This document shows positions 1 through 64,000 of a stretch of 64,000 nucleotides of DNA, piece after piece. Source of the stretch: Xestospongia muta. Its lineage: Eukaryota; Porifera; Demospongiae; Haplosclerida; Petrosiidae. The position numbers and the translations under genes are program-made. Under the pieces are notes generated by a model, which made no database searches, was not told the DNA's origin, and saw only the letters and a list, made by a program, of their open reading frames with translations. Location of the stretch: the NCBI GenBank assembly GCA_963693285.1, contig OY848929.1, positions 4,404,501 to 4,468,500 of the forward strand, read 5' to 3'. The first letter of the stretch is position 1, and each line of letters starts with the position of its first letter.

Positions 1-867
1 ATTTTAGCTCCACCGTTTTATCCATTTTTGTACAAAGCACTCAAAAATAATAACAAACATCCAAATTAAAAAAACTGTTCATTTTGTGAATGACTTGTAA
101 ATTCCCATAGAAAAACTTCCCAATTAAAGCTATGTCATTATTTGTAATTGATGAAAAACTATATATATAGTTGAAACTGTTAAATTATTTGTTTGTCATT
201 GATTTTAGGTGATGAAAAGTACCATGCATTTCAAAAGAATTAACTTTCCGTCATTTATTATGAATATTGATTTCTAGTTTTCTAAATAAACTACTTAATT
301 TTCTCACACATATATAGCCGATTGAAATATTAATAAGTTTGTTCATATAGCAAAAATAACATCTTCTTTACATGTACTGCTGTAATATAATACTAAAAAC
401 CCTCTTCTTGTGTGTTTTACTATCAATCTTTGAATATCACTTTAAGTAGCTATGAATATTGTTATCATCAGGTGTTATTTTGTTTATTGTTTCCAATTTC
501 ACTCTAAAAGTGTAAAACACTAGTCACTAAATCCTTCTCTTTTCAACCATATTGTTATTCTTAATAACATTGTATACCATGTAGTTAAGCGATTATATAA
601 TATATGGTAATCTTGTGTGTGGTTATGTATCAGACTGACATCTCACTTACATTAATTAATACTATATTGTAATAGCCAGTGCATCATATGTCTTAATGGT
701 ACTGTATAGTGACATTTGACACTAGAATTTGACAGTATCAGCTCAAAACCTATATTGATTAGCAAAGCTGTCATATGACATCATAGGTAAGTTATTTTTA
801 CGCATGCACACACATGAGAGGGACTGTTATGTCAATATTCATAACTTATGAATTTCCTTTACTGCAT

Positions 868-875
868 TATAAAAG
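868..875 (+). promoter_or_regulatory. TATA box of CUB gene copy 1
   Basis: TATAAAAG lies 57 bp before the ATG at 932. The same octamer lies at a similar distance before the starts of the other two copies, which supports it as the core promoter and supports the chosen start codons. Confidence 0.6.
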
Positions 876-931
876 ACTGGGTTTTTTGGTTAAAGATAAA
901 ATTAGCTTTCAGAAAGCAAATTCAAAAAAGG

Positions 932-1621
932 ATGTCTTCTACTACAACTGGCATTTTTGTGGTGGCTAGTACATTATTACTAGTTATCATAAACACTACA
1001 ATAGGGTGTCCTCAGTCAGCATGTACCATTAATGCAGGCTGGTGTCCAACCTCAACTGGTTATGATGCAAATGATCTTACAATTGTAAATAGTCAAGGAA
1101 ATGTTTGTCTACCAGGTGGTACCATTCCCAAAAAGTATGTTAATTACTACATATAATAAATGGTATATATCACCTTCTTCCTTTATAGTGAATACAGGTG
1201 TTTCAAGCACAGACTCTGTTCAAACAATTGTAAACTTCGAACATGGAGTGGAAACCCACCTCTGACAGTCAAACATCCAGCAGATAGTGATAATACTACT
1301 ACAGTATACTTGAAGACACCAAAATTCCCAAAGCCATATCGCAAAAATGATATTTGTGTATACAACATTTCATTAAGTGGATGTCCCAATACTGTACGTA
1401 TTAACTTTGATCACTTCACTTTGCCAGGAATAGCCAACTCAACAGATTCCTGCACAGATTATGTCCAGTTTTATGATGGACAACTACATACCAAACGATG
1501 TGGTGCTCAAACTGGAGAATATGTACTATTACCTTCAGCTAACTTTTTAGTACTGTTCTTCTCTGATAAACTTAGAACATCTGAAGATGAGGGATTCAAT
1601 TTGAGAACTCAATGTGGTTAA
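932..1621 (+). CDS. Secreted CUB-domain protein, copy 1
   Basis: Two exons, 932-1134 and 1189-1621, are joined across a 54-bp phase-2 intron (GTATGT...TATAG) and give 211 residues. An N-terminal hydrophobic stretch of about 25 residues fits a signal peptide. A short Cys-rich segment follows (residues ~26-80), then a CUB-like domain to the C-terminus. The CUB pattern is visible: a KTPKFPKPY strand, Cys before the core, F-x-x-F, C-x-DYVQFYDG, RCG, N-FLVLFFSD and a final GF-x-LRTQCG. CUB domains bind proteins or carbohydrates outside the cell; the partner here is unknown. The start MSSTTT was chosen because copy 2 starts at the same codon 56 bp after its TATA box; an upstream in-frame extension exists only in copy 1. 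Confidence 0.8.
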
Positions 1622-3118
1622 GTTAGATATCTAAATACAGAAGCTAGCATATTTTTCATCAAACTAGAAATATCAACAATTTATTCCTTATAATTATATA
1701 CTCTTAGTTTAATTATTATATTTACTATATGGTATAATTATAAACATTCTACATAATCATTTTACATATATATTTATTATACGTTTCATATTATTAGTTC
1801 AATAACAAATTAATTACAATAATAACAATCACAAAAATGATATATGATATGTATCGTATAACAACTATAGAAGAATAACATGTTGGTGGCAACAACACAT
1901 TTACTTCCAGCTGTTATCTCTACTGTTTATATTGAAATAATCATAATTTCCTCAGCATAATATATATCATAAATAGTATAGTTATCAGTACAGTTCAAGT
2001 CTACATAAAAAAGAACAATTACCAGTATTAATTATGTATATTAATTATCAATCACTAATTATGTGTATCAATTACTAATCATTACCAAAATTCCCGTCAC
2101 CAAATGATATGGGATATCTGCAAGGTGACTGCTATTGTTGAGGAATTACTGAAAATACTCCTGAGTGTGTATATTGGCAAATATCACCAATGAGTCAAGA
2201 GCTTAGCTGAATGCCTTATCTTTGTCATTTCTGGGCTTGTGGATGGATGATTCAACTATGTGTATTGTTGTTGGTTTGTGCCTAGGTTCTCTTTTATGTT
2301 GACTACATACTCACCATCATTGTATGTGGAGCTGTTATGGATAAGTACATACATGGTCTTAGCTGCAGATATAGTGAAGGCTGTCATCATAGACATGCTG
2401 TGATAATGGTATTGTTCACAGAGCACTAGCGTCAGCTCACATTCCATCTAGAATGGAACCTTCAGATGTCTATTATTCAAATGGAAAGTGCCCCAATGGC
2501 ATCACAACAGTTCTCCAGAAATAGGGAAAGTTGTTAGTGTGAGATGCAACTTGTATAACTTATAACATTCTTTATAGTTCAGTTGTCAGCAAAATTACAG
2601 CCTAGAAAGAATTGGACACTCCACTCTGTCTACAAGATCCCACTGATGTAAATAGGTCAGAAAGGGCTTGTTGGAATAAGGCTTTGTCAATGTAAATAGC
2701 ATCCACCCACTCTCACATACACACACGCACACACACACTTTTGTGACATGCAGACTCATATTTATTTTCTTTTATCATTTAGCAATTTAGCCCGAGGTGT
2801 TACCAGTATGTACATTGAAATTTTCAATGAGGTAGATTTATTATTGTAGCCTATTACTATTAAAATACTGCTGGACAATGCTGATATATTAAGTATACTA
2901 TATTATAATAACTTAGTTGTGTAGGCTTGCAAACACTTCCAAACTATATCAAAATTGAATTGAAAATGCACATTTATAGTTTCTAGCTTGCACATAATCA
3001 TATCACTACATTTAACTAACATTATCTAACTGCTTCCTACTTGTTATGTTCCTCTTTCAATTTGTCTTTGTTACCACAACTTCTCTTCCTCTATATCTTT
3101 CCTATTGTTTTGTTGTAG
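1622..3118. other. Noncoding DNA between CUB copies
   Basis: AT-rich sequence after the copy 1 stop codon. I see no convincing gene. Most of it (about 1900-3100) is absent from the other two blocks and looks like inserted DNA. Confidence 0.5.
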
Positions 3119-3229
3119 CATTACTTATCTCTTGACAATCGTATTGCTTGGGGCTATTATGAATTTCCTGAAGATATATATAAAGGAGAGACTAAAGAAG
3201 AATGGATACCTTTAACAGGAAAACATTGA
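3119..3229 (+). pseudogene. Relic exon of a Tollip-like C2 domain
   Basis: A polypyrimidine tract and acceptor (TGTTGTAG) precede an open stretch of 36 codons ending in TGA. Its translation contains SLDNRIAWGYYEFPE and then EEWIPLTGKH. This matches the part of the Tollip C2 domain that reads D-x-R-I-A-W ... P-E ... W-x-x-L-S-G-x. No other Tollip exon is visible nearby and the fragment stops at the G-K of the domain, so it is read as a stranded exon or pseudogene piece. The similarity is from memory of the family. Confidence 0.5.
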
Positions 3230-5250
3230 GATATGAGAGTTGGATAGTTGGAAACATGGCTTGTAAAATTGTTAAGACAGACAGTGACAACACATGCTGA
3301 CCAGCTATGATAGTACCGAGCTATTAAAAATGCATATTGCTGACATGTCGACTATGAATAACATTTAATTGTAATATTTTTCACGACTTATCATAATAAT
3401 ACATTTTAGCTATCAAATTTTCATATAGATTATTTCCCTTACATAATTGGTGTATAGACAGAGAAGATGTGCAAGTGGAATTGAATAACAACTATTTCTA
3501 TCACTGTGTGTTATCAGAAAAAAGTACTTTCCCTCTCTGTACACAGTTTACACACATATTATGAGGGATGGATATTAAAATAACATGGAACAAACACAAG
3601 GAGGACATCCTGTTAGAAGTGCCAACAACACCCACTTATTTCTGATAGTTATCATTACTATAATTTGTATAGTAAAATATATTTTCCCTTTTACATCATT
3701 TATAGTAAATTGTACAGTCCTAACACTTACATCTCAGATACTATATGCCCACACAGTGAAGAGTAAATGTTCATAATTATTAGTAGAAAGTATTATAGTT
3801 ACCACATAACAATTTTGGCTTAATTTTCATAAGACAATAAGTCAATATGTAGTTTCATTTGACTTGACACTATAGTCATATTAATATATAAAGACAAACC
3901 CTCATCATGACAGTCAGTCCACATAAAATTAAATATACTACAATTATTAAATATTTATAAAACTATAATTAACTTCATCATAATGATGTCACTATGAATT
4001 GTTTGTTGTTTTTGTTACAATTTTAGTTCCACTGTTTTATCAATTTTTGTACGAAGCACTCAAAAATAATAACAAACATCCAAATTGAAAAAAAACTGTT
4101 CAGTTAGTGAATGACTTGTAAATTCCCATAGAAAAACACCACAATTAAAGCTACGTCATTATTTGTAATTGATGAAAAACTATATATATAGTTGAAACTG
4201 TTAAATTATTTGTTTATCATTGATTTTAGGTGATGAAAAGTACCATGCATTTCAAAAGAATTAACTTCCTATGATTTATTATGAATATTGATTTCTAGTT
4301 TTCTAAATAAACTACTTAATTTTCTCACACATATATAGCTGATAGAAATATTAATAAGTTTGTTCATATAGCACAAAATAACATCTTCTTTACATGTACT
4401 ACTGCAATATAACACTAAAAACCCTCTTCTTGTGTGTCTTACTATCAATCTTTGAATATCACTTTAAGTAGCTATAAATATTGATATCATCAGGTGTTAT
4501 TTTGTTTATTGTTTCCAATTTCACTCTAAAAGTGTAAAACACTGGTCACTAGATCCTTCTCTTTTCAACCATATTGTTATTCTTAATAACATTGTATACC
4601 ATGTAGTTAAGCGATTATATAATATATGGTAATCTTGTGTGTGGTTATATACTAGACTGATATCTCACTTACATTTATTAATACTATATTGTAATAGCCA
4701 GTGCATCATATGTCTTAATGGTACTGTATAGTGACATTTGATACTAGAATTTGACAGTATCAGCTCAAAACCTATATTGATTAGCAGAGCTGTCATATGA
4801 CATCATGGGTAAGTTATTTACGCATGCACACACATGAGAGGGACTGTTATGTCAATATTCATAACTTATGAATTTCCTTTACTGCATTATAAAAGTAACC
4901 ATGCTGATATCATGTAGTTAAGGGATTATATAATATAAGGTAATCTTGTGTGTGGTTATATACTAGACTGACATATCACTTAGACATTTATTGATACTAT
5001 ATTATAATAGCCAGTACATCATATGTCTTAATGGTACATACTACTGTATAGTGACATTTGATACTAGAAGTCTACAATAGCAGAGCCAAACCTATATTGA
5101 TTAGCAGAAGCTATGATAATTATGACATCATGGGTGTGACCTGATTATTTACAATAAAAAATTAAAGTAGCATGCAAGCACATGATAGGGACTATTCAAG
5201 GGGACAATTATGCCAATAGTCACAATTTATAAATTTCCTTTCCTACAAAT
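3230..5250. other. Noncoding DNA before CUB copy 2
   Basis: Contains the block 2 upstream region from about 4020. No supported gene is seen. A 63-codon open frame near 3585 lies in a stretch repeated at 6285-6385, where it is not maintained. Confidence 0.5.
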
Positions 5251-5258
5251 TATAAAAG
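4598..5258 (+). repeat. Local duplication of the CUB gene promoter
   Basis: About 4598-4895 and 4905-5258 are two diverged copies of the same promoter stretch. Both contain the GTAATCTTGTGTGTGGTTATA, AATAGCCAGT.CATCATATG and TTAATGGTAC blocks, and both end in TATAAAAG (4888-4895 and 5251-5258). Only the second is directly upstream of the copy 2 start codon. Confidence 0.75.
5251..5258 (+). promoter_or_regulatory. TATA box of CUB gene copy 2
   Basis: TATAAAAG, 56 bp before the ATG at 5314. A duplicated TATAAAAG at 4888-4895 sits further upstream. Confidence 0.6.
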
Positions 5259-5313
5259 ACCAAACTGCTGGACATAGATCAACTTAACTCTCAGAAAACA
5301 AATTCAAAAAAGG

Positions 5314-6006
5314 ATGTCTTCTACTACAACTGGCATTTTTGTGGTGGCTAGTACATTATTACTAGTTATCATAAACACTACAATAGGGTGTCCTCAGTCA
5401 GCATGTACCATTAATGCAGGCTGGTGTCCAACCTCAACTGGTTATGATGCAAATGATCTTACAATTGTAAATAGTCAAGGAAGTGTTTGTTTACCGGGTG
5501 GTACCATTCCCAAAAAGTATGTTAATTACTACATATAATTAATGGTATATATTATCTTCTTCCTCTTATATAGTGAATATAGGTGTTTCAAGCACAGACT
5601 CTGTTCAAACAATTGTAAACTTCGAACATGGAGTGGAAACCCACCTCTGACAGTCAAACATCCAGCAGATAGTGATAATACTACTACAGTATACTTGAAG
5701 ACACCAAAATTCCCAAAGCCATATCGCAAAAATGATATTTGTGTATACAACATTTCATTAAGTGGATGTCCCAATACTGTACGTATTAACTTTGATCACT
5801 TCACGTTTCCAGGAATAGCCAACTCAACAGATTCCTGCACAGATTATGTCCAGTTTTATGATGGACAACTACATACCAAACGATGTGGTGCTCAAACTGG
5901 AGAATATGTACTATTACCTTCAGCTAACTTTTTAGTACTGTTCTTCTCTGATAAACTTAGAACATCTAAAGATGAAGGATTCAATTTGAGAACTCAATGT
6001 GGTTAA
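5314..6006 (+). CDS. Secreted CUB-domain protein, copy 2
   Basis: Exons 5314-5516 and 5574-6006 are separated by a 57-bp phase-2 intron and give 211 residues. The protein is almost identical to copy 1; visible differences include N to S before VCLPGG, L to F in the FDHFT.PG motif and E to K near the C-terminus. Signal peptide, Cys-rich segment and CUB domain are arranged as in copy 1. Intron and exon 2 are nearly identical to copies 1 and 3, which indicates recent duplication or gene conversion. Confidence 0.8.
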
Positions 6007-7301
6007 GTTAGATATGTAAATACAGAAGCTAGCATATCTTCCATCAAATTTGAAATATCAACAAATTATTTACTTCATAATTGTATACTCTAATTATTAT
6101 ATTTACTATTTATAATAATTATAAACATTATTTTATATAATTATTTTACATATATATTTATTATATGTCTCATTTTATTTATTCATTAACAAAATTAATT
6201 ACAATAATAACAAACATGAAAATAATATATGATACTTATCTGATAACGACATGACATATTGGTGCCAACAACACCCACTCATTTCTGACTGTTATGATTA
6301 CTATAATTTGTACAGTAAAATATATTTTCTCTTTTACATCATTTATAGTAAATTGTACAGTCTTAACACTTACATCTCAGATACTTGATGTGCACATGAT
6401 GAAAAGAAAATGTGCACATAAAAAGAAAATGTACTATAATTATTTAACACATACAAAATTATAATTACCTTAGTCATAATGATGTCATTATGAATTGTTT
6501 GTTGTTTTTGTTACAATTTTAGCTCCATTGTTTTATCAATTTTTGTACAAAACACTCAAAAATAATAACAAACATTTAAATTTAAATAACCTGTTTTATT
6601 TTGTGAATGACTTGCAAATTCCCATAGAAAAACACCGCAATTGAAGCTACGTCAATATGTGTAATTGATGAAAAACTATATGTGACCTAATTTGTGAAAA
6701 AGGACCACATTTAAAACATGTCAAACAAACAGTTTTGTATATGTACAGTAGATATATATGCGCTACTATTTTGTATACATAAAAAACTTTTTTTTGAGAT
6801 GTTATAATATTTTTTTAACAAATCAGGTGCCGAATGTTTTAACAGAGGTGGTCCCTGTTTGTAAATCAGATCACATACACACACACACATATGTATAGTT
6901 GAAATTGCTAAATTATTTGTTTGTCATTGATTTTAGGTGATGAAAAACACCATGCATTTCAAAATAATAAACTTCCTATGATCATTATGATAAGTAAATT
7001 AGCTAATTTTCTAACATATATATAGCCGATGGAAATATTAATAAGTTTGTTCAGATAGCACAAAATAACATCTTCTTGACATGTACTGTTGTAATATAAC
7101 ACTAAAAACCCCTCTTCTTGTGTGTCTTACTATCAACTATCAATCTTTGAATATTATTTAAGTAGCTATGAATATAGTCATGTGACATCATCAATTGCTT
7201 ATGATTATTCTTGTCTCAGCTGACAACATACAATGTAATGTAATGACCCCCATGGACATCCCTAGGGGAACATTAATACACAGCTATGCAATATTACAGT
7301 T
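6007..7301. other. Noncoding DNA before CUB copy 3
   Basis: Contains the end of block 2 and the start of block 3 (about 6518). A block 3-specific stretch at about 6680-6900 has no counterpart in blocks 1 and 2 and includes a short (CA)n run. No gene seen. Confidence 0.5.
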
Positions 7302-7309
7302 TATAAAAG
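7302..7309 (+). promoter_or_regulatory. TATA box of CUB gene copy 3
   Basis: TATAAAAG, 51 bp before the ATG at 7360. The flanking sequence differs from copies 1 and 2, but the octamer and spacing are kept. Confidence 0.55.
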
Positions 7310-7359
7310 AGAGAAAACTATATAGGGCTCATTCAGAAAATACGATATCACTTTTAAAA

Positions 7360-8049
7360 ATGTTTACTACTCGAACTAGTGTTTTGGTTGTAGCTAGTGC
7401 TCTAATAGCAATCTTTAATTTTTCAGTGGCATGCACTCAATCAGCATGTACTGTTAATGCAGGCTGGTGTCCAACCTCAACTGGTTATGACGCAAATGAT
7501 CTTACAATTGTAAATAGTCAAGGAAGTGTTTGTCTACCAGGTGGTACCATTCCCAAAAAGTATGTTAATTACTACATATAATTAATGGTATATATTATCT
7601 TCTTCCTCTTATATAGTGAATACAGGTGTTTCAAGCATAGACTCTGTTCAAACAATTGTAAACTTCGAACATGGAGTAGAAACCTACCTCTGACAGTCAA
7701 ACATCCAGCAGATAGTGATAATACTACTACAGTATACTTGAAGACACCAAAATTCCCAAAGCCATATCGCAAAAATGATATTTGTGTATACAACATTTCA
7801 TTAAGTGGATGTCCCAATACTGTACGTATTAACTTTGATCACTTCACGTTTCCAGGAATAGCCAACTCAACAGATTCCTGCACAGATTATGTCCAGTTTT
7901 ATGATGGACAACTACATACCAAACGATGTGGTGCTCAAACTGGAGAATATGTACTATTACCTTCAGCTAACTTTTTAGTACTGTTCTTCTCTGATAAACT
8001 TAGAACATCTAAAGATGAGGGATTCAATTTGAGAACTCAATGTGGTTAA
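7360..8049 (+). CDS. Secreted CUB-domain protein, copy 3 with divergent signal peptide
   Basis: Exons 7360-7559 and 7617-8049 (57-bp phase-2 intron) give 210 residues. From QSAC onward the protein matches copies 1 and 2. The first ~25 residues (start MFTTRTSVLVV) are different in sequence but still form a hydrophobic signal peptide. One visible difference in the Cys-rich part is WSRNLPL instead of WSGNPPL. The replaced 5' end suggests that this copy has its own promoter history. An in-frame upstream ATG at 7195 would add about 55 non-hydrophobic residues and lies before the TATA box, so it is not used here. Confidence 0.78.
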
Positions 8050-8815
8050 ATGTAATATATATTATTATCCACATGTGATTATGATTTTTTAAAAATTTTT
8101 ATGTGATACATAGTTTTTATTTACTGCTATGTTTTATTTATTAATTAAAATGATACATAATCAAATTTTAGGTAAATCCCTCATAATTTGATACTATCTT
8201 AAAATGAATTTATTCAAATTTCAATACAATACCAGTATGTCAACTCCCACAATGTCAATTTCCATAATGTCGATGTGTCAAAATATCAATGTATCAAAAT
8301 GTCAATGTATCAAAATGTTACCAAGTGAGTGCTAAGTGCATTTATTTGTAAACTAAGATAACTGTAGTCTTGGCTGGCCAAACTGGTTCCTCAATCAACT
8401 GAGTACAACATTTTAGATTAGTGTACTTAATTGTGGTACAAGATAGTGTTACATTATATGTACTTTGGTTACTTTAATTAATATAGTATCAGTTACGCCT
8501 TTAATCCACGCACCTTAATTTTAATTAATTTTAATTTTATGAAGCTGTCCTCTAGCAGTAAAAGGAATTCACACATTTGTTTCATGGAAGCATAAGCACA
8601 TGACTCTAATCATTGGAATTCTGATACCACAATTGAGTAATCAGATATTTTAGGATAACATATCAAGAATGTGGTAATTACAATTGCATTGGACCACAAG
8701 CAGTCATATAAATATAGTGAGTGGGTGTTTAAGGCTATATTAGAGCCAGCACAGTTGGCAGTTTTCATATTTTACTTTACAGAAGTAGTAAAGAGTCAAC
8801 CAATTGCAATTCATT
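8050..8815. other. Intergenic region with short tandem repeats
   Basis: No gene seen. At about 8232-8325 short degenerate repeats of the type TCAATGTATCAAAATG occur several times. Confidence 0.5.
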
Positions 8816-10678
8816 ATGTCCAGTGCATTAACTTTATCACTGCTTGTGCTACTGTTCTATAGAGCTCAGGCTATACCTTTGACAGGATTGCTTGAATTTG
8901 GTACGGGGGCCAGTGACTCTTCTTTGCCAACTGGTGATGATGAAACTGTTCGAGCTGTTCTTACAAATAAATTTGGCTTCTATGGATCTAACTACACTAA
9001 TCTTTTTGTAAGTTTACATAAGAACTACAAGTACCAATTCTTTCTATACATGTGTGTTTATCTTTCCATATTATTACATTCCATCAGATATCTACTAACG
9101 GAGCCATTTCACTAGGAGATGAGTTGTCCACAGTTGTAACTGTTTCATTCCCCCTTACAAATGTTGAGCCCCTAATTGCTCCCTTTTTTGCTGATGTAGA
9201 CACTCGTGGTAATGGTACGGTCTGGTATCGTGTTAGCACTACCAGTCGAGATATTGCCTTTGCTGAAGGACAAATAAGACATGCTTTTGCTGCATATTCA
9301 ACGTTTACTCCAACAACAGTTGTTGTGGTTACCTGGGATGCTGTGGGGTATTATAGAAGACATACTGATAAGGTAAGGAGTTTGTTTATTGTTATATATA
9401 TTAGTCGCAATTTATGAAATATGTTTTCCTTTAATGACTGTAGGCATGAGAGTATATTTAGTTTGATAAATAGTTGCATCAATTAGGTGTTGGCTACAAT
9501 TAAATTGTATTTAATAATCTTAATCAGTTATGGATATCTTTACTTTGACAGATCAATACATTTCAATGTATTCTTGCCTGGAATAATCACATGTCATTCA
9601 CCATATTCCATTATGTTGAAGATCTTCAATGGACCACTGGAGATATTAATGGTGGAACAAATGGTCTTGGAGGAGAAGAAGCTCAAGTCGGATTCAACTC
9701 TGGTGGCGGAAGTCATTTTTCTTTACCAGAATCACAAACAGCTAATGTCTTGATGCTGGATACTACAAGTAATGTTCGATTACCTGGTGTGTGGGTTTTT
9801 CAAGTAGATGGCTCCAACATCACTTCTGGAGCAAGTAAGTCCGTTGAATATTTCTTTGAAGTTACTGCAAGTAGATGTTTAAAATTGCTATTGCCAGGAC
9901 CAATAGTCCAGGTCACTAGTTGTAGTGTTTCTGTTTCAAAACTGGAATGCTATTGTTTAGGTTTTTGTTCTAATAAAGATAACTGTGTCATATTTGTTGT
10001 TGCCTTTGATTATACACTTGAAATGAGTGAAACCATTTAAGTTTCCTGGAAATGCTTTATTGTGGTTTGTAGTAACTTGGGTTGTGTAGGGATAGACAAG
10101 GAAATAGCTACAGTTATTGTTGTACATGGATTAGTGTCTTTAACATTAACTAAAATAAATATCCAACATGGTATCCATGCCAACCAACCTATAGAAAATT
10201 ACCTTATGTGAGAATTAGACTGTAGTTAACAAATTATCTATTGACACTATATCTCCCACATGTTCATTAGTATTTTATTAAATATTTTATTTACAATGTT
10301 TAGTATTGAGCGCATAGCCAAGTTACTCATTTGTAGAATCAGAATTTGCCAATGAGCAAGAAATTGATAGTAAATGTAAACTGCTTGTAAATATGTAACA
10401 TTTTTACATTCATTTCTCTCTTTAATTTTTCTTTGTAGTCATTGATTGTGGTACTCCTAACGTAAACAGTGATTCCACTGTCATAGCTCCAAGCACTACA
10501 TTTGGCAACAGAGCAGTCTATTCCTGTCGTGTAGGTTTTACACTTCGTGGAGACTCTGTTAGAACATGTCAAGTTAATGGACAGTGGTCTGGAAATGCTC
10601 CCAATTGCACAGGTCAGTGGACAATACATCCATCCATCCATCCATCCATCCATCCATCCATCCATACATCCATACATC

Positions 10679-10754
<76 letters not shown>

Positions 10755-13700
10755 TACATATATAATATTATCTTTATATTTAGCTGCTGATTGTGGAATG
10801 CCTGACACTCCCGACCCCACTGGTTTAACTGTTACAAGCACTTCAACTGGATATGATGGAGTTGCTACTTATTCCTGCTCAATTGGATTTGTACTGGTTG
10901 GTACAGCAACTCGAACCTGCCAATCTAACAGTACATGGTCTGGAGAGGCACCATCCTGTGAATGTAAGTTGATCATAGTTCATGTATCACTTTTCACATG
11001 CTCTGATTGTTACATAATCCCTTTCAAGTAACATGCATTCAATAGCTCTTCCAATTAGTTTTATTAAACTGAATTTCAGTAGACACTAACAATATCATAT
11101 TACTGTATTAACAATACTATCTTTTCATTAGTGATGAAATGCAGTAAAGCCAGTTTGATTCCTAGTAATATATCTGCTCTCACTATTAATGCTCCCAGAG
11201 TGACATACAACAGTGTGGCCGTGTATTCATGTCTGCCAGGATATGCTGTAAGAAATCATGTCAATCGAACATGTGAAGCTAGTGGTGCTTGGACAGGAGC
11301 AGCCTCAACTTGTGAACGTTAGTGTACTTGTCTATCCATCCATTATTCACCATCCATCCATCCATCTATCATCCATCATCCATCCATTTATCCATTTGTT
11401 CATCCATCAATCCATCTATTTCCTGAGTTTACACATCTATGTGCTTTCCATGCAGTGGTCAACTGTGGTCCACCTGATCTCCCTACAGCTAATGTAACTG
11501 GACTTATTGTATCTAATACTAGTACATTTCTTGATGGAGTAGCTACATATAGTTGTTCTATTGGATATAATTTAGTAGGAATTATTACTAGTGTTTGTGA
11601 GGATGGAACAGGGTGGAGTGGAGAACCACCTCAGTGTCATCGTAAGATAAAACTTGACCCAAATATACTTAATTGTCATTAATGTTTCTCCTATTTCCAG
11701 CTGTCAATTGTGGTAATCCTTCAACGCCATCGTCTATGAATGCTATCACCATCACAACAACGAATACTACTTTTATGGGTGTCACAACTTATACATGTGA
11801 TTATGGCTACAGAATATCTGGCAATGGTAACAGCAATAAACGAACATGTACATCCAGTGGAACTTGGACAGGGAGTGCACCTATCTGTGAATGTAAGAAC
11901 TACATTTAGTAACATTACGTCACTCACAAAATATAAGCAGTATATTTAGTAAAACACAAAATACGAGTACTATATTTAGTAATACACAGGATATGAGTGC
12001 TATATTTAGTAATACACAGGATATGAGTGCTAAATTTAGTAATACACAGGATATGAGTGCTAAATTTAGTAATACACAGGATACGAGTGCTAATTTAATA
12101 ATATATTATATGCTTTACAATTATATCTCCAGCTCTGTGTTAACTTTTCCTTCATTGTTCAAATTGTCAGCATCTAGAAAACAGGAAGTGTGTGATGATA
12201 TATTGTCTAAGAATGAAGGAAAAGCATTTCTATTTTTGCTCAGCAAAGTTTGTATACATTGTAATTATCTGTTACAATTTCCTCATAGTTTAAAGAAAAT
12301 GAAAATTAAATTGCTCAACAATTTATGGCAACAGTTAATACTTCATTCCTACTACTGTATTGTAGAACATAGCGTATATAGTCTAACGTATATGTATCAA
12401 CAAGTAATAAATATTCCTTCTTTGGCTATAGTGGTGGATTGTGGTAGTCCTCCTCTTCATGCCGCTAATAGAGGTCAGTCAGTCTCTGCTCCTAGTACTG
12501 TATTCAACCAAACTGCCACATACTCCTGTGCCGTGGGGTTCATTCTTAATGGCCAGGCCACAAGAAGATGCCTTGGAAATGGGTCCTGGAGTGGAGACGC
12601 TCCACTCTGTCTGGGTAAGTTGATTATGATGCAGTGATATGTTTGTACTATTTAGAAGGTTTAGAAGCCCCTCAGTATATCAGTACATCAGTACTATATA
12701 TATATATATGTTAATTATGTTGACATGTGTAGATGTGTTTGCTAAATATAATCTCTTTGATATTTAAATCAATTGTGGGAGTTGCTTAATAGGACATATT
12801 AGCATTATATGTTATCATTATTTCCATACATGAGTTAATAAATTGAATTGTTCTCTTTATTTAGTTGTTAATTGTGGTGCGCCTGGTCTTCCATCTTCTG
12901 GTACAACTGGAGGACTTATGAGAAATTATACATCCACTGAATATAATGCAACAGCTATATACTCTTGTGAGAGTACTGGGTATGAATTAAATGGAGAGAA
13001 TGAAAGAGAGTGTTTGGCAAATGGGGAATGGTCAGGAGAACCTCCTAAGTGCCAATGTAAGATTATTTCTTATTTACTATGTATCACTAGCTTTTAGTTA
13101 GTGGGTCTGACATATTGTAATACCAAATTTACTATTTAATTTATTTTATTTTGATCTTAGTGATTGACTGTGGTGAGCCTGAATTAGCAAACTTCACTAT
13201 GGAGACTGATATTGAAGTAACCACAACATCTACCACATATAATAGTGTAGCAATGTACACTTGTCTTGAGGAAGGCATGACAATTGTTGGAGAAAGTCAA
13301 AGAATATGTGGAGCTGATGGAAACTGGACAGGAGATTCACCAATGGAGTGTGAATGTAAGTGAAAGTATAAATATTTATAAATGTATTGACAGTGTTGTT
13401 TTATATTGTAGCTGTTGACTGTGGACCACCAGACCTTCCTTCTGCTGGTTTTGGAGGGCTGGAAATCTTTTATGACAATACTACATTCAACAATACTGCT
13501 TATTACAACTGCTCAGATGAGGCACTCACTCTTGTAGGAGAAGAGGAAAGAATATGCCAAGCTGATGGAACCTGGAGTGGAGAAGCACCATACTGCCGAA
13601 GTAAGATGAGAATACAATGACAAGTTTAATAGTACTATATTTCCTTTCCTCCATTGTGTTGACCATTTCAGTAGAGCATTTGGTAATACAAGTACTTTCA

Positions 13701-14217
13701 GTTACTCCATATTAGTATATGTAATTTGATAATACCATATATGGTGTTAATTAATCTAGATGGTAGTTCTTATTGATCTCTTCTTATTTATTCCTCCATA
13801 GGACGCTCTCATTCATTTGTTATTGGTGTCAGTATTGGAGTTACCCTCGCTGTTATAATTCTCCTGTTGTTACTGGTTCTTATAATCTTTGTGGTTTGTT
13901 TTTGTGTTTGTAGAAAGAAAGACCATTCAGAAAAACATGATCCTGAACAGCCAGCTATAGTAATGAGTAAGATATAATGTTGTATATTACAATGATAAGT
14001 TTATATGTCATCTTTAGAAAATAAAAATATAAATAACAATGTCAGTGGTGAAGAGGAAAACGGTGGCATTGAAGAAAGTAATGATGTTGGTGAGAAAGAT
14101 CCATTTGATGACTATGATCTAGAGGAATACCCAAATGTTGACTATAGTCTCCATTATGCTGCCTCAGACACAGAGAGTCTTGCTAGTGCACATTCTATTA
14201 GGAGGAAAAAAATCTAA
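8816..14217 (+). CDS. NIDO domain, nine CCP/sushi domains, transmembrane receptor-like protein
   Basis: Fourteen exons: 8816-9007, 9088-9372, 9552-9834, 10439-10612, 10784-10963, 11132-11317, 11456-11641, 11701-11892, 12432-12614, 12865-13056, 13161-13355, 13412-13600, 13802-13966 and 14018-14217. They total 2802 nt, a frame-consistent 933 residues. A signal peptide (start [14 protein letters not shown]) is followed by a NIDO domain over exons 1-3 ([41 protein letters not shown]). Exons 4-12 each encode exactly one CCP domain (DCG-x-P ... TYSC ... G-x-W-SG-x-x-P-x-C), all in symmetric 1-1 phase. Exon 13 encodes a transmembrane helix ([15 protein letters not shown]) and exon 14 an acidic, Ser-rich cytoplasmic tail. 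It is likely a cell-surface adhesion or recognition protein; the ligand cannot be read from sequence. Confidence 0.88.
10628..10760 (+). repeat. (CATC)n and (CA)n microsatellites in an intron
   Basis: A run of CATC units (about 10628-10680) passes into a long CA run (about 10681-10750) inside intron 4 of the NIDO-CCP gene. Long open frames here are repeat artefacts. Confidence 0.9.
11333..11415 (+). repeat. Degenerate (CATC)n repeat in an intron
   Basis: CATC-rich tract within intron 6 of the NIDO-CCP gene. Confidence 0.8.
11930..12092 (+). repeat. 30-bp minisatellite in intron 8 of the NIDO-CCP gene
   Basis: About five copies of a 30-bp unit containing AATACACAGGATATGAGTGC followed by TA[TA]ATTTAGT. 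The first copies are degenerate and the last three near-identical. Thirty bases is ten codons, so the array stays open in one frame. Confidence 0.85.
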
Positions 14218-14398
14218 GTGCTCTACCGTATGAAACAACAGCAAATCTTTATGACAATTCAAATTTATATAGTTATAACTATAATGAGATTAGTCAATTA
14301 ATTAACTTTTTATTGTGGTAGTTTTTGCATAAATGTTTTAATCAAAAACAATACAATCAATACTTATTTTTAAATATAAATAAAACCTTAACTAGACT

Positions 14399-16218
14399 CT
14401 ACTTTTTAGAAAATCTCTGTCTTGCAACTTTCTCTTTTCTCTTCTTAACATGTTTTGGTACTTTAGTTTTTCGTTTCTCTCTTTTCTCTTCTTTGACAGC
14501 TTGTTTATGTGCTTTACGTAACTCAGCTCGTTCCCTTCTCTGATTATCATCCTTAGAGGGTGTGGCTTCACTTAAGTTGTCATCATCATCATCATCATCA
14601 TCAGAATTCTCTATATTTGACAAATTGTCAGAGTTTTCATCAGAACCACTAAGAGGGGGAGTGGTATCTTCTTTTGGCGTAGTCATTGGAATATCAAGTA
14701 ATAACTGAGGAACAGTCTGAGCTCCAGACAGATCAGGTCTCAGTCCAGTCACAGTCTGATAGGCTACATCTAGAGTCTGACCACTCTGTATTTGATTGAC
14801 ATCTTGCTCAAAGCTGGCAACTTCAGTCAGTGATCGTGGAATAAAAATCTTCTGAAATACAGCTTCTGAGACTTCATCTTCAACTGACTTAGATAAAAAA
14901 TCTCTTGAAGTGGCCTTCTCTTGGGCATGTTCTAAATATTCCTCCAAGTTATCTTCTGTGATAGTGGGGTCAGTAATAAATTCAAACAATTCTCTAACAG
15001 TCATAACATGTACATATTTCTTACGGAAAAATTCTGTGATATTAGTACAGTCTTTACGAAGGAACTCTAAGGCTTGTGGGTGATCATGTTCAACAGATTG
15101 AGATACATCAATAATATAAGGTGTGCTGTTACCATAGAGAATGTTGTACTCACTCAAATCAGCATGCACAAGTTTACAATGATGATATAGTCTACGCATT
15201 ATCAGAACACATTCTAGATATATTTCACGTGCTTTACTTTCACTGATATCAATATCTTTTAGTTTAGGATATGGCCAACCATTGTTACCTAAAAACTTCA
15301 TCACCAATACATGACTACGTAGTATGATCGGTTGAGGACAGGGTATACCATGTTGGTACAATCGCGACAAATTACGCATCTCTTTCTCTGCCCAGAGACA
15401 AACCATTTTTCGTGGATTATGCCGAGAATAGCCATGTCTGAAACGGAATTCACCAGTCACATATTTGTCCCTGTCTTTGAAAACTAAAATAGACGTTTTG
15501 TAGACCTTTATTGCACAATCTCCTTCAGAACTTGTTGCATGATACACATTTGCTTCCTTTCCTGTACTAACACACCCATTTATTTCTGATACATAGCCTC
15601 GACTGAGGAGTTTAAACAAGATCATTCTTGTTCGGGGGTCAAGAACTTGTTCAGTAGTTGCACGATCTGATTTATCCTTGGCACGTATTCGTATTAATTC
15701 AGTTTTACGACACAGACCCTCCAAGCTGTTAACACTAGATGTTGATAGAACTGGAGCTTCATAAGTGCCTAGGTTGATTTTGTTTTCAAATTTCTTTAGT
15801 ACTTTCGATGATGGATCAAACCTTTTTACAGAAGGTTCATTTGGATTTGATGGTGGTTGGCCAGCCTTAACAGCATTATATTTCTTAGTGAAATCAGCTA
15901 GAAAGGGAGGGAGAGAAAGAAAGGTAAGTAAATAAAAATAAGCACATTGGTCCATAATATGCAACTGCACGTCTGATATGCACTAATTATAAGAAAAAGT
16001 GAAGTAGATTTATAATAGAGTAATATAATGTGCCATTGATTACATATCTGACCCAAATATTCATGATTAACTAGTAATCTCACCATAATATCATATTCAT
16101 TATAGCATATAAAGAGAAGGCAGATATAGTACTTACTAGTCTCATCTTCCCAGTCCCAATTGACGTCTTCTTCATCATCGCTTGGCCAATTATCATCGAT
16201 GTGTACTTGTTCTTCCAT
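14399..16218 (-). CDS. RIOK1: RIO kinase 1
   Basis: Two exons on the minus strand, 16218-16137 and 15897-14399, are joined in phase 1 and give 526 residues (the human protein is about 568). An acidic N-terminus (WPSDDEEDVNWDWEDE) precedes the RIO domain. The nucleotide-binding loop STGKEANVYHA is at about 138-148, the ATP lysine at K158 (AIKVYK), the catalytic loop HADLSEYN at 272-279 and the metal-binding IIDVSQ with D291. The tail has a poly-Asp run and a very basic C-terminus. RIOK1 is an atypical kinase/ATPase acting in cytoplasmic 18S rRNA maturation of the pre-40S subunit. The start at 16218 gives the conserved acidic leader; an upstream ATG at 16257 would add a non-conserved stretch. 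Confidence 0.95.
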
Positions 16219-16387
16219 GGCCACCACGTGTTGAGCCACACCCACTATGTATAACATTATTGCGCATGCGTGTAAATTTGAACAGTTAGCGGGACCGGGA
16301 TCTAATGTGGGTGAGTGATAAAGTGGTGTCTCGTTTCAAATTTGTAACAGAACTCTCGTGTATTCATTTAAAGTATTTCTGATCAAC
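16219..16387. promoter_or_regulatory. Probable bidirectional promoter, RIOK1 / Wee1 first exon
   Basis: Only 169 bp separate the divergent start codons at 16218 (minus) and 16388 (plus). The interval is richer in G+C than its surroundings (GCGCATGCG, GCGGGACCGGGATC) and has no TATA box that I can see. This fits a shared housekeeping-type promoter. Confidence 0.5.
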
Positions 16388-16642
16388 ATGGCAGCTGCTC
16401 CACCGAACCCAGGTTATTGTGGTGGTTCAAATTCAAGATCTTGTTCACGTAGACTGAAAAGTCCGTTGCATCATGGGCATCAAATAGAAATAGGATCAAC
16501 CCATTGTTGTCATGGTAACAAAGCAAATGAACCTATTAAGAAGAAATTATTTGACTCACATGACGACATACAAGAAGAGACAGAATTCTGGCAACTTGAT
16601 GTTCAGAATCGATTACCAATGGAGAGTCCAACAAGCCCCCTT
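16388..16642 (+). CDS. Candidate first coding exon of Wee1
   Basis: An 85-codon exon starts MAAAPPNPGY and ends at GTGAGT after ...ESPTSPL, in phase 0. It contains RRLKSPL (a cyclin-docking-like RxL next to an SP site), KKKLFDS, an acidic stretch and an SPTSP cluster, as expected for the regulatory N-terminus of a cell-cycle kinase. The next Wee1 exon (37732) begins in phase 0 directly after an acceptor and cannot itself hold the start codon, because its frame is closed upstream (TAG in the acceptor). I see no other partner exon between 16643 and 19250. The link spans 21 kb and is inferred from phase and composition. An independent short gene remains possible. Confidence 0.55.
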
Positions 16643-16732
16643 GTGAGTTAACCACTTACATTACATAGAATAATTATGTCATTGTCTTGCATAGTTAATC
16701 CCTGGCTAATCCTGCCCCTAGACTACCATATC
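16643..16732 (+). other. Start of the putative 21-kb Wee1 intron
   Basis: Splice donor GTGAGT at 16643. The remaining intron (to 37731) holds a foldback element, a 74-bp satellite and the antisense deaminase cluster, all listed separately. Confidence 0.45.
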
Positions 16733-17117
16733 CCCTATCAAAAAGTAATCTGGTGTCTTTGTTTAGTTTTCTTGGGTCACAAGGCCTTAAATATTGCATT
16801 TTTACATTTATCCGGCCACATCCTATTTCCTGCCAAGTCTAAAAATTATAACTTTAGTTTTGGATGATAATAACAATATTCACTTACCAAGATTTAAATC
16901 GAATGATTTCATTGGACACAGCAATACCATATTATTTTTGCTACATCCAATGAAATTACTCAATTTAAATCTTGGTAAGTGAATATTGTTATTATTATCT
17001 AAAGCCAAGTTACTATTTTTAGACTTGGCAGAAAACAGGACATAGGCAGATAAACATCAATATTGCAACATTTAAGACTTCCTGTCCCAAGAAAATCAAG
17101 CAAAGATACCAGACTAG
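16733..17117. mobile_element. Long imperfect inverted repeat (foldback / MITE-like)
   Basis: Two arms of about 180 bp, roughly 16733-16912 and 16935-17117, are reverse complements with some mismatches. The inner part is the best match: ATAACAATATTCACTTACCA on the left, with TGGTAAGTGAATATTGTTAT on the right. No coding capacity is seen, so a non-autonomous foldback element is the simplest reading. Confidence 0.75.
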
Positions 17118-17309
17118 TTTTCATCATAGACTGGCGATGAGACAAACCCCTAGCTATGTGACACTACCATTATAATCTCATTGAGCCAACCTCATTTCAG
17201 AAAAGTGTTTGGTCCTTGACTATATGGTTATTAGTATGTGGTGTGAATTTATTAGTACACTTGGACACCTTGTGACCTATTAAAAATACCTTGTGGAACT
17301 ATTAATAAA

Positions 17310-18365
17310 TGTCCTTATGGAATTGTCCTTACTTCAGCGGTTAATTTATATGTATGGTTTATAGGACTACTTCTCTTGTATGTCCTTATTATGGAGTTGT
17401 CCTTACTTCAGTGGTTAATTTATATGTATGGTTTATAGGACTACTTCTCTTGTATGTCCTTATTATGGAATTGTCCTTACTTCAGTGGTTAATTTATATG
17501 TATGGTTTATAGGACTACTTCTCTTGTATGTCCTTATTATGGAGTTGTCCTTACTTCAGTGGTTAATTTATATGTATGGTTTATAGGACTACTTCTCTTG
17601 TATGTCCTTATTATGGAATTGTCCTTACTTCAGTGGTTAATTTATATGTATGGTTTATAGGACTACTTCTCTTGTATGTCCTTATTATGGAGTTGTCCTT
17701 ACTTCAGTGGTTAATTTATATGTATGGTTTATAGGACTACTTCAATTGTATGTCCTTATTATGGAGTTGTTCTTACTTCAGTGGTTAATTTATATGTATG
17801 GTTTATAGGACTACTTCTCTTGTATGTCCTTATTATGGAGTTGTCCTTACTTCAGTGGTTAATTTATATGTATGGTTTATAGGACTACTTCTCTTGTATG
17901 TCCTTATTATGGAGTTGTTCTTACTTCAGTGGTTAATTTATATGTATGGTTTATAGGACTACTTCTCTTGTATGTCCTTATTATGGAGTTGTCCTTACTT
18001 CAGTGGTTAATTTATATGTATGGTTTATAGGACTACTTCTCTTGTATGTCCTTATTATGGAGTTGTCCTTACTTCAGTGGTTAATTTATATGTATGGTTT
18101 ATAAGACTACTTCAATTGTATGTCCTTATTATGGAGTTGTTCTTACTTCAGTGGTTAATTTATATGTATGGTTTATAGGACTACTTCTCTTGTATGTCCT
18201 TATTATGAAGTTGTCCTTAATTCAGTGGTTAATTTATATGTATGGTTTATAGAACTACTTCTCTTGTATGTCCTAATTATGGAGTTGTTCTTAAATCAGT
18301 GATTGATTTATATGTATGGTTTATAGGACTACTTCTCTTGTATATCCTTATTATGGAGTTGTCCT
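17310..18365 (+). repeat. 74-bp tandem satellite array, about 14 copies
   Basis: The unit contains GTGGTTAATTTATATGTATG, GTTTATAGGACTACTTCTCT and TTATTATGGAGTTGTCCTTA. The period is 74 bp (for example GTGG at 17411 and 17485). Two-unit variants (GGAATT versus GGAGTT) alternate near the start, suggesting higher-order amplification. The last copies are degenerate. Confidence 0.92.
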
Positions 18366-19253
18366 TAATTTAGACCATCCATAATTATTACGTTTATAAT
18401 AATATTGTTTTCCCCTTTATCCTTTCCAGTGCGGTAGTTTGAGACAAGGATGATGTGATAAGGTCATAGTTTACTATTGAATTCCATGGATGTACTTTGA
18501 GTGTGTTATATGATGACGTGGTTTGTGTGATAGATTAGTATCTATTACTGGAAGAGGTCATTTACTGGATAATACTATCATTTCACAGAAACAATTCAAG
18601 ACATTTGCATGAAATATTATTTATATAGCATTGTTATTTGCTAATGTCTCTAAGCATTCATCTGAAATAGATAAGATATATTGAAGAGCTTTTTTAAAAA
18701 CAGTTTTTGGTCCATAAATATTCTAAATGTCATGTAGATGATTCAACAAGTGATTTTTCAACATAAGAAAGGAATTTTTTCTTCTAAGTTGTTTATTATA
18801 ATATATATAGCACTGAATATTTTAAATGTCAAGCTATTGAACTCCATAAGGCATAAATTAAGTATCATGATTTGGTAATTTTTTTATAGTCAGCTCTTGG
18901 TCATGTGAGACTAATTGTACCTTATGGCTGATAAAGTTTTATTTCTTGTGATGAGTACAAATGATTATAAATTTGTTGTTTGGTTTGGTAATGGTAGTCT
19001 TGTTTCTATGGTTCATTTTTGTGGTTATTTGTGAATAAGACTGATATGATAGTAATGTTTTTATAATCTATTATTGTACTAGTAATTTCTATTGACATAT
19101 GTGTGTGTCTGTTACGTCACGAATTTTATAGTAATATTATGGTTCATTGAACAAGATCATTTTTTCCAATAAAATTAACGACCTTACACAGAGCAAATAA
19201 TACTGAAATATTAAGAGAAAAATGCATTTAAATGTTTTTGTTTTGTAGCAGTG
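18366..19253. other. Noncoding, no gene seen
   Basis: AT-rich sequence between the satellite and the first deaminase gene. I see no coding exon, RNA gene or clear repeat. Confidence 0.5.
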
Positions 19254-20069
19254 TTATTTTGCTTGTGCTTCCAAGCTTTGCAAGTATTCTACTGTTCTTG
19301 TATTTGTTCCATACATTATGTTATGTAACTTCTCCCAGACTTTGATCTTAAAACCAGCTTTAATAAGATTTACGAGACCTTGATCATCATCTCTATCACT
19401 GAGGTGCCATATTTGTCCAACATATAGAGTGGGTTTATGATGATTTTTAAAATACTCTAGTAGAGCTTTTGAGCAGTTTGCACATGGTGAATTCTTAATC
19501 CACAAAGCTGTGATATTTTGAGGATTAGATTGGCTTTTCATAAACATCACTTCAGCATGTTGTCCTCCAGGAGTGTTAATATAGATCTGTGTAAGAAAGA
19601 AATATTTTTAAAAAATTTTAATGCTAACAGCTTATCTTATGAATTTAGTTAATAATACTTAAACACTATAGCTAAAATAGCTATTACAGTGGCTGTTTAC
19701 CTTGCCAGTGTTAGTCAGTAATAGTGTTCCAGTTTCTTCACTTGCTCTCATTGCAACATCGTATTCTCTATTATCTCCTTCATCAGTAGATTCCAGTGGT
19801 GGTTCAAATTCTGATGCGACTATATAATAGATATAGTTTTGAGAACTTGGGTACTGCAAACTGCCATTGTTTAAATCTCCTATTTCTACATCAATATTTT
19901 TCATTTTCTTTGTTCTTATGCGAACTGCTTCAATACTTGATACAACTGCTTTGTTCTTTCTTGATGTCTTCTTGCAGAGGCACACACAACAGGAACAGAT
20001 ACATAGTGCAAAAATGACAGCTGATAATACAGCTAAGGTTATCAATAGAGCAAAATATAGAGTCTCCAT
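19254..20069 (-). CDS. AID/APOBEC-like deaminase D1, membrane-anchored (class I)
   Basis: Exons 20069-19701 and 19586-19254 (114-bp phase-0 intron) give 233 residues. An N-terminal hydrophobic helix (residues ~5-32, ending in a Cys-rich SCCVCLC) is followed by basic residues, which predicts the rest of the protein in the cytosol. A linker of about 80 residues precedes the deaminase domain (from ~113). The zinc centre is H133-A-E135 and P157-C158-A-N-C161, with E135 as the expected proton shuttle. KPTLYVGQIWHLSD and DQGLVNLIKAGFKIKVW then match the strand-helix-strand that follows the PCxxC helix in AID/APOBEC proteins. It is predicted to deaminate cytosine in a nucleic acid; substrate unknown. 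The intron lies just before the zinc centre. Confidence 0.82.
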
Positions 20070-21039
20070 CTTGAGTCTAATGAAATAAGCACCTTACTAG
20101 TTCTTCTGATCTAGTAGATAGAATGAGTAAGTATTTCCTTTTTATTATCTATTCATGCTGAGCAGGTAGAACTATACTGCTTACTATAGTATACTGTTTA
20201 CTAACTTTGCTATATGAATAGTCCAATGATATTTCCCTACATGTTTATTGGATTACCTCATAGTTATACTATTAATTGCTTTGTTGGTTATATGTCATTA
20301 ATTGTATTCATTGAGTACCTTATTCATTGTTATATATACACTAGTACGTCATGAAGTGTTGATAGATTTAGGTTAACTGTGCTATTGATACTAATACATG
20401 TGCTGTCAAGTTTATCATAACTTGGTTATTTATTTGTGTGTGGTTGTTATTTTTGTGACTAGCCAATCTGGTGGTGTTGTTATAATGTATACCCATTACA
20501 TACAATTACATCATAATGAAAGCATAGATTTTGCTATACTTGCTCTTGAATATTATAATAAAATTCGTTGGGTATGAATTTTATTGACATGTTAATTGTT
20601 AAAATTCTTTAAGTAACAAACAACTGATATGAATTAAAAATGCATTTTATAGATGTCCTTCATATGTTGTTAGTTTTATATATCATAACAATAGTGTTAA
20701 TAGCAAGATAGACATGAGATTGATCGTGCACACTAAAAGATAAATCTATAAATAGTAACATACTGAAATTTAAGTCTATAAATAGTAACACACTTGTAAC
20801 AATGAGAGGAAATCCTGTCAATCAGGTTGTTATTTCTCTCTTAATGAGATTATGAATAACATATCATGGGATTCATAACTTTTAATTACACACACACACT
20901 ATTGGGTTAGTAATAATATTTCATTACTTGTGACCAATCATTCACTAATGATGCCATTAATGAGTTATATATACACTTAAGATACACAATGGACAAAAAC
21001 TATCTACATAAAGTTGCTCTTAATAAGCAAGCAGATGTT
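20070..21039. other. Intergenic DNA with a class II deaminase relic
   Basis: At about 20697-20800 the sequence resembles the class II genes: GTTAATAGCAAGATAGACATGAGAT matches the segment encoding the VYLVTN strand, next to two CTATAAATAG promoter-like copies. The rest is AT-rich without a gene. The downstream part (AATGAGAGGAAATCCTGTCA) recurs near 26282. Confidence 0.45.
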
Positions 21040-21124
21040 TGTTTATTCTTCTTGCAGCATCACATTCATTATTACTGACTTCTATTTTTATTATCAGTAA
21101 AATAGCTAAACATAGGATCTTCAT
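21040..21124 (-). pseudogene. Relic first exon of a D5-type deaminase
   Basis: Minus-strand translation from the ATG at 21124 begins MKILCLAILL and continues into EVSNNECDAA. It closely matches the signal-peptide exon of D5 (MKILCLAILLTII...VSNNGYDVV). The match fades after about 28 codons and no partner exon 2 follows before D1. Upstream sequence, including a degenerate kappaB-like palindrome at 21343-21353, is also shared with D5. Confidence 0.6.
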
Positions 21125-21604
21125 GTTGACTTTACTAGAATAAAAATAATATAATAATTTACTAGTTACATTCTACATATGAAAAACTATAGTCAAAAAT
21201 TTATATATTATACTACTATAGTGGAACAAAACACTGTTATATAATGTAATGATTACTTTTAGGAGCTTGATTAAAGGTTAGAATTCTCCCATCATAGTTT
21301 TAGTCCAGTTTGTCTCTTAATGATTACAATATAAAAACACCCGGAAAATTCCCAGATGTTTCTTGTGCAGAGTCATTGTTGATATAGCTTTAATTGTATT
21401 CATTGGAGATGACTGTTTTGTACTGACATGATACTGTTGTTTCCTTGAAATGGATTATGTTTGCTTTTGATATATTTACTGTATCTGATATTCTTGACTA
21501 GATTTTTGTACTTGATGACATCATTAATAAGTTTTGGTATCAAACTAAAAATTAGTTTAAATATTATTATTCAAACATAAAACAATTATATATTGTCGTT
21601 GAGC

Positions 21605-22465
21605 TTATCTTGCTTGTGTTTCTAATTTATACAAGTAATTTTTAGCGGTAAGATCTGGTATAGGAAACAGTTTGGCATGTAATGTTTCCCACACTCTAAT
21701 TTTAAAACCTGCTTTCATAAGATTTATGAGTCCTTGGTCATCATTTCTTTTGTTAAGTTGCCATATTTTTCCAACATATATAGTAGGTTTATGATAATGA
21801 TTAAAATATTCAAGTAGTGCCCTTGAACAATTAGCACATGGTGAGTTTTTGATCCACAGAGCTTTGATATGATCTGGATTGTTAGATCTGTCATTTATAA
21901 ACATGATTTCAGCATGTAGTCCTCCAGGAGTGTTAAGATATTCCTATATAATGAAAAGAAATCCATAACTAGATAAAATATTGCACCTAAACAGCAAACT
22001 ATGGTAGGTAATCCTCTAATAAATTAGTAGAGTTATGTTGTCATAGTTAATTGTTTGTCTAATGTAAGAGATACAAACTTAATTGGAGATTACTATTATT
22101 TGCATTTATTTGTTTTTGTTTACCTTGTCAGTATTGGTCCATAAAAGCGTTCCTTGCCTATTGTGAGCTTTCGTTGCAACATCACACTCTTTCTTAGCTC
22201 TGCCATCAGTTGAATCTAATAGTGGTTCAAAGTCTGTTGTAAAAACTGATGAATCTGAACTACTGTCATCTAAATCAGTGATTTTAATGGCCCATGGTTT
22301 GACTTCCTCTGTGTTGATAGAATGGCCTGTTTCAATATCAGGTCGTACTTTGTTTTTATTGGATGTATTCTGCAGGTTGAGACACCAACAAGCACAACAG
22401 CAGACACATATAACAATAATAATAACTATTACAATTAGTAAAGTGACTAAATATACGGTCTCCAT
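21605..22465 (-). CDS. AID/APOBEC-like deaminase D2, membrane-anchored (class I)
   Basis: Exons 22465-22124 and 21943-21605 (180-bp phase-0 intron) give 226 residues. METVYLVTLLIVIVIIIVIC is a strong transmembrane helix and runs into a CCCACWC cluster that could be palmitoylated. The acidic, Ser-rich linker contains DDSSSDSS. Exon 2 starts EYLNTPGG and carries the zinc centre H124-A-E126 and P149-C150-A-N-C153. KPTIYVGKIWQL and DQGLINLMKAGFKIRVW follow. First member of the duplicated D2-D3-D4 block; its closest relative in architecture is D6, which has lost this helix. Confidence 0.85.
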
Positions 22466-23414
22466 CTCATGTCTATTGGAATAAATATAATAGTAATAGA
22501 CTAATAGGTTAAGTGTTTATAATGAGGATTACATGAAGGAATTTATGACAACTATTCTACTATTATTAGTATATATTACATTATAGTACATAACACTATT
22601 GCTTACTTTCAATATTTTCTTTGTCTCAGTAAATATTCAAAACTTTCCACTATAGAGTATATTGTCACTGAGTGACTGTGTTATTTGTACTCTTCAGTTG
22701 TTGCTGACTGTGTAATTAGATTGCTCAATATATGATGCTTGCTTTTTTAAGTGATTACATAACTCAATATAGTTGAGGTTGCAATTATAGTTATTAGTTG
22801 ATATCTGTATCAGCTAATAACTAAAATATTTATAATTCATTGATAATTTTTGAAATTCATTGATCATTTGTACTAGTCATTAGTTCCTGGGTATGGAGGA
22901 AAATAACCACAATAATACTAGGTATAGACAAAACACTACTATGTTTTGTAAACTTTTTTGTGTAGTATTGTTATCACTTAGAATTTTTTCTAACTCATTT
23001 CTAAGTAGCTTTTTGTTCTAGTATTTATTAGGTTATACATATGTTTATGAACTGTTCAGGTATCTGTATAAATAACTTATTTTGTTGTGACATATATTTG
23101 TTAATATTAGATTTCTTTCTCTTAAGTTATTGTTTGTCTAAGTAAGTTTTCTTAAGTTATTTATGTCACAGTATCTTAAATATATGTCTAGTAAAGGTGT
23201 TGTATTTGGTGTGTAAGTTTGATGTTAACTTGATTGTGGTTATGTTCCTAAAATCTGATTAGTTATTTACACATATAACTAAGTGCTGAGTCAACCAGAT
23301 TCCTTATCACACTGGAGAGAAGACCTTTATATTTGATTTATGTTTGCCAGACTTTGTCCCTCCCATTTTCTTCAAAAAATGTAACAAGGATATGAATTGT
23401 TTAATTTTATTAAA
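22466..23414. other. Intergenic, D2 upstream region
   Basis: No gene seen. It carries a stem-loop sequence at 22789-22822 that recurs near 25965 and 28887. Much of it is repeated at 25660-26150 and 28560-29460. Confidence 0.55.
22789..22822. repeat. Conserved stem-loop upstream of class I genes
   Basis: The arms AGTTATTAGTTGATA and TATCAGCTAATAACT are complementary with one mismatch around a 4-base loop. Close copies lie at about 25965-25998 and 28887-28920. Two of the three sit 325-350 bp upstream of a class I start codon (D2, D6). Confidence 0.6.
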
Positions 23415-23981
23415 CTAATAACGCATATTATAGATATATTTCAAATGTCGTTTAGTTTTTGTACTACAACAATATAATAGAAAAACCATAAATCTCCATT
23501 CAACTAACGTAAAGCCATCATTCACTAACTCTCGTAGTGCTCTACAGTTATCATTTCCAAAATCATAAATCCTTCCAACACTGATAGTTGGTTTGACTCG
23601 ACAATTTTGAAAGAATTGTTTTAATTCCCTTGCACACTGTGTACATGGTGAACTCTTTATCCAAATATGAGTGACTTTAGATCTGTCTTTATTTCTATAA
23701 TCGTCCATAAACGCTTGCTCAGCATGAACAAAGCGGTGATTTTTGTAAATCTCTCTGGTGTTAGTAACAAGATAGACATGAAATCCATCAAGTCTAGCAG
23801 AGATAGCTGTACACACTTGTGCCAACTTTAGTGATAGCCAAATTATCCGCTTGAATACATACTGTATCACCACTGTCAATAATGTTATGAGGATAAACAC
23901 TACTAACACTAGAGAAATAAATTGGATAACATGTATACCGTACATGTATATGATGTACTACTTACTGGTAATATCATCCAT
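23415..23981 (-). CDS. AID/APOBEC-like deaminase D3, membrane-anchored (class II)
   Basis: Proposed exons are a 16-nt exon 23981-23966 (MDDIT) and 23908-23415, joined in phase 1 across a 57-bp intron (GTAAGT...CTCTAG), giving 169 residues. The tiny exon is supported by D7, which keeps the same codons, splice sites and spacing, and by a kappaB-like site exactly 174 bp upstream in both. A hydrophobic helix follows (residues ~6-24, LVVFILITLLTVVIQYVF), then KR, so the domain faces the cytosol. Zinc centre H67-A-E69 and P93-C94-T-Q-C97; then KPTISVGRIYDF and CRALRELVNDGFTLVEW. The C-terminal tail is short and basic. An alternative unspliced start at 23945 would give 176 residues. Confidence 0.8.
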
Positions 23982-24154
23982 TGTGTTAGCTCACTTGAAT
24001 GTTTCCTATTCTGTTATGATCCAATCAGATTTCTTGGTAGTTATTTTCTTGGAGTGATTGTTTACACTGTGTGTATTGCAAATTTCCAATATCTATTTTT
24101 AAAACATGTAGGTCCCAAGAATTGAAATCTATAAATAGTAACACACTAATTAAA

Positions 24155-24165
24155 GGGACCTTCCC
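24155..24165 (-). promoter_or_regulatory. kappaB-like palindrome upstream of D3
   Basis: GGGACCTTCCC within the longer inverted repeat AAAGGGACCTTCCCTTT, 174 bp before the D3 start. It fits the relaxed NF-kappaB consensus GGGRNNYYCC. A CTATAAATAG box lies between it and the gene. Confidence 0.4.
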
Positions 24166-24578
24166 TTTAGAAGACTTCCATGAATCAGTTCAGTAATTCT
24201 TTCTCATTGAAATAATAGCATTCATTATTTCAGAAAATTAGATCACTGGTCCATTAATAATATTCATATATATACTCAGGGAAAAGACAAGTTTCTGGGA
24301 GTCTTTTAGTGACATTGCATGATAACTGGAATGATTACTATCATTATTAGTATTTCTTCAAACACTTAGACAGCTGCAATATAGCTCTTAAAGTTGCGCA
24401 TTTTTGTGTTGACATATTCGTGTAATAAATTCTATTATCAACAAACTACAATTTATTAATATATAACAGATGGGATAGTCACTATTTGTAGCCAAAACTA
24501 ACTCAATAATCACACTAAATAGTACTTCTTTATTTACTACTAGTAATTGTTAACTCCTTTATTACTACTGTTCACTAC
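24166..24578. other. Intergenic between D3 promoter and D4
   Basis: No gene seen. Sequence is shared with 30223-30640, 32224-32639 and 34171-34600. Confidence 0.6.
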
Positions 24579-25257
24579 TTAGAGTTCAGCAAGGTACTTC
24601 TTGGTCTGTTGAATGTCACGGTTCTTAGGAGTATTCCAGACTTCTAGGGTGAACCCTTCCATTATCATATTTCTTAAACCTTGAAAATTATCGCTATCAT
24701 TTCCGTCCCATATTTTTCCAATGTAAACAGTAGGTTTAGTGTATCTCATAGAAAAATGATTGATAAGACGTCTTGAACAGTCAGCACATGGAGAATTCTT
24801 GATCCAAATACTGTGAATATCACTAGCAGATGTTCGTCTAATGAATACTCTTTCAGCATGTTCATAAGGCTCACTCCAATAAATATGACCAGTGTTTGTA
24901 CGGAGAAGAGTACCTTCAGTTGTAAAAGCCATTTTAGCTGCTTTTTCTAATGTGCATTTAGAACCAGTTGGAAGATCACGTAGCCTTGTTTCTTGTGTAT
25001 ATCTAGATAGAAAGAAGCGCACATCTTAAAATGATATTATATAATACACAGTTAGTATTATATATATGACTATTGTACCATAGATAAATCTTTACTCTAT
25101 ATTATCTATGATTGTACATAGATGTCTTTCTTTACCTTGGACCAATGTTGTTAGGTTCCTTGCATAACTGGTAACAATAAACTATAAGAAGGATTACTAG
25201 GAATGGAAGAACTAGCACAAATAAAGATTGAGCATCATCTGGAGTATTGTGATCCAT
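24579..25257 (-). CDS. AID/APOBEC-like deaminase D4, membrane-anchored (class III)
   Basis: Exons 25257-25136 and 25002-24579 (133-bp phase-2 intron) give 181 residues. An acidic, presumably extracytoplasmic N-terminus (MDHNTPDDAQ) leads into one hydrophobic helix (SLFVLVLPFLVILLIVY), then CYQLCKEPNN. Exon 2 opens with a single RYTQETRL linker unit, then STCSLE-type and GTLLRTNTGHIYWSE segments. The zinc centre is H89-A-E91 and P112-C113-A-D-C116. KPTVYIGKIWDGND and QGLRNMIMEGFTLEVW follow. The intron position differs from class I and class II, so the anchor exon has a separate origin. Confidence 0.85.
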
Positions 25258-26156
25258 GTTAAGTTCACTATCAGGCAATCCTTTTAGATTGAAAGATAGT
25301 AAAAGGAGAAGAAATATAACTTTACCTCCTTTAAACTCTTGTTAGCGTACTTTGTGTACTAGTTGGTATTGTGGTATTGTGGTTATGTGCTGGGAAGCTT
25401 AGTTATAAGATAACAATGACTGGAACCTCCCCTTTTTTGTTCATGATAATTCTTAGTAATGTGTGCCAACTCTCACTGAAATTATGGGTATATTTACTCT
25501 CTAATTCCTTGAAGTATGTAGTGTTAATAAATATTGACAAGTTCATTTATAAAGATATTTTATATTCATTTAATTCTTAATTTTCACTGCATGAACACTG
25601 ATGTCTCTTATATGAAATACTCAATGTAAATATTTTTACATATACAACTATAGGAATAAAAATGTAATAGTAATAGACTAAATGGTTAAGTGTTTATAAT
25701 GATGGTTGCATGAAGAAATTATGACAACTATTCCACTATTGTTAGTATATATTACATTATAATACATAACATTATTGCTTACTTTCAATATTTTCTTGGT
25801 CTCAGTAAATATTCAAAAACTTTCCACTATAGAGTATATTGCCACTGACTTTGTTATTTATACTCTTCAGTTATTGCTGACTGTGTAATTATTATATTGG
25901 TCAATATATTATGCTTGCTTTTTAAAGTGATAATATACCTAAATACATTTGAGGTTGCAATTATAATTATTAGTTGATATCTGTATCGGCTAATAACTAA
26001 AATATTTATAATTCATTGATAATTCGTACTAGTCATTAATTCCTGGTTGTGGAGGAGGGTAACCACAATAACATTAGCTATAGACAAAGCCTTATAACTT
26101 TATGTAAACGTTTTTGTTTATTAATACTATTGCACTAGTCATCAGTTTTAGTTTTA
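25258..26156. other. Intergenic, fused D4 and relic class I promoters
   Basis: Up to about 25640 this is the D4 upstream region, also found before D8 and D9. At about 25660 the sequence switches to the class I upstream region (matches 22480-22990) with no class I gene attached. This is a duplication breakpoint. Confidence 0.6.
25422..25431 (-). promoter_or_regulatory. kappaB-like site upstream of D4
   Basis: GGGAGGTTCC on the minus strand, 165 bp before the D4 start codon. It fits GGGRNNYYCC and is conserved before D8 and D9 at 166 and 165 bp. Confidence 0.38.
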
Positions 26157-26280
26157 CTTTAGATCTGTTTTGTCTTTATAAAAACCATCAATACTTGCTT
26201 AGCATGTAAAAATTGTTTTTGTAGACAAATTTAGTGTTAGTAACAAGATAGATGTGAGATTGATAATGCACACTAATGAC
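26157..26280 (-). pseudogene. Degraded class II deaminase fragment
   Basis: The plus-strand text AGATCTGTTTTGTCTTTATAAAAACCATC ... TGCTTAGCATG ... TTAGTGTTAGTAACAAGATAG (shown here in pieces) aligns with the D3 coding region around the H-A-E motif and the VYLVTN strand. It carries small deletions and frame breaks, and the PCxxC part is missing. Confidence 0.55.
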
Positions 26281-26506
26281 AATGAGAGGAAATCCTGTCA
26301 ATCAGATTATTAATTCTCTCTCAATGAGATTATGAATAATATGTCACAGCATTCATAATTTTGATTACATCCACACAAACACACACAATTGGCGTAGTGA
26401 TAATATTCATTACTTGTGACCAACTATAATAATTGATGTTATTTATGAGTTAGAATATGTAGTGAAGAAAAACTAAATACATAAAAGGCATTCTTAATAA
26501 TTATAT
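26281..26506. other. Intergenic, repeat of the 20.8-kb region
   Basis: No gene. The AATGAGAGGAAATCCTGTCA segment and what follows match about 20800-20990. Confidence 0.5.
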
Positions 26507-27253
26507 TTAGAATTCTTTATGTTGTTTCTTTCTTGCCTTTTTTTCTAATTTACTCAAGTAATTTGTAGTGGTGGGATTTGATCCATACATCATTTTGTGT
26601 AATTTGTCCCATACTTCGATTTTAAAACCTGCTTTCATTAGATTTATGAGTCCTTGATCATCATTTTTGTCATAGAGGTGCCATATTCGTCCAATATAAA
26701 TGATGGGTTTATTATGATTTTTAAAATATTTAAGAAGTGCTCTTGAACAATCAGCACATGGTGAGTTCTTGATCCACAGAGCTCTGATATGATCTGGATT
26801 GTTAGATCTATCATTTATAAACATGATTTCAGCATGTGGTCCTCCAGGAGTGTTAAGATATTCCTGTAAAAATAAACAAAGTAATACTGAATTCATTTAT
26901 AAATATTGTACTAGTGGTTTTATAGGAATTTGCTAAATATTTTAAAGCTATAGTAGATACATACCAATTGTTTGAGTGTATGTCAGGCTATTTTTAGGTC
27001 CATCAGGAAGTGCATACTTTGTTGTGTATTAAACTGATCCCCACTTCCTAAACCCAAAACATTAATTATATGAAACAAAGTATGACTTCCTGCCAGACCT
27101 ATAGATACTACTACCTCGTTTTTAGTTTACTTTGCCGGTGTTGGTCAGCAAAAGTGTTCCATAGGAGTTGAAAGCTCTTTCTACAACGTCATATCCATTA
27201 TTACTGACTCCTATTATTATTGTCAGTAAAATAGCTAAACATAGGATCTTCAT
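26507..27253 (-). CDS. AID/APOBEC-like deaminase D5, signal peptide instead of anchor (class I)
   Basis: Exons 27253-27131 and 26863-26507 (267-bp phase-0 intron) give 159 residues. Exon 1 is short: MKILCLAILLTIIIGVSNNG looks like a cleavable signal peptide, followed directly by the first deaminase strands (GTLLLTNTGK). Exon 2 is class I (EYLNTPGG) with H51-A-E53 and P76-C77-A-D-C80, then KPIIYIGRIWHL and DQGLINLMKAGFKIEVW. The C-terminus is Lys-rich. The Cys-rich helix and linker of D1/D2 are absent, so this paralogue is predicted to be secreted or luminal. A foldback sequence lies in its intron. Confidence 0.82.
26995..27108. mobile_element. Small foldback element in the D5 intron
   Basis: TAGGTCCATCAGGAAGTGCA at the left and TGACTTCCTGCCAGACCTAT at the right are inverted copies with a few mismatches, and the match extends inward through ATACTTTGTT. 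The spacer is about 50 bp. No equivalent is seen in the D1, D2 or D6 introns, so insertion after duplication is likely. Confidence 0.6.
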
Positions 27254-27452
27254 GTTGAGTTTGCTGGAATAAAAAGTAACAAGATAATTAAGACTAGTTA
27301 GAAAAAAATTTATATATATTATACTATTATTCTGGGACAAAATACTGTTTAAATAATATAATGGTTACTTTTAGGAGCTTGATTAAATTTAGAAATTTCC
27401 CCTCACAGCTTTAGTCCAGTTTGTTTCTTAATAATTACAATATAAAAACACC

Positions 27453-27463
27453 CGGGAAATTCC
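27453..27463 (-). promoter_or_regulatory. kappaB palindrome upstream of D5
   Basis: GGGAAATTCCC, a perfect palindrome that fits the canonical NF-kappaB consensus, 200 bp before the D5 start. The palindrome extends outward with one mismatch (AAAACACC ... GGTGTTTT). A degenerate copy (GGAAAATTCCC) lies at 21343-21353 before the relic exon. Confidence 0.45.
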
Positions 27464-27709
27464 CAGGTGTTTTTTGCTGTGTGTAATAGTTGATATAGCT
27501 TTAATTATATTCATTGGAGATGACTGGTTTGTACTGACATGATACTGTTGTTTCCTTGAAATGGATTATGTTTGCTTATGATACATTTACTGTATCTGAT
27601 ATTCTTGACTATATTATTGTAGTTGATGACATTGTCAATGACTTTTGGTATTGGGCTATAAATTAGTTTAAATATTATTATTATTCAAACATGAAACAAT
27701 TATATATTA

Positions 27710-28540
27710 TTATTGAGCTTCTCTTGATTGTGTTTCTAATTTATGTAAGTGATCTTCAGTGGTGGGATTTGATCCATACATCATGTTATGTAATATTTCC
27801 CATACTTTGATCTTAAAACCTGCTTTCATAAGATTTATGAGTCCTCGGTTATTTTTGTCATCAAAGCCCCATATTTTTCCGACATAAATGGTTGGTTTGT
27901 GATGATTTTCAAAATATTCAATTAGTTCTCTTGAACAATCAGCACATGGTGAGTTCTTGATCCACAGAGTTGTTATATGATCTGGATTGTTAGATATGTC
28001 ATTTATAAACATGATTTCAGCATGTGGTCCTCTAGGAATGTTGATGTATTCCTGTATAATGAAAAGAAATACACTGTCTTATGCTTATGGCTCTAGATTA
28101 ATAGAATGAAACAATACAAATGTTCATGTGTTGACTCCAAGTCTTGTACTCACTAGTAAGCTATAGTAGGTAAATTATCTATACTTTAGTAAGTTAGTAT
28201 GTAACTAGTGAAAATGATTATGTGTCATAATTAATTGTTAGGTTACTGTGAGGGGTACAAGCTTAATATCACCATCACATGTATTTAATTTTTTGTTTAC
28301 CTTGTCAGTATCGGTCCATAAAAGAGTTCCATTCCCTTTGTGAGCTCTCATTGCAACTTCATGCTCTTTCTCAGCTCTACCATTAGTTGAATCTAGTGGC
28401 AGCTTTATAGTAGTTATATAATGTAAAGAAACTGAACTACTGTCTTCTAAATCAGTGATTTCAATAGCACATTGTAATGGTTTGACTTTCTCTGTGTTGA
28501 TGGTATATAAATTAACAATTTGTAAAATATCTGTCTCCAT
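27710..28540 (-). CDS. AID/APOBEC-like deaminase D6, anchor lost (class I)
   Basis: Exons 28540-28301 and 28051-27710 (249-bp phase-0 intron) give 193 residues. The start METDILQIVNLYTINTEKVK aligns with D2 on both sides of the transmembrane helix, which is missing. About 35 residues of helix and Cys-rich segment have been deleted, leaving a protein predicted to be soluble and cytosolic or nuclear. The zinc centre is intact: H90-A-E92 and P115-C116-A-D-C119. KPTIYVGKIWGF and RGLINLMKAGFKIKVW follow. Exon 2 begins EYINIPRG, with a P-R change in the otherwise constant TPGG. Confidence 0.82.
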
Positions 28541-29467
28541 TTGTGTCTATTGGAATAGAAATTTATTAGTAATAGACTTACAGGTCAAGTATTTATAATG
28601 AATATTACACAAATGAGTTTATGACAACTATCCTACTATCGTTAGCATAGACGGCATTATATTTATATAGCATTATTGTGAGATATTATAATACACACTG
28701 TTACTTACTTTAAGTATTTTCTTGGCTTCAGTAAGAATTCACAATTCTCTATTATCGAGTGCATTGTCACTGACTATGTTATCTATACTCTTCAGTTGTT
28801 GCTGACTGTGTAATTAGATTGCTCAATATATGATGCTTGCTTTTTTAAGTGATTACATAACTCAATATAGTTGAGGTTGCAATTATAGTTATTAGTTGAT
28901 ATCTGTATCAGCTAATAACTAAAATATTTATAATTCATTGATAATTCATATTAGTCATTAATTCCTGGTTATGGAGGAGGATAACCACAATAGACAAAAC
29001 CTTATAGCTTTTTATAAACTTTTTTGTTTCATAATTGTATCACTTAGAATCTCATTTCTAAGTAACTTTCTGTTCTGATAGATTGATTTATTAGGTTATG
29101 AACTGTTCTAGTATCTTTATAAATAACTTACTTTGTTGTGACATATATTTGTTAATATTAGATTTTTTTCTCTTAAGTTATTGTTTGTCTAAGTAAGTTT
29201 TCTTGAGTTATTTATGTCACAGTATCTTAAATATATGTCTAGTAAATGTGTTGTATTTGGTGTGTGAGTTTGATGTTAACTTGATTGTGGTTATATTCCT
29301 AAAATCTGATTAGTTATCTCTACACACGTAACTAAGTGCTGAGTCAACCAGACTCCATATCACACTGGAGAGAAGACCTTTATATTTGATTTATGTTTGC
29401 CAGAATTTGTCCCTCCCACTTTCTTCAAAAAATGTAACAAGGATATGAATTGTTTAATTTTATTAAA
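28541..29467. other. Intergenic, D6 upstream region
   Basis: Copy of 22466-23414 with small deletions; stem-loop copy at 28887-28920. No gene seen. Confidence 0.55.
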
Positions 29468-30038
29468 CTAATAACGCATATTATAGATATATTTCAAATG
29501 TCGTTTAGTTTTTGTACTACGACAATATAATAGAAAAACCATAAATCTCCATTCAACTAACGTAAAGCCATCATTCACTAACTCTCGTAGTGCTCTACAG
29601 TTATCATTTCCAAAATCATAAATCCTTCCAACACTGATAGTTGGTTTGACTCGACAATTTTGAAAGAATTGTTTTAATTCCCTTGCACACTGTGTACACG
29701 GTGAACTCTTTATCCAAATATGAGTGACTTTAGATCTGTCTTTATTTCTATAATCGTCCATAAATGCTTGCTCAGCATGAACAAACTGCCGACTTTTGTA
29801 GATCTCTCTGGTGTTAGTAACAAGATGGACACGAAATCCATCAAGTCTAGCAGAGATAGCTGTACACACTAGTGTCCATTTTAGCAATATCCACTTGACT
29901 GTCTTGACTAAATACCATATCATCACCACTGTCAATGTTATAATGACGATAAACACTACTAACACTAGAGAAATAAATTGGACAAACATGTATACTGTAC
30001 ATGTATATGATGTACTACTTACTGCTAATATCATCCAT
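29468..30038 (-). CDS. AID/APOBEC-like deaminase D7, membrane-anchored (class II)
   Basis: Proposed exons 30038-30023 (16 nt, MDDIS) and 29964-29468, joined in phase 1 across a 58-bp intron, give 170 residues. From the first deaminase strand onward it is almost identical to D3 (one C to R change near the end). The hydrophobic N-terminal helix and its flank have changed more (VVFIVIITLTVVMIWYLV). Zinc centre H68-A-E70 and P94-C95-T-Q-C98. The contrast between a near-identical catalytic part and a diverged anchor suggests conversion or selection on the anchor. An unspliced alternative from 30034 would give 188 residues. Confidence 0.8.
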
Positions 30039-30211
30039 TGTGTTAGCTCACTTGTATGTTTCCTTTCTGATATGATCCAATCAGATTTCTTGGTATTTTT
30101 TTCTTGAAGAGGTTGTTTACATTATGTTTATACTGTGTACATTGCAAATTCTATTTTTAAACTAGTAGGTCCCAAGAATTGAAATCTATAAATAGTAACA
30201 CACTAATTAAA

Positions 30212-30222
30212 GGGACCTTCCC
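30212..30222 (-). promoter_or_regulatory. kappaB-like palindrome upstream of D7
   Basis: GGGACCTTCCC, 174 bp before the D7 start, the same distance as in D3. Confidence 0.4.
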
Positions 30223-30640
30223 TTTAGAAGAATTCCATGTATTAGTTCAGTAATTCTTTATCATTAAAATAACAATACTACTCATTTTTTCAGAAAATTA
30301 CATCACTAGTCCATTAATAATATTCATATATATACTTAGGGAAAAGACAAGTTTCTGGGAGTCTTTTTGTGACATTACATGATAACTGGAATGATTTCTA
30401 TCGCTAGTAGCATTTCTTTAAACACTTAAACAGCTGCAATATAGCACTTAAAGTTGCGCCTTTTTATGTTGAGATATTTCATGTAATAAACTTTGTTATC
30501 AACAAAATACAATTGATTAATGTACAACAGATGGGATACTAACTATTTGTAGCCAAAACTAACTCAATAATCACACTAAATAGTACTTCTTTATTTACTA
30601 CTAGTAATTGTTAACTCCTTTTATTACTACTGTTCACTAC
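30223..30640. other. Intergenic between D7 promoter and D8
   Basis: No gene seen. Shared with the regions 3' of D4 and D9. Confidence 0.6.
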
Positions 30641-31387
30641 TTAGAGTTCATCAAGGTACTCCCTGGTCTGTTGAATGTCACGGTTCTTAGGAGTACCCCA
30701 GACATCTAGGGTGAACCCTTTCATTATCATATTTTTTAAACCTTGACGATTATCGCTATTACCTCCGTCCCATATCTTTCCAATATAAATAGTAGGTTTA
30801 GTGGATCTCATAGAAAAATGATTGATAAGACGTCTTGAACAGTCAGCACATGGAGAGTTCTTGATCCAAATACTATGAATATTGCTAGCAGATGTTCGTC
30901 TAATGAATACTTTCTCAGCATGTTCGTAAGACTCACTCCAATAAATATGACCAGTGTTAATATGAAGAAGAGTACCTTCAGTTGTAAAAGCCATTTCAGC
31001 TGCTTTTTCTAGTGAGCAGGTAGAACCAGTTGGAAGATCACGTGACCTTGTTTCTTGCACATATCTGGACCTTATTTCTTGTGTATATCTGGGCCATATT
31101 TCTTGTGTATACCTGGGCCTTATTTCTTGTGTATAACTGGATAGAGAGAAGTACACATCTTAAAACGATATTATATAATACACAGTTAGTATTATATATG
31201 ACTATTGTACCATAGATAAATCTTTACTCTATTGTCTATGGTTGTACATAGATGTCTTTCTTTACCTTGGACCAATGTTGTTAGGTTCCTTGCATAACTG
31301 GTAACAAATAACTATAAAAAGGATTACTGGGAATAGAAAAACTAGCACATATAAAAATTGAGCGTCATCTGGAATTTTGTGATCCAT
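30641..31387 (-). CDS. AID/APOBEC-like deaminase D8, membrane-anchored, expanded linker (class III)
   Basis: Exons 31387-31266 and 31136-30641 (129-bp phase-2 intron) give 205 residues. The acidic N-terminus MDHKIPDDAQ, a hydrophobic helix (FLYVLVFLFPVILFIVI) and CYQLCKEPNN are as in D4. The linker holds four tandem 8-residue units (SYTQEIRP, RYTQEIWP, RYTQEIRS, RYVQETRS), a 24-bp coding minisatellite. Zinc centre H113-A-E115 and P136-C137-A-D-C140, then KPTIYIGKIWDGGN and QGLKNMIMKGFTLDVW. Extra units add 24 residues relative to D4 without breaking the frame. Confidence 0.85.
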
Positions 31388-31552
31388 ATTAAGTTCACTA
31401 TCAGGCAATCCTTTTGGAATGAAAGATGAGTACAAGGAGAAGAAATATAACTTTACCTCCTTTAAACTCTTGTTAGCATACTCTGTGTGCTTGTCGATAA
31501 TGTGGTATTGTGGTATTGTGCTGGGAAGTTTAGTTATAAGATAACAATGACT

Positions 31553-31562
31553 GGAACCTCCC
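31553..31562 (-). promoter_or_regulatory. kappaB-like site upstream of D8
   Basis: GGGAGGTTCC on the minus strand, 166 bp before the D8 start. Confidence 0.38.
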
Positions 31563-32212
31563 CTTTTTTGTTCATGATAATTCTTAGTAATGTGTGCCAA
31601 CTCTCACTCAAATTATGAGTATATTTACTCTCTAATTCCTTGAAGTATGTAGTGTTAATAAATATTGACAAGTTCATTTGTAAAGATATTTTATATTCGT
31701 TTAATTCTTAATTTTCACTGCATGAACACTGATGTCTCTTTTATGAAATACTCAATGTAAATATCTTCACATATACAACTATTAAAAAGGGCAGGCATAT
31801 ATAAGTATAATAATTTATTGTAATTATATACAATAGTGGAAACTATTAGCATTTGTTTTAGTTTGTTGAATGGATAAATTTTGAAACTTTTATTTTTATT
31901 ACAGCACACTCACAATTATTTTGTTAAAAATGTGAAGATCTGTTTTACTAAGGCTTGATTTATTAATTACATGTACATTGCCATTTTAAAACTTGTCCAT
32001 CATATAATTCAACAATAAAAGTGTCTTCTTTATCATATCTTTATTAATTGTTTAGGTCATTCTTCAATATTTGTGTTTGATATATTTAACTAATATTCTT
32101 ATCAAAATAGTTTACATTGTATTTGTATACATACTGTGTGTATTGTAATATCTATTTTTAAACTATTAGGTCCCAAGAATTGAAATCTATAAATAGTAAC
32201 ACATTAATTAAA

Positions 32213-32223
32213 GGGACCTTCCC
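32213..32223 (-). promoter_or_regulatory. Orphan class II kappaB-like palindrome
   Basis: GGGACCTTCCC in the same context as before D3 and D7, but no MDDI exon or class II coding sequence follows. The gene appears to have been deleted and its promoter left behind. Confidence 0.4.
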
Positions 32224-32639
32224 TTTAGAAGAATTTCATGTATTAGTTCAGTAATTCTTTCCCTTTAAAATAATAGCATTCATTATTTCAGAAAATTAGA
32301 TCACTAGTCCATTAATAATATTCATATATATACTTAGGGAAAAGACAAGTTTCTGAGAGTCTTTTAATAATGTATGCTTAGTAACTGGAATGATTACTAT
32401 TGATAATATAACATTTCTCCAAAAACTTAAACAGCTGCAATGTTTTTTTTAAATTGCGCCTTTTTATGTTTAGATATTTCATGTTATAAACTCTATTATC
32501 AACAAAACTCAGTTTATTAATATACAAAAAATGGGATAATCATTATTTGTAGCCAAAACTAACTCAATAATCACACTAAATAGTACTTCTTTATTTACTA
32601 CTAGTAATTGTTAACTCCTTTATTATTATTGTTCACTAC

Positions 32640-33342
32640 TTAGAGTTCAGCAAGGTACTGCCTGGTTTGTTGAATATGACGGTTCCTTGGAGTATCCCAG
32701 ACTCGTAGGGTAAACCCTTCCAATCTCATATTTCTTAAACCTTGACGATTATATCTATTATCACCTTCCCATATCTTTCCAATATAAGTAGTAGGTTTAG
32801 TACGTCTCATAGAAAAATGATTGATGAGAAATTTTGAACAGTCACCACATGGAGAGTTCTTGATCCAAATACTAGTAATATCATTAGGAGATATAGGTGT
32901 TGTATGAATCATTACTCTTTCAGCATGTTCACAAGGCTCACTCCAATAAATATGACCAGTGTTAATACGAAGAAGAGTACCTTCAGTTGTAAAAGCCATT
33001 TCAGCTGCTTTTTCTAGTGAGCAGGTAGAACCAGTTGGAAGATCGCGTGACCTTGTTTCTTGCACATATCTGGGCCATATTTCTTGTGTATATCTGGATA
33101 GAGAGAAGCGCACATCTTAAAATGATATTATATAATACACAGTTAGTATTATATTATGACTATTGTACCATAGATAAATCTTTACTCTATTATCTATGGT
33201 TGTACATAAATGTCCTTCTTTACCTTAGACCATTGTTGTTAGGTTCCTGCCTTAAGAAACAATAAACTATAAGAAGGATTACTAGCAATAGAAAAACTAG
33301 CACAAATAAAAATTGAGCATCATCTGGAGTTTTTTGATTCAT
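32640..33342 (-). CDS. AID/APOBEC-like deaminase D9, membrane-anchored (class III)
   Basis: Exons 33342-33224 and 33093-32640 (130-bp phase-2 intron) give 190 residues. N-terminus MNQKTPDDAQ, then the helix FLFVLVFLLLVILLIVY. Two linker units (RYTQEIWP, RYVQETRS). Zinc centre H96-A-E98 and P121-C122-G-D-C125; the spacing between the two motifs is two residues longer than in D4, from the insertion TTPISPND. KPTTYIGKIWEGDN and QGLRNMRLEGFTLRVW follow. It comes from a further ~2-kb duplication of the D8 region. Confidence 0.85.
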
Positions 33343-33506
33343 ATTAAGTTCACTATCAGGCAATCCTTTTGGAATGAAAGATAGTAGAAGGAGAAGAAAT
33401 ATAACTTTGCCTCCTTTAAACTCTTGTTAGCGTACTCTGTGTGCTTGTCGATAATGTGGTATTGTGGTATTGTGCTGGGAAGTTTAGTTACAAGATAACA
33501 ATGACT

Positions 33507-33516
33507 GGAACCTCCC
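33507..33516 (-). promoter_or_regulatory. kappaB-like site upstream of D9
   Basis: GGGAGGTTCC on the minus strand, 165 bp before the D9 start. Confidence 0.38.
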
Positions 33517-34159
33517 CTTTTTTGTTCATGATAATTCTTAGTATTGTGTGCCAACTCTCACTGAAATTATGAGTATATTTAGTCTATAACTCCTTGAAGT
33601 ATGTAGTGTTAATAAATATTGACAAGTTCATTTGTAAAGATATTTTATATTCATTTAATTCTTAATTTTCACTGCATGAACACTGATGTCTCTTTTATGA
33701 AATACTCAATATAGAATATCTTTACATATACAACTATTAAAAAGGGCAGGCATATATAAGTATAGTAATTTATTGTAATTGTATACAATAGCGGAAACTA
33801 TTAGCATTTGTTTTAGTCTGTTGAATGGGTTAATTTTGAAACTTTTATTTTATTTCAGCACACTCACAATTATTCTGTTAAAAATGTGAAGATCTGTTTT
33901 ACCAAGGCTTGATTTATTTATTACATGTACATTGCCATTTTTAAAACTTGTCCTCATATAATTCAACAATAAAAGTGTTTTCTTTATCATGTCTTTATTA
34001 ATTCTTTGCATCATTCTTCAATACCTGTGTTTAATAATTTTAACTAATATTTCTATCAAGATAGTTTACATTGTATACATACTGTGTGTATTGTAATATC
34101 TATTTTAAACTATTAGGTCCTAAGAATTGAAATCTATAAATAGTAACACACTAATTAAA

Positions 34160-34170
34160 GGGACCTTCCC
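34160..34170 (-). promoter_or_regulatory. Second orphan class II kappaB-like palindrome
   Basis: GGGACCTTCCC in the class II promoter context without a class II gene downstream. Confidence 0.38.
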
Positions 34171-34266
34171 TTTAGAAGAATTCATGTATTAGTTCAGTAA
34201 TTCGTTCCCTTTAAAATAATAGCATTCATTATTTCAGAAAATTAGATCACTAGTCCATTAATAATA

Positions 34267-34269
<3 letters not shown>

Positions 34270-34307
<38 letters not shown>
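34270..34307. repeat. (TA)n microsatellite
   Basis: About 19 uninterrupted TA units. The homologous sites near 24270, 30330 and 32330 have only a few units. Confidence 0.9.
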
Positions 34308-34633
34308 TCAGGGAAAAGAGAAGTTTCTAGGAGTCTTTTAGTAATATATGTGCATGGTAACTGGAATGGTTTCTATTGCTAGTAGCATTTTTAAACAGTT
34401 AAACAGCTGCAATATAGCACTTAAAGTTGCGCCTTTTATGTTGAGATATTTCATGTAATGAACTTATTATCAACAAAACACAATTGATTAATATATAACA
34501 GATGGGATACTAACTATTTGTAGCCAAAACTAACTCAATAATTACACTAAATAGTACTTCTTTATTTACTACTAGTAATTGTTAACTCCTTTATTACTTT
34601 TGATTTTTATTTATAATAAAAATACTTTCTTAC

Positions 34634-34737
34634 TTTTGATTATTTTGGTAGTCTAACCAAAAAAGAGCTAGTAACATTATTATTGGTAACAGTATACATA
34701 CTAGCTTCATAAGATCTTCCAATGGAATAGAGTCCAT
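34634..34737 (-). CDS. Orphan class III first exon
   Basis: A 104-nt open exon starts MDSIPLEDLMKLVCILLP and ends at a GTAAGA donor in phase 2. It is nearly identical in sequence and length to exon 1 of D10. No matching exon 2 lies before D9. Its phase would allow splicing to D9 exon 2 (acceptor at 33094), making it an alternative first exon; otherwise it is a leftover of the duplication that also produced the fragment at 35180-35365. Confidence 0.5.
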
Positions 34738-35179
34738 AATGAGTTCTCTTGTATAAGAAGAGGATAGGAATAACACACCCCTTGAATTCTTATCATACCA
34801 GGTATATGTGGTTACTATTCAATAGCACACCTGGTAATAAATAGTTTCAGTATAATATTCTTATAATACTAACCTTCGTTTTCTTAAAATTGGATGTTGT
34901 GATAACAAATGATAACACTGTATAAACAGGAGTACTGGGAAAGTAGCATCATAATTAATGGATGAGATTATTTTTAATACTAGTAGACCACTATATTTAT
35001 ACATATTTATTTGATGTGTGTATATATTATATTAGTAGCTTCACTTGTGTAAGTTAAGTATTAATTTTGTTGTGTTATATCAACTAAGTATTGAAATTAT
35101 TGTCCAAATTTAAATATTGAAATTGCTGTCCAAATTCAAAATTCTAATTTTTAATCCTTTGTTGAACAATTTTTTATGT
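34738..35179. other. Intergenic, duplicate of 36162-36607
   Basis: No gene seen. Nearly identical to the sequence between D10 and D11. Confidence 0.6.
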
Positions 35180-35365
35180 TTAACTAACATCACTTGACAA
35201 TTTATCAAGATAGTCTTGAGTGTGTTCAACGTTTTTGTTTTTTGGAGTATCCCAAACTTTTAACACGAACCCTTCAATTATTAAATTTCTTAGACCTTGA
35301 CAATTATCGCTATCATCTCCGTCCCATATCTTTCCAATATAAATAGTAATTTTAGAAGGAGCTGT
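35180..35365 (-). pseudogene. Truncated deaminase exon 2 (C-terminal part only)
   Basis: Minus-strand translation reads ITIYIGKIWDGDDSDNCQGL, then NLIIEGFVLKVWDTPKNKN and ends LDKLSSDVS. It matches the last third of D11, with no H-A-E or PCxxC. With 34634-35179 it forms a partial copy of the 36058-36790 block. Confidence 0.75.
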
Positions 35366-35382
35366 TAACTAGTTACCATAAA

Positions 35383-36161
35383 TCAATTTTTATGTTTTAT
35401 AAATTTAACTAATACTCTTAACAATTTATCAAGATAGTCTTGAGTGTGTTCAATGTTTTTGTTTCTTGGAGTATCCCAAACTTTTAAAACGAACCCTTCA
35501 ATTATTAAATTTCTTAAACCTTGACGATTATTACTATCATCTCCGTCCCATATCTTTCCGATATAAATAGTAGGTTTCATATCTGTCATAGAAAAATGAT
35601 TAATAAGTAGACTTGAACAGTCAGCACATGGAGAACTCTTTATCCAAATACTACGAATATTGCTAGCAGGTATACTTGTAGTACGAACAAATATTTTCTC
35701 AGCATGTTGTTGACGACGTTCACTCCAATAAATATGACCAGTGTTTATATGGAGAAGAGTACCTTCAGTTGTAAACGCCATTTCAGCTGCTTCTTCTAAT
35801 GAGCAGGTAGAATCAGTTGAAAGATCACGATATCGTCCTGATTCTGGGAGAGATATTGGCTCTGATCTCTTATAGGAGATATGCTGACCTCTCCTAGAAG
35901 AGTCAGGTACATATATGGGCTCTGATGCTCTAGGAGAAGGGTGTTGGTCTCTCACAGGGGAGTCTGGTGTCTTATTAGGAGGGTGCTTATATCCCCTAGA
36001 AAAAGATTGATGCATATTATGGGTGGAAGATATTTAATGTATTTATCACTTTCTTACTTTTGAGTATCTTGGTAGTCTAACCAAAAAAGAGCTAGTAACA
36101 TTATTATTGGTAACAGTATACATACTAGCTTCATAAGATCTTCCAATGGAATAGTGTCCAT
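35383..36161 (-). CDS. AID/APOBEC-like deaminase D10, membrane-anchored, long linker (class III)
   Basis: Exons 36161-36058 and 35995-35383 (62-bp phase-2 intron) give 238 residues, the longest member. MDTIPLEDLM is followed by the helix VCILLPIIMLLALFWL. A basic, Pro/Ser-rich linker of about 55 residues has two loose repeats (ASEPIYVPDSSR and RSEPISLPESGR). STCSLEEAAEMAF and GHIYWSE precede the zinc centre H132-A-E134 and P157-C158-A-D-C161. KPTIYIGKIWDGDD and QGLRNLIIEGFVLKVW follow. The C-terminus differs from D11 after LDKLL. No kappaB-like site is seen at the position used by D4, D8 and D9. Confidence 0.84.
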
Positions 36162-36607
36162 AATGAGTTCTCTTGTAGGATAGGAATAACACACCCCTTG
36201 AATTCTTACTATACCAGGTATTTGTGGTTACTATTCAATAGCACACCTGGTAATAAATATTCATAGTTCAGTATAATATTCTTATAATACTAACCTTCGT
36301 TTTGTTAAAATTAGATGTTGTGATAACAAATGATAACACTGTATAAACAGGAGTACTGGGAAAGTAGCATCATAATTAATGGATGAGATTATTTTTAATA
36401 CTAGTAGACCACTAAATATATACATATTTATTTGATGTGTGTATATATTATATTAGTAGCTTCACTTGTGTAAGTTAAGTATTAATTTTGTTGTGTTATA
36501 TCAATTAAGTATTGAAATTATTGTCCAAATTTAAAATTTAATTATTGAAATTGGTGTCCAAATTTAAAGTTTTCATTTTTAATCCTTTGTTGAACAATTT
36601 TTTATGT
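36162..36607. other. Intergenic between D10 and D11
   Basis: No gene seen; duplicated at 34738-35179. Confidence 0.6.
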
Positions 36608-37280
36608 TTAACTAACATCACTTAACAATTTATCAAGATAGTCTCGGGTTTGTTCAATGTTTTTGTTTCTTGGAGTATCCCAAACTTTTAACACGAACCC
36701 TTCAATTATTAAATTTCTTAGACCTTGACGATTATCGCTATCATCTCCGTCCAATATCTTTCCAATATAAATAGTAGGTTTCATATCTGTCATAGAGAAA
36801 TGATCAATAAGAAGACTCGAACAATCAGCACTTGGAGAGTTCTTTATCCAAATACTACTAATATCACTAGCAGATATACTTGTACTATTAACAAATACTC
36901 CCTCAGCATGTTGTTGATGACGTTCACTCCAATAAATATGACCAGTGTTAATACGAAGAAGAGCAATGTCTTCTGTAAATGCCATTATAGCTGCTTCTTC
37001 TAGTGAGCAAGTAGAACCACTTGGAAATTCACTGTATTCTTGTTCTTCATCTTCATCTTTATATGACTCTGATGTTCTATCAAAATGATCCCTTCTTCTC
37101 ATATGTGGTCTATAGAATAGTAGTATTAAATAGTACTGGCTTTTGGAATAGGTCTGTGTCTCCTTACCTTGGTTTGTGTCTATGTTCAGTTCCTTGACAT
37201 AACCAACAAAACAGACATATTACAAATATTAGTAATAGAAACAGTATCACTATTATATCTACTGGTAGTTCATCATTCAT
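36608..37280 (-). CDS. AID/APOBEC-like deaminase D11 with a mutated zinc site (class III)
   Basis: Exons 37280-37168 and 37109-36608 (58-bp phase-2 intron) give 204 residues. The anchor exon (MNDELPVDIIVILFLLLIFV) differs from all others. The linker is acidic (KDEDEEQEYSEF) instead of basic. H105-A-E107 is kept, but the second motif reads P130-S131-A-D-C134: the first zinc-binding Cys is Ser (AGT where paralogues have TGT). A second change turns KIWDGDD into KILDGDD. The frame is fully open, so the protein is probably made but catalytically weak or dead. It lies at the edge of the cluster. Confidence 0.82.
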
Positions 37281-37731
37281 AGTGGGTTGATTCCTATATG
37301 AAAAAAGAGATAATCACTCATTTCTGTTTATAGCAATAGCCTGAGTGTTGACAGGAACAGTTTACACTTAGTTTATTCTATAATGTCTGCTAATGGTAGC
37401 ACAAGTATGGAGTCTTTCACAAAATACCTTGTGTCTTGACACTTTGTAGGTTAGTATCCTCCCCCTTCCTGTTCTAGTAATTAGTACAAGTGTGGTTTTA
37501 CCACAAACTATGTGTTAAATAAACAGTAACAATGTACTCTAAGTAATAGGATATTTTGGTATTCCTTGAAATGTCTAATAGGATCAAAAGATCAGATGAA
37601 TGATATACATATTTCTACTATATGTGTGTATATGCCTTACATTTAGACAGACATATTGTAATAGTATAACATTGTTAATGATTAAATAGTTACTTATCCA
37701 TTTAATGCATACTCTATGTATACTCATGTAG
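37281..37731. other. Gap between D11 and Wee1 exon 2
   Basis: Upstream region of D11 and end of the putative Wee1 intron. No gene seen. Confidence 0.5.
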
Positions 37732-40700
37732 TGTTGGGATGTGTCCTTTGCCACACCTTCTTCTCGTTCATCAATGGATTGCTCTTCTCCTCCAATGAAG
37801 CAACAACGATTTCTATCTCCTACTCTACCTGATATTACCATGACAACAAGGTAACTAGACTTAGTTTCTGTATACATGTAATTATTCTAATCTTTTCCTA
37901 TAGCCCGCCAAAATATCCTGTACCAATAGCTTTAGAAAAAGAGTTCTCTCAGGTTGAGACTCAGTATTGCACTCCTGACTGCACTCCTTCTACTTCTCCT
38001 CTCTCCTCTCCTCCTCGTATTGAACGTCTGAGACTATTTGATACACCCTACACTCCAAAGAGTTTATTAAGACGATCCAGTATGACAGAGACTGAGCCGT
38101 CATCATGTCTGGAACACAACCACATTAATACTGTTAAAAACCATTCTATGAGGTAGATATACTAATAATGTGTGTACATGATACTATAGTGTATCTGCAT
38201 GTACATAATTAATAAGATCATATTAATATTATTTAACCTTTAGACCACGTATGCCTCGACTGGCTTACTCTGGACCTGAGTTAAGACGGAGACCTTCTAA
38301 AGGGACTAATATTAACCCTTTCACTCCCAGAGAGTTACTGACTCATAGTAAACGGAGCAGAGAAGAGAGTGAGAGGTTAGTACTTGTGTGCTATCATTGT
38401 GTAAATATATGATTGTTTTATGAATCTGGTTAAGTATATGACAACCTTGTAAGTTAAAAAATAATTTGTTACCTAACATATAAATGGGTCTTATTTTCAT
38501 TCATGTTTCACTCTAACTACTAAAAGATCATTTTATTATCTGACTATTGTAATATTGTCACTATATCTACAATCTTTACCAAATTTAAGCAAACTTTGTA
38601 TGACTTTGTATCCTATGATATCTAATTGTAGTCAGATTTAAGTATACTGTGATATGGGAGGGTGTTGGTTATGGTAACGAAACTGTCAGGACACATTGAC
38701 AGTTCCATTACAGTAACTAACACTTCATGTTGATTTAGTCTGATATTATATAACATTTTTCATTTAACTTTGCAGAGGACTCTGTGCTGCAAAATTTAAT
38801 TACACATGTTTAAATTAATACAGTAATAATTTAGCTATTGTGAACTTAAATTGTGTGAACTAATTCCATAATAGACCTGTAACTATTGATTGGGATTTTT
38901 AACACATAAAAAATGGCTATAAGACAGTGAGTAACCAATACAATGTAACTAATAAATATTATGAATTGGAGACTTGAGTATAAGTTGTCTTTAAAATATT
39001 AAGCTATTGTAAATGCTATATCTACGCAATGTAACAATGAGATTTTAAAGAACTATTGCATTGCATTGCTCTACAATTCCATAAACTTATTTTCAATGAT
39101 TTCAATCTGTGATAATATATGTGATGATATAGATGTGCATATGAAAGCATATGAGATTTAATTGATTTAAAAGAAAGTGTTTTGTGATGTTGTTTATTTG
39201 TGGCAAAGCATATATTAATGTTTAGCTTGTACTTAGTTTTTTACTGTATGACTTGTAAAAGAATCTGAATATATAAAGAAGTTATTCTATTGTCATACCA
39301 CTAAGATAACATTGTTAACATAACCTCTAAATTAAATTAACTATATATACACATAGTAAGAATGATTAAAATAACATCCTATCAACTATACCTCCCGCAT
39401 AAAACTGGCTATAATACAACAATACCTACCAGGCTTTTTTTACTTGCAGTATGTGCTACAATATAGTCTCTCTGGTTATTTATCTTGTTCTCCTAATAAC
39501 CTGTTCTGTTGAAGGATCCTCTTATTGTGTGACTGACTGTGATAGTAATGGTCAGAGACTGTTTACTAGGTATGAAGAGTTATGTTGTTCTCCCTCAAAC
39601 AAAGGAGATATAATTCCCATTATTAAAGATGATGGTCGTACAGGCTATGTTGTATGTCCAGATACTATACCCAAATGGTGTCATATAGCTCGTAATGTCA
39701 GTTCATGCTACAGTATACTGCAGTCAAATCCTACTGCTCCCTCAGGTTATTACAATATAACATTATCTAATGGTAGTCAGGTTGAAGTGTACTGTGATAT
39801 GGAAGGTAGTCACTGTGATGAAGAAGGAGGCTGGACAAGAGTAGTATTTCTTAACACAAGTGAACCTGGTTCGTCTTGTCCACCTGGACTAGTACAATAT
39901 GATAACTTCTTAAAATGTTGGATTACTAATGAAATATATTTCTGGGGTTGCAACTCTACCTTCTTCTCTACTTATAATCTTAACTATACTAAGGTGTGTG
40001 GTCAAGTGAGAGGACACCAGTATTTACTTCCTGCTGCTTTTTATTGTTATTTTTATAATGATAGCCGATGTGAACCTGAAATAAAGACATTTGGAGTAAC
40101 TCTTACCTATAGTAATAATCCTCGTAAACATATTTGGACATATGCTGGAGGATGGAGGGAACAAGGAGCAGACACAGTTGATTGTCCCTGTAATAATGGC
40201 AGTCTATACATGAACTATACTATACCATTTGTTGGTAATGATTACTACTGTGAGTCAGGGCTTAGATTTGTTGAAAATGAATGGGTTTTGTATCTCAATG
40301 ATTCCCTCTGGGATGGTAAGGACTGTTTTGGACGTGAGGCTACCTGTTGTACTTCTCCTAAGATGCCATGGTTTGTCAAGATACTAAATGAGACAATTAA
40401 TGATGATATTGAGTTGAGTGTGTGTGGTTACACTTATGACCAGAATTACTTTCATGGGACTAGTCTTGACCTTGTTGAACTGTACATCAAATAATGGAAG
40501 GTCATACAATTTATACTTTTATATTACCTTTTGCTTTCTTGCTTTACTTTAATATAATTATTAACACAATATTTTAAATATAAAACATACTATTATTTTA
40601 AACATTTAGTTTAGATGTAAACACATGTTATTGTGATGGTAAAAAAATTGTTTATATCTATGTGTTGTCATGACTTCTGATAGTACAAAAAAATTATTTT

Positions 40701-42906
40701 TGTTTTACTTCCTAACAATAGAAATTAGCGACTACATGTATTTGTAGTAAGACATTGTGTGGTAGTTATGACCAATGAGTAGAGTGGTAGTAAATTGATA
40801 CCATTTACTCACTCTCCACGGATGACATAATATTTATGATCATGTGTCATATAGGAGTACTTATTGCAAGTTATGCATTATTTACTACTAAATATCAATG
40901 GTATTGTAATATAATAACATGTTCAACTACAGTAGTTTTTAAAAGTTCATGATATCTAATTTATTTTGTAGGTCTTTTGTTGGAAGTGATAAAGAAAAAA
41001 GAAAGGTATCTTGGTGATTGCTGAATTCATTTATCTCCCCCACCTCTCTCTTTAGTCTCTAACGCTTCGTGAAAGTAACATTTATAGATATCGTGAAGAA
41101 TTTCATGAGATATGTACCATTGGAGCTGGTTCTTTTGGTACTGTCTACAAATGTATCAATAGACTAGGTGCAACATCTATTACAAAATATATGACTCATC
41201 TATAATACATCTTCTATAGATGGTTGTGTATATGCATTGAAAAGATCTCATAAACCAGTTGTAGGCTCTGCTGATGAGTAAGTTTATTGCTGCCCCTATC
41301 ATTATTACTTTGTCGTTGCCGTCATTGCTAAATGCTGAACTAATATTGTCTTCTGTAGACCTGCTGCTCTCCGTGAAGTATATGCCCATGCTGTGTTAGG
41401 CTCTCATCCTCATCTTGTACGCTATTACTCAGCATGGGCTGAAGATGATCACATGTTAATACAAAGTGAATACTGCAATGGTAAGTAAAACTACATTAGT
41501 GTGCAATATGTATCACTCTATGTGCACTGAAAGGTGGGACTCTTTCCTCACTAATCTCCAGTTACAGAGAAGAAGGCAAGCTGTTTAGTGAACAGCAATT
41601 AAAGAGATTATTAAGACATGTAGCTAAGGTATATACTGATCTACCATATGTGGTATTATGTACCATATATGGTACATAATACCATATATGGTATTATGTA
41701 CCATATATGGTATTACGTACTATATATTTATTTCTAATACTCAGGGACTTTGTTACATTCATTCTATGGGACTGGTACATCTAGATATCAAACCTGATAA
41801 CATCTTCATTACTCGTCCAGACTTACAACAACATGATGCTACTGTACCTACCACTGATTGTGAAATGACAGAGTGTAAAGATGATATCAATGTAGGAGAA
41901 CCCGACTATAAAATTGGTAAGAGACAGAGATGATGTGATATAATTATGTATATGATGTGCTATGTAGGTGATATGGGTCATGTGACATCAATGAAGGTAC
42001 CTCAAGTTGAGGAAGGTGATTGTCGATATATTCCAAGAGAGATCTTGCAAGAGGTATTATATAAGATACTGTAATGTATACTTCCTCATAATCTCATTCC
42101 TAAATGTCCATTTCCATGTGAATGATTGGGAATGAGACTAACTTAGTAATTTACTAAGTAAACTAAACCATACATAGCTATAATATTAATGTAAATTGTG
42201 TGTATTGATCTGTATTAATATAACCAATACTTTCTATAGGATTATTCCAGTCTCTGTACAGCTGATATATTTTCTTTAGGTCTTACTATTTACAGTGCTG
42301 TAAGTTCCTAGTCTCCTATAAGTACATTTACATTTGCATTTAGGGCAGCCTGTGTGATCTACCTAAAAATGGTGAAGACTGGCACAAGATTAGGTTAACA
42401 TAAGTCATATAATATAATAGACTGAGATAGGTGTTTTCTTTGTTTACTATAGAGATGGTTATTTACCTGCTTTAACACATTGTTCTGAGGCATTTAACAA
42501 TTTACTTGTTTCTCTCATCCACCCTTGTCCCTCTCAACGTCCCAAGGCTGCCGATATAGAGACACACCCATTAATTTGTCACTCTTCAGACAAGTCCAAA
42601 GTAAGATATTAGCCATTAACTATAAATTGTCAATACTTTTTTATATTTTGTAAATGAAACAATTGTTTCTTACTAGACTCAACTAAGGAGAGAATTAAAC
42701 GAGGAGAGGTTAAAAAATGAAAAGTTGACCAGGTAATTCAATGATACATTGTTATGTGTTCATATGTACTATATGATTTATTATTAAGAGAACTTAATGA
42801 TTTAAGACAATTTGCTAAACTACGGAACTCACTAGGAGGTAATAGAAGATTATTAGTTGGAAAACATCGTAGTAGTCGCAGTATGAGTGTTGGGACCCTC
42901 TTTTGA
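37732..42906 (+). CDS. wee1: Wee1-family Cdk1-inhibitory kinase (exons 2-16)
   Basis: Exons: 37732-37850, 37904-38152, 38244-38375, 40972-41005, 41056-41167, 41220-41277, 41359-41480, 41534-41628, 41745-41916, 41968-42053, 42240-42299, 42344-42393, 42453-42600, 42677-42732, 42789-42906. With the candidate first exon at 16388 the protein has 621 residues. The N-terminal regulatory part contains [15 protein letters not shown] (the Wee-box region) and [11 protein letters not shown]. The kinase domain has [16 protein letters not shown] with the ATP lysine, [44 protein letters not shown], and DMGHVT in place of [14 protein letters not shown] and a [11 protein letters not shown] tail are Wee1-specific. 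The enzyme phosphorylates the inhibitory tyrosine of Cdk1 in the nucleus and holds cells in G2. Confidence 0.93.
38376..39450. other. Wee1 intron 4, 5' part
   Basis: No gene seen. Around 38635-38680 a short stretch (GTATACTGTGATATGGGAGG) resembles the VYCDMEG coding segment of the fibrinogen-like gene downstream and may be a relic. Confidence 0.4.
39451..40494 (+). CDS. Secreted fibrinogen-like (FReD-like) protein, intronless, nested in Wee1
   Basis: One open frame of 347 residues inside Wee1 intron 4, on the same strand. A signal peptide ([18 protein letters not shown]) is followed by a Cys-rich part. The segment SCYSIL ... [20 protein letters not shown] ... [12 protein letters not shown] matches the N-terminal subdomain of fibrinogen C-terminal-related domains. 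The rest (many N-x-S/T sites, [20 protein letters not shown]) does not match a classical fibrinogen calcium site. Such modules serve in lectin-like recognition; the ligand is unknown. A polypyrimidine tract and CAG just before the ATG may be the acceptor of a 5' UTR intron. Confidence 0.75.
   Translation: MCYNIVSLVIYLVLLITCSVEGSSYCVTDCDSNGQRLFTRYEELCCSPSNKGDIIPIIKDDGRTGYVVCPDTIPKWCHIARNVSSCYSILQSNPTAPSGYYNITLSNGSQVEVYCDMEGSHCDEEGGWTRVVFLNTSEPGSSCPPGLVQYDNFLKCWITNEIYFWGCNSTFFSTYNLNYTKVCGQVRGHQYLLPAAFYCYFYNDSRCEPEIKTFGVTLTYSNNPRKHIWTYAGGWREQGADTVDCPCNNGSLYMNYTIPFVGNDYYCESGLRFVENEWVLYLNDSLWDGKDCFGREATCCTSPKMPWFVKILNETINDDIELSVCGYTYDQNYFHGTSLDLVELYIK
40495..40971. other. Wee1 intron 4, 3' part
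   Basis: 3' region of the nested gene and the end of the Wee1 intron. No further gene. Confidence 0.5.
41638..41730. repeat. Tandem palindromes ACCATATATGGT in a Wee1 intron
   Basis: The palindrome ACCATATATGGT (perfect or one base off) repeats about five times at ~18-20-bp spacing within intron 9. CCATATATGG also matches the CArG box, but the tandem context suggests a simple repeat. Confidence 0.7.
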
Positions 42907-43185
42907 AAGAGCATAAACAATAATAATTATTTTGTATCATCTCAAACTTTAAATGAATTACATGTCTTTTCTCTGAATTGTAAAAATGATAAACAGATTT
43001 CAAAAATAAGCAAAATTTTGACAAGCAAATTCAAGTTGATATTATTTTTAAAAGACTCAAATTTGAAAAATATTATAGTTAATAAATTTTCATTAACGAG
43101 CTGAGTCAATTTGTAAATTGCAATAGGAAGTAAATTATTATTTAATAGGCTAAATAGAGTTGCCACTCCCAAATTTTAACTAACT

Positions 43186-44148
43186 ATGGATGATACTCCT
43201 AACTTAGGTAAGAATGCCGGGCCTAAGTAGTACAAACGTAATGGAAACTATAATAAATAATGTAATAAGATACAACTTATTGTTTGTAGAGTTACATTGA
43301 TTTAATATTCTACTAGCAGATCCTATAAGTCAACAGTTAAAGGAGGAAGAATTAGATCAGATTTATTCCAATGTCTATCCAGTTTTGTTTCGTCTTGGGA
43401 TACTTCTTGGTGTAGATATCCATGATATTGAAGCTGCTGTAGATGATCCTAGCCAGGACCCTTGGTCAAAATGTAGGAGAGTGATTCAAAGATGGAGACT
43501 CAATGTTGTTCCTGAAAGAGAAAGGTAGATAGTAATCATACTATTTTACTCACTATTAGTACTTTGTATTCTTTTCTAGAGGAGAGCTTGCAAAGGTGTT
43601 ACTCAGGGTACAATATATACGAGATGCTAAGTTAATTGATCCTTCAGGAAAAGCAGCAGGTCAGTATTCATATTTTCTTAAATTTTTGAATGTTTTACCA
43701 GTTATTACAATTCGTTAAGATTAATTAAATGTGTTTATTTTAAAAAAGATATTGTTATAACTTTGTTGTGTTAACATTTTGTTCATTATTTGTTACATAG
43801 CAATGACCACCTCATGCACAGCCGAAAAAGATACAGCTGGTAAGAGCCCTCTTCATAACCTAACTAAAAATAATATATACATATTTTATTACAGCCCTCA
43901 GCATTGAGGATTTGGATATCGTCGCCCATGAGGTCTCTGGAGATTGGGATAAGCTAGCTACTTACTTGAGTATATCTCCTAACGATATTGAACAATTGAG
44001 GAGGAAACCAATCTCTTTGTATAGAAAAGCTTATGTGTGTCTCTATAGAAAGTCTTTAACAAGTGGACTTGATCGTATGACTCTAATAGCTATATTAAGG
44101 CAAACTGGAAAGGGAAGATTAGCTAGACAATTATCACAAGCTACTTAA
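43186..44148 (+). CDS. Protein with two death-fold modules
   Basis: Five exons, 43186-43207, 43320-43524, 43580-43659, 43801-43839 and 43895-44148, give a frame-consistent 199 residues (MDDTPNL start). The first module has the death-domain pattern LFRLGILLGVDIHDIEAAVD ... PWSKCRRVIQRWRL. The second has DLDIVAHEVSGDWDKLATYL ... SISPNDIEQL ... AYVCLYRK ... TLIAILRQTGKGRLA, again a death-domain layout ending in the L-x-x-x-G-R/K helix. No enzyme, TIR or transmembrane part is present, so it looks like a small adaptor for death-fold signalling. The initiator exon is only 22 nt and is the least certain part. Confidence 0.72.
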
Positions 44149-44870
44149 ATTGTTTCCTTTGCCGTCAATTTTTATCTTTTTTATCAATTGGTATAGATGA
44201 TGATGATGATACTATTTATTTTAATAACAAATTGATGTTTTTATATCACTATAAGGGATATCTGAGTTGTTGTTACATCATTTGTTGTGTGTGTGTGTGG
44301 CTATAGAAGACTGAACAAAGCAATATGTTTACTTGTGATTCTCTGGGAATTATTGTGGCACTTGTGGGTTTGTCTGTGGTAGTGGTTATCCTGTCAACTT
44401 AATGTGCTTCAGATTGGCAGGCTCTAAGACAGGAAGCCAACAGTAAGTTGTAGTATCATTATTCATTCACATGCCTTTCAAATATTACTCTTCATATAGG
44501 AATCACAAGATGTTACAACATGATTGTTACTGCTGAGTACTGATGCATATAAAATATTAAGAGAAATCTCTACTAGATATTGCTAAGTATGTTGGTATTG
44601 GTTGTCATGATAACACTACTCAGAATCAAATAGAGAGTCAATACACAATAGTTAGATAAATGATAACCACAACCATCAGTAAAACCACACCACAGTATAA
44701 CAGTACAAGACTAGCATATATGTACTACAATTTCACTACATTATAGTGGGGTAGTAGACCAAAACACTAGATCCTTTTCTTATGATTTATGTAAAATTGT
44801 AAAGTATATGAAATATGTAATTTAACATCCTTGTATAACTTATCAGTGTAAGCAGCGCACTGTTGTCATT
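44149..44870. other. Noncoding DNA with weak exon-like pieces
   Basis: A 25-codon open frame at 44326-44403 (MFTCDSLGIIVALVG, hydrophobic) and an exon-like piece near 44405-44444 (CASDWQALRQEAN before GTAAGT) are visible. Neither can be tied to a gene. Confidence 0.3.
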
Positions 44871-45610
44871 TTTAACTTTTATTGTTTCCTCATTTATGGT
44901 ACTGTGATTACTTGTGATTTCAATGTATCCTTTGCAACATAATAGGAGGTAAATGTGATATAATGTATATAAATTCTAAGTGCATTCGATGTAATATTGT
45001 TATTTTGTTTACTCTATTTTTACCACATTTATTATACTGTGATTGCTTGTTATTTAAATGGGTCCTTTACAATATAATACTGGCTAAGTAGGATATAATG
45101 TAGCATAAATTCTAAGTATATTGAATGTAATGTTGTTGTTTTGTTTAAGTAAGATATATTGTAGTATAAATTTTAAGTATATTGAATGCAATGTTGTGTT
45201 TTTTTACTCTAGTGTTTTTTGTTTTCGCATTTAATTGTGCTGTAATTGCTTGTCGTCTTAATGTGTTGTTTACAATATAATATTCAGTAAGTGTGACATA
45301 ATTAGTATAAATTCTAAGTGTAACTAGTACAATGTTGTCGTTTGTTTACTTTATTATTTTTTGTTTACTCTATTGTTTTTGTTTATACATTTATTGTGCT
45401 GCAATTGCTTGTCACCATAGTGTGTTGTTTAATAGACAGTAAGTATGATATAATGTAGTAAAAATTTTAAGTATATTGAATGCAATGATGTTTTTTTGCT
45501 CTTATTTTTTTGTTTTAACATTTATTGTGCTGTAATTGCTTGTCATCTTAATGTATCCTTTACAATATGATAGTTGGTAAATCTGATATAATTAGTATAA
45601 ATTCAAAGTG
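44870..45610. repeat. Degenerate tandem repeats of about 120-180 bp
   Basis: Five or six variants of a unit containing TTTATTGTGCTGTAATTGCTT, a T-rich stretch, ACAATATAATA, GATATAATG.AGTATAAATT and AAGTATATTGAATG. The copies vary in length and are interspersed with indels. Confidence 0.65.
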
Positions 45611-45614
45611 AATT

Positions 45615-45975
45615 TTTATTTCTATAGCATCATTGGATCTCAGGATCAAGCCTGAAGACATCCATCCATCTATCTCAGAGTCTGGAGTGTAAGTTAACAG
45701 CACACACTACTAGTTTATATTAATTCAAATACATCATTATTCTTAGTTTTTTTTTATTTCTATAGCATCATTGGACATCAGAATCAAGGCTCAAGATATC
45801 CATCTATCTCAAAGAGTCTGGGGCGTAAGTTAACAGCATGCACTACTAGTTTATATTAATTCAAATACATCATTATTCTTAATTTCTTTTTATTTCAATA
45901 GCATCGTTAGACGTTAGGATCAAGGCTCAAGATATCCATCTATCTCAGAGTCTGGAGCATAAGTTAAGAGCACAC
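45615..45975 (+). repeat. Three tandem 137-bp exon-like units
   Basis: Units with the same internal landmark start at 45627, 45764 and 45901. Each has a T-rich tract, then (A/C)ATAG or AATAG, about 55-60 nt beginning GCATC.TT, and GTAAGTTA-like or ATAAGTTA sequence. Translations read ASLDLRIKPEDIH, ASLDIRIKAQDIH and ASLDVRIKAQDIH. The third copy has a broken donor (ATAAGT). They look like duplicated small exons or their relics. Confidence 0.5.
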
Positions 45976-46198
45976 ACTACTATACTATAGTCTCGTTAAG
46001 ACTTATCTAACCTACATATTATTGTTGCTGATGACATTTGGAATGTGTTTGATATTGAATACTTGAGTTAGTTGACTTTTAGCAAAATAGCAAAAAAATC
46101 TAGTATCCATTTTGCAATCAGCTCTATGTAAACAGCAAAAATGTTCTATGCATAATAGTGATCATACAACGTTTATCTGTTATATCTTGGCAGCATTG
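45976..46198. other. Intergenic 3' of sulfatase
   Basis: Nothing recognisable apart from AT-rich sequence. Confidence 0.5.
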
Positions 46199-47746
46199 CT
46201 ATGGTAAGAAAGGGCCCCAGAAACCATCATATTTTTCCAGAGCAGCTTGGCAGGCACCAGGCCATGATGATCCTCTGTTTGGATTGAAGTACGTGGCTTG
46301 ATATTTAGCTAGTTTGTCTTGCATTTCTTTGAGTTTTTCTGGCATTGTTGCAGCCAAGTTAACTCGCTCTTCAGGGTCGTTCATTATATTGAACAAACAC
46401 CCATCACCACACTTTTCAACAGCTTTTATTCCTCCTGCTGGATTAGTTGTGTTAGGATAATGTGGCCCTGTCCATCCAGCTTGGTTAACATTACCAGTCA
46501 GAATCTTGAATTCACCACTGATCAATGTGTCTATTGTTGCTGGGATATCTATTCGAGGTGAAGTTGAATTCTGTCCCGATATGAGTGGCCACATGTTAAG
46601 GCTATCAATTGGAGGAAGCTTAGCTTTTGCAGCACGCTCATCAGTTGGATCAACACCAGCTAGTGCACAAAATGTTGCATACCAATCGGCCACATGAATA
46701 TAGCCATCTGTCTTCTGACCTCTCATGTGTTCTGGTAGATAACCTCCAGATACAAAAGCATTCACACGTATACCTCCTTGCCAATCGCTGGCTTTGCCTC
46801 CCTTTAGTGGGTAATTATTAGCTCCTCCACCTGGATACTCTGGACCACCATTGTCACTACTGGTAACAAACAACAAGTTATCCCACATTCCTTTCTTTTT
46901 AAGAGCATCAGTTAATTCACCAACAACATCATCAAGATAATTTACCATTGCATGATAAATTTGACGGTACTCATCATCAATAAAGCTAAACTTCTGTTTG
47001 TAACGATCGGGAACTTGAAGAGGTGCATGAACTATGTGTGGAGCATAATACAGGAAAAGAGGTGTTGATGTGTCATGGTTATTAACAATATGAAGGAGTT
47101 GTTCTTTAAACAGGCCTTCTTCATAATTATCTGGACCAGTACCGTTTAATCCATGACCAGGATGGTCTGTAACCCATATATCCACAATATGAGTGCCATT
47201 ACATGCACGACCGTCTATCTCTGTATAGAAATCATTGGCATGATGAAAGTAACCAAATGAAGTACTAAATCCCCTGCCTTGAGGAGTATGATCAGGTGTT
47301 GCCATGCCAGCATCCCATTTTCCAACTTGATGTGTAGCATATCCAGCCATACTCATCTTGGTTGCTATACCAGTCATGTTACGAGGAATGGCTGAGAATC
47401 CAGAGACTGGATCACTGGGATTGTAATAATCAGGATCTATATTCTGATCATTAACATGTATAGGTAATCGACCGCTTATCAATGAAGAGCGTGAAGGAGA
47501 ACAGACCTTGAAAACATAGTGTTGGTTGAGCTCTAATCCTTCTTTGACCAAGTTGTCTATATGAGGTGTAACAACCTCATTAGTTGGTGGATTGCGATGA
47601 TAACCAACATTAGCCCAACCCCAATCATCAACAAGCATCATAACAATATGAGGCTTGGGTGGAGGAGGGATTCTTGCATTTGTAAGATAGAGACAGGAGA
47701 TCAGCAAGACAGCAACCAAGTTTGATGCCATTATTAAGTGTGACAT
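46199..47746 (-). CDS. Secreted or lysosomal sulfatase (arylsulfatase B/I/J-like)
   Basis: An uninterrupted frame of 515 residues. A hydrophobic signal peptide (SNLVAVLLISCLYL) precedes PHIVMMLVDDWGW, whose D40-D41 bind calcium. C82-S-P-S-R86 is the formylglycine signature; Cys is the residue converted by the SUMF1-type enzyme. GYATHQVGKWDAG carries the active-site Lys, and TSSDNGG the further metal ligands. YYAPHIVHAPLQVPDRY is typical of the arylsulfatase B group, which removes 4-sulfate from N-acetylgalactosamine. The exact substrate cannot be assigned. Several N-glycosylation sites. Start at 47746; MASN at 47731 is an alternative. It is divergent from perforin-2 with a 139-bp gap. Confidence 0.92.
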   Translation of the reverse strand: MSHLIMASNLVAVLLISCLYLTNARIPPPPKPHIVMMLVDDWGWANVGYHRNPPTNEVVTPHIDNLVKEGLELNQHYVFKVCSPSRSSLISGRLPIHVNDQNIDPDYYNPSDPVSGFSAIPRNMTGIATKMSMAGYATHQVGKWDAGMATPDHTPQGRGFSTSFGYFHHANDFYTEIDGRACNGTHIVDIWVTDHPGHGLNGTGPDNYEEGLFKEQLLHIVNNHDTSTPLFLYYAPHIVHAPLQVPDRYKQKFSFIDDEYRQIYHAMVNYLDDVVGELTDALKKKGMWDNLLFVTSSDNGGPEYPGGGANNYPLKGGKASDWQGGIRVNAFVSGGYLPEHMRGQKTDGYIHVADWYATFCALAGVDPTDERAAKAKLPPIDSLNMWPLISGQNSTSPRIDIPATIDTLISGEFKILTGNVNQAGWTGPHYPNTTNPAGGIKAVEKCGDGCLFNIMNDPEERVNLAATMPEKLKEMQDKLAKYQATYFNPNRGSSWPGACQAALEKYDGFWGPFLP

Positions 47747-47885
47747 TTATTGTGCCCATATAAGGATCATTGTTAGCGTATCTACAAAGATGAATAAACT
47801 AAAACAAAAATAAACATATCATCATTTTGCTTGCAAAGAAAGTGGGCCGGGCTAGTTTTAATTGAAATTTGCAACTACTGCAGAG
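47747..47885. promoter_or_regulatory. Shared promoter region, sulfatase / perforin-2
   Basis: 139 bp between divergent start codons. No clear TATA box. It contains AAGTGGGCCGGGC, a rare GC-rich patch. Confidence 0.45.
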
Positions 47886-50186
47886 ATGGAAGGGATTAGC
47901 TTCTTTGTGTTGCTCTTGTTCCTAGTCTCTTGGGGAGAATGCAACGTAACTTATCCGATTGGCGACGTTAGAAACTGTCCTACTACTCAACCAACCAACA
48001 GCAATGTACCTCTCTATCGAATGGAAGTTCTTCCTGGCTTGGGGTTTGACAACCTCCGTAACTTGGACATGAGCCTGGTGATGCAGCGCAACTATTCTCT
48101 CTGTAAAGTCACGAACGATGGCCGTTTCCTTATTCCTGATAATGCCGTCGTCGTTCCGTTGCAAAGGAGTCGTATCGATACATACGCTACATTCTTTGAC
48201 CACTGGGATAACTACACCTCAATGGATTCCTTCTCTATTAACGTAGGTGCCTCAGTATTTTCACTTATCGATGGTAAATTTGGTTTCGAATACCAAAACG
48301 TGAAACAACATCAATACAACTTTCAAGCAAAGACCACTCGTGTCCAGATTCGAAACAACCTCTACAAAATCATCCTTCAGCCTGATTCACCACTTGATCG
48401 TCAGTTCAAGAATCGTCTACTTGATATTGCAGCAAACCTTCAAAGCAACAATACACTTTATGCAACGTTCTTGTCTGACATGATTGTTCGAGATTATGGG
48501 ACTCATGTTGTACGAAGTGTTCAAGCAGGTGCTATAGCAGCCCAAATAGATGCTATCTCCGCTGGTTATGTCAATAATTATGAATTTGACATGACGTCAA
48601 TTACAGCATCAGCATCAGCAAATTTCTTTGGTAAATTTTCGATTAACTTTTCGACTAGCTTTTCAAATTCCCATAGTGACGATTCCATATATGTTCATAA
48701 TCGAAACCACTCTCAAGTTATGACTATAGGAGGACCTCCATTCCAACCCAATATGGCTTTAAATGAATGGGAAGAGAATGTTCTTGACAGCCTTGTAGCC
48801 ATAGATCGTGATGGAGACCCTTTGCATTACATTTTAACACCAGCATCACTGCCTGAACTGCCAAGTCCAACGTATCGTGAAGTCGTTGATTATATTTACT
48901 CATCTATCCAACGTTACTATCGTATCAACACACACTATGGTTGTACCGACCCTTCTTCCTCAAACTTTGACTATGAAGCAAATATGAATGACGGATCGTG
49001 TTCAGCACCTACAACAAACTATACATTTGGTGGTGTCTATCAAACATGTCAACCTGATCCAGAGTTAAATTACCAAGATCTCTGTGCCAAAGGAGCAGCT
49101 CAAAAAAATCCTCTAACAGGTGACTACAGTTGCCCTAAGGGCTACAGTGCTATTGAGCTACACAATGGGACAGTGACTGGTGTTAGCAAAAAAGAAGTCT
49201 GTGATAAAATTTGTCATCACTGTGGTCTGTTTGGCTGGAGTCGATGTTGTCAATGCATGAGTGCTTGGGTTAATGTCCTCAGTGCAGCAGATTACCAGGC
49301 TTACTGGTGTGTAGCAGAAGGAGAAGTCAAAGCTAACAGTGGATACTTATTTGGCGGTGTGTATACTTCTAAAACAATCAATCCTGTGACTCGATCTATG
49401 TCTTGTCCTAACCACTTTTATCCACTGCATATTGGTGAAGAAATGGAGGTTTGTGTGAGCAACGAATATGATCTGGCATATGAATATTCAGTACCATTTG
49501 CTGGTTTTCACAGTTGTATTGCTGGCAATCCTTTAGCTGCAGGTCCTAAAACAAATAAAAATGCAACAACTTTTCCAAAACGCTGTCCTAAAACTTACAA
49601 GCATATTCTAGCCACAGTTGATGAAGGTTGTGAAATTAATTACTGCGTCAAACTAAGAAGTCAATTCTCAATTTTACATCCCAAACTGCCACCGTATCGC
49701 TCTAAACCAGGCCTCAAGAAGAATCTGACTCAAAGTCTTATCATTCAAGGACCATATGGTGAAATATGGGTCAAAAATGAAGATGGCAATTGGGTCGAAT
49801 CTAAAGCCTCATCTATGACAGGAGAACAACTTCTTCAACATCTTGCACCAGACAGCATCGCACCATCAGGAGGAGGTGATATCAATCCTACAAATGATGA
49901 TGAAAACAGTGTTTCGATTGGGGCAGTTTCAGGGATATCTGTAGCTTTGACACTGTTTGTGTGTACCTTGGTTGTTATAGCTGTATTTGGAGCGTATGGA
50001 CTGTGGAAACGAAGGAAGTCTAAACAACGTCAACGTGGATTGAGTGTGCGAGGTCTCAATAACAGCTATATGCAAATCGAAGATGATGCTGAATCTGGTG
50101 AAAGGAACACTCGAAGTCTCACCACTACTAGTTATATGGGAATTAACGGAGATGATGAAAATGAACATGGTGGAGGAAATGTTTGA
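47886..50186 (+). CDS. mpeg1: Perforin-2 / MPEG1-like MACPF protein
   Basis: A single exon of 766 residues from the ATG at 47886. Signal peptide (MEGISFFVLLLFLVSWGEC), then a MACPF domain with RDYGTHVVRSVQAGA, the YGTH signature. HYGCTDPSSSNFDYEANMND is the EGF-like piece typical of MPEG1. The Cys-rich P2 region contains two similar FGGVY repeats (NYTFGGVYQTC and YLFGGVYTS). A transmembrane helix follows (ISVALTLFVCTLVVIAVFGA), then a cytoplasmic tail with a basic KRRKSKQRQRG patch and tyrosines (YMQIEDD, YMGIN). Perforin-2 is an endosomal innate-immune pore former acting on engulfed microbes. An intronless frame is common for MPEG1 in animals. Confidence 0.93.
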   Translation: MEGISFFVLLLFLVSWGECNVTYPIGDVRNCPTTQPTNSNVPLYRMEVLPGLGFDNLRNLDMSLVMQRNYSLCKVTNDGRFLIPDNAVVVPLQRSRIDTYATFFDHWDNYTSMDSFSINVGASVFSLIDGKFGFEYQNVKQHQYNFQAKTTRVQIRNNLYKIILQPDSPLDRQFKNRLLDIAANLQSNNTLYATFLSDMIVRDYGTHVVRSVQAGAIAAQIDAISAGYVNNYEFDMTSITASASANFFGKFSINFSTSFSNSHSDDSIYVHNRNHSQVMTIGGPPFQPNMALNEWEENVLDSLVAIDRDGDPLHYILTPASLPELPSPTYREVVDYIYSSIQRYYRINTHYGCTDPSSSNFDYEANMNDGSCSAPTTNYTFGGVYQTCQPDPELNYQDLCAKGAAQKNPLTGDYSCPKGYSAIELHNGTVTGVSKKEVCDKICHHCGLFGWSRCCQCMSAWVNVLSAADYQAYWCVAEGEVKANSGYLFGGVYTSKTINPVTRSMSCPNHFYPLHIGEEMEVCVSNEYDLAYEYSVPFAGFHSCIAGNPLAAGPKTNKNATTFPKRCPKTYKHILATVDEGCEINYCVKLRSQFSILHPKLPPYRSKPGLKKNLTQSLIIQGPYGEIWVKNEDGNWVESKASSMTGEQLLQHLAPDSIAPSGGGDINPTNDDENSVSIGAVSGISVALTLFVCTLVVIAVFGAYGLWKRRKSKQRQRGLSVRGLNNSYMQIEDDAESGERNTRSLTTTSYMGINGDDENEHGGGNV

Positions 50187-50428
50187 GAACCTTACTGGCT
50201 AAGAGATGTTTTTTGTTTTGTAACATAGTTATATTACTCTGATATATGTCACTATGTTACTGTGTGTTCTATAGTTAGTGTGTGTGTGTGTTTATATTTT
50301 TGTAGATACAGTTTGCATTGCAAGCATATAAAATACCGTTAATGTTCTATTTCTAAGAAAAATCTTGAAAAACAGAAAATCAGAAATGTTTATAATTAAT
50401 AGTTGCAGGTAGCTAGCTCGATAGCATC
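50187..50428. other. 3' region of perforin-2
   Basis: No further gene; short GT run near 50280. Confidence 0.5.
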
Positions 50429-52793
50429 ATGATGGCTGAAAAAACAAGGCACTCTTATCTCTTTTCGGCTAGTACTCGAGTCGACGCAGAAGTCAGAGAA
50501 AGACAAAACACAGATGCTTATCTAAATGATCCCATGATGAAAATGAAGTAAGATTGATAATAACGTAATCCCATGACAGCTAGTGTCAGCAACTGTGTTT
50601 GTACTAAAAGATCAACAACGAAGCGATGTTAAGAGCTTGTCATACAATTAAGAGCATATATCAATTCAATCATTATTGATGGGTGGGAGACTCAAGTTGA
50701 GGGCCTTTTGATAATGTCATATATAAAATTATATATACCAAAAAGTTTTTGAAATGTTCAACCTGAAGTCCTTGCTTATTGCTGTTAAAAGAGTAACAAG
50801 ATGTCATATATATATACCCATAATGTAATTATGAGAATAGAATTAATTTTTATATCAGCATAGTTACACTAATGTTAGCATTTATACAAGTTAGACAGTT
50901 TGTCTGTGTGTGTGATGTTGTATTATAATATTCTATTACTACATATGGACATATTGTAGTACAATGAAGTTCCTGTGTATCAGCACTTGGAAGGGGGACA
51001 AAATAAACACTTTAAATGTTTGTTCTCCTTACTTAAACCAATACTCACAACCGACACATTAGAAATATAGATGGATCAACATGCCTTGTTATGGTCCATC
51101 TCCCCTGCTACAAATTTATCTATCTACTACATAACATTATATCATTATTACTCCCTTGAGAGATGATATAATGAAGGCAATAGTTAAGAAGGATGACCTA
51201 CCACTTGTTTTGTAATTTGATATAATTGTACATAGGCTTGAGGTTGGAATTTTAGGTTTGAAGTTTGGGAATTTTCAAGACTTACTGTTTCTGTTTCACA
51301 ATAAATAATTACATTGTGTTGATAGTTGTGGTAACATCAGTATGTTTTATGCACTTTGACTTGCAAGTAATGCACTCTAAAATAAACCTGTCTTTTTAAT
51401 GTCAGGTGGTATCATCCATTCCTCACAAGACATGCAGCAGAATGCATGTTAATAGATAATGCTCCTGAAGGTGCTTATCTACTTAGACCATCGACCACAG
51501 GAAAACAAGATGAATACGCTCTCTCAGTGAAGTAAATTGTGCTACTTTTTTAAGAATTTATGTCTTTATTTTGTGTCAAGGTTTTCTCAATCTGTGCAAC
51601 ATATGAAGATTATTTGTTTACCTGATGATCGTTATCGATTTGGTCAAAGTAGTTTTGACTCTGTGAGTGCTCTTAAGAGACACTTTGAATTAGAAAAACC
51701 AATTGTTGGTGGAGAATCAGGTAAAGAGATATTATAAATTGGAGTAATATATTCTTATTACTTACTTTTGTCTCTCAAGGTATTAATGTTGTTCTCAAGT
51801 ATCCTTATTCTCGTGAAATTGATGAGCAACACCTGTATACTAATGTACACCACCATGCTGTGACCAACATGATTGATCCAGCAACTGATTCAGACAGTGA
51901 ATCTGATGTCAGTGATGAGTCTTGGCAGAATTTAGAAAGCACACTTAGACAACGACCTCGTATAACACCCGTGAGTAGTCCTCTTTTTATGTAGATCCCA
52001 TTTATAACATCCCAGCAGAAATTTTGAACTCTGTTGATAATAGAAATATGATGTTGTTTTAAGACTTGTAGTTAATGCTATCATTGACTGATGTATTCTG
52101 TTCATTGTATATGCAGGTTTCATCACGTGAAGGTTACTTAACAAAGTTAGGGAGGATAAGAAAGGTTGGTCATTGAGTGATGTGTTCGTTATTGTACTTG
52201 TTATTTATTATAGACCTGGAAAGTCAGATGGTTCATCTTACGTAATACATCCTTGAGTTATTATAAAACCAAACAAGTAAGACCAGTTTGACCTGATTTG
52301 ATCTGTCCAGTCATTATTTATTTGTTATTATTTAGTCTTCAAAACCAATCAGAGTTATTGATATGCTTGATGCAATAGCAGTAGAATATGATGAAACTAT
52401 TGGCAAAGACTTTAGTTTTAGGTAAATCCATTAAATCAAAAATAGTATACTCTTGTATTCTCATGTACCCATTAAATCAAATATAGTATATTCTTGTATT
52501 CTTACATATAGAATTGTGTTCCCAAGTCGCACATTTTACATTTACGCTAATAGCAGTGAAGACTGTGATCAGTGGGTAGAGCTATTGAGTTCTAAAATAT
52601 TGGTATGTTCTATTAAGGAACACATCTTATATTAATAGTCAACATTACCTATTAAGTGCAGGGTAGCATCTAACTATTACAACGATGGTGATAGCAAATT
52701 ATAATATTGACTGTTTTTCTATACTTTTAGATGAAACAGGAGAGACCACCTCAAACTACTAGAGACCTTCAAGATACAAGTACTCGATTTTGA
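50429..52793 (+). CDS. dapp1: DAPP1/Bam32-like SH2-PH adaptor
   Basis: Nine exons, 50429-50547, 51406-51531, 51581-51720, 51780-51970, 52117-52164, 52214-52276, 52336-52421, 52512-52602 and 52731-52793, give 308 residues (human DAPP1 280). The SH2 domain starts KWYHPFLTRHAAECML and holds the phosphotyrosine-binding Arg in GAYLLRPS. After it, HLYTNVHHH occupies the place of the Tyr that Src kinases phosphorylate in DAPP1. The PH domain runs from REGYLTKLG through RKTWKVRWFILRN (basic residues for 3-phosphoinositides) to DCDQWVELL. The adaptor is recruited to the membrane by PI(3,4,5)P3 or PI(3,4)P2 downstream of immune-type receptors in vertebrates. Domain order and motifs match closely. Confidence 0.93.
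50548..51405. other. Intron 1 of DAPP1
   Basis: An 858-bp intron, long for this genome. No nested gene seen. Confidence 0.6.
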
Positions 52794-53224
52794 TGTATTA
52801 TATATGAGATGTAATTTTTATTATAATTTTCATTGAAACACCTTACATTTTGAAGACATGATTGATAATTATTTAATTTCTCCTTGCTTATTAACTATAT
52901 ACAATTTATTTTTCATATCTCAAATATATATATATGTTATATATATACATATATTGTGTATAGTGAACTATCGTCTCCACAACTATTATTGCTAATGTTG
53001 TGTATTGTCACACAACTTGTTGTATCTCTTAACTGAATTATTTAAATTATTATTATTGTATCAAAATGTCAATTATAACAACAATGAAGTACATAGTATA
53101 ACAGTTCAATAATAATTGTTACTCAATAACTTAAACTAGAGCATAAAATCATGTAATATTACAGTGTTGAGTTATGGTACTAATGATAACAAAGGTGGTT
53201 GAGCCGATGGACGTAGTGTACTCT
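52794..53224. other. Convergent 3' regions of DAPP1 and ArfGAP2/3
   Basis: AT-rich, no gene. Confidence 0.5.
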
Positions 53225-56680
<3,456 letters not shown>

Positions 56681-56880
56681 ACTCTAATCAGTAGGGCTCT
56701 AGTTCAATGAGAGATAAGAGTCACGTTAAATAACCCCAACACAACCACAATGACTGAAACAAAAACCCTAAAGTCCGTCACGAGGGGAGGATCAATCAAT
56801 GAAATATCCGGAGTGGGCGTGGCAGCTTGTTTCTATGGCTACAAGCAATTTGCCCGAGGTATCGTTCTGGCTTTATAAGG
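56681..56880. promoter_or_regulatory. Divergent promoter region, ArfGAP2/3 / coiled-coil gene
   Basis: 200 bp between the start codons at 56680 (minus) and 56881 (plus). No TATA box seen. It contains an upstream ATG (56836) in another frame that ends in 24 codons. Confidence 0.4.
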
Positions 56881-59223
56881 ATGTACAGGTTAGCAGCTAA
56901 ACACAAAGAGTCTGGAATGGAGGTCAGTGGCCTGTCTCTCCTTGCTAAAGGCCATGGGCTAGTAGACGGAGGAGTGGAAATTGAATGTCTACCTCAATCT
57001 AATACTTACAGTTTGATGGTGAGTCAATACTAAAAGGCTTATAATGCTATTTCTATATCAACTTATGAACTATAACTACAATACAATACTACATGATTTA
57101 TTTTTTCTACAATATAACTATTACTGGGATTTTTTTCCAAAAGGGAGAGTCATTTCTAAAGCCATCACAATCTAAGCATGGTCAATCTGCTAAAATCTTC
57201 AAACCTTACTCTCTTAATTTGCCCAAAACATACATCACAAGACGAGGACAGATGGTTCTCTTTACGGCCCCTGAAGACATGATTATTGGAAAGTCTTGTC
57301 ATGTTAGTGCAATAAAATCACATATAATTTATTGGAAATTCTTCCTAACAGGTACATGAGCATGAGAGGATCAAACAAGCTCAATCTTTATCTAAATCTG
57401 CAGCTAGAAATTTACGAAATACTAGTACTTTAATTGCATCTGCTCTTGCATATGACACTGAGAAGGTAATAATATGGTGATATGATAACTGTATTGGATT
57501 AATTTTAAACAGGATTCTGGTATTTCTGATGTTGATGGTGAAGTAGATTTGTCACCACGACCGGGGAATTTTACTAGTGTCTATTTAGAGAACCTTGCAA
57601 AATTGCCTGTGAGGTAATATAAGTTTATCTTACTTGTGTCAATGTGACGAATATCTTTGCCTTGTTGTAGCTCTGATCAAAAGAACGATGAAATAGATGG
57701 TAAGCTACTAACACTATTTTGGTCACATAGTCTTGTACAACCATCCCTTCAATGAAAGAACAGAAGGGCCTGGCTGCATAAGACTAAGGCTGCATATTGT
57801 AGTAGTAAAATAAGTTCTAATTTCTTTTACTTTAGTCGAGATCCCATTGAATACAGACAGTGACTCTGGGTTTGACTCCTGTTCCCATCCAACATCTACA
57901 ACAAGTGGACGACTGTCTGCTCTTAGTAATCAATCTGATATCCCAGTCAGTGTGTTTACCATCCCTGATGGACAGTCTGACTGGGCTACCAGTGAAGAAC
58001 GAGATTTTCCAATTCAAGTAAGATAATAGAGAACCCAATCCTTAGTATGCAGCTTTGTTTAATTTTTATAGGTGAGATTTCGTGAGAATATAGATTACAT
58101 TAATGACAGTAGTGTCAAGGCAGAAAAGGAGGTTCCAGATGAAAACAAGAAAGGAACCAATGAACTTGCAGACATAATGGCTACCTTATCATCAACACTA
58201 TCAATGCAGCAACCATCTACAAAGACCTCGAATAAAAGTACAAAAAAGAAAGCAACATCGGTAAAGGTAACGAAAAAGAAAGCTGTACCAAAAGATAAAC
58301 ATGACGATACAAAGGAAACCTGCATAGCTACACATACAAGTGACATTTCTAAAAAGAATGGAAGACATCCCAGGAAAAAAATCAGAAAGCCAAAGAAAGT
58401 TAAAGATTCTGAAACACCAACGTCAACCCAACCAGTAAATGAACATCAAATATCGGCTGCCCAGTTGGCAGAAGAATTGACAGAAGCAGATATCGACAAT
58501 GTATCTGACATAAAAGATCAGAGAAGAATGAGTGTATCAGATAGAAGGTCAATGTTGCAATCAGCCAGAGCAGAGCAGAGAAGACGTGAGATTGAAAAGA
58601 AACGTCAAGAAAAAAAGGAACTGGAATTAATGAAGAGCCAAGAAATGGCAAAACAATCCATGCTGATAGATGAATTATCGTCTTATAAGGAAGAGACAAA
58701 TGACAAAGAAAATACACAAGAGAGAAGTATCATGTCATTAATGGAAGAAGATAGTACCTCTGAAGAGATTGTCTACAATCACAGTATATTAATGATACCA
58801 CAGAGTTATTATTACAATGTTGAAGATGAACCTTCAAAGGGTGAGTCTGAAGTACAAGACACTATAAAAAAAGCAAGAGAACTTAAAGAGAAGGAACAAT
58901 TAGAAGAGAGTAGACACAAACAAGTTCTACTGGAAGAACAGAGGCAAAGACAATTGAAGGAAGAAAGAGAGAGAAAACACAAAAAAGATTTGGAACTTGT
59001 AGAGGACTTAAAAAGAGAAAATACTATTAAAGATGCTGGTAGAAATTTGAAAGGCAAGGAGGAACTGAATTACAAAATGCGACTTGATCTTGAGGCACAG
59101 AAACATCAACAACGAAAGAGTCCATCGCATATTTTTAGTTATTTTTGCTACTTACCTAATCCTCCCAAACAGACTAAAGATAAAAAGAAAAAACAGAGAA
59201 GTGTATCTAGCAGAAAGAAATAA
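56881..59223 (+). CDS. Coiled-coil protein resembling vertebrate KIAA2012
   Basis: Seven exons, 56881-57018, 57144-57302, 57352-57465, 57513-57613, 57671-57699, 57836-58017 and 58072-59223, give 624 residues. The N-terminal ~110 residues form a small conserved unit (GLSLLAKGHGLVDGG ... LNLPKTYITRRGQMVLFTAPE). From memory this resembles the start of the uncharacterised vertebrate protein KIAA2012 (LSLLSRGHG, LPKTF-STRKGAL). The middle is Ser/Asp-rich and disordered. Exon 7 is Lys/Glu-rich with a long coiled coil (AEQRRREIEKKRQEKKELEL; LLEEQRQRQLKEERERKHKK). No enzyme motif, signal or membrane segment. Function unknown. Confidence 0.7.
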
Positions 59224-59249
59224 CTAATTCTGTGTATTGGAATGTGTGT

Positions 59250-59272
59250 TGTGTGTGTGTGTGTGTGTGTGT
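59250..59272 (+). repeat. (GT)n microsatellite
   Basis: About 11 GT units just after the stop codon of the coiled-coil gene. Confidence 0.85.
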
Positions 59273-59470
59273 ACTTTTCTTAGTGTGACAATAAATTATT
59301 CCCTTTGCCATGACTTTGACAACCTCTCTTTATGGGTAATAAATATCTAACACACCATGCATAGATTATTATAATGTTAAATATCAGTTCTATAACTGAT
59401 ATTTATAAGTGAGTGAAAAACTATTATAAAACTAGTGATGAATCAATTTTTTATTTGCTCAAGCAATCAT

Positions 59471-61226
59471 TTATTTACACATTTGGGCCTTGATTCTGGG
59501 CAGTACATTGTCCACGTACCGACCCATAATGGGACAATATTCATGTGGAGTGAGATGTTCCATTCTATAAGGATAGCGATAATGGTGACTTAGACCAATG
59601 TCATTTGGAACTTCATACTCGGCAATGTATCCTGCTCGTTGGGAAACAATATGATGAATTTGAACAGAGTCAACTGCTTCTGGTTTTACAACCAATTTAT
59701 TCCAACCATATTTCTCTGGATTAGTAGCACGTTGAGTTCTCCGAAAATATAATGGTAAGTGCATTTTTGGACACAAATGAACATTTCTTGCCTCAGGAAC
59801 AGTCACATTATCATCAAAAAAGTGAGTGTTATAGAACATGTAAGCTGAAGTAGGTTTAGATTTAGTTAACTCATCTAAATGCTGTAACATTTCAGGACAC
59901 CTTTCAAATTTTAGTCCTGGGACAATGAACTCGTCAATATCAATTAGAGCAAGATACTTTACTCGATACAAATTACGATATAAACACTCGTTGATCAGTC
60001 CCGACTGACCATCATGACCATAGCCTTTATTTGATGCAAACATTGTTGGTGCCTTAATTAGATTCCAATCTAATACTTCTACTAATCCAGTTTCAATGTA
60101 AGGTATCATTACTTCATACATCGAGTCTGGGACTGATTGAAAATAAACAGTGATGATTTCTGCTCCCAATTCTTTGTTCAGTTCTACCCAATCCACTAAT
60201 TCCTGTATAAACAATATAACACAAGGTCTATGATTTCTTAGAGTAGTTAACTAACCTGTACTCTTTCTCTTTTAAATAATGCTTGGTGCATGCAGACACC
60301 ATAAGTAAATTTTTTAGCAGAAGGGTCCTCTCCTAGTATTGGAATATGTACTGACAAAGAATCTTGACATTTTTCATTGGTAGTCAATGATAAATGAACA
60401 GGTTTTTCTGTCAATGATATGTTGGTTTTTGTTCTCATCAAATAATTGACATGAAACTCTCTATTGAATATTTCTAATCTTCCACTCTGTATCCAATATT
60501 CTAACGGTACACAATGTCGACTTTGATTTGAATACGTCAGCAGAACATAGAGTTTAGGATAAAATTTTGATCGATCATCAATCATTGCATTTACTATAAT
60601 AATTACATGAGACTTATTTCGAGTGTCATGATAAGCAAGACGTCTAATCTAAAAAATTGAAGCATAATACTAACTAATACTAACTTAGTATATCATTAGA
60701 AGGAACATAAATGTATTGTAATATTGAATACAGAAGCATCAATTAGAAAGTACGGGATATTAAACCTATCTAGATTATAGAATGATATGGTACAACCTAA
60801 ACCACAATCTTTAAATTAGAAAGTACCGGATATTCATCAAGTGAGCCTATCTGGATTACAAGGTGATATGGAGTTCAATGACAACCTAAACTATAACCTC
60901 TAAAATCACTATTATACAAAATGTTAAACAATATGAGTTTCTGTACTCATTACTACATTAACAAAAGCAATATGACAATCTCTTACCAACACTGTCGTTG
61001 CCACTTTAATCCACAAATTATCTATAGGAGCTGGATGATTAAAAATACTTGATATAGATGGCATTTCTATATTTATCAATTCCTTCTCGCTATATACTAG
61101 GTCACCCATAAAAGTGTGTACACTTTTCTCAAACGAAGAAGGGCTCAGAACAACAGTCAATATAACCAAAACAATAACTACACAAATGATTATGACGAAA
61201 CTCCATCTCGATCGTAGTTTCATCAT
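59471..61226 (-). CDS. GT92-family glycosyltransferase, type II membrane protein, copy 1
   Basis: Exons 61226-60987, 60648-60256 and 60202-59471, all phase 0, give 454 residues. A short basic cytoplasmic tail (MMKLRSRW) precedes a signal-anchor helix (SFVIIICVVIVLVILTVVL), the layout of a Golgi glycosyltransferase. The catalytic part contains ELVDWVELNKELGAEIITVY, NECLYRNLYRVKYLALIDID with the metal-binding D-x-D, and a His-rich SHHYRYPY near the end. This is the GT92 (DUF23) pattern; characterised members add galactose to N-glycan core fucose or other acceptors. The acceptor here is unknown. Confidence 0.85.
60745..60905. repeat. Two diverged tandem copies in GT92 intron 1
   Basis: TTAGAAAGTAC.GGATATT ... 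CCTATCT.GATTA.A ... GATATGG and ACAACCTAAAC.. occur twice, about 80-95 bp apart. The first part is also present at the right edge of the window in copy 2. Confidence 0.6.
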
Positions 61227-61419
61227 TCTTTTAGAAAAGAACCCAAACAGATAATAAAGTATTACAACATCCAATTCCACAGATAACCACACCTTTGAAT
61301 GATGTAATCACAGTACCGTGCTGAGTAAATAGAATGCATATCTGGTGCTACTATTTTGTCCTTTATAATGCAGTACAAAAATTTGTAGATATAAATAAAT
61401 TATACATAGATACACGCAT

Positions 61420-61993
61420 CTAATCAAATCCTAAAAACTCTGCCACTTCGGCAATTTCTCTCTTTCTGGCTTCTTGGTGTGCCCATCTTTCTTCTGCTAA
61501 CTTTGGAGGTATCTTCCATTTCTCATGAAATATTCTCTGACCACATGAAACATATTTTTTAACGCCTAGAAAAGTAAGATTATTAATCATTACTATATTC
61601 TTAATATGATATTACCATCATATATTCCATACTAATTAATTACAGAGTTTTAGCATAAACTTCATTGGGTAACACATTAAAACAGTGCAAACAAAGAAAA
61701 AGCATACAGTAGCTTGAATATAGCAATAGTCATGGTCTTAATAAACAGACAGAGCTAACCAGTAAAAGGTGACGTTTTCATATAGCTATCTAAACAGTGA
61801 TGATGATATAAATGTCCACAATATATACGATAAACATATTTAGGGTGTCTGTCGTCACAAACAATATCCTATAAATGTAATAAAGATTTCATAATTAAGG
61901 AGTAGTTTCCATTTACTTTTGGATTTGCAGGTAAAGCAGTCTCTTTGCAGATGTGACAATGTTCAGATGGGATCCTTCTTAGACTGTCAATCA
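61420..61993 (-). CDS. RING-like zinc-binding protein, 3' exons only
   Basis: Three minus-strand exons, 61993-61917, 61868-61760 and 61565-61420, join in frame (phases 0 and 1) and end in TAG. They encode about 110 residues: SEHCHICKETALPANPK, then CDDRHPKYVYRIYCGHLYHH with HCLDSYM, then CGQRIFHEKWK and a charged helix (LAEERWAHQEARKREIAEVA). The Cys/His spacing (C-x2-C ... C-x-H-x4-H-C ... C-x2-R) is a RING-type zinc fold, so a ubiquitin-ligase role is possible. The 5' part is not visible: about 35 bp upstream the sequence becomes a duplicated fragment of the coiled-coil gene. The gene is either truncated or its first exons lie beyond the window. Confidence 0.6.
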
Positions 61994-62035
61994 CTAAGTA
62001 GTTTAATGTTAGTTGAACAGAGGGTTGAGGAGTGG

Positions 62036-62275
62036 AAATTGAGTAGATGGAGTAGTGGAAATCGAATGTCTACCTCAATCTAATTATCTAATTTGAAAGG
62101 CAAGGAGGAACTGAATTACAAAATACGACTTGACCTTGAGGCACGGAAACATCAACAATGAAAGAGTCCATCACATATTTTTAGATAAAAAGTGTGTGTA
62201 CTTTTATTAGCATGACAAAAAATTATTCCCTTTGCCATGACTTTGTTAACCTCTCTATGGGTAATAAATATCTAG
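62036..62275 (+). pseudogene. Fused fragments of the coiled-coil gene
   Basis: 62049-62085 matches exon 1 of the coiled-coil gene (about 56968-57004) and 62090-62182 matches the end of its exon 7 (about 59045-59138). 62183-62275 then matches its 3' UTR. Everything between is deleted, and there is a stop codon where the parent reads Arg. It marks the left part of a segmental duplication that also carried GT92 copy 2. Confidence 0.8.
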
Positions 62276-62690
62276 CAAACTGCGCAAAAGTTGGTGGAAA
62301 TGCATGTATTGGAAAAAGAAATTGGTTAAGTGGCAATAAATAACCTTGAAAGAGAAGTATTAATCAAAATAACAAGGATTACTGCATATTATTTAGCATG
62401 TAGTAAATTTATTATCTTCTTTGGTTTATTGATATAATTAAAATAACAATATCTAAAAACCTATTACTATAACTAAAACTAAAATTCTTTGAGTTTTTGT
62501 GAACAATTAATAACTACAACAATAATTATTACAAATGCTTTACAATAACAATAACTAAAATACAAATTCCTTACTTTTATGACACTAATTATAATGTTAA
62601 ATATAAGTTGTATAACTGATATTCACAAGTGAGTAAAAAACTATTATGAAACTAGTGGTTAATCAATTTTTTATTTGCTCAAGCAATCAT
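62276..62690. other. Intergenic before GT92 copy 2
   Basis: AT-rich, no gene. From about 62590 it matches the 3' flank of GT92 copy 1. Confidence 0.5.
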
Positions 62691-63868
62691 TTATTTACAC
62701 ATTCGGGCCTTGATTCTGGGCAGTACATTGTCCACGTACCGACCCATAATGGGACAATATTCATGTGGAGTGAGATGTTCCATTCTATAAGGATAGCGAT
62801 AATGGTGACTTAGACCAATGTCGTTTGGAACTTCATACTCGGCAATGTATCCTGCTCGTTGGGAAACAACAAGATGAGTTTGAACAGAGTCGACTGCTTC
62901 TGGTTTTACAATCAATTTATTCCAACCATATTTCTCTGGATGGGTAGCACGTTGAGTTCTCCGAAAATATAATGGTAAATGCATTTTTGGACACAAAAGA
63001 ACATTCCTTGCTTCAGGAACAATCACATTATCATCAAAAAAGTGAGTGTTATAGAACACGTAAGCTGAAGTAGGTTTAGATTTAGTTAACTCGTCTAAAT
63101 GCTGTAACATTTCAGGACACCTTTCAAATTTTAGTCCTGGGACAATGAACTCGTCAATATCAATGAGAGCAAGATACTTTACTCGATACAAATTACGATA
63201 TAAACACTCGTTGACCAGTCCCCACTGACAATCATGATCATAGCCTTTATTTGATGCAAACAGCGTTGGTGCCTTAATTAGATTCCAATCTAATAGTTCA
63301 ACTAATCCAGTTTCAATGTAAGGTATCATTGCTTTATACATCGACTCTGGGACTGACTGAAAATAAACAGTGATGATTTCTGCTCCCAATTCTTTGTTCA
63401 GTTCTACCCAATCCACTAATTCCTGTATAAACAATATAACACAAGGTCTATGATTTCTTAGAGTAGTTAACTAACCTGTACTCTTTCTCTTTTAAATAAT
63501 GCTTGGTGCATGCAGACACCATAAGTAAATTTTTTAGCAGAAGGGTCCTCTCCTAGTATTGGAATATGTACTGACAAAGAATCTTGACATTTTTTATTGG
63601 TAGTCAATGATAAATGAACAGGTTTTTCTGTTAATGATATGTTGGTTTTTGTTCTCATCAAATAATTGAGATGAAACTCTCTATTGAATATTTTTAATCT
63701 TCCACTCTGTATCCAATATTCTAACGGTACACAATGTCGACTTTGATTTGAATACGTCAGCAAAACATAGAGTTTAGGATAAAATTTTAATCGATCATCA
63801 ATCATTGCATTTACTATAATAATTACGTGAGACTTATTTCGAGTGTCATGATAAGCAAGACGTCTAAT
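62691..63868 (-). CDS. GT92-family glycosyltransferase, copy 2 (5' end outside window)
   Basis: Exons 63868-63476 and 63422-62691 correspond exactly to exons 2 and 3 of copy 1. The anchor exon would lie beyond 64000. The proteins are nearly identical over 375 residues. Differences include the surroundings of the D-x-D region (GYDHDCQWGLVNE versus GYGHDGQSGLINE) and a few conservative changes. The D-x-D motif (LIDIDEF) is kept, so the copy is likely functional if exon 1 is intact. Introns are also nearly identical, which indicates a recent duplication. Confidence 0.85.
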
Positions 63869-64000
63869 CTAAAAAATTGAAGCATAATATTAACTAATAC
63901 TAACTTAGTATATCATTAGAAGGAACATAAATGTATTGTAATATTGAATACAGAAGCATCAATTAGAAAGTACGGGATATTAAACCTATTTGGATTATAG

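Follow-up and report, generated by a model that had tools for sequence, protein, structure and literature searches.

A tandem array of AID/APOBEC-like deaminase genes in a sponge, most with a predicted membrane anchor

Positions 19254 to 37280 of the window (the whole 64-kb stretch of DNA that was analysed) carry, on the minus strand, eleven AID/APOBEC-like deaminase genes in tandem, each with two predicted exons; the initial annotation had proposed eleven consecutive minus-strand genes and this is borne out. The reading that we favour, with a probability of roughly 0.6, is a SNAD4-group array that encodes mostly membrane-anchored deaminases facing the cytosol, which would act as mutators of nucleic acid from viruses or retroelements. 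How cells protect their own DNA from such mutators is a central question, and the well-studied AID/APOBEC enzymes are, to our knowledge, soluble. If the sponge set is indeed tethered to membranes, an early-branching animal lineage would have answered it differently, perhaps with an ancient defence whose mutators are kept away from the nucleus, and much of the sponge group would then be mislabelled as "secreted". Since the eleven neighbouring genes include predicted tethered, secreted and soluble forms and one that lacks a zinc ligand, the question is directly testable.

Gene organisation of the cluster

All features of the cluster are on the minus strand, and the genes are named by subfamily (A, B and C). 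A1 has a first exon (19701..20069) that encodes the start METLY, a predicted transmembrane helix, a cysteine cluster, a basic linker and the start of the domain, and a second exon (19254..19586) that carries the deaminase core starting at its second strand, including HAE and SPCANC. A2 is similar, with a predicted transmembrane helix, cysteine cluster and linker in exon 1 (22124..22465) and the core in exon 2 (21605..21943). The cores of A3 and A4 are likewise encoded by exon 2 (26507..26863 and 27710..28051, respectively); exon 1 of A3 (27131..27253) has a signal-peptide-like start, MKILCLAILLTIIIGVSNNG, and exon 1 of A4 (28301..28540) resembles that of A2 but has no hydrophobic segment.

In the B genes, exon 2 encodes most of the anchor together with the deaminase domain: in B1 (23415..23908) the predicted transmembrane helix runs into alpha-1 of a full domain, and B2 (29468..29964) also combines predicted helix and domain. 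The first exons are tiny (MDDIT at 23966..23981 in B1, MDDIS at 30023..30038 in B2). First exons are predictions throughout, and both B genes are possibly unspliced with another start, which for B1 would be MYGIHV.

The C genes have their deaminase domain in exon 2 and a leader with a predicted transmembrane helix in exon 1: C1 (24579..25002 and 25136..25257), C2 (30641..31136 and 31266..31387), C3 (32640..33093 and 33224..33342), C4 (35383..35995, with a long N-terminal linker, and 36058..36161) and C5 (36608..37109 and 37168..37280). The start codon of C5, the last gene, is at 37280. When the frames of the 64-kb window were scanned for HAE combined with PCxxC, ten were identified, all on the minus strand and all within the cluster, and none outside it.

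Several pieces accompany the full genes: a truncated twelfth copy with the C-terminal half of the deaminase (35180..35368), a leftover signal-peptide-like exon similar to A3 exon 1, whose open frame ends without a splice donor (21020..21124), and an orphan copy of C4 exon 1 (34634..34737). These three pieces are absent from the initial annotation, which also overlooked the predicted first exons, with their anchors in nine of eleven genes.

Assignment to the AID/APOBEC-like superfamily

All eleven genes score past the Pfam cut-offs of both PF18767 (56-109 bits) and PF18774 (46-72 bits), PF18767 ranks first for every one, and in profile searches they are nearer to AID/APOBEC-like deaminases than to other deaminases. 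AlphaFold models were made for two of the eleven proteins, C2 (exon 2) and B1 (unspliced frame P0015); group A was left out because its domain is split across two exons. Both models show the alpha-beta deaminase fold, in which alpha-4 lies between beta-4 and beta-5, and for each all 50 listed PDB matches are AID/APOBEC proteins. Foldseek TM-scores are modest (0.41-0.57, normalised by query length). PDB entries named AID appear only at ranks 45 and 46 of the profile search (E 0.72 and 0.84). Since sequence profiles and both structure models agree, membership of the eleven proteins in the AID/APOBEC-like superfamily is near certain; profile search and structure prediction (of two proteins) are among the checks that had been suggested, and both support the identity proposed initially.

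The name of the top-scoring Pfam model, "AID", is misleading, because human AID is unlisted for PF18767 at E values up to 10, with filters that drop most matches above 0.1. Human AID scores highest on APOBEC_N, NAD1 and APOBEC2 (219-223 bits) and still reaches 149 bits on PF18750.7, named SNAD4 in the Pfam copy used, on which the eleven genes score 26.8-45.8 bits, with C5 just below the cut-off of 27.0. The later version, PF18750.9, is precomputed for all 14 related proteins that were retrieved. Assigning the clade by Pfam label was consequently rejected, given these two results for human AID, and so was the idea that the genes are AID proper: human AID is unlisted for their top model and all eleven lack the tryptophan of SWSPC. 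The naming problem touches any annotation of a sponge gene as activation-induced deaminase.

Catalytic motifs

A common H-A-E and S-P-C-x-x-C had been described for the whole cluster; HAE is present in all eleven sequences and SPCxxC in ten, but C5 (36608-37280) reads SPSADC, with the first zinc-binding cysteine replaced by serine, and KIL in loop 7. The proposed spacing of 21-24 residues fits the ten other genes if measured from HAE to CxxC, a motif that C5 does not have. Measured from HAE to PC the spacing is 20-23 residues, shorter than the 27 of human AID. From its lost zinc ligand, C5 is probably a pseudoenzyme; an anchored protein of this kind may have a role by binding alone, or may be decaying.

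The sequence that had been noted downstream of the motif is retained in part: KP is present in all genes and QGLxNLxxxGFxxxVW in most A and C genes (A4, at 27710, has RGL), but the B group is looser (RALRELVNDGFTLVEW). SWSPC is the classical motif of vertebrate-type AID/APOBEC proteins. All eleven genes have WIK[NS]SP instead (SWSPC was seen here in AID). Vertebrate APOBEC3G, APOBEC1 and AID share with the sponge proteins the fold, the zinc site, a loop 7 that starts with an aromatic residue and the alpha-4 pattern; the sponge proteins differ by the missing tryptophan and the N-terminal anchor. In the alignment, loop 7 (NRQGL) resembles that of the RNA editor APOBEC1, which would suit proteins that edit RNA or serve some non-immune pathway whose enzymes happen to have multiplied in this lineage. 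We regard this as improbable: the tandem duplication of blocks, the paralogue that has lost a zinc ligand and the variety of first exons are suggestive, though no more than that, of a family shaped by conflict.

N-termini and predicted topology

Hydropathy and charge, the only basis of this classification, divide the N-termini into nine that are anchor-like, one that is signal-peptide-like (A3) and one that is neither (A4). The nine have a short acidic leader, a strong hydrophobic helix and then neutral or basic residues, an arrangement that predicts anchoring of the N-terminus in a membrane and a deaminase that faces the cytosol rather than being secreted. A3 is predicted to be secreted and A4, having lost its anchor, to be soluble.

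Alternatively, the hydrophobic starts could be signal peptides or type II anchors, with the deaminase secreted or facing outwards as described for SNADs; targets would then be parasites, or nucleic acid that is extracellular or in endosomes. The start of A3 and the leftover copy of its first exon at 21020-21124 are in line with this, and the hydrophobic start of P0043, a protein from another assembly, is about as weak as that of A3 (mean hydropathy over 19 residues of 1.92 and 1.87, respectively). Against it, the nine other stretches are stronger than A3 (2.6-3.6 vs 1.87) with an acidic N-flank and a neutral to basic C-flank, and in the AlphaFold model of B1 a single unbroken helix leads from the anchor into the domain. 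We consider this alternative unlikely for the set. The charge after the helix is weak in C2 (+1), C3 (+1) and C4 (0), and in the Amphimedon relative P0040 none of the 20 residues past the hydrophobic segment is basic; for these four, the orientation rule therefore does not settle the topology. Hydropathy is 2.37 in P0040 and, as in P0043, lies below 2.5, the value used for the window control.

If the nine proteins are anchored as predicted, their substrate at the membrane would be cytosine in single-stranded viral or retroelement DNA or RNA, and the tether would hold the mutator outside the nucleus; by analogy, an antiviral mutator function is likely. A wider proposal, which we hold tentatively and at slightly less than even odds, is that early animals had tethered mutators. 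The anchor helix would lead straight into the catalytic domain in the B type and through a linker in the A and C types, and the domain, held on the cytosolic face, would be exposed to membrane-associated viral genomes while the nuclear genome is spared. Replacement or loss of first exons would then have produced tethered, secreted or soluble forms of one catalytic domain within a single array.

Duplication and selection

Block duplicates and the phylogenetic tree support the initial proposal of a lineage-specific tandem expansion, here with three subfamilies. The leftover exon at 21020-21124 lies mostly within 21047-21965, an 82% duplicate of 27176-28073, and the orphan C4 exon 1 sits in 34624-35348, a 94% duplicate of 36048-36776. 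The tree supports the B group with 99/100 and the C group with 100/100. Its use for clade assignment was rejected: the branch leading to human AID is 5.5 changes per column long, and the tree does not resolve the A-type rows.

In the 158-Mb assembly, the three Pfam profiles exceed their cut-offs at this one locus and no further copies above cut-off were found elsewhere; PF18767 has matches below cut-off at two other places (E 0.5 and 0.9), and distant copies could be missed because only the best candidates were scored. At the sensitivity of the respective searches, there were no relatives among 15 pattern matches in viral contigs and 24 in bacterial and archaeal genomes.

The dN/dS ratio of the domain is below 1 in all 17 within-group pairs, averages that indicate constraint; loop 7 lies outside the most variable parts, and the paralogue comparisons do not demonstrate positive selection. 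C1 and C2 are 91% identical in coding exon 2 and 95% in the intron, but their flanks are also only 89-90% identical and we therefore make no selection claim from exon versus intron. B1 and B2 are 97% identical in the catalytic part and 79% in the anchor part, which may reflect either gene conversion within the core or rapid divergence of the anchor.

A decaying family with little function would fit the lost zinc ligand, the truncated copy and the two leftover exons, as well as the truncated or out-of-frame relatives P0012, P0014, P0022 and P0027 on a related contig of 2,305,611 bases. This is very improbable given that open frames and splice sites are kept in all eleven full gene models, that dN/dS is below 1 throughout, and that the same contig has longer family frames (P0003, P0006, P0018, P0023, P0024). 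Among these sponge relatives, the top Pfam model is APOBEC3 for P0012 and P0014 and a tie for P0024, which also spoke against assigning the clade by Pfam label.

Known relatives and host

The SNAD4 sponge group reportedly goes back to Krishnan et al. 2018. Reviews state that sponges have SNAD4, described as secreted deaminases (PMC8201067, PMC11004436); with these reports, an AID/APOBEC-like group was already on record from an early-branching animal lineage. The array shares with SNAD4 the sponge host, the AID/APOBEC-like domain and a hydrophobic N-terminus, and differs in that nine of eleven proteins are anchor-like with a predicted cytosolic domain, one is predicted soluble and only one is signal-peptide-like, in the tandem arrangement of eleven genes and in the one gene without zinc ligand. 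SNAD1, a fish group of the same superfamily, has a signal peptide like A3, and its description (PMC11004436) never uses the word "transmembrane" in the main text. Among the papers listed in the literature searches, none was on membrane-anchored AID/APOBEC-like proteins as judged by title and opening of the abstract, and a search aimed at such proteins returned none.

The best named relative among 30 listed proteins is LOC109580384 of Amphimedon queenslandica (P0040), which also combines a hydrophobic segment (similar but somewhat weaker), a cysteine cluster and a deaminase domain and is 59% identical to A3 exon 2; it is the only protein so named among the 30, in contrast to eleven genes in three subfamilies in the window. 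This homologue agrees with the sponge host that had been thought probable, as does a silicatein-like exon with an active-site serine; the host is most likely a demosponge. Four of six cathepsin-like loci have the ordinary cysteine and the other two have no match to the pattern; of two further regions, one (L015) has this serine form and one (L016) the cysteine.

The array and its three gene groups

The eleven genes of the initial annotation are real. Each of these minus-strand genes can be completed with a first exon at GT-AG sites without any internal stop, all eleven first exons being predictions from the genomic sequence. The motifs HAE and SPCxxC, which had been claimed for the whole cluster, are shared by ten frames and absent as a pair from C5 (36608), which has HAE and then SPSADC; a motif scan of the 64-kb window found HAE followed by PCxxC in ten frames, all on the minus strand (19473-35706).

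Three groups are separable by sequence and exon layout. Group A (A1-A4, exon 2 at 19254, 21605, 26507 and 27710) has a phase-0 intron within the domain, near the turn that joins the first two strands; group B (B1 and B2, 23415 and 29468) has a first exon of 16 bases, or is possibly unspliced with a different start; and group C (C1-C5, 24579, 30641, 32640, 35383 and 36608) has the entire domain within exon 2. The minus strand also carries a truncated twelfth copy (35180-35368) and two leftover first exons (34634-34737 and 21020-21124). Blocks of 0.7-2.6 kb are repeated across the array with 82-94% identity, indicating growth by block duplication. B1 and B2 are 97% identical over the catalytic part and 96% over the intron plus exon 1, versus 79% over the anchor part (23801-23908 and its copy at 29.8-30.0 kb), suggestive of either conversion of the core or fast change of the anchor.

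In C5, the first zinc Cys is replaced by Ser; P0009, a public protein nearly identical to C5, has Tyr at this position. Both reading frames are open, and the copy may thus serve in regulation or in binding alone, or else represent an early pseudogene.

Predicted membrane anchors

The first exons with their predicted anchors are the part that the initial annotation had missed. In nine of the eleven proteins, a leader of 5-11 residues (charge -1 to -3) precedes a 19-residue stretch with a mean hydropathy of 2.6-3.6, and the next 20 residues have a charge of 0 to +5; 6 of 238 open ATG frames elsewhere in the window reach a mean hydropathy of 2.5. The positive-inside rule is an established basis for membrane-protein orientation. 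Applied to the hydrophobic stretch and the charges of leader and flank, it predicts for these nine proteins a membrane anchor that leaves the N-terminus outside and the deaminase on the cytosolic side, weakly so for C2, C3 and C4. A1 and A2 have a Cys cluster at the helix end (CICSCCVCLC and CVCCCACWC, respectively), likely a palmitoylation site, and the model of B1 predicts a single helix from the anchor into alpha-1 (residues 2-53, with 14-53 being the portion present in the spliced model). A3 has a shorter, signal-peptide-like start (mean hydropathy 1.87) and the first exon of A4 resembles that of A2 without the hydrophobic part.

The hydrophobic start is not unique to this assembly but variable in strength, as it is also found in two further proteins: Amphimedon queenslandica P0040 has a segment with a mean of 2.37 followed by FCCVCVC, the subsequent 20 residues lacking any basic one, and P0043 has a weaker segment (mean 1.92).

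The original source for SNAD4, the sponge group of AID/APOBEC-like deaminases, is reportedly Krishnan et al. 2018. A search of literature other than that paper brought up no publication recognisable by its title or abstract as being on a membrane-anchored AID/APOBEC-like protein. According to two reviews, SNADs carry a signal peptide and SNAD4 is reported from sponges (PMC8201067, PMC11004436), and from sponges only in the latter. By these reviews and the literature searched, the sponge group is already known and, with caution, the predicted membrane-anchored form appears to be the new part.

Relation to AID/APOBEC and Pfam labels

All eleven genes have WIK[NS]SP and lack the tryptophan of the classical AID/APOBEC SWSPC; their HAE-to-PC spacing is 20-23 residues, compared with 27 for human AID. 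PF18767.7 ("AID") is the top model for all eleven (56-109 bits; 112 bits for P0040), and PF18750.7 ("SNAD4") scores 26.8-45.8 bits. Human AID scores 219-223 bits with APOBEC_N, NAD1 and APOBEC2 and 149 bits with PF18750.7; no match to PF18767 was listed, with program filters dropping most matches above E 0.1. Judged by these scores, the label "AID" on PF18767 is misleading for the window genes. Three sponge fragments (P0012-P0014) have PF18750.9 in precomputed annotations, which use higher version numbers, yet fall under the PF18750.7 cut-off. The simplest reading would be that the two names were exchanged in the copy used and corrected in later versions.

Distribution, selection and possible function

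Three profiles, searched against the whole assembly (158 Mb, 28 contigs), place the deaminase domain above cut-off at the array locus only; PF18767 matches 12 places there and two further places below cut-off (E 0.5 and 0.9). A silicatein-like exon elsewhere in the assembly encodes an active-site Ser (CGCSYAFAAVGALEG), and five other cathepsin-like loci keep Cys at the active site.

The best named homologue is P0040 (LOC109580384), with 59% identity to A3 exon 2. Together, this homologue and the Ser-type exon point to a demosponge other than Amphimedon queenslandica as the most likely host. Ten listed family proteins (P0003, P0006, P0012, P0014, P0018, P0022, P0023, P0024, P0027, P0035) come with a contig of 2,305,611 bases, presumably a single one as the lengths are equal; truncation or loss of frame affects at least four of the ten. 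Since in the tree P0003 groups with C3 (support 80/80) and P0006 with C4 and C5 (81/92), a related sponge appears to share the cluster.

Domain dN/dS is 0.28-0.84 in all 17 within-group pairs, indicating constraint; these averages give no evidence for positive selection. Across all 21 alignment rows, variability is highest in the loops that follow alpha-2 and precede HAE and in the C-terminal loop and helix. Loop 7, by which APOBECs read their target, does not belong to this set.

The array genes have open models; two structure models show the deaminase fold, and ten of the eleven proteins keep the zinc site. Characterised relatives deaminate cytosine on single-stranded DNA or RNA, and by analogy the array proteins would do the same. 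The anchor could gather the enzyme at sites of viral replication or budding on membranes as well as hold it away from the nucleus, and defence may have driven the expansion of the array.

Neighbouring features

On the plus strand, 10 kb from the array, a 774-codon open frame (47862-50186) encodes a MACPF/perforin domain (E 1.2e-22), with hydrophobic stretches near both ends as judged by eye. The plus-strand gene next to the array (37833-41933) has an NINPFTP motif at 38227-38412, a further protein stretch at 41640-41933 and a Pfam kinase match below cut-off only; it appears to be a Wee1-type kinase. A Death-domain exon (43864-44148, plus) matches with E 1e-4 (22.7 bits, cut-off 22.6). Repeated exons at 845-12637 (plus), the scanned one being a CUB domain, are accompanied by NIDO and sushi-domain exons, and a DNA unit of about 74 bases, repeated in tandem at 17256-18252 (plus), gives rise to a recurrent, near-identical open frame of 55 residues. 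A near-identical gene duplicate lies on the minus strand (59471-60648 and 62691-63868), its first copy matching glycosyltransferase family 92.
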